Shown here piece after piece: positions 1 through 21,829 of a stretch of DNA of 21,829 bases. The translations under genes and the position numbers were made by a program. Source of the stretch: a virus; IMG/VR virus record IMGVR_UViG_3300024430_000009, positions 1-21,829 of that record; one strand, given 5' to 3'. The stretch's first letter is position 1; each line of letters starts with the position of its first letter. The notes under the pieces are model-generated. The model saw only the letters and a list, made by a program, of their open reading frames with translations. It did not search any database and was not told where the DNA came from.

Positions 1-1
1 A

Positions 2-40
2 GTTTACGACCCGAGAGCGAAAGTCAAAGTGATGCCGTGA
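2..40 (+). CDS. C-terminal end of an upstream gene (possibly terminase large subunit), partial
   Basis: The frame starting at base 2 reads VYDPRAKVKVMP and stops at 38-40, leaving 27 bases with a strong SD before the portal start. The large terminase subunit usually lies just upstream of the portal in siphoviruses, so this may be its tail, but twelve residues cannot identify a family. The frame starting at base 1 also stays open, to a stop at 76-78 that would overlap the portal by 11 bases, so the choice of frame is uncertain. Confidence 0.4.
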   Translation, partial: VYDPRAKVKVMP

Positions 41-67
41 CACCAATCGCCAGAAAGGAGGTGAAGG

Positions 68-1363
68 ATGTCCGTTAAGGATCGATTGGTTCACGCCTGG
101 AATGCGTTCGTCAACATGGAGCGGAACGATGTGGTTCCCAGCGATCTGGGACCGAGTTATGCAGTTCGCCCTGATCGAGTCAATTATCTGGTTACTAACG
201 AACGCTCCATCGTCACCTCGGTATACGTCCGAATGGCGGCAGACATCGCATCTGTCGATATTAGGCACGTCCGACTGGATGACGCCGGGCGTTTCCTGGA
301 AGAGATAACCAGTGGTCTGAATGAATGCCTAACTGTTGAAGCCAATCTGGATCAAGGACCACAAGCGCTTAAGCTGGACATCGCTTCGACTCTCTTCGAT
401 AAGGGCGTTGCTGCTATTGTTCCGGTAGATACAACGCTTAATCCTAATCTTACCGGCGGTTTCGACATTCAGACGATGCGTGTTGGTGAAATTAAGCAGT
501 GGTTTCCGCAACACGTCATGGTTTCCGTGTACAATGAGAAGACCGGACGTCGAGAAGACCTCTATCTCGAGAAGCGTTACGTTGCTATCGTAGAAAATCC
601 ATTCTACGGCATCATGAATGCGCCAAACTCAACGCTTCAGCGCCTTATTCGAAAGCTCGGTTTGCTGGATTCCGTCGATGAAGCGGCCGGTTCAGGAAAG
701 CTGGACTTGATCATCCAGTTGCCTTACACCATTAAGTCTGAAGCACGTAGGCAGCAGGCCGAGCAGCGTCGAACTGACATCGAATTTCAGCTACGGGACA
801 GCAAGTACGGCATTGCCTACACCGATTCAACTGAGAAGATCACTCAGTTGAATCGAGCTGTCGATAACAATCTTCTCGCGCAGATCAAGTTCTTGACCGA
901 AACACTTTATGGTCAGCTCGGTCTTACGCCGGAGATCCTCAATGGAACTGCCGACGAAGCCACTATGATCAACTATCATAACCGAACCATTGAACCCATT
1001 CATAAAGCCATTGTGGAGGCGATGCGTCGGAGTTTCCTCACCAAGACTGCCCGTACGCAGAAGCAGTCGATCGTGTACTTCCGCGATCCGTTCAAGCTGG
1101 TCCCGATTAGTCAGCTCGCTGAGATCGCCGACAAGTTCACCCGAAACGAGATCCTCTCGTCCAACGAGATTCGTCAATTCATCGGCGTGAAGCCGGCAAA
1201 TGACCCGAAGGCAGACAAGCTTCGGAACAGTAACATGCCGCAATCGGAGCTGGGAGAGGCCGAATTCGATGATGAAGTTCCAGAACCAGTTCGAGTGGAA
1301 CTTCCTGAACCACTCCGAGTGCCTTCGACAAGAGAGCGACTAACCGCTCCAGCAATCGAATAG
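68..1363 (+). CDS. portal protein
   Basis: This is probably the portal: the dodecameric ring at one capsid vertex through which DNA enters and to which the tail attaches. The 431-aa length fits the HK97/SPP1-type portal range. Residues about 45-120 (RSIVTSVYVRMAADIAS followed by a short strand-rich stretch and DKGVAAIVPV) match the N-terminal wing of the Phage_portal family. The stretch LGLTPEILNGTADEATM at 284-300, with the long helix after it, is typical of the stem/clip end. The C-terminal 40 residues are acidic and proline-rich and probably disordered. The ATG is preceded by AAAGGAGGTG, an almost perfect SD. The next gene starts 16 bases after the stop, and the first of the structural proteins following in order supports the call. 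Confidence 0.87.
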   Translation: MSVKDRLVHAWNAFVNMERNDVVPSDLGPSYAVRPDRVNYLVTNERSIVTSVYVRMAADIASVDIRHVRLDDAGRFLEEITSGLNECLTVEANLDQGPQALKLDIASTLFDKGVAAIVPVDTTLNPNLTGGFDIQTMRVGEIKQWFPQHVMVSVYNEKTGRREDLYLEKRYVAIVENPFYGIMNAPNSTLQRLIRKLGLLDSVDEAAGSGKLDLIIQLPYTIKSEARRQQAEQRRTDIEFQLRDSKYGIAYTDSTEKITQLNRAVDNNLLAQIKFLTETLYGQLGLTPEILNGTADEATMINYHNRTIEPIHKAIVEAMRRSFLTKTARTQKQSIVYFRDPFKLVPISQLAEIADKFTRNEILSSNEIRQFIGVKPANDPKADKLRNSNMPQSELGEAEFDDEVPEPVRVELPEPLRVPSTRERLTAPAIE

Positions 1364-1379
1364 GAAGGATACCGTCAAA

Positions 1380-3437
1380 ATGGGAGCTACTGCTACCCTG
1401 ACTGAAGCTGACTTCAGCGGATGGGCGTCTAAGGCGGGCATCAAGTGCACTGATGGTCGTACTCTTAGCCCTGATGCGTTCAAGCATCAGGACAAGGTCA
1501 CCGTTCCGCTGGTTTGGCAGCACGGTCACACTGATGTCGGCAACGTGCTGGGTCACGCCATTCTCGAGGCTCGCGACCAGGGCGTCTACTGTTACGGTTT
1601 CTTCAACGAGACCGACAACGGCAAGCGGGCCAAGGAGATCGTCAAGCACGGCGACATCAAGTCGCTGTCGATCTACGCCAACCAGCTGGTCGAGCGAGCC
1701 AAGCAGGTCTTCCACGGCGTGATCCACGAGGTCTCATTGGTTCTCTCGGGAGCCAACCGTGGCGCGGTCATCGAGAATGTTGCTATTCGACACTCCGATG
1801 GCGAGACGGAGACGCTCGAGGACGAGGTCGTCATCGAGATGGGCATTCCGCCCGAGGTTCCCGAGCCCGAGAAGTCCAATGAGACCATCGAGCACGCTGC
1901 TGGCGACACGCCCGACAACGACGACCGTACGGTCCAGGACATCTTCAACACCCTCAACGAGGAACAGAAGAATGTCGTCTATTTCATGATCGGTGAGGCA
2001 CTTGCCGAGGCCGAAGGTAATAGCTCCAATCTCAAGCAGTCGGCCATCGACTCCGACGACCAGAACGACGACTCGTCGGGCAACGACAATGGCTCCGGCA
2101 ACACCGGGGACTCGAGCAACGACGGCAACTCCGACACCATCGAGCACAAGAACGAAGAGGAAGGTAGCATCACCATGGCGAATGTCTTCGAGCAGGCCGG
2201 CAAGGGTGGAGAGAAGGCGACCCTCACCCACGCGCAGTTGACCGCGATCGTCGATGACGCGAAGAAGATGGGGTCCTTCAAGGACTCGTTCCTCAAGCAC
2301 GCCGTCGAGTACGGTATCGAGAACATCGACATCCTCTTCCCCGAGGCTCGGGCGATCACCAACTCGCCGGAGCTTATTGCTCGCCGGCAGGAGTGGGTCA
2401 ACAAGGTCCTCGGTGGCACTCGTAAGACGCCGTTCTCGCGTATCAAGACGGTCTCGGCCGACATCACCCACGAGCAGGCTCGGGCCAAGGGCTATGTCAA
2501 GGGCAGCCTGAAGAAGGAGGAGTGGTTCGCGCTCGCCAAGCTAATCACGACTCCCACCACGATCTACAAGAAGCAGAAGCTCGACCGTGATGACATCATC
2601 GACATCACCGATCTCGACGTGGTCGCCTTCCTCAAGGGCGAGATGCGGCTGATGCTGGACGAGGAGATCGCTCGCGCGATTCTCGTCGGCGACGGTCGCG
2701 AGGTCGATGACGATGACAAGATCAGCCAGGCCAACATCCGGCCGATCGCGCACGACGATGACTTCTTCGCGCACAAGGTCGTCGTCCCGGCCAACACCAA
2801 CAGCGAGACGCTCATCGAAACGATGCTGCGGTCCCGCACTCGGTACCGTGGCTCCGGCACGCCCACGCTGTACTGCACCGAGGACCTCCTCACCGACATG
2901 CTGCTCGGTAAGGACAAGATGGGTCGCCGTTACTACGAGAACCAGGACACGCTGAAGACGGCGCTCCGGGTTGCCGACATCGTCACCGTCGATGTCATGG
3001 AGGATCAGACCACTGACGGTGGCGATCTGCTCGCCGTGCTGGTCAACATGACTGACTACTCCGTTGGTGCAGATCGTGGTGGCGCGGTCTCGATGTTCGA
3101 TGACTTCGACATCGATTACAACCAGTACAAGTACCTGATCGAAACCCGTATGTCGGGTGCGCTCACCAAGTTCAAGTCGGCTCTCGTCTTCATCCGTTCC
3201 GCTGGTGCGCTGGTCGTGCCAGATGCGCCGACCTTCAACACCACCACTGGTGTGCTGACGGTTCCGAACACCGCTGGCGTCGTGTACTACAACGATGACA
3301 CCGACGCTGCGCTGACTGCTGGCGACCAGCCGGCAGTTGCTGCTGGTCAGACGATCCGGGTGCGGGCTGAGGCGGCCGATGGTTCTTACTTCGCGCCGAA
3401 CACCTCTAGCACCTGGACGTTCACTCGCGCTGTCTGA
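1380..3437 (+). CDS. fusion of prohead protease, scaffold-like segment and major capsid protein with C-terminal Ig-like domain
   Basis: A single 685-aa reading frame carries the head-maturation functions. Residues about 1-135 resemble HK97-type prohead protease (peptidase S78): His48 in VPLVWQHGH and Ser97 in KSLSIYA are the likely catalytic pair, and HEVSLVLSGANRGA at 116-129 is the usual third motif. Residues about 140-262 are acidic; they include VQDIFNTLNEEQKNVVYFMI, which resembles scaffold (delta) segments, then an Asp/Ser/Asn/Gly-rich linker. From Met266 the sequence looks like an HK97-fold capsid protein. Residues about 615-685 form a small beta-rich Ig-like extension, a likely surface domain. 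The SD GGAAGGA lies 10 bases before the ATG. After the first 60 or so codons the gene uses mostly G/C-ending codons, fitting very high expression. Whether the fusion is processed or shorter capsid is made separately cannot be seen directly. Confidence 0.88.
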   Translation: MGATATLTEADFSGWASKAGIKCTDGRTLSPDAFKHQDKVTVPLVWQHGHTDVGNVLGHAILEARDQGVYCYGFFNETDNGKRAKEIVKHGDIKSLSIYANQLVERAKQVFHGVIHEVSLVLSGANRGAVIENVAIRHSDGETETLEDEVVIEMGIPPEVPEPEKSNETIEHAAGDTPDNDDRTVQDIFNTLNEEQKNVVYFMIGEALAEAEGNSSNLKQSAIDSDDQNDDSSGNDNGSGNTGDSSNDGNSDTIEHKNEEEGSITMANVFEQAGKGGEKATLTHAQLTAIVDDAKKMGSFKDSFLKHAVEYGIENIDILFPEARAITNSPELIARRQEWVNKVLGGTRKTPFSRIKTVSADITHEQARAKGYVKGSLKKEEWFALAKLITTPTTIYKKQKLDRDDIIDITDLDVVAFLKGEMRLMLDEEIARAILVGDGREVDDDDKISQANIRPIAHDDDFFAHKVVVPANTNSETLIETMLRSRTRYRGSGTPTLYCTEDLLTDMLLGKDKMGRRYYENQDTLKTALRVADIVTVDVMEDQTTDGGDLLAVLVNMTDYSVGADRGGAVSMFDDFDIDYNQYKYLIETRMSGALTKFKSALVFIRSAGALVVPDAPTFNTTTGVLTVPNTAGVVYYNDDTDAALTAGDQPAVAAGQTIRVRAEAADGSYFAPNTSSTWTFTRAV
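2156..2177 (+). promoter_or_regulatory. possible internal ribosome binding site and in-frame start for free capsid protein
   Basis: Inside the protease-capsid fusion, AGAGGAAGG (2156-2164) is followed after 10 bases by ATG at 2175, in frame. The parent start at 1380 has the same 10-base spacing after GGAAGGA. Initiation here would give a 420-aa protein beginning MANVFEQAG, which is where the capsid-like sequence begins, just after the acidic linker. The site is visible in the sequence; its use is inferred. Confidence 0.5.
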
Positions 3438-3447
3438 TCCGTAGAAT
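3420..3447 (+). promoter_or_regulatory. candidate promoter for a leaderless transcript of the next gene
   Basis: TAGAAT at 3442-3447 resembles a sigma-A -10 hexamer. TTCACT at 3420-3425 is a weak -35 match with a 16-base spacer. Six bases separate the -10 from the ATG at 3454, so the A of the ATG could be the transcription start. The gene has no SD, which is what a leaderless start would look like. The candidate overlaps the end of the capsid gene and could be coincidence. Confidence 0.35.
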
Positions 3448-3453
3448 AGCGCT

Positions 3454-3822
3454 ATGGCAAAGTTCTACGGAAAAGTCGGCTACGCAGTTCGTGCCGTAGA
3501 AGGCAACGAGGGAATCTGGGAAGACGAGATGGTCGAGCGGCATCTGTACGGAGATGTCACGCGAAATACTCGTCGTCTGGTCACCGGCGAAGACGTTAAT
3601 TCTGATATTACTACCTCGAACTCTATTAGTGTTGTAGCTGATGCATATGCCCTTAATAACACCTTTGCCATTCGCTATGTGGAGTGGATGGGGAGCCTGT
3701 GGCAAGTCACGGACGTGGAAGTCCAGGCTCCCCGTCTAATCCTGCGCTTGGGAGGTGTTTACAACGGACCGACGCCTCCGCCTCCAGACAATTCTGGAGG
3801 GGGTTCTGGGAATTCCCAATAA
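3454..3822 (+). CDS. head-tail connector / head-closure protein
   Basis: A 122-aa protein directly after the capsid gene, where head-completion proteins are encoded. The pattern MAKFYGKVGYA, then ERHLYGDVTRNTRR, then an isoleucine/valine strand run with VADAYA, IRYVEWMGSLWQV and PRLILRLGGVYNG, is one I associate with a small connector (stopper-like) family of siphoviruses (I recall it as DUF7253). The predicted fold is mostly beta. The last 20 or so residues are a Pro/Gly/Ser-rich tail. No SD precedes the ATG; there are 16 bases after the capsid stop with a possible -10 sequence. The C-terminal tail overlaps the next gene by 68 bases in another frame. Family assignment is by eye. Confidence 0.68.
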   Translation: MAKFYGKVGYAVRAVEGNEGIWEDEMVERHLYGDVTRNTRRLVTGEDVNSDITTSNSISVVADAYALNNTFAIRYVEWMGSLWQVTDVEVQAPRLILRLGGVYNGPTPPPPDNSGGGSGNSQ

Positions 3823-4072
3823 CGTCTACTTTCAACCGCCGTCCAATATCTCGATGCGGTATCCAGCAATCGTTTATAATCGAGATGACGCGGATACTAA
3901 ATTTGCTAATAATTCACCTTATTCTTACGTCAAGCGTTACGAAGTCACGGTCATGGACCAGAAGAAAGACAGCGCAATTCCCGATAAGGTAGCGCAGTTG
4001 CCCATGTGTACTTTCAGCCGACACTTCACGGCAAACGGAATCCACCATGACGTCTTCTCGATTTACTTCTAA
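3755..4072 (+). CDS. probable tail terminator / minor capsid protein
   Basis: A 105-aa protein that starts at GTG inside the preceding gene. The frame is closed by TAA at 3737-3739, and no other ATG, GTG or TTG occurs before Met34, so this start is the only good choice. It keeps LQTILEGVLGIPNNVYFQPP, the usual beginning of these proteins. The pattern continues with YPAIVYNRDDADTKFANN, KRYEVTVMD, IPDKVAQLPMC and a C-terminal HDVFSIYF, matching a tail-completion family of siphoviruses seen in both Firmicutes and actinobacterial phages. The GGGA before the start is too close to be a good SD, so translation is probably coupled to the overlapping upstream gene. It precedes the major tail protein by 12 bases. 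Confidence 0.68.
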   Translation: MFTTDRRLRLQTILEGVLGIPNNVYFQPPSNISMRYPAIVYNRDDADTKFANNSPYSYVKRYEVTVMDQKKDSAIPDKVAQLPMCTFSRHFTANGIHHDVFSIYF

Positions 4073-4084
4073 GGAAGGAACAAC

Positions 4085-4774
4085 ATGACTGCACCTACTG
4101 CGCCGGTCGGTCCCCTGACGTGGGATCAGGTCGGTGAGCGTTTCTACGAGACGGGCGTCGACAAGGGCGTTCTCTACCTCAATGATGGTGGAGTCTACGC
4201 TCGAGGTTATGCCTGGAACGGTCTGACGACCGTCACGGAGTCTCCGTCGGGTGCGGAGGCCAACGCGCAGTACGCGGACAACATCAAGTACCTGAACCTC
4301 GTTTCGGCCGAGGAGTTCGGCGGCACGATCGAAGCTTTCACGTACCCGGAAGAGTTCTCAGTCTGCGATGGTACCGCTGTTCCGGAGGCCGGTGTTTACC
4401 TCGGCATGCAGAGCCGAAAGACCTTCGGCCTGTCTTACCGGACCCGGCGGGGCAACGACGTTGACGGTAACGACCACGGCTACAAGCTGCACCTGGTCTA
4501 CGGCTGCCTGGCTGCTCCGTCGGAGAAGGCTTATGCGACGATCAACGACTCGCCTGAGCCGATCTCCTTCAGCTGGGAGTTCACCACCACGGCGGTTGCG
4601 GTCGGTACGGTGGGTGGCACGCTCTACAAGCCCACTTCCATCATTACCATCGACTCCACCAAGGTGCTTGCGGCTAACCTGACCGCTCTGGAGGCCGAGC
4701 TGTACGGTACTGCGGATACGGCGCCCAGCCTTCCGCTGCCGGCAGAGGTTATCGGTATCTTCGCCGGCGCCTGA
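4085..4774 (+). CDS. major tail protein (tail tube subunit)
   Basis: A 229-aa protein with the usual length and position of the tail tube subunit, which forms stacked rings around the tape measure. Landmarks are LTWDQVGERFYETGVDKGVL, KYLNLVSAEEFGGTIEAFTYPEEF and the strand-rich RKTFGLSYRTRRGND segment. The C-terminal region pairs an Ile/Thr strand with TALEAELYGT. The SD AAGGAAGGA is followed by ATG after five bases. Codons are strongly G/C-ending, like the capsid gene and unlike its close paralogue at 5354-6073, so this copy is probably the abundant one. Evidence is pattern recognition plus position and the paralogue. Confidence 0.82.
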   Translation: MTAPTAPVGPLTWDQVGERFYETGVDKGVLYLNDGGVYARGYAWNGLTTVTESPSGAEANAQYADNIKYLNLVSAEEFGGTIEAFTYPEEFSVCDGTAVPEAGVYLGMQSRKTFGLSYRTRRGNDVDGNDHGYKLHLVYGCLAAPSEKAYATINDSPEPISFSWEFTTTAVAVGTVGGTLYKPTSIITIDSTKVLAANLTALEAELYGTADTAPSLPLPAEVIGIFAGA

Positions 4775-4799
4775 CAAATTTCGAAAGGGAGGCTAGAGA

Positions 4800-5342
4800 A
4801 TGCTTAAACTTGCGGTAACTATGAAGGAAGCCTTCGATGAAAAGCTTCGAGAATTCGTTCCGTTCGAAGTTTTCGTCTTAGAACTCGAGCATTCTCTGGC
4901 TTCCCTTTCGAGGTGGGAAGCCAAGTTCGAGAAACCATTTCTCGACACCAAAGACAAGACTAATGAAGAGGTGCTGGCGTATATCAAGATGATGACGATT
5001 ACGCCGGAAGTGTCTCCCGAGGTCTATGCGCGTCTTAATAATGACAATTATTCCGAGATCAATGAGTACATCAACGCCAAGATGACTGCGACTACGATTC
5101 ATGATCGTGGTCCGCAGCGTCCAACGAAAGAAATCATCACTGCTGAGATCATCTATCATTGGATGATTCAGTACAATATTCCGTTCGAATGTGAGCATTG
5201 GCATCTGAACAAACTCATCACGCTGGTTCGCGTTTGTAATGTGAAGAATACGCCACCGAAGAAGATGAGTCGAGGAGAAGCTGCTCGTAAGCAGCGAGAG
5301 CTTAACGCACAGCGCCGAGCAAGTTACGGTACTCGAGGCTGA
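4800..5342 (+). CDS. probable tail assembly chaperone
   Basis: A 180-aa, mainly helical protein between the two tail-tube paralogues. The pattern LELEHSLASLSRWEAKFEKP, EEVLAYIKMMTITPEV, MTATTIHDR, IITAEIIYHWMIQYNIPFEC and NKLITLVRVCNVKN is one I recognise from phages and prophages of Firmicutes and Rhodococcus, where it lies between tail tube and tape measure. Tail assembly chaperones bind the tape measure protein during tail assembly. A G/GT-type chaperone gene is normally extended by a programmed frameshift, but no slippery heptamer is evident near this stop, and the next gene starts with its own GTG. The C-terminus is Arg/Lys-rich. The SD AAAGGGAGG stands about nine bases before ATG. The function is inferred from position and family. 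Confidence 0.6.
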   Translation: MLKLAVTMKEAFDEKLREFVPFEVFVLELEHSLASLSRWEAKFEKPFLDTKDKTNEEVLAYIKMMTITPEVSPEVYARLNNDNYSEINEYINAKMTATTIHDRGPQRPTKEIITAEIIYHWMIQYNIPFECEHWHLNKLITLVRVCNVKNTPPKKMSRGEAARKQRELNAQRRASYGTRG

Positions 5343-5353
5343 GAGGAGGAAAC

Positions 5354-6073
5354 GTGGCGCGATTGAACTGGGATGTTCTCGGTGAACGCTTTTTTGAAAC
5401 GGGCATTGATCGAGGCGTTCTTTATATCGATGGACAAGGCGTTGCTTGGCCGGGATTGATCTCGGTTGCCGAATCTCCTACCGGAGGTGAGGCAAAGCCG
5501 CGCTACATCGATGGTTATAAGTACCTTAACCTCGCGGCAGCCGAAGAGTTCGAGGCAACTATTACCGCCTTTTTCAGTCCTCCAGAATTCGCTCGATGTG
5601 ATGGGCGGGCGGAAATTCATCCAGGCTTATTCGCTACACATCAGCCACGACGTACGTTCGACTTTTCGTATCGAAGCAAGATCGGTAATGACCAGAATGG
5701 TACCGACCATGCGTACAAGATTCATCTTATTTACAATGCGCTAGCCGCTCCAGCGGATCGAACTTATGAAACGTTGGATGACGAGACCGAGCCCATGACG
5801 CATGAGTGGAGCATTACCACTCGTCCGCCACAGATCTTCGGCTATCGTCCCACATCGCACTTCGTCATCGATTCTCGGACTACTCCAGAAGCAACACTAA
5901 CTACTCTTGAAGACATTCTCTATGGAAGCGCTGAGGGACTACCTCAGATTCCGACGGCAACTTCGTTGATCGACATCTTCGCGAGTGGGTCGGTCGATCT
6001 CGAAACGATTGTCTACGAAGGCGGCGACCCCAGTTCGGTTCCGACGAGATTCTTCGATGGTGGTGGGGTTTAA
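5354..6073 (+). CDS. second major tail protein paralogue
   Basis: A 239-aa protein clearly related to the tail protein at 4085-4774: compare LNWDVLGERFFETGIDRGVL with LTWDQVGERFYETGVDKGVL, and YKYLNLAAAEEFEATITAFF with the matching stretch there. By eye identity is 40-50% over nearly the full length. It lacks about six residues near position 28 and has an extra acidic C-terminal tail of about 30 residues ending in FFDGGGV. The GTG start follows GAGGAGG after four bases. Codon use is mixed, like the low-copy tail genes. It may form a special ring, for example at the tail terminus or near the tip, or a decorated subset of the tube. A tube role is supported by homology; the division of labour is inferred. 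Confidence 0.75.
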   Translation: MARLNWDVLGERFFETGIDRGVLYIDGQGVAWPGLISVAESPTGGEAKPRYIDGYKYLNLAAAEEFEATITAFFSPPEFARCDGRAEIHPGLFATHQPRRTFDFSYRSKIGNDQNGTDHAYKIHLIYNALAAPADRTYETLDDETEPMTHEWSITTRPPQIFGYRPTSHFVIDSRTTPEATLTTLEDILYGSAEGLPQIPTATSLIDIFASGSVDLETIVYEGGDPSSVPTRFFDGGGV

Positions 6074-6549
6074 TGGCCGATGTCTTTCAGCACCGACGAG
6101 GAACTGCGGCGCAGTGGTCTACGGTAAATCCGATACTTAATAGTGGCGAAATCGGTTATGCGTTCGACGTCTTCGTGATCAAGCTTGGTGACGGTACAAC
6201 GGCGTGGAATGAACTGCCAATCGCACTGAGTGGAACGTTTGTCGATCAGACAACGTTCGACAATCTCGCCTCACTGGTTGCCAACATCCAAGATCGAGTC
6301 GATGATCTTCCGGTTTCTCTCGATGATGCGTTCGCCACTAAGGCAGAATTGAATGCTCTTCCGACAACGTTGAGTACGGTGTTTGTCGAGAAGAATGCGA
6401 ACGCCTTTCAAACCGCCACTTATGCTACGCCGGACCGTCCCTTGGCGACTGCCGTGGGCGTCGGAGCCATGATCTTCGATAGCACGTTGAACATGCCTAT
6501 CTGGTCGAATGGAACCGTATGGGTTAACGCCGTAGGTGCCGCCGTTTAA
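6073..6549 (+). CDS. small tail-fibre-type protein
   Basis: A 158-aa protein whose first 50 residues (FQHRRGTAAQWSTVNPIL, then GEIGYAFD and IKLGDGTTAWNELP) match the repeat found at the N-terminus of phage tail fibres and tropism determinants. The middle, about residues 60-115, looks like a short helical coiled-coil stalk (DQTTFDNLASLVANIQDRVD). The C-terminal 40 residues (ATAVGVGAMIFDSTLNMPIW, then SNGTVWVNAVGAAV) form a small beta-rich tip seen in other fibre proteins. It overlaps the preceding stop by one base (TAATG). It lies upstream of the tape measure rather than with the tail-tip genes, so it could decorate the tail or head. Receptor binding is possible but not shown. Confidence 0.65.
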   Translation: MADVFQHRRGTAAQWSTVNPILNSGEIGYAFDVFVIKLGDGTTAWNELPIALSGTFVDQTTFDNLASLVANIQDRVDDLPVSLDDAFATKAELNALPTTLSTVFVEKNANAFQTATYATPDRPLATAVGVGAMIFDSTLNMPIWSNGTVWVNAVGAAV

Positions 6550-6566
6550 CTGGAAAAGGAGTCACT

Positions 6567-6944
6567 TTGATCACGTTCAGCCATAGTGGCTCCTTCGGTA
6601 ACACGGAGCGCTTCCTCAAAAAGGCACAAAAGCTTGATGTTCGTCGGTATCTCGAACGCGAAGCCGAGAAAGGCCGTCAGGCTTTGATCAAAGCGACACC
6701 TCGAGACTCTGGTCTGGCAGCGGAATCTTGGGGTTACGAGATCCGTCAAAATAGGGCCGGTATCAGAATTATCTGGACCAATAACGATGTCGAGAACGGC
6801 TTTCAGGTTGCGATTGCTCTGCAATACGGCTATGGAACCGGCACCGGAGGTTATGTCCAAGGGCGTGATTACATCAATCCCGCAATGAAACCCGTGTTTG
6901 ACGCAATCGCCGAGAAGGTGTGGAGGGTGGTGAAGTCCGCATGA
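6567..6944 (+). CDS. HK97-gp10-like head-tail connector / neck protein
   Basis: A 125-aa protein with a TTG start, supported by AAAAGGAG ending five bases upstream; no other start in this frame is better placed. The pattern of a basic helical region (YLEREAEKGRQALIKATP), DSGLAAESWGYEI, a strand around IRIIWTN, then ALQYGYGTGTGGYVQGRDYI and a terminal helix is typical of the HK97 gp10-like family. Those proteins usually act in tail completion or neck assembly and are normally encoded before the major tail protein. Here it is directly before the tape measure, overlapping it in ATGA (6941-6944). The family call is fairly secure; the role in this phage is inferred. Confidence 0.72.
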   Translation: MITFSHSGSFGNTERFLKKAQKLDVRRYLEREAEKGRQALIKATPRDSGLAAESWGYEIRQNRAGIRIIWTNNDVENGFQVAIALQYGYGTGTGGYVQGRDYINPAMKPVFDAIAEKVWRVVKSA

Positions 6945-9900
6945 GCGATATTGACACTCGCGTAGTTGAGATGGCGTTCAAGAACGAAAAGTTCAAGACC
7001 GGTGTTACGAGCACCATCTCAGCTCTTGACAAGCTGAAGGCTAGTCTTCAGTTGGACGGAGCCTCCAAGGGTCTCGACAACGTAAACAAGGCTGCGGGTC
7101 AGTTCAATGATAAGCCGGTAACCGACGGCGTCAATCGAATCACGGCCTCCTTCTCGGCGATGCAGGCAATGGCCTTCGGCGCCTTTGCGTCGATCGGTCA
7201 GCGGGCTGTCGGTATGGCGGAACGGCTGGTTTCGTCGTTCACCATCGATCCGGTGAAGGCTGGTTTCGAAGAGTACGAGCTCAAGATGGGCTCGATTCAG
7301 ACGATTCTGGCGAATACTGCCAAGCATGGCACTACCCTCGAGACAGTTAATCACGAACTCGAGGTTCTGAACGAGTACGCCGACCAGACCATCTATAACT
7401 TCGGTGACATGACCAGGAACATCGGTCTGTTCACCAACGCGGGCATCAAGGTCGAAGATGCCACTAGTATGATCAAGGGTTTCTCGAATGCCGCTGCGGC
7501 TTCGGGAACCAACGCGGAACAAGCCGCTCACGCCGCACAGCAGCTTTCTCAGGGTCTTAGCGCTGGTAAGATCACGGCGCAGGACTGGATCTCGCTGACC
7601 AACGCTGGCATGGGCAACAAGAACATGCAGGAAGGCCTCATCGGCATCGCCGAGGCCATGGGGACTTTCACGGGCAGTGGATATACGGCTGCCGAAGCTA
7701 ATCAGAACTTCAAGAGTACTCTTGAAGGCGGATGGGTCACATCCGATGTTATGTCGACTTATCTGCGCATCATGTCTGGCGACATGGACGATGCGGCTAT
7801 ATCTGCGCTCGGTCTCAGCGATGACATGGTCAAGATGCTTCGCCAGCAGGCGACCATGGGTATGGAATCGGCGACGAAGGTTCGAACCTTTACGCAGCTG
7901 ATGGGAACCCTGCGGGAATCGGTTGGTTCCGGTTGGTCGGAGTCCTTCGCGATTCTGTTTGGTGACTTTAATGAAGCTACCGATTTGTTTACCACGCTGA
8001 GCAACAGCATCGGTGGCTGGCTCGGCAAGATGTCCGAGCATCGCAATACCATGTTGCAAGAGTTCAAGGACATGGGTGGTCGAACCAAGCTTATTGAAGG
8101 TTTGACCGATGCTTTTTGGGTTCTTGGTGCACCGCTTGACCGGGTGGGCAAGGCGTTTCGACAAGTCTTCCCGGCCACGACGGCGGATCAACTTTATAAA
8201 ATTACTGAAGCTTTCGCTAATTTCATGAGGGATCTGCTTCCCTCTGCCGAAACCCTCGATCGACTCCAGCGGACTTTCGCTGGAGTCTTTGCGATCTTGG
8301 GTATCGGTTGGGAAGTTGTCAAGGGTATTGCTCGGTTCTTCTTCGGTCTCTTTGCCGGCATCGAAGAGGGCGATAAGGGAATTCTGAAGTTCACCGCCAC
8401 GATCGGCGATTTCCTGGTCGGTTTGCACCAGGCGATCAAGGCTGGTGGAGGCATTCAGAACTTCTTTGACACACTGCTCAATCTCGTCATGAAGCTGATC
8501 AACCCGATCAAGGACTTTGGTCAGGTTATCGGCAATGTCTTCGCTGGACTTGATCTCGGTGACGCGGGCAAGGGTCTGGGCGAGTTTATTTCTGCAATTC
8601 TTTCCTTCGGTAGTGCTTCGGAAGAGGTCGCCGAAGACGCAACCTCCATGAAGGACAAGATCCAGGCGGTCTTCGACTTCCTTCTCAACATCGGTCGCAA
8701 GGTTGCCAACTTCGTGCAGCCGGTTTCCGATGCCATTATCAATCTGTTCTCCGGAATGGACTACGACCAGGTCATGCAGGGCCTGCAAACAGGTCTTCTT
8801 GGTGGTCTGGTCCTGGTTATCAAGCAGCTTGGCGGCGTGCTTGGTAATTTCTCGCTATTCGCTGGAGGTGACGACGGCCCAAGCTTCCTTGACAAGATGA
8901 AGGAGGCGATGGACGGTCTTACCGACACGCTTAGTGCGATGCAGGCCAACCTTAAGGCCAGCGCGCTTATCAAGATTGCCGCGGCTATTGGTATTCTGGC
9001 TATCGGTGTTGTGCTTCTGGCAAACATTGATGCTCAGGGGCTTATTCGGGCCACCTCTGCGCTGACGGTCATGTTTATTCAGCTCGGCATTGCCATGGCG
9101 GTACTTCAGACCATGGGAACGATCAAGAGTGCCATTCGGCTGACCATCATGGCCGGTGCGATGATTCTCATGGCTACGGCCCTGCTTATTCTAGCGGCTG
9201 CAGTCAAGGTTCTTTCCAGTATGTCTTGGGAAGAGCTGCGTAAGGGCATGCTCGGTACTACGCTGCTTCTGGGCGTGATCATCGGCATGTCCAAGGGCCT
9301 GGATAAGTCTAAGGGCGCAATTATTCGGTCCGCCTTTGCTCTGATCATCATGGCCGCCGCACTTCGGCTTCTGGTGAACGTGCTTCGAGTCGTCGGTGAG
9401 ATGGACTTCGAGGTCATGCGGCAGGGCCTTATCGGGGTGGGCGCCATGCTCACCGGCTTGGCTATATTTACCCGGCTGGCGAAGATGGGTCCGAAGGCGG
9501 TCGGCCAAGCTGCGGCTATCGTTCTGCTTTCGCTGGCTCTTCGACTGCTTGCTTCGGTGGTTGAACGCTTCGGCGAGATGTCGCTGAATGAACTGGCCAA
9601 GGGCTTCACTGGCATTGCCTTAGGTTTGGTCATTATGGCGGCGTCGCTTCGGTTGATGCCCAAGGGCGCGAAGATGCTGTTTGCCGCGCTGGCAGTAGGC
9701 AAGGTTGCATCTGCTCTGGGACTTATTGCTTTGGCATTCAAGGCATTCAAGGATATTTCCTGGGATCAGATTGCCCGAGGCTTGGTGGCCATCACCGGTT
9801 CACTCGCGGTGGTGACCGGTGCACTCAAGGTCATGCCTAAGATTAGCATTGGGCAGGTTATTGCGCTGCTTGGTTTGGCGTTTGCGATTAAGGAAATCGT

Positions 9901-12544
9901 CAATGCCATGTTGTTGCTTGGCAATCTGGATGTTGGTCAGATCGCCAAGTCTATGGGTACGTTTAGCGGTGTAATGGCAGTTATCGTTGCTTCATTGAAG
10001 ATTCTGGGTAACAAGGATGCCACGCAGGGCGCAGCTTCGATTGCTATCGTCGCTGGTTCTATTCAGATGTTGGGTGGCATCCTTGCCGAGTGGGGCGCAA
10101 TGGATTACGAATCGCTTGGTAAGGGGCTTGGCACTCTTGCTGCGGTTCTGATCATCATGGCGCTTTCACTCAATCTGCTGAAGACCGAGGTTGCTGGTGC
10201 GGCGGCATTGGCGATCGTGGCTGGCGCACTTTCGCTGTTGGTGCCAGTGCTGGTTACGCTGGGTGCTATGCCAATCCTTGCGATTGGTGGCGCACTAGTG
10301 GCGCTCGCTGGCATGTTCCTTATCTTGACTCTCGGGTTGAGACTGCTTCAGCCGATGATTCCCACGCTTATGCTGTTGGCTATTGCCATCGGTTTGTTGG
10401 GTGTCGCGGTAGCACTTGCTGGTCTGGGCGTGTTGGCATTTGCCACGGGTCTTACGATTCTTGCTGCAGCCGGTGCTGCGGGTGCGGCATCGATCGTGGC
10501 GATCGTTTCTGCTCTGATCGGTCTTATTCCGATGGTTATGGAGCAGATCGGACTCGGTTTGGTTGCCTTTGCTCAGGTTATTGGTAACTCCGGAGCAGCA
10601 ATTACCGGAGCAATCACTACGATTCTGATGGCGATTCTTGATGCCATCATTCGAGTGACGCCAAAGATCGGGCAGACGCTTCTGGTTCTGCTGCAGACTC
10701 TTCTTCGGGTGCTGGTTAGCGGCATTCCGATGATGGTCGATGCAGGTATGAAGCTGATCATCGGTATTCTCGATGGCATTGCTCGAAACATCGGTCAGAT
10801 AGTTGACAAGGCAGCAGACGTTATCGTCAACTTTGTCAATGGCGTTTCGCGCAACCTGGGTCGAATCATTCAGGCTGGTGTCGATCTGATTATTTCCTTT
10901 ATGCAGGGTATCGGTGATGCCGCTCGCAACAACGGTGACAAACTCGCCGATGCTGCTTGGGACATGGCTACCGGCATTATCGAGGGTTTGGCTAACGGTC
11001 TGCTCAGTATGGCGGGTAACGTGCTTGACGCACTGATGGGCGTTATTGAGGGTGCTTGGGATTCCGCGCTGTCATTTCTCGGCATTTCTTCACCCTCGAA
11101 GAAGTTCATCCAGTTGGGTAAGTATGTCACTCAGGGTTTCGTTATTGGTCTTACGGGTGGCCGAAAGGACGTTCGCGAAGCTGTTGACACCATGTTCAGC
11201 AGCATGAATGCATCACTAGAAGACGCCAAGCAACGAGCTTCTGACACTCGACGGCAGCTCAAGGATCTCCAGCGGACCAAGCAGGATCTGGACCGCAAGT
11301 ATATTCAGGCACACGAAGATCTGAACAAGGCTCGAGCCAAGGGCGAAGACACCACCTCTGAAGAGCGTCGAGTTCAGGCGGCATATTCTGCGCTCAACAA
11401 GAACTGGGAAGCGCAGCAGAAGCTGAAGGCTTCGCTTGCCGAAACCGTAGCCGAGTACAACAAGGTCTACAAGGCTCGAGATGCTCTTGCCAATGGTATG
11501 AAGAAGGAGCGTCAAGCGCTCTGGAATCTGGGATATGAGTACGACAAGGTTACGGCTAAGCTCGATGCAGCAAACAAGAAGCTTGCCGATGCCAAGAAGG
11601 TTCGTGACGATTACAACAAGTCGATTCGGGAGCAGTACGGTAAGCAGGAAGATATTACCGGCGAAACCCGATTTGGCGATTACATCAAGAACCTTGAGAA
11701 GCAGATCATCGACACGCAGAACTACACGATTGCTCTCACTGAGCTTCGTAAGCGTGGTCTGAACGACGAAATTTACAAGGAGCTGCTTGCCAGCGGCACC
11801 GAGGCAATGCCATTCGTTCAGGAAGTTCTTGCCGGCGGTAAGGGTGCGGTTAATCAGCTCAACACCCTCGGTAAGGCGCTCGATCGAGATGCAGCTCGAC
11901 TTGGTGATCGGGCTTCTTCTGCTCTCTACCAGGCTGGCGTCGATGCCGCCGAGGGTCTGGTGAAGGGTTTGGAGAAGCAGCAGGCTGCCATTGAGAAGCG
12001 CATGGACAAGATCGCCGATTACATGGTCAACACTATCAAGAAGAAGCTCGGCATCAAGTCTCCTTCTCAGGTGTTTGCTGAGATCGGTAAGTTCACCGTT
12101 GAGGGCATGGCTCGAGGTCTGGACGACTCGGCTCCTTTGGTGAGTAGGTCTGCTGAGGGCGTTGGTCAGACGGCCATCGATACGATGAAGAAGACGATTT
12201 CAGGGCTGGGAACCCTGATCGAGGGCGATGTCGACATGAATCCGACTATTGCTCCGGTGTTGGATCTCAGCAATGTCCGCAAGGATGCTGCTGGAATCGG
12301 GGACATGCTGGCAACCAAGCCAATCTCGTTGGCTGCTGCATATTCCGGTGCTGCAGATGCATCTGCGGGTTACACCCGTAACCAGGCGGCTTATGCCGAG
12401 GCAGACGCAGTTCGAGGTGGCGACGTCTTGAACTTCACGCAGAACAACACCTCGCCCAAGGCTCTGTCCCGAGCCGAACTTTACCGTCAGACCAACAACC
12501 AACTATCCGTAGCGAAGGGAGCTCTGAAGAGAAATGCTCGTTAG
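6941..12544 (+). CDS. tape measure protein
   Basis: At 1867 aa this is by far the longest gene. It sets tail length and is carried in the tail lumen. I choose ATG at 6941, overlapping the preceding stop as ATGA with G-rich sequence upstream, over GTG at 6920. Residues about 60-240 resemble the tape-measure N-terminal domain (GSIQTILANTAKHG, YNFGDMTRNIGLFTNAGI, LSQGLSAGKITAQDWISLTN). Residues 676-1143 are eight hydrophobic repeats of about 59 residues. Two motifs of the type GI-x-SPS-xxF-xxx-GK (Gly1381 and Gly1704) flank a charged coiled-coil region. At about 0.15 nm per residue the tail would be near 280 nm, an inference. Hydrophobic segments may help membrane passage of DNA. Confidence 0.92.
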   Translation: MSDIDTRVVEMAFKNEKFKTGVTSTISALDKLKASLQLDGASKGLDNVNKAAGQFNDKPVTDGVNRITASFSAMQAMAFGAFASIGQRAVGMAERLVSSFTIDPVKAGFEEYELKMGSIQTILANTAKHGTTLETVNHELEVLNEYADQTIYNFGDMTRNIGLFTNAGIKVEDATSMIKGFSNAAAASGTNAEQAAHAAQQLSQGLSAGKITAQDWISLTNAGMGNKNMQEGLIGIAEAMGTFTGSGYTAAEANQNFKSTLEGGWVTSDVMSTYLRIMSGDMDDAAISALGLSDDMVKMLRQQATMGMESATKVRTFTQLMGTLRESVGSGWSESFAILFGDFNEATDLFTTLSNSIGGWLGKMSEHRNTMLQEFKDMGGRTKLIEGLTDAFWVLGAPLDRVGKAFRQVFPATTADQLYKITEAFANFMRDLLPSAETLDRLQRTFAGVFAILGIGWEVVKGIARFFFGLFAGIEEGDKGILKFTATIGDFLVGLHQAIKAGGGIQNFFDTLLNLVMKLINPIKDFGQVIGNVFAGLDLGDAGKGLGEFISAILSFGSASEEVAEDATSMKDKIQAVFDFLLNIGRKVANFVQPVSDAIINLFSGMDYDQVMQGLQTGLLGGLVLVIKQLGGVLGNFSLFAGGDDGPSFLDKMKEAMDGLTDTLSAMQANLKASALIKIAAAIGILAIGVVLLANIDAQGLIRATSALTVMFIQLGIAMAVLQTMGTIKSAIRLTIMAGAMILMATALLILAAAVKVLSSMSWEELRKGMLGTTLLLGVIIGMSKGLDKSKGAIIRSAFALIIMAAALRLLVNVLRVVGEMDFEVMRQGLIGVGAMLTGLAIFTRLAKMGPKAVGQAAAIVLLSLALRLLASVVERFGEMSLNELAKGFTGIALGLVIMAASLRLMPKGAKMLFAALAVGKVASALGLIALAFKAFKDISWDQIARGLVAITGSLAVVTGALKVMPKISIGQVIALLGLAFAIKEIVNAMLLLGNLDVGQIAKSMGTFSGVMAVIVASLKILGNKDATQGAASIAIVAGSIQMLGGILAEWGAMDYESLGKGLGTLAAVLIIMALSLNLLKTEVAGAAALAIVAGALSLLVPVLVTLGAMPILAIGGALVALAGMFLILTLGLRLLQPMIPTLMLLAIAIGLLGVAVALAGLGVLAFATGLTILAAAGAAGAASIVAIVSALIGLIPMVMEQIGLGLVAFAQVIGNSGAAITGAITTILMAILDAIIRVTPKIGQTLLVLLQTLLRVLVSGIPMMVDAGMKLIIGILDGIARNIGQIVDKAADVIVNFVNGVSRNLGRIIQAGVDLIISFMQGIGDAARNNGDKLADAAWDMATGIIEGLANGLLSMAGNVLDALMGVIEGAWDSALSFLGISSPSKKFIQLGKYVTQGFVIGLTGGRKDVREAVDTMFSSMNASLEDAKQRASDTRRQLKDLQRTKQDLDRKYIQAHEDLNKARAKGEDTTSEERRVQAAYSALNKNWEAQQKLKASLAETVAEYNKVYKARDALANGMKKERQALWNLGYEYDKVTAKLDAANKKLADAKKVRDDYNKSIREQYGKQEDITGETRFGDYIKNLEKQIIDTQNYTIALTELRKRGLNDEIYKELLASGTEAMPFVQEVLAGGKGAVNQLNTLGKALDRDAARLGDRASSALYQAGVDAAEGLVKGLEKQQAAIEKRMDKIADYMVNTIKKKLGIKSPSQVFAEIGKFTVEGMARGLDDSAPLVSRSAEGVGQTAIDTMKKTISGLGTLIEGDVDMNPTIAPVLDLSNVRKDAAGIGDMLATKPISLAAAYSGAADASAGYTRNQAAYAEADAVRGGDVLNFTQNNTSPKALSRAELYRQTNNQLSVAKGALKRNAR
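8966..10370 (+). repeat. eight tandem hydrophobic repeats of about 59 codons inside the tape measure gene
   Basis: Repeat units begin near residues 676, 731, 794, 854, 912, 971, 1030 and 1087 of the tape measure (period 55-63, mostly 57-60). Each has a hydrophobic helix, a short polar turn such as GEMSLNELAKGF, MSWEELRKGM or ISWDQIARGL, a second hydrophobic helix, then a Lys-rich link such as RLMPKGAK or KVMPKISI. The repeats are divergent at both protein and DNA level, so the duplication is old or under selection. Confidence 0.75.
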
Positions 12545-13355
12545 GGTCGAAGTAAGAACTCGTCAGGGCGCCTTGCTTGATCTTCCGTTTGAGGATCCAT
12601 CTAGCGGTCTCGCCATCACGGAAATTGAAGGGTTGAGTCCGACAAAGGCGACGATGGTTTCGACCAGCTACGCTCAAGGGGATGGCGAACAATACCATTC
12701 CAGTCGGCGAGAACCTCGGGACATCAAGATTAAGATGGACTTGAATCCCGATTACGTTTCGAATTCCGTGGAGGATCTTCGAAACCGGCTATATTCGTTC
12801 CTCATGCCGAAGTCAGAGGTCATGTTGCGTTTCCACAAGCATACAGGCCTTTATGTGGATATTTGGGGAAGAGTGGAAACGTTTGATGCGCCAATCTTCA
12901 CCGCTGAGCCCACCGCCGACGTCTCGCTCAGGTGTTTCAACCCGGATTTCTTCGACCCGAATCCGGTACCCTTGAGCGGGACGTCGACGGAGCTCGAGAC
13001 CGAAACGCTGTTCACCTATGTCGGAAGTGTCGACACCGGCGTCACCTTCGAACTGCGACCGAACCGCGATATTTCGACGTTTACCATCTATCATCGACCT
13101 CCTGATGGAACACTTCGTACCGTAGATTTTGCGTATCCTATGGTAGCCGACGATAGGTTGCGCATCAGCTCGGTTTTCGGAGCCAAGAGTGTCACTCTTA
13201 TTCGAGGCGGGGTAGAAACCTCGGTTCTACATGGCCTTTCTCCGCAGAGTGACTGGCTCAAGCTTCAGCCCGGAAACAACAACCTTCGGGTTTATGCTAC
13301 CGGCCTACCTGTTCCATATACGCTGTCATTCCTTAAGCGCTACGGAGGTTTGTGA
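12534..13355 (+). CDS. distal tail protein (Dit)
   Basis: A 273-aa protein directly after the tape measure, overlapping it by 11 bases, which is the standard place of the distal tail protein that joins the tube to the tip complex. It has RTRQGALLDLPFEDPSSGLA near the start, a helix-turn region SVEDLRNRLYSFLMPKSEVM at about 80-100, and the short strand run YVDIWGRVETFDAPIFTAEP followed by SLRCFNPDFF, all of which fit Dit N-terminal ring domains. The C-terminal half is a beta-rich domain similar to the galectin-like domain of other Dit proteins. GAAGGGAG lies about 12 bases before the ATG, a rather long spacing, so reinitiation from the tape measure may help. Confidence 0.75.
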   Translation: MLVRVEVRTRQGALLDLPFEDPSSGLAITEIEGLSPTKATMVSTSYAQGDGEQYHSSRREPRDIKIKMDLNPDYVSNSVEDLRNRLYSFLMPKSEVMLRFHKHTGLYVDIWGRVETFDAPIFTAEPTADVSLRCFNPDFFDPNPVPLSGTSTELETETLFTYVGSVDTGVTFELRPNRDISTFTIYHRPPDGTLRTVDFAYPMVADDRLRISSVFGAKSVTLIRGGVETSVLHGLSPQSDWLKLQPGNNNLRVYATGLPVPYTLSFLKRYGGL

Positions 13356-14530
13356 TGGAGATTTATACGCTCGATGATCTCTTCCGTAGACAGAATCCAG
13401 TTATCGACCAGTTCGAATCGATGATCTGGACGGAGAGATTCGCTGAGTACGGCGATTTCGAGCTGAAGATTGACTCGACTCGGGAAAGCCGGGCGTTGTT
13501 CAAGCTCGGAACTCGACTGGCCATCAACGAATCCCATCGAGTGATGACGGTCGACAGCATCGAGGACGACACCGACGAGGAGGGGCAATCGTCTCTCCTG
13601 GTCAAGGGCAAGTCGCTCGAGTATATTCTCGAGGATCGAGTGGTTAAGAAGACGCTGTCTAATCTGACCACCGAACCACAGTGGGTGCTGGAGGGCACAC
13701 CGCTTCAGGTGGTGCGATGGATGTTCGACACGGTAGTTCGTCAGGGAGATCTCAGCCCCTATGACAAGATCCCGCTACTCATGCCGGGAACGATGATGCC
13801 GGTCGACACCATTCCGCCTTCGGATCAGCTCATTCGATGGGAGCAGCCGGTTGCGTCGTTGTACAGCGCAATCAAGGCTGTTTGCGATCTCTACGACATG
13901 GGTTTCCGGTTGTACCGCCATTACGATACGTCGCAGCTATATTTCGACATCTACACCGGAAGCGATCGAACAACTCAGCAGGACATTCTGCCATCGGTGA
14001 TCTTCTCACCAAATCTGGACAATTTGAAGAACACCAAAGAGTACACGACTGCCGAAGAAGCCAAGAACTGCGCTTATGTCATCTCCGAGCAGGGTTTCGA
14101 GATCGTATATCCGCTTAATGTCGATCCGGAGATCGACGGTTTCGAGCGTCGGGTGTTGCTCGTAGAGGCGAACAACCTCGAGGGCGATCCGACTCCGGAG
14201 GAAATTTCTGCATATCTTACTCAGGCCGGATTGGACGAGCTTACCAAGCATCGAGTCTGGTTCGGTTTCGATGGTGAGCACAGTCAGCACAGCGAATACA
14301 AGTACGGCACGCATTATAACCTCGGCGATCTCGTCGAGATGCACAGTGCTGATGGTGTAGCCAATACCATGCGGGTTACTGAGCAGATCTTCGTTTGTGA
14401 CGGCGAGGGTGAGCGTTCTTACCCGACTCTGGCGGTCAACCAGTACATCAACCCGGGTTCTTGGCTGGCTTGGGACTACAACCAGGTTTGGGCCGATCTC
14501 GGCAACGAGACTTGGGCCGATCAACCGTAA
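13355..14530 (+). CDS. tail protein of the ReqiPepy6 Gp37-like family (probable tail-tip hub)
   Basis: A 391-aa protein. The N-terminal segment with MEIYTLDDLFRRQNPVIDQF, MIWTERFAEYGDFELKI, MTVDSIEDDTDEEG and LLVKGKSLEYILEDRVV matches the Siphovirus ReqiPepy6 Gp37-like family, named from a Rhodococcus phage. Such proteins follow the distal tail protein and probably form the hub at the tail tip, similar in place to Tal/gp27-type proteins. I start at ATG 13355, six bases after GGAGG; GTG at 13352 is also possible. The start overlaps the preceding stop (TGATGG). The C-terminal part has the hub-like segment YKYGTHYNLGDLVEM and a Trp-rich end. Confidence 0.82.
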   Translation: MEIYTLDDLFRRQNPVIDQFESMIWTERFAEYGDFELKIDSTRESRALFKLGTRLAINESHRVMTVDSIEDDTDEEGQSSLLVKGKSLEYILEDRVVKKTLSNLTTEPQWVLEGTPLQVVRWMFDTVVRQGDLSPYDKIPLLMPGTMMPVDTIPPSDQLIRWEQPVASLYSAIKAVCDLYDMGFRLYRHYDTSQLYFDIYTGSDRTTQQDILPSVIFSPNLDNLKNTKEYTTAEEAKNCAYVISEQGFEIVYPLNVDPEIDGFERRVLLVEANNLEGDPTPEEISAYLTQAGLDELTKHRVWFGFDGEHSQHSEYKYGTHYNLGDLVEMHSADGVANTMRVTEQIFVCDGEGERSYPTLAVNQYINPGSWLAWDYNQVWADLGNETWADQP

Positions 14531-14542
14531 GGAGGAGCGAAA

Positions 14543-14782
14543 ATGGCTGTTGGCGATCTTGCCGCTGCCGCTGGATTCCCACTCGTTCCGGATACCGGAG
14601 AAGAGGGGCGAGTTCGTTGGGGTGGTCGAGAGATCAACCGAGGTCGCGATTTCGTTGCGCAGGTTTTGGCGCTTATTCCGACAGGTAAGTCCGGCTACCG
14701 TGATGCAGCCGGCATTACTTCCGGAACAGCCAATCCTTCCGGCGGTAATGACGGCGATATTTACTTCAAGATTCTCATCTAG
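14543..14782 (+). CDS. small minor tail protein
   Basis: A 79-aa protein between the hub and the fibronectin-type protein. The final 22 or so residues (ITSGTANPSGGNDGDIYFKI) resemble the end of fibre and baseplate proteins, where the motif GDIYFKI closes a small beta domain. The N-terminal half is short and rich in Ala and Gly, with a helix around GRDFVAQVLALIP. A strong SD (AAGGAGGAG) precedes the ATG after five bases, and the next gene begins eight bases after the stop. Participation in the tail tip is inferred from location and this C-terminal pattern; no catalytic motif is visible. Confidence 0.6.
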   Translation: MAVGDLAAAAGFPLVPDTGEEGRVRWGGREINRGRDFVAQVLALIPTGKSGYRDAAGITSGTANPSGGNDGDIYFKILI

Positions 14783-14790
14783 GAGTTGTC

Positions 14791-15768
14791 ATGGCGTTGC
14801 CTAGTGCACCGGGCGTACCTACCTTTTCCAGCCTGAGAGACACGTCCGTCACGGTTACCTGGGCGCCGCCGGCGAACGATGGCGGAAAGCCAATTCTCGA
14901 GTACACCGTATTCTGGAGTACCGATCCACCAAGACCTTCGGGTTCGGCTACTTCTGCTGACAATGTTCGAAACATCAGCGGACTCGCACCGAGTACTACG
15001 TATTACGTCTGGGTCGATGCGCGGAATGCTGATGGCTGGAGTCCGAACAGCCCGCTAGGTACGGTTCGGACATATTCCAACTGGACATTGCCCCGACCGC
15101 CAGCTCGGCCGGTACTGACGGTTCGTTCAAGTACGGAGATTGAGCTCGATTGGGGTGGCGACGGCGAGAGCTATGATCATCCCGTTGACGATCGAGAGTA
15201 CTGGGGAAGCAGCAATCAAACCCCCACCAATCGTCGAGATTATGCAGCCAACTATGTGTGGAGCGGTCTCACTCCTGGTAGGACGTACTACTTCTGGGCT
15301 CGAAAGCACACTCGAGTCGGCTGGTCGGACTACAGCTCGATGGCGAGCGCAACAACGTTCGACGTGCCGCCTGCACCAGATCCGCCGAGCATCTATGGTA
15401 TTGCACAAACCTTGGTCAAGGCGGGCTTTACCGATAACGGCAACGGTGGCACGGCGATCACCGATCGGCAAGTCGGCTACAGCAAGAGTACATCCGGCCC
15501 GATCACCTGGGTGGATTATCCGAATGCAAACATCACCATCTACGATCTCGATCCCGGAACACGATATTACTTCTGGTCTCGAGTGCGTAATTCCGTTGGC
15601 TGGAGTCCGAACTCCGGTCGAGTGCAGGCAGATACGATTGCTGGCGCCTACGTGCTGGTCGGTACTTCCTGGAAGAAAGCCGTGCCGTACGTAAAGGTCA
15701 ACGGCGTCTGGCGAGTAGCTCGTCCCTGGACCAAGATTGCAGGGGTGTGGAAGGAGAACTCGTCGTGA
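14791..15768 (+). CDS. minor tail protein with three fibronectin type III domains
   Basis: A 325-aa, mainly beta-strand protein. Three fibronectin type III domains can be followed at about 4-95, 100-195 and 197-285; their G strands are marked by the related sequences TYYVWVDARNADGWS, TYYFWARKHTRVGWS and RYYFWSRVRNSVGWS. The C-terminal 40 residues hold two short motifs of the type VNGVWRVARPW and IAGVWKE, common at the ends of actinophage tail proteins. Such proteins lie at or near the tail tip and may touch the cell envelope. The SD GGAG lies six bases before ATG. The stop overlaps the next start (GTGA at 15765-15768). Confidence 0.82.
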   Translation: MALPSAPGVPTFSSLRDTSVTVTWAPPANDGGKPILEYTVFWSTDPPRPSGSATSADNVRNISGLAPSTTYYVWVDARNADGWSPNSPLGTVRTYSNWTLPRPPARPVLTVRSSTEIELDWGGDGESYDHPVDDREYWGSSNQTPTNRRDYAANYVWSGLTPGRTYYFWARKHTRVGWSDYSSMASATTFDVPPAPDPPSIYGIAQTLVKAGFTDNGNGGTAITDRQVGYSKSTSGPITWVDYPNANITIYDLDPGTRYYFWSRVRNSVGWSPNSGRVQADTIAGAYVLVGTSWKKAVPYVKVNGVWRVARPWTKIAGVWKENSS

Positions 15769-16241
15769 CGCCGGCGCGGAAGATCTTTGTCCGCGAGCAT
15801 TTCTGGGGTATGCGTCCGTTCAAGCGGCACAGCTTGATTCTTATGGTGGCCGGAGTGTTCTACACGCTTACTGGCCTCACTTATATTTGGGCCAATCCGA
15901 CACTGAATCGTAAGATCGCGCTGCAGGTCGCGCTGAGCGTATATCCGATCGAGTTCTGGGGATCCATCTTCATTCTCGTTGGTCTGCTGGCGATCTTCTC
16001 TTCTCGCTGGCCGCCGGTTGCTGAAACGTGGGGCTATTCCGTTCTTGCCGGGCTTTCTGCTGGTTGGTCGGCTACGTACGCAGCGGGGGTGATATTTGGT
16101 AATTCGCCAATCAGCAATCTCACAGCAACGCTGCAATGGGGACTTCTGGCGTTTCTGTGGTTGACTATTCCGGGCTTGGTTAACCCGGACAAGACCGTAG
16201 TGGTGGTGATCAAAGACGATGACAAAAGAACAAATCTTTAG
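15765..16241 (+). CDS. four-helix membrane protein, possible lysis-module protein
   Basis: A 158-aa integral membrane protein starting at GTG 15765 (SD AAGGAGA seven bases upstream; stop of the previous gene overlaps as GTGA). An upstream GTG at 15747 is less well placed. Four hydrophobic segments are visible at about 25-46, 62-84, 93-116 and 125-146. The N-terminus is basic (ARKIFVREHFWGMRPFKRHS) and the C-terminus is charged (VIKDDDKRTNL), so both ends are probably cytoplasmic. It lies between tail-tip genes and a holin, which suggests a role in lysis or membrane control, such as a second holin-like or antiholin protein. I see no family motif that settles this. Confidence 0.6.
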   Translation: MTPARKIFVREHFWGMRPFKRHSLILMVAGVFYTLTGLTYIWANPTLNRKIALQVALSVYPIEFWGSIFILVGLLAIFSSRWPPVAETWGYSVLAGLSAGWSATYAAGVIFGNSPISNLTATLQWGLLAFLWLTIPGLVNPDKTVVVVIKDDDKRTNL

Positions 16242-16695
16242 TGCGATCATCGTTTCGATCATCGCGGGAAGTTTCTCTTGGTTGGCAGCAAGACAGGCGG
16301 CAAAAGCTCAGATGACCAATGTCTCCACCTCGTCGCGAGTCGAGATGGAGAAGCAGGCGTACGAACGAGCAAGAATGTACGACACTCAAACTATCGAACG
16401 TCAAAACAAACGAATCGAAGAACTCGAAGGCGAAGTCGAAGAACTCGAAGCAAAGATCGATAACCAGGACCAAGACATTCGTCAATTGCATTATGCCAAC
16501 AATCAGTTGCATCAAGACAATCAATTGGCTTTGGCTGACAATCGACGGCTTCGAGAAGAGATTGCGCAATTGAGAGTTCGGTTCACTCGTCTCGAACGAG
16601 GTTTGGAACCAGATTCGACTGAACCTATCCGTGTGCGGGAGACCGACACCAATCCTATGGGAGATTATCGCAATGGCAGAGAGCTCTCGTCCTAA
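16219..16695 (+). CDS. membrane-anchored coiled-coil protein, possible spanin-like lysis protein
   Basis: A 158-aa protein with one N-terminal membrane segment (about residues 6-24) and then a long, highly charged region. Heptad-like coiled coil runs from about 50 to 127 (ERQNKRIEELEGEVEELEAK, then repeating Gln/Asn/Leu-rich heptads). The last 30 residues are polar. This architecture resembles inner-membrane spanins or other envelope-spanning lysis proteins, but spanins are not well defined in mycolate-bearing hosts, so this is only a hypothesis. It overlaps the genes on both sides by 23 bases, which indicates translational coupling. A weak GGTGGTG precedes the ATG. A minor tail role cannot be excluded. 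Confidence 0.5.
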   Translation: MTKEQIFSAIIVSIIAGSFSWLAARQAAKAQMTNVSTSSRVEMEKQAYERARMYDTQTIERQNKRIEELEGEVEELEAKIDNQDQDIRQLHYANNQLHQDNQLALADNRRLREEIAQLRVRFTRLERGLEPDSTEPIRVRETDTNPMGDYRNGRELSS

Positions 16696-17053
16696 GACGC
16701 TTTTCACACATTCGATGTACGACAAGCTGAAGACCACTGCGTTGGTCGTGCTACCAACGATTGCTTCGGCCTACTTCGTATTCGGTACTATCTGGGGGCT
16801 TCCCAAGATCGAGGAAGTTCTCGGCAGTATCGCTGCGATCGAAGCGTTGCTGGGCGGTACGCTGAAAGCCAGCTCCAATAGGTACTATCGAACCGGTGCC
16901 AACTTCGACGGTGACGTGAACGTCTTCTCAGATGAAGATGGCGGTAAGCACGTCAAGATGGTTTTCAACGAGCCACCGGATGAGGTTGTCGATCAGCCGG
17001 GCAAGCACTCGATGGAGTTCAAGATCAATCATATGGAGAATTCGGAGTCATAG
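16673..17053 (+). CDS. holin, r1t-like
   Basis: A 126-aa protein starting at ATG 16673, nine bases after GGGAG. Residues 14-66 match the r1t-type holin pattern: SMYDKLKTTALVVLPTIASA, YFVFGTIWGLPKIEEVLGSI, then AIEALLGGTLKASSNRYY. Two membrane segments are likely, at about 21-40 and 45-65. Holins form pores in the cytoplasmic membrane and time lysis by releasing or activating the endolysin. The C-terminal half is unusual: a polar domain with GANFDGDVNVFSDEDGGKHV, about 55 residues long. No endolysin is present in the window, so the muralytic enzyme must be encoded elsewhere. This is the last gene before the promoter array. Confidence 0.78.
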   Translation: MAESSRPKTLFTHSMYDKLKTTALVVLPTIASAYFVFGTIWGLPKIEEVLGSIAAIEALLGGTLKASSNRYYRTGANFDGDVNVFSDEDGGKHVKMVFNEPPDEVVDQPGKHSMEFKINHMENSES

Positions 17054-17070
17054 CTTCAAAATGGGGGAGA

Positions 17071-17103
17071 TCGCAAGCTATACATGGGTCATAATGGAAT
17101 CCC
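17071..17103 (+). promoter_or_regulatory. array promoter element P1
   Basis: First of twelve elements with TCGC, seven bases, ACA, one base, GG, C or G, three bases, then TARTG at identical spacing; here the core ends CATAATGG. It lies before an SD (GAAAGGA) and the gene at 17123. No clear terminator separates it from the late operon. Upstream it carries TCAAAATGGGGG, a stretch shared only with P9. Confidence 0.72.
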
Positions 17104-17122
17104 CCTATCGAAAGGAACCGAT

Positions 17123-17407
17123 ATGACTCCCCAGAAGCCACTCGAGAAGACCGGCCTGGAGAAGATCATCGAAGACCTGCAGTCCGAAATGGCCAGCGTC
17201 AGTGGGGACTCCGACGAGTACGCCAAGATGGCGGACCAACTCATCAAGCTCATGCAGCTCAAGGCCGACCTCGGCCCGAAGCGCATCAGTGCAGACGTGA
17301 AGGCCACCATCCTCGCCAACCTCGCCGGAATCCTCATCATCGTCGGCCACGAAAGAACGCACATCGTGACTTCGAAAGCTGTCGGCTTTGTCCGAAAGCT
17401 CTTCTGA
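17123..17407 (+). CDS. cassette 1: small membrane-anchored protein, conserved in actinophages
   Basis: A 94-aa protein. I start at ATG 17123, eight bases after GAAAGG; an ATG at 17084 in the same frame lies inside the promoter element and is rejected. Residues 7-50 are helical and charged (EKIIEDLQSEMASVSGDSDE), followed by LGPKRISADVKATILANLAG. A hydrophobic segment at about 61-75 is followed by GHERTHIVTSKAVGFVRKLF. I recall similar proteins of unknown function (pattern KRIS-x-D, then ATILANLAGI and TSKAVGF) near the structural genes of other actinophages. No enzyme motif is visible. It is the first and apparently most conserved gene of the array. Confidence 0.78.
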   Translation: MTPQKPLEKTGLEKIIEDLQSEMASVSGDSDEYAKMADQLIKLMQLKADLGPKRISADVKATILANLAGILIIVGHERTHIVTSKAVGFVRKLF

Positions 17408-17440
17408 GAGACCATCGACCTGATGTAGCAGATCCCAAAA

Positions 17441-17490
17441 GCCAGAGGGCTTGTGAACCTAACCAGTTTACAAGCCCTCTGGCTTTCTGC
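17441..17490 (+). terminator. intrinsic terminator T1
   Basis: GCCAGAGGGCTTGT (17441-17454) pairs perfectly with ACAAGCCCTCTGGC (17470-17483), and a G-U pair plus three more pairs extend the stem to about 18 bp around a CTAACCA loop. TTTCTGC follows. It has the longest stem in the array and could also end read-through from the late structural operon. Confidence 0.82.
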
Positions 17491-17511
17491 ATGGGCTATA
17501 AAAAATTGCCT

Positions 17512-17544
17512 TCGCGGAGTTTACACGGCCCATAATGAGAACCC
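17512..17544 (+). promoter_or_regulatory. array promoter element P2
   Basis: The element matches the array motif with TCGC, ACA-C-GG-C and CATAATG at the invariant spacing. It ends in GAACCCC before the SD GAAAGGA of the gene at 17567. Confidence 0.72.
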
Positions 17545-17566
17545 CTCCCCTATGAAAGGAAAGACA

Positions 17567-17866
17567 ATGACCCAGTCTACTTACGCATGGATGGGCTCCC
17601 AGCTGCACCTCGTTCTCGAGGACGAGCTCGCTGCGGCTTACAACCGCGCACAAGACGCCTGGCTTCAGGCTCAGAAGAACCACCTGGAAAGGACCGGATC
17701 CCGTTGGGAGCCGTCCGAGCCCATTTGGATCGACTGGACCGAAACCGAGTCAAGTGCGTGGGACAAGATCGCCAAGCTCGTCAACCTCTTGATCGAGATC
17801 AACGGCGGGAGCCTTGCCATCATGCAAGAAGACTGCACCTCTGACTACCTCGTCAAGGTGGAGTGA
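17567..17866 (+). CDS. cassette 2: small acidic soluble protein
   Basis: A 99-aa protein of unknown function, the longest in a complete cassette. The ATG follows the SD GAAAGGA, and upstream in-frame codons overlap the promoter element, so a longer version is unlikely. No membrane segment is visible. It has several tryptophans (AWMGSQLHLVLEDELAAAYN, then EPIWIDWTETESSAWDKIAK) and is probably mostly helical. Codons end largely in G or C, which contrasts with the tail genes and suggests high expression. It is bounded by P2 and terminator T2 and so appears to be transcribed alone. Confidence 0.74.
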   Translation: MTQSTYAWMGSQLHLVLEDELAAAYNRAQDAWLQAQKNHLERTGSRWEPSEPIWIDWTETESSAWDKIAKLVNLLIEINGGSLAIMQEDCTSDYLVKVE

Positions 17867-17909
17867 TCCCAAAGCTAGAATCCCACAAGGATTCTAGTTT
17901 TTGCTCGCA
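17867..17909 (+). repeat. 43-bp terminator-promoter junction repeat, copy 1
   Basis: This stretch is identical to 18827-18869. It starts with TCCCAAAG, contains all of terminator T2 and ends with the first bases of P3 (TCGCA). Confidence 0.85.
17871..17902 (+). terminator. intrinsic terminator T2
   Basis: CTAGAATCC (17875-17883) pairs with GGATTCTAG (17889-17897) around CACAA, followed by TTTTT. Adenines before the stem can pair with the T-tract. Confidence 0.88.
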
Positions 17910-17937
17910 AGATCAACAAGGCGTATAGTGAAGACCC
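17905..17937 (+). promoter_or_regulatory. array promoter element P3
   Basis: The element matches the array motif with TATAGTG in the TARTG position, the only G variant. It starts two bases after the T-tract of T2 and precedes the SD GAAAGGA of the gene at 17957. Confidence 0.72.
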
Positions 17938-17956
17938 CACTACGAAAGGAAACACC

Positions 17957-18163
17957 ATGTTCTACCGATTCATCGGCAAGATGTTCTTCCTCTTCTGGAT
18001 CTGCCCCGCCCTTCGTCACTACGCTGGAATCGCTGTCACCAGCGCCTGCAAGCACCTGATCGAGGAGTGTGACAAGATGCAGAAGAAGATGGACATGGAG
18101 GCCCAGTTCGAGAAGAACAACACTCCCGAGTACTACCGGAACCTTCGCCGATCGCAGCACTAA
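17957..18163 (+). CDS. cassette 3: 68-aa membrane protein
   Basis: A 68-aa protein with an N-terminal hydrophobic, aromatic stretch (about residues 5-19, GKMFFLFWICPAL) that could anchor it in the membrane, then a charged helical tail (HLIEECDKMQKKMDMEAQFE). Three cysteines (residues 16, 31 and 38) could be functional. The ATG lies six bases after GAAAGGA, downstream of P3, and the stop is nine bases before the stem of T3. I recognise no family. Possible roles include exclusion of other phages or modulation of the host membrane, without direct evidence. Confidence 0.74.
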   Translation: MFYRFIGKMFFLFWICPALRHYAGIAVTSACKHLIEECDKMQKKMDMEAQFEKNNTPEYYRNLRRSQH

Positions 18164-18171
18164 GCTGCGAT

Positions 18172-18202
18172 ACCAGAATCCCTAACAGGGATTCTGGTTT
18201 TT
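18172..18202 (+). terminator. intrinsic terminator T3
   Basis: CCAGAATCCC (18173-18182) pairs with GGGATTCTGG (18188-18197) around TAACA, followed by TTTTT. Compared with T2, one T-A pair has become C-G on both arms, a compensated change. Confidence 0.87.
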
Positions 18203-18212
18203 GCTTTCAAGA

Positions 18213-18246
18213 TCGCAAGCTTTACAAGGCTCCTAATGAAAGGACC
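18213..18246 (+). promoter_or_regulatory. array promoter element P4
   Basis: The element matches the array motif with TCGC, TTTACA-A-GG-C and CCTAATG at standard spacing. The downstream segment (AAGGACC) is one base longer than in most copies. It drives the gene at 18271. Confidence 0.7.
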
Positions 18247-18270
18247 ATACCCCTCTACAAAGGAGTCACC

Positions 18271-18522
18271 ATGGACACCACCACCGACCTCGTCATCGTT
18301 GACGACTCGATCGACACCACCACGGACAACACCGAGGAAGGTTCGAACCCCGCCAAGGCCCTCGCCGGCGTCGCTGTACTCGCAGCTGTCGCCGCCGCTG
18401 GCTACTTCGGGTTCGGACGCTTCCTCGCCAAGCGCCAGCTGGAGAAGGAGATCGAGACCCGCAACGCCCTCAACGAGCAGATCGAGGTGATGAACGCCTG
18501 CGACATCCCCGCTGAGAAGTAA
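18271..18522 (+). CDS. cassette 4: single-span membrane protein with MDTTTD start
   Basis: An 83-aa protein. The N-terminal 28 residues are acidic and Thr-rich (MDTTTDLVIVDDSIDTTTDN). An Ala/Val/Gly-rich membrane segment follows at about 30-49, with a basic stretch after it and a charged helix (RQLEKEIETRNALNEQIEVM). The positive side suggests that the C-terminus is cytoplasmic and the acidic N-terminus is outside. The product at 21087-21350 shares the MDTTTD start and this layout, so the two are probably paralogues. The ATG follows AAAGGAG after five bases. The function is unknown. Confidence 0.76.
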   Translation: MDTTTDLVIVDDSIDTTTDNTEEGSNPAKALAGVAVLAAVAAAGYFGFGRFLAKRQLEKEIETRNALNEQIEVMNACDIPAEK

Positions 18523-18530
18523 GTCCCAAA

Positions 18531-18563
18531 AGCTAGAATCCCCAACAAGGATTCTAGTTTTTT
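18531..18563 (+). terminator. intrinsic terminator T4
   Basis: CTAGAATCC (18533-18541) pairs with GGATTCTAG (18549-18557) around CCAACAA, followed by six T. The stem is identical to T2, T5, T6 and T7; the loop is two bases longer than in T2. Confidence 0.88.
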
Positions 18564-18572
18564 GCTTCAAGA

Positions 18573-18605
18573 TCGCAAGATTTACAGGGCTAATAATGAA
18601 GACCC
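18573..18605 (+). promoter_or_regulatory. array promoter element P5
   Basis: The element matches the array motif with TCGC, TTTACA-G-GG-C and AATAATG. It shares CAAGATCGCAAG with P4 at its 5' end and precedes the gene at 18631. Confidence 0.72.
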
Positions 18606-18630
18606 TCACCCCTCTATTGAAGGACATATC

Positions 18631-18822
18631 ATGCAGTTCGCTGGTATCGAGAACCCCTTCGGCACCGCCGCTACCATCCCGGCCGCCATCCCGACTCAGT
18701 CGCGCACCCTCTACTACAAGGGCCTACGACTGAACCGGATGCCGGTTCAGATCAAGGCGCCGCGTGCACCGAAGCCGATCTCGCACACCGTCAAGAACTT
18801 CCTGCTGAACTACAACGGCTGA
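18631..18822 (+). CDS. cassette 5: 63-aa basic soluble protein
   Basis: A 63-aa protein. ATG 18631 is preceded by TGAAGGA; a longer frame from 18562 would start within terminator T4 and is rejected. The first 25 residues are hydrophobic but rich in Pro and Ala (FGTAATIPAAIPTQSRTLYY), not a clear membrane helix. The rest is basic (LRLNRMPVQIKAPRAPKPIS). It could bind nucleic acid, a protein partner or the inner membrane surface. I recognise no family. It is bounded by P5 and T5. Confidence 0.72.
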   Translation: MQFAGIENPFGTAATIPAAIPTQSRTLYYKGLRLNRMPVQIKAPRAPKPISHTVKNFLLNYNG

Positions 18823-18826
18823 GAAG

Positions 18827-18869
18827 TCCCAAAGCTAGAATCCCACAAGGATTCTAGTTTTTGCTCGCA
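18827..18869 (+). repeat. 43-bp terminator-promoter junction repeat, copy 2
   Basis: Identical to 17867-17909; it contains terminator T5 and the first bases of P6. The flanking genes differ completely. Confidence 0.85.
18831..18862 (+). terminator. intrinsic terminator T5
   Basis: CTAGAATCC (18835-18843) pairs with GGATTCTAG (18849-18857) around CACAA, followed by TTTTT. It is identical to T2. Confidence 0.88.
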
Positions 18870-18897
18870 GAATCAACATGGCTTCTAATGAGAACCC
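18865..18897 (+). promoter_or_regulatory. array promoter element P6
   Basis: The element matches the array motif with TCGC, ATCAACA-T-GG-C and TCTAATG. It begins two bases after the T-tract of T5 and precedes the gene at 18916. Confidence 0.72.
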
Positions 18898-18915
18898 TCT
18901 ATGAAAGGACCCGCC

Positions 18916-19140
18916 ATGTGCAACCCGACCATCGCTATCACCATCAACTCCGAGACTCTCCCCCTGATCCACAACAGCGGCTACGACTGGCCGACGACTG
19001 AAGACTTCAACAAGATTTTCATCATCGTCAACGCCCAGTCGAAGTTCGAAGTTTCAAAGATCATGACGCGGGAGGACGCTGAGAAGTTGTACGACCGCAA
19101 GCTGTCGGACCTGCTCAACTGGCAGTTCATCACGGACTGA
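18916..19140 (+). CDS. cassette 6: 74-aa soluble protein
   Basis: A 74-aa protein. I start at ATG 18916, five bases after GAAAGGA with a little extra pairing; an ATG at 18901 is part of the SD region. It looks like a small alpha/beta protein: a strand (TIAITINSETLPLI), the polar segment GYDWPTTEDFN, a second strand (KIFIIVNAQ) and a C-terminal helix (REDAEKLYDRKLSDLLNWQF). No membrane segment or catalytic motif is visible. Unlike most cassette products it should be cytosolic. The function is unknown. Confidence 0.73.
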   Translation: MCNPTIAITINSETLPLIHNSGYDWPTTEDFNKIFIIVNAQSKFEVSKIMTREDAEKLYDRKLSDLLNWQFITD

Positions 19141-19144
19141 CCTC

Positions 19145-19178
19145 AAAAAGCTAGAATCCCACAAGGATTCTAGTTTTT
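19145..19178 (+). terminator. intrinsic terminator T6
   Basis: CTAGAATCC (19151-19159) pairs with GGATTCTAG (19165-19173) around CACAA, followed by TTTTT. Five adenines upstream could make it work in both directions. Confidence 0.88.
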
Positions 19179-19180
19179 GC

Positions 19181-19213
19181 TCGCAGGATTTACAGGGCAT
19201 GTAATGAAGACCC
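19181..19213 (+). promoter_or_regulatory. array promoter element P7
   Basis: The element matches the array motif with TCGC, TTTACA-G-GG-C and TGTAATG. It follows T6 by two bases and precedes the gene at 19235. Confidence 0.72.
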
Positions 19214-19234
19214 ACACCCCCGAAAGGAAACATC

Positions 19235-19468
19235 ATGTTCAACTACATCATCGCTGTCGTTGCCTCCATGCTCACCTTCGGCATCTCCAAGTACTTCGAA
19301 AACCGGAAGACCCGTAACCTCACCAAGGCCCACCAGGCCGAGATGAGGGAGCAGTTCGACCGCGTCTTCGTCGGCACCTGGAAGGCCGGACTTGACGCTG
19401 GACGCACCCAGGCGTACCAGAACACCACCTCCTACCAGGAGTGGCTCGCCGAGCGCAATCTCGTCTAA
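19235..19468 (+). CDS. cassette 7: 77-aa membrane-anchored protein
   Basis: A 77-aa protein with an N-terminal membrane anchor at about residues 3-18 (NYIIAVVASMLTFGI), then a basic patch (KYFENRKTRNLTKAHQ) and a charged, probably helical cytoplasmic part with WKAGLDAGRTQAYQN. The positive charge after the anchor places the C-terminus in the cytoplasm. The ATG lies seven bases after GAAAGGA. No family is recognised. The single anchor plus a short helical domain resembles regulators of membrane enzymes, but that is only an analogy. Confidence 0.75.
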   Translation: MFNYIIAVVASMLTFGISKYFENRKTRNLTKAHQAEMREQFDRVFVGTWKAGLDAGRTQAYQNTTSYQEWLAERNLV

Positions 19469-19473
19469 CTTGC

Positions 19474-19507
19474 AAACTAGAATCCCCAACAAGGATTCTA
19501 GTTTTTT
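19474..19507 (+). terminator. intrinsic terminator T7
   Basis: CTAGAATCC (19477-19485) pairs with GGATTCTAG (19493-19501) around CCAACAA, followed by six T. The stem is the same as in T4. Confidence 0.88.
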
Positions 19508-19512
19508 GCCTT

Positions 19513-19545
19513 TCGCGAGGATTACATGGGTCATAATGAAACGCC
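19513..19545 (+). promoter_or_regulatory. array promoter element P8
   Basis: The element matches the array motif with TCGC, ATTACA-T-GG-G and CATAATG. It precedes the 32-aa gene at 19566. Confidence 0.72.
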
Positions 19546-19565
19546 CCTCTATCGAAAGGACCATC

Positions 19566-19664
19566 ATGTCCAAGCACCGCCAGAAGCGCGAGAACCCCAT
19601 CATCGACGCGATCACCTTGATCGTCTCGTTGCCGTTCTTCGCCATCATGTCGATCTTCGACTGA
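19566..19664 (+). CDS. cassette 8: 32-aa membrane microprotein
   Basis: The smallest cassette gene. The ATG is six bases after GAAAGGA, downstream of P8 and followed by terminator T8, so its reality rests on the same signals as its neighbours. The product has a basic N-terminus (MSKHRQKREN) and one hydrophobic segment of about 19 residues (IIDAITLIVSLPFFAIMSIF), ending in Asp. The N-terminus should be cytoplasmic. Phage membrane microproteins of this size include exclusion proteins, lysis regulators and inhibitors of host enzymes; nothing here decides among these. Confidence 0.7.
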   Translation: MSKHRQKRENPIIDAITLIVSLPFFAIMSIFD

Positions 19665-19684
19665 CATCCTCGCTAGACCGTTCC

Positions 19685-19717
19685 AAGCCTAGAGCCCCAC
19701 AAGGGCTTTAGGTTTTT
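19685..19717 (+). terminator. intrinsic terminator T8
   Basis: CCTAGAGCCC (19688-19697) pairs with GGGCTTTAGG (19703-19712) around CACAA with one G-U pair, followed by TTTTT. This is a second stem class, shared with T9. Confidence 0.86.
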
Positions 19718-19736
19718 CCCGTCAAAATGGGGGCTT

Positions 19737-19768
19737 TCGCAAGTAAAACACGGCCTTTAATGAGACCC
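19737..19768 (+). promoter_or_regulatory. array promoter element P9
   Basis: The element matches the array motif with TCGC, AAAACA-C-GG-C and TTTAATG. TCAAAATGGGGG upstream is shared with P1. It precedes the gene at 19789. Confidence 0.72.
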
Positions 19769-19786
19769 ACTATGAAAGGACTACCG
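19748..19786 (+). repeat. 39-bp promoter-leader repeat, copy 1
   Basis: Identical to 20029-20067. It covers the 3' half of P9 and the whole leader with SD, ending three bases before ATG. Confidence 0.9.
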
Positions 19787-19788
19787 TC

Positions 19789-19980
19789 ATGCAGTTCCTC
19801 CGCGTCGTTGCTCTGGACATCATCACCGAAATCCGATTCCGTTGGATCCTCTTCCTCAACCGCAAGCTCATCCGAGAGCTGAAGCGCTTGAGCAAGCAGG
19901 ACCCGAAGCTTCTGATCACGTTGAAGATGTCAGCCAGCAATCCGCGCAAGATCGACTACGACATGAACTACCTCGACTAG
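19789..19980 (+). CDS. cassette 9: 63-aa basic protein, possibly membrane-associated
   Basis: A 63-aa, strongly basic protein. Residues 2-24 (QFLRVVALDIITEIRFRWIL) mix hydrophobic and charged residues and look more like an amphipathic surface helix than a full membrane span. The rest has RKLIRELKRLSKQDPKLLIT and ends in YDMNYLD. Start: ATG nine bases after GAAAGGA, with a leader identical to that of the next cassette. No family is recognised. Binding to membrane lipid or nucleic acid would fit the composition. Confidence 0.73.
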   Translation: MQFLRVVALDIITEIRFRWILFLNRKLIRELKRLSKQDPKLLITLKMSASNPRKIDYDMNYLD

Positions 19981-19985
19981 GTTTC

Positions 19986-20018
19986 AAGCCTAGAGCCCCC
20001 ACAAGGGCTTTAGGTTTT
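19986..20018 (+). terminator. intrinsic terminator T9
   Basis: CCTAGAGCCC (19989-19998) pairs with GGGCTTTAGG (20005-20014) around CCACAA with one G-U pair, followed by TTTT. The last T is also the first base of P10, so terminator and promoter touch. Confidence 0.85.
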
Positions 20019-20049
20019 CGCACGTTATACACGGCCTTTAATGAGACCC
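20018..20049 (+). promoter_or_regulatory. array promoter element P10
   Basis: The element matches the array motif with TCGC, TATACA-C-GG-C and TTTAATG. From ACACGG onward it is identical to P9. It precedes the gene at 20070. Confidence 0.72.
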
Positions 20050-20067
20050 ACTATGAAAGGACTACCG
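20029..20067 (+). repeat. 39-bp promoter-leader repeat, copy 2
   Basis: Identical to 19748-19786, although the genes that follow are unrelated. Confidence 0.9.
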
Positions 20068-20069
20068 CT

Positions 20070-20294
20070 ATGCTCGGTAATCGTGCCATCTCCGTCCAGC
20101 TGACCAAACAGCCGAAGAAGGACGGCTCCACCGACGCTGTCGAGTGCACTCACAGAACTCCTGAAGAGATCAACAAGATCATTCAGGACAATGCGACGCA
20201 CTTCGCCAAGCTCGCTGGGACCGTCTACCTGACGCACCGCATCGTGTCGACTGTCTGCGAGATCGCGATCATCGCCGCCAAGAAGAAGCTCTGA
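20070..20294 (+). CDS. cassette 10: 74-aa protein with C-terminal hydrophobic segment
   Basis: A 74-aa protein. I start at ATG 20070, nine bases after GAAAGG; a longer in-frame extension upstream runs through the previous gene and terminator and is rejected. The N-terminal half is polar and basic (QLTKQPKKDGSTDAVECTHR), then a helix PEEINKIIQDNATHFAKLAG. A moderately hydrophobic segment at about 47-70 (YLTHRIVSTVCEIAIIAA) ends in KKKL, as in a tail-anchored protein. Two cysteines are present. No family is recognised. The polar half may act in the cytoplasm on a host target. Confidence 0.72.
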   Translation: MLGNRAISVQLTKQPKKDGSTDAVECTHRTPEEINKIIQDNATHFAKLAGTVYLTHRIVSTVCEIAIIAAKKKL

Positions 20295-20304
20295 GTAGTG
20301 TCCC

Positions 20305-20335
20305 AAGCCAGAATCCCACAAGGATTCTGGTTTTT
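20305..20335 (+). terminator. intrinsic terminator T10
   Basis: CCAGAATCC (20308-20316) pairs with GGATTCTGG (20322-20330) around CACAA, followed by TTTTT. It carries the same compensated C-G pair as T3 and T11. Confidence 0.88.
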
Positions 20336-20374
20336 CTATTCCAAAAATTCCCCGGGGGAGTACTCATGAAAACC

Positions 20375-20407
20375 TCGCAAGATCAACATGGGTTCTAATG
20401 AAGACCC
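20375..20407 (+). promoter_or_regulatory. array promoter element P11
   Basis: The element matches the array motif with TCGC, ATCAACA-T-GG-G and TCTAATG. Unlike other copies it is separated from its upstream terminator by about 40 bases that include the palindrome CCCCGGGG and an SD-like GGGGGAG. It precedes the gene at 20430. Confidence 0.72.
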
Positions 20408-20429
20408 AACCCCTATTCAAGGAGATATC

Positions 20430-20621
20430 ATGAACAACGTCATCGAGAAGGCTACTGCCTCCACCAAGAAGTTCGTCGTCAAGCACAAGACCAAGCTCGC
20501 TGTAGCCGCCACCGCAACCGTTGCGCTGGTGCTGCACACGCAGGTCGTGAGCCAGCACAACGACTTCCTGGAGAAGCACGGCCTCATGGACGAGTTCTAC
20601 CACCTCGACGAAGAAGACTGA
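20430..20621 (+). CDS. cassette 11: 63-aa single-span membrane protein
   Basis: A 63-aa protein. ATG 20430 follows CAAGGAG after six bases; an in-frame ATG at 20388 lies in the promoter element and is rejected. The N-terminus is basic (KATASTKKFVVKHKTK), followed by an Ala/Val-rich membrane segment at about 23-40 and an acidic C-terminus (HGLMDEFYHLDEED). By the positive-inside rule the N-terminus is cytoplasmic and the acidic tail outside. The function is unknown. Confidence 0.75.
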   Translation: MNNVIEKATASTKKFVVKHKTKLAVAATATVALVLHTQVVSQHNDFLEKHGLMDEFYHLDEED

Positions 20622-20626
20622 GTCCA

Positions 20627-20657
20627 ACGCCAGAATCCACACGGATTCTGGTTTTTT
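20627..20657 (+). terminator. intrinsic terminator T11
   Basis: CCAGAATCC (20630-20638) pairs with GGATTCTGG (20643-20651) around ACAC, followed by six T. The next gene's SD starts only six bases after the T-tract. Confidence 0.86.
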
Positions 20658-20674
20658 CTATGAAAAGGATGCAC

Positions 20675-21031
20675 ATGCCTAACGACGCAGTGATTTACAA
20701 GCAGGTCTATCTTCTTGACCCGGAGAAGATTGATCAAACCTTCGAAGTTCCTCTTGATGCTCGACTTATTGCTATCGATTGGGATACTCGCGTTTATCTG
20801 GGTATCGCATTCTGGTACACCTTCCGAGTGCCAGAAGATACGAAGAAGCCGACTAAGCCGTACGGCGAGATGGTGGCAGTGCCGATGTCTCTTACCTGGC
20901 GGATTACTATCCGAGGAACTGGCGCATCATATCCATACGGGATGACACATCTTGGCACTGTAGTTCGTGACCATTATGCCTGGCATCTGCTTGACATGGA
21001 TGGAAACAATATTCGCTGGGCGAATCGATAA
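20675..21031 (+). CDS. conserved phage protein without its own array promoter (possible DUF7352-like)
   Basis: A 118-aa protein. I start at ATG 20675, five bases after AAAAGGA, rather than ATG 20660 inside the end of T11. The pattern VYLLDPEKIDQTFEVPLDAR, then a beta-rich core with AFWYTFRVPED, RITIRGTGASYPYGMTHLGT and YAWHLLDMDGNN, recalls a small beta family common in actinophages (I recall DUF7352: residues ending in a GTG-x-H and W-H-L signature). It differs from all the cassettes: no element in front, no terminator behind, and codons such as GAT, CTT and CGA like the tail genes. It is probably read by transcription passing T11, or from a promoter I cannot see. The function is unknown. 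Confidence 0.75.
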   Translation: MPNDAVIYKQVYLLDPEKIDQTFEVPLDARLIAIDWDTRVYLGIAFWYTFRVPEDTKKPTKPYGEMVAVPMSLTWRITIRGTGASYPYGMTHLGTVVRDHYAWHLLDMDGNNIRWANR

Positions 21032-21032
21032 T

Positions 21033-21066
21033 TCGCAAAAATTACAGGGCACATAATGAAGATCCC
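21033..21066 (+). promoter_or_regulatory. array promoter element P12
   Basis: The element matches the array motif with TCGC, AATTACA-G-GG-C and CATAATG. It starts two bases after the stop of the preceding gene, with no terminator between, and precedes the gene at 21087. Confidence 0.72.
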
Positions 21067-21086
21067 CCTCTATTAAGGAGCCCACT

Positions 21087-21350
21087 ATGGACACCACCAC
21101 TGACATCCCCGCCACCGACCTCGTTGTCGTCGAAGCGGAGATCGTGGAGGACGACCCCAGCGGCTTCGGGAGCGAGATCGCCAAGAACGCTGGAGTCAGC
21201 GCCGCCACTGCTGGCGTCGTTGTCCTCGGCATCGTGGCGTTCAAGTACCTGAAGCCTCGCGTCGTCTCCCTGATCGCCCGCAAGAAGACCGAGACCCCGG
21301 TCGCGGAGCCCGTGGAGGTCACCCCCGAGGAGACCCCCAAGCAGGACTGA
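21087..21350 (+). CDS. cassette 12: single-span membrane protein with MDTTTD start
   Basis: An 87-aa protein with an acidic N-terminus (MDTTTDIPATDLVVVEAEIV), a membrane segment at about 36-52 (VSAATAGVVVLGIVAFKYL), a basic stretch (SLIARKKTE) and an acidic Pro/Glu-rich C-terminus (PVAEPVEVTPEETPKQD). The start and layout match the cassette 4 product, which suggests gene duplication within the array with divergent tails. The ATG follows TAAGGAG after seven bases. The predicted orientation is N-terminus outside and C-terminus in the cytoplasm. No family is recognised. Confidence 0.76.
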   Translation: MDTTTDIPATDLVVVEAEIVEDDPSGFGSEIAKNAGVSAATAGVVVLGIVAFKYLKPRVVSLIARKKTETPVAEPVEVTPEETPKQD

Positions 21351-21355
21351 TCCGA

Positions 21356-21390
21356 AAGCCTAAATACCCTAACACGGTATTTAGGTTTTT
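21356..21390 (+). terminator. intrinsic terminator T12
   Basis: CCTAAATACC (21359-21368) pairs with GGTATTTAGG (21376-21385) around CTAACAC, followed by TTTTT. The stem sequence is unlike the others. It ends the cassette array. Confidence 0.86.
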
Positions 21391-21416
21391 CTTTTTCGAT
21401 TCATATAGGAGGAGTT

Positions 21417-21668
21417 ATGGGAAAGAAGGGCCAACCAGGCAAGCAGTACGAGGTCAGCATGGAGCTTGCACAGACGCTCAAGCATGAGTACAACGCTGGA
21501 GGCACTCTTACCACGTTGTCGACCAAGCACAAGCTGGCCAAAGCTACCGTCGCTCGAAACATCCGGCGAGCCGGTGGCACCATTCGACCTGTCGGTCAGC
21601 GCAAGGTGCAGACTGGACTTCTAGGCTGGCTGAACACGACGCCTAGTTACATCGGAGAGGATGAATGA
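21417..21668 (+). CDS. helix-turn-helix DNA-binding protein
   Basis: An 83-aa protein starting at ATG 21417, four bases after AGGAGG. Residues about 14-60 form a helix-turn-helix of the Hin/transposase-resolvase kind: LAQTLKHEYNAGGTLTTLST, then HKLAKATVARNIRRAGGTIR. The flanks are basic at the N-terminus (MGKKGQPGKQ) and polar at the C-terminus, with no catalytic domain, so a transcription regulator or DNA-bending protein is likely. It begins a new operon after terminator T12; no array element precedes it, and its promoter is not evident. Its position beside the array makes it a candidate regulator of that array, which is speculative. Confidence 0.72.
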   Translation: MGKKGQPGKQYEVSMELAQTLKHEYNAGGTLTTLSTKHKLAKATVARNIRRAGGTIRPVGQRKVQTGLLGWLNTTPSYIGEDE

Positions 21669-21787
21669 ACCCCACCGGCATACTAGCACTTCTTGCCACC
21701 GGCATCACGGGTGGCGGAATTGCGCTGACTCTTATTTGGCATGAGATCAAAATCCATCGTGCTCGGAAGAAGGGTAAGGACGAATGA
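21665..21787 (+). CDS. 40-aa single-span membrane protein
   Basis: The ATG overlaps the preceding stop as ATGA, and GGAGAGG lies about five bases upstream. The product has one membrane segment at about 5-25 (GILALLATGITGGGIALTLI), then WHEIKIHRARKKGKDE, a basic cytoplasmic tail. The overlap on both sides shows that it is translated as part of an operon, unlike the separate cassettes. No family is recognised. Confidence 0.65.
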   Translation: MNPTGILALLATGITGGGIALTLIWHEIKIHRARKKGKDE

Positions 21788-21829
21788 ACGAAGTGGCAAC
21801 GAACTGGGCGGCAGCACCTCGGAAGACGG
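21784..21829 (+). CDS. start of a gene cut by the window end
   Basis: The ATG overlaps the preceding stop as ATGA, with TAAGGA just upstream. Fifteen residues are visible (MNEVATNWAAAPRKT) before the window ends. They are too few for identification. Confidence 0.5.
   Translation, partial: MNEVATNWAAAPRKT

Follow-up and report, generated by a model that had tools for sequence, protein, structure and literature searches.

Small genes, often for membrane proteins, have been described between the tail genes and the primase-polymerase of Rhodococcus phages Pepy6 and Poco6, Arthrobacter AM/AU phages and Gordonia DJ phages (PMC5513430, PMC13313380, PMC9671010). In the Gordonia phages Vardy and Conley (cluster DJ), a TATAAT motif was published as a σ70 −10 element (PMC9671010, PMC10868162), and the earlier papers on these phages do not tie it to a phage polymerase. 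The small-gene array as such is already known; what is new here concerns which polymerase reads its promoter.

Two-barrel single-chain RNA polymerases of phages include YonO of SPbeta (PMC5467207) and gp96/gp64 of Thermus phage P23-45, and the source on the latter names gp66 of the crAss-like phage phi14:2 as a further one (PMC10770324). Conserved motifs that precede phage genes in P23-45 have been attributed to its phage polymerases, and relatives that lack the vRNAP also lack its motif (PMC10770324). The YonO work did not establish a promoter sequence, and reported one late operon as the target (PMC5467207). A further point of reference is the host take-over module of SPO1, a block of 26 small genes arranged in operons at the genome ends, whose promoters and ribosome sites are those typical of highly expressed genes (PMC6873191). 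From comparisons of sequence, we consider it probable that a phage two-barrel polymerase, not host σA, reads the promoters of a set of co-regulated, strongly translated, fast-turnover, host-directed cassettes at the locus described here.

Twelve single-gene cassettes follow the tail genes

The window is the whole stretch of soil-phage DNA analysed (21.8 kb). Between positions 17071 and 21068 it carries 12 copies of a promoter element of about 36 nt, all on the + strand, each followed by one small gene of 32–99 codons. An earlier note on this DNA had described twelve units with one promoter, gene and terminator each; the array was found again, and a motif matrix (see below) returns the same 12 sites. 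The features are as follows.

17071–17106, +, promoter copy 1 (TCGCA-N4-ATACA-N5-CATAATGG)
17123–17407, +, cassette gene 1, 94 aa, membrane segment; conserved first cassette (phrog_5818)
17426–17498, +, long hairpin after gene 1, poor T-tract
17512–17547, +, promoter copy 2
17567–17866, +, cassette gene 2, 99 aa (phrog_26203)
17871–17902, +, terminator 2
17905–17940, +, promoter copy 3
17957–18163, +, cassette gene 3, 68 aa, borderline membrane segment
18172–18203, +, terminator 3
18213–18248, +, promoter copy 4
18271–18522, +, cassette gene 4, 83 aa, membrane segment; N-terminus common to gene 12
18528–18563, +, terminator 4
18573–18608, +, promoter copy 5
18631–18822, +, cassette gene 5, 63 aa
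18831–18862, +, terminator 5
18865–18900, +, promoter copy 6
18916–19140, +, cassette gene 6, 74 aa
19146–19178, +, terminator 6
19181–19216, +, promoter copy 7
19235–19468, +, cassette gene 7, 77 aa, borderline N-terminal membrane segment
19474–19507, +, terminator 7
19513–19548, +, promoter copy 8
19566–19664, +, cassette gene 8, 32 aa, membrane segment
19685–19718, +, terminator 8
19737–19772, +, promoter copy 9
19789–19980, +, cassette gene 9, 63 aa, basic
19986–20019, +, terminator 9, overlaps start of promoter 10
20018–20053, +, promoter copy 10
20070–20294, +, cassette gene 10, 74 aa (phrog_6618, weak match)
20305–20335, +, terminator 10
20375–20410, +, promoter copy 11
20430–20621, +, cassette gene 11, 63 aa, membrane segment (phrog_12653)
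20629–20658, +, terminator 11
20675–21031, +, gene x, 118 aa (DUF7352, PF24043), between terminator 11 and promoter 12
21033–21068, +, promoter copy 12
21087–21350, +, cassette gene 12, 87 aa, membrane segment; paralogue-like to gene 4
21354–21392, +, terminator 12, array end

A purine-rich SD precedes every cassette gene, and the distance from the −10 box to the ATG is 26–33 nt in the 12 units. Hairpins lie 3′ of all 12 genes, 11 of them with a T-tract and almost identical stems; the hairpin after gene 1 is long and T-tract poor. Terminator-like sites number 20, compared with 5.6 expected. The 71-nt terminator-promoter junctions are nearly identical among cassettes (repeat family D5). Gene x interrupts the rhythm, as had been remarked before; it has no array-type promoter, its codon use is ordinary, and it is probably an insertion. 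An Rfam search found no RNA families in the array, and a tRNA search of the 21.8-kb window found no tRNA.

The array lies behind the tape measure gene (6920–12544) and the Dit and minor tail genes (to 15768) on the same strand, and adjoins a holin-like gene (16673–17053). The order of tail genes followed by array recurs in relatives L009–L013. The kinship to Pepy6 and Poco6 suggested in the earlier note holds: their array occupies the same genome place. Pepy6 also has a homologue of gene 1. As in the window, the Pepy6/Poco6, AM/AU and DJ arrays have the TATAAT-bearing promoter motif, many small membrane proteins, and homologues of gene 1 and other genes. The window differs from them: nearly all its units hold strictly a single gene and a terminator of their own, its −10 box is relaxed at −12/−11, and 12 promoters lie within 4.3 kb, compared with 5 reported for Vardy. 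Compared with the SPO1 module, the array has one gene per predicted transcript, a place at the genome centre and many membrane segments; compared with the one late operon of YonO, it has many one-gene cassettes.

A base-exact bipartite promoter

The promoter has the bipartite layout TCGCA-N4-WWACA-N5-TATAATGA, in which spacing is base-exact and a TATAAT-like melting box is followed by GA. A weight matrix was built from 53 sites in five relatives, with the window sites left out of training. Applied to the window, this matrix found exactly the 12 array sites (17.1–37.7 bits) and no others, while 100 dinucleotide shuffles gave a mean of 0.02 matches above 6 bits and a top score of 17.0. Across six phages there were 69 motif sites, on the + strand throughout; almost all of them lie within the central array. 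An ACA starting exactly 8 nt upstream of TATA occurs at 4–14 sites per contig, compared with mostly 0–2 sites per contig for other distances (the upstream half-site excepted). A literature search for the literal motif string gave no match. The earlier note treated the element as a promoter without asking which polymerase reads it.

Lactococcus phage 1706 (33% GC, Firmicutes host) and its relatives (Fremauxvirus) have the same motif layout, at the same place and before small genes; shuffled 1706 sequence gave 0.05 motif matches. Other AT-rich phages share the motif and its place. Phage 1706 differs from the window in being AT-rich, in its Firmicute host, in its TATAGTAGA box and in its CRCA half-site, and no sequence match to the window's cassette proteins was found in it.

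Most relatives have a perfect TATAAT, including A at −11, and this is the exact σ70 −10 consensus. Together with the published reading of the Vardy and Conley motif, and with T-tract intrinsic-type terminators that fit host RNA polymerase, it raises the possibility that these are host σ70/σA promoters in an early or delayed-early array, where an activator of phage or host origin binds TCGCA/TTACA and replaces the −35 element. However, a −35 signal is absent. At 16–18 nt spacing, TTGACA-like sequences had 2.17 matches in the window compared with 2.38 at random positions, and 2.04 compared with 2.37 in relatives; none of the 12 window copies had ≥4 matches to the hexamer. The A at −11 is essential for σ70, yet only 6 of the 12 window copies retain it; T at −7 is present in all 12. 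Single-base-exact spacing across all phages, and an element common to Firmicutes and Actinobacteria phages that have a phage polymerase, also argue against host σ70, as do half-site shifts that track the polymerase's own HTH2 helix (see below). We therefore regard recognition by host σ70 as possible but doubtful. A generic σ70 promoter scan gave no excess of sites and picked up 0 of the 12 array copies, which it misses because they have no −35.

Motif-bearing phages have a predicted two-barrel RNA polymerase in common

The motif-bearing phages have in common a single-chain two-barrel RNA polymerase, PHROG 4291, with tandem N-terminal HTHs. About 250 sequenced phage records carry it, usually annotated as 'RNA-dependent RNA polymerase' or 'HTH protein'; the homologue in phage 1706 is gp75. 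A remark in the Pepy6 record describes the 1706 homologue as structural. The polymerase gene was found in 10 of 10 IMG/VR relatives of ≥38 kb (first set) and in 24 of 26 contigs of ≥38 kb chosen by motif alone. In G036 and G044 the motif is present and the polymerase was not found, perhaps because both are fragments. The window fragment does not contain the gene either; judging from the relatives, the polymerase of this phage would be encoded outside the 21.8 kb. Co-occurrence of motif and polymerase alone is confounded by descent, as both are lineage markers.

The family keeps the catalytic motif SGAD[FY]DGD, and in one member the N-terminal HTH matches Sigma70_r4 (5e-7). A model of Pepy6 gp106, in a PDB fold search, matched the RDR2 RNA polymerase (E 2.5e-4, prob 1.00) and, more weakly, cellular β′ chains; the model is middling in quality (pLDDT 74, pTM 0.51), with low TM-scores against RDR2. 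On this model, gp106 is predicted to have a two-barrel RNA polymerase fold. The Pfam RdRP match to the polymerase is below the Pfam cut-off, and a PDB sequence-profile search gave HTH and designed-repeat matches only, which are uninformative. Like YonO, phi14:2 gp66 and the P23-45 enzymes, PHROG 4291 has a DxDGD-type catalytic motif and an RdRP/QDE-1-like fold. Unlike them, it is a separate sequence family with built-in tandem HTHs and a candidate polymerase activity, and the motif linked to it is bipartite with a σ70-like TATAAT. In several phages a weaker motif copy lies ~1–1.2 kb upstream of the polymerase gene, which suggests feedback.

The HTH2 helix varies with the upstream half-site

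The helix of the second HTH covaries with the promoter. Helices of the form ESxVR (variants EPSVR and ESTFR) pair with C at position 2 of the half-site, whereas VTTVS/VSTVS (G027/28) or VTKIN (G029/31) pair with T. ESxVR was lost in two separate lineages, and there the CG half-site changed to TA/TT. On the tree the G027/28 and G029/31 changes fall in different clades; where the long branches of G029/31 and 1706 belong is flagged as unsure. The covariation comprises two independent events only, both in AT-rich phages, and gives indirect support for initiation by the polymerase at the motif. AT-rich host bias was considered as the cause of the TA half-site and rejected: 1706, P1046, D_HF5_2C and G026 (33–38% GC) keep C at position 2.

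Cassette genes have strong codon bias and turn over fast

The fraction NNC/(NNC+NNT) is 0.84–1.00 in cassette genes (median 0.98), compared with 0.83–0.85 in major capsid and tail genes and a median of 0.56 in long ORFs (p = 1.4e-5); gene x has 0.44. The bias is not raised in the AT-rich phages and only marginal in some others. Strong codon bias indicates high expression, and the best reading is that the cassette set is very highly translated. With one promoter and SD per gene and codon bias at least that of the major capsid gene, the cassettes show the SPO1-type signature of strong expression. The earlier note had proposed independent dosage of the genes. A single promoter type stands in front of all twelve, and therefore a co-regulated set is indicated instead.

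Among the loci compared, homologues of gene 1 were found in 32, including Pepy6, and homologues of genes 2, 10 and 11 in 3–9 (gene 11 in 9); the remaining eight cassette genes had none. Genes 4 and 12, with a common N-terminus, resemble a duplicated pair. The eight genes without homologues in these loci, the near-identical junctions and the gene 4/12 pair all agree with the modular gain and loss suggested before. The junctions, the paralogue-like pair and the rapid turnover would also fit repeats that are chiefly recombination sites for gene shuffling, with promoter activity secondary or lost. We consider this very improbable: the conserved positions are promoter-like, strand-fixed and 26–33 nt from the ATG, the motif is kept between phages with unrelated cassettes, and the codon bias points to high expression.

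Clear membrane segments, defined as a Kyte-Doolittle 19-mer ≥1.6, are present in 5 of the 12 products (genes 1, 4, 8, 11 and 12), and three or four more are borderline (genes 3, 7, 10 and 2), so that up to nine are possible. The earlier count of seven or more membrane products is plausible rather than firm, as five are clear and the rest borderline. Pfam gave nothing over the cut-off for the cassette proteins (only gene x matches, to DUF7352). A membrane-directed exclusion function is a reasonable guess. The array could be a superinfection-exclusion or membrane-defence island, in cassette form for swapping, and this is compatible with either polymerase reading. The membrane segments, the fast turnover of most cassettes and the lysis-like neighbours (such as the holin-like gene) agree with such an island. 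However, the products of genes 5 and 6 look soluble, searches of Pfam and PHROGs matched no cassette to an established exclusion family, and in relatives tRNA-like genes also sit behind the array-type promoter, so the set is not membrane-only. An exclusion island is, in our judgement, unlikely.

A phage polymerase as the probable reader of the small-gene cassettes

In the mechanism that we favour, reading by the phage polymerase, each cassette would begin at one copy of the base-exact phage promoter and end at its own hairpin terminator. The single-chain two-barrel polymerase would read the promoter, its second N-terminal HTH touching the upstream half-site, and would initiate at the motif sites. 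The resulting short mRNAs, terminated one by one, would be very strongly translated. Their products, small host-directed proteins that are for the most part membrane-associated, would appear in a burst and may serve host take-over or exclusion. Cassettes would turn over fast through recombination at the near-identical terminator-promoter junctions, with gene 1 alone stable. We also lean towards a wider claim, that throughout a supergroup spanning phages of Actinobacteria and Firmicutes a single-chain two-barrel polymerase with tandem HTHs drives one-gene cassette arrays from its own bipartite promoter (two NNNCA half-sites 9 nt apart plus TATAATGA), and that HTH2 and half-site have co-evolved at least twice.

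If the link between motif and polymerase holds, the PHROG 4291 polymerase, so far without a known job, would gain a promoter, a recognition rule and gene targets, and the σ70 reading of the motif would be corrected. The motif would predict phage-read genes straight from sequence in the ~250 polymerase-bearing records. Promoter choice by enzymes of the YonO kind, left open by the YonO work, would become directly testable. High-GC and low-GC Gram-positive hosts would have a self-contained polymerase-promoter pair, and the many tiny, strongly expressed, fast-evolving proteins would be first candidates for tests of host take-over or exclusion. The link would also explain how a large group of phages turns on its host-directed small proteins.

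Twelve promoter-gene-hairpin units in the window

Tail genes run to position 15768 of the 21,829-base window, and three small genes, the last of them holin-like, lie between these and the array.

16673-17053: holin-like gene (PF16938, 6.6e-13)
17071-21392, + strand: array of twelve promoter copies, each with gene and hairpin
20675-21031, between terminator 11 and promoter 12: gene x (DUF7352), codon usage ordinary, array promoter absent

The three pre-array genes (15747-17053) have a lysis-related look (membrane/minor-tail-like, coiled-coil and weakly spanin-like, and a Dp-1-type holin). Immediately after the array, 21417-21668 encodes a small protein that by eye resembles a helix-turn-helix (HTH) protein, with no family match. 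Related phages, from Blast against phage records, infect Streptomyces, Gordonia, Arthrobacter, Rhodococcus, Microbacterium and Curtobacterium.

The earlier note had described twelve promoter-gene-hairpin units interrupted once by gene x, and both claims are borne out. The 36-nt element occurs twelve times in the window, always on the + strand. A matrix trained on 53 sites from five relatives, with the window excluded, recovered 12/12 array copies and no other site in the window (shuffled-sequence control, 0.02 hits >6 bits; best 17.0). An ATG lies 26-33 nt past each copy, each copy serves one gene of 32-99 codons, and a hairpin follows every cassette gene (12/12). In eleven of the hairpins there is a T-tract, and their stems closely resemble one another (GCTAGAATCC...GGATTCTAGTTTTT); the hairpin of gene 1 is longer, and its T-tract is poor. 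Membrane segments in the products are hydropathy calls alone. Gene x is likely a foreign insertion that would have to rely on read-through.

Arrays of this kind are already known. For clusters AM and AU, Klyczek et al. (2017) described several small genes that lie downstream of the tail genes, many for putative membrane proteins, and noted similar arrays in Pepy6/Poco6 (PMC5513430); the description was repeated for CC, AM, AW, AU and DJ (PMC13313380).

The array promoter has an invariant spacing

The motif reads TCGCA-N4-WWACA-N5-TATAATGA, and its 69 copies across six phages lie on a single strand, nearly all centrally. In Gordonia phages Vardy (PMC9671010) and Conley (PMC10868162), an intergenic motif of 50 or 43 bases was reported in five copies and its TATAAT was interpreted as a sigma-70 -10 box; the Vardy announcement also gives terminators and 13 genes whose products may be membrane proteins or carry signal peptides. 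When we looked for a -35 box, TTGACA matches at 16-18 nt were slightly below random. Most contigs have 8-14 sites (contig G026 has 4) at which ACA starts exactly 8 nt before TATA, and other distances mostly give 0-2 sites, save those due to the upstream half-site; the half-site-to-box spacing is invariant to a single base. In the window copies the box reads NNTAAT: A at -11 and T at -12 are each kept in only 6/12 copies and T at -7 in 12/12, a numbering that presumes the usual -10 box position. The box is similarly relaxed in some other contigs (L024/L030, L031 and L033); most relatives keep TATAAT. Judged by its sequence, the array promoter differs from an ordinary sigma-70 one.

The motif accompanies a phage RNA polymerase

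PHROG 4291 matches the full length of Pepy6 gp106, annotated as an RNA-dependent RNA polymerase, and of its Petito and RavenPuff homologues, both listed as HTH proteins. All three keep SGADFDGD (an ADYDGD variant also occurs among 30 aligned members) and carry a tandem N-terminal HTH and one C-terminal HTH. The best matches of an AlphaFold model (pLDDT 74, pTM 0.51) are RDR2 polymerases (E 2.5e-4 and 6.3e-4); cellular beta' chains come next and match weakly. The polymerase occurs in 250 phage records. Many SEA-PHAGES records label homologues HTH DNA-binding proteins, and the entries of two saliva phages (L060 20513-23173; L061 32331-34976) name theirs 'tail fiber protein' and 'putative transcription factor D5'. 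In the Pepy6 record, a note describes the 1706 homologue of gp106 as a structural protein.

The polymerase is present throughout a first set of IMG/VR relatives that are 38 kb or longer (10/10), and in 24/26 contigs of at least 38 kb chosen by motif alone. Lactococcus phage 1706 (33% GC, Firmicute host) encodes it as gp75 and has the motif before small genes at a place equivalent to the window array; motif and polymerase also occur together in two saliva phage records and seven IMG/VR contigs of 35-49% GC. Host phylum and base composition vary across these phages and the polymerase is shared: the putative promoter motif tracks the phage polymerase rather than the host; the polymerase is known from relatives, the window being a fragment without its gene.

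About nine sequences carry a weaker motif copy 0.95-1.2 kb upstream of their polymerase gene. In L039 (around 22594, which is Pepy6 72593), L043, L046, L055 and L067 the distance is about 1-1.2 kb, and in annotated phages the copy precedes VRR-Nuc/Cas4/polymerase genes. This suggests autoregulation, in that the polymerase may amplify its own operon.

Half-site and recognition helix co-vary

We compared helix and half-site among 30 polymerases. Where the half-site of the phage is known and has C at position 2, the second HTH carries a recognition helix of ESxVR type (with variants ESTFR for Hazu and EPSVR for Egad). Contigs G027/28 have helix VTTVS/VSTVS and half-site TTACA; G029/31 have VTKIN and CTACA/TTTCA. 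In the polymerase tree, G027/28 join G025 (support 99/94) and G029/31 join 1706 and D_HF5_2C (wider-group support 100/99), so the change occurred twice. The tree program warned that long branches meet at the 1706-G029/31 join; even so, the two TA-type groups sit in separate clades with high support. AT-richness was rejected as the cause, since 1706, P1046, D_HF5_2C and G026 are equally AT-rich and keep the C. Polymerase recognition and promoter half-site appear to co-evolve. Of the sequence evidence for reading of the element by the polymerase itself, this co-variation is the strongest, though it comprises two events only. We found no paper linking motif and polymerase in the open-access literature searched.

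Cassette genes are codon-biased and turn over

C over T in NNY codons is 0.84-1.00 in all 12 cassette genes of the window (median 0.98), compared with 0.83 for major capsid, 0.85 for tail, a long-ORF median of 0.56 (p=1.4e-5 for cassette genes) and 0.44 for gene x. Pepy6, Circum, Count and G008 show a significant bias of this kind and Petito, Hazu, contig89 and Egad a marginal one; the AT-rich phages compared lack it. We read this bias as selection for very strong translation.

Gene 1, the first cassette in annotated relatives examined, has homologues in 32 of the compared loci, gene 11 in 9, gene 10 in 6 and gene 2 in 3; the remaining eight cassette genes and gene x have none among these loci. 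Genes 4 and 12 share an N-terminal MDTTTD-type stretch. At three places, terminator-promoter junctions share 87-89% identity across 71 nt, and such near-identity would offer a ready route for cassette exchange.

In relatives, the array promoter stands directly before tRNA or tRNA-like genes (L083, reverse strand, near 11689; L084 near 11759; L086 near 3832; L009 17207), so cassettes are not for proteins alone. The annotated start codons of Pepy6 gp044 and gp040 (L009 16229 and 14885) overlap the promoter, the gp044 ATG falling within TATAATG, so some Pepy6 cassette genes were probably deposited with wrong 5' ends.

A model for the array

Probably, then, polymerase-read cassettes supply host-directed products. 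The phage polymerase, possibly entering with the virion (as the unverified Pepy6-record note on the 1706 homologue might imply), would bind both half-sites and then melt TATAAT, giving for each cassette a short mRNA terminated at the hairpin, and perhaps amplifying its own operon through the weaker upstream copy. The cassette products, many of which have a predicted membrane segment, would be made in quantity and, by analogy to SPO1 (PMC6873191), may act on the host envelope or physiology.
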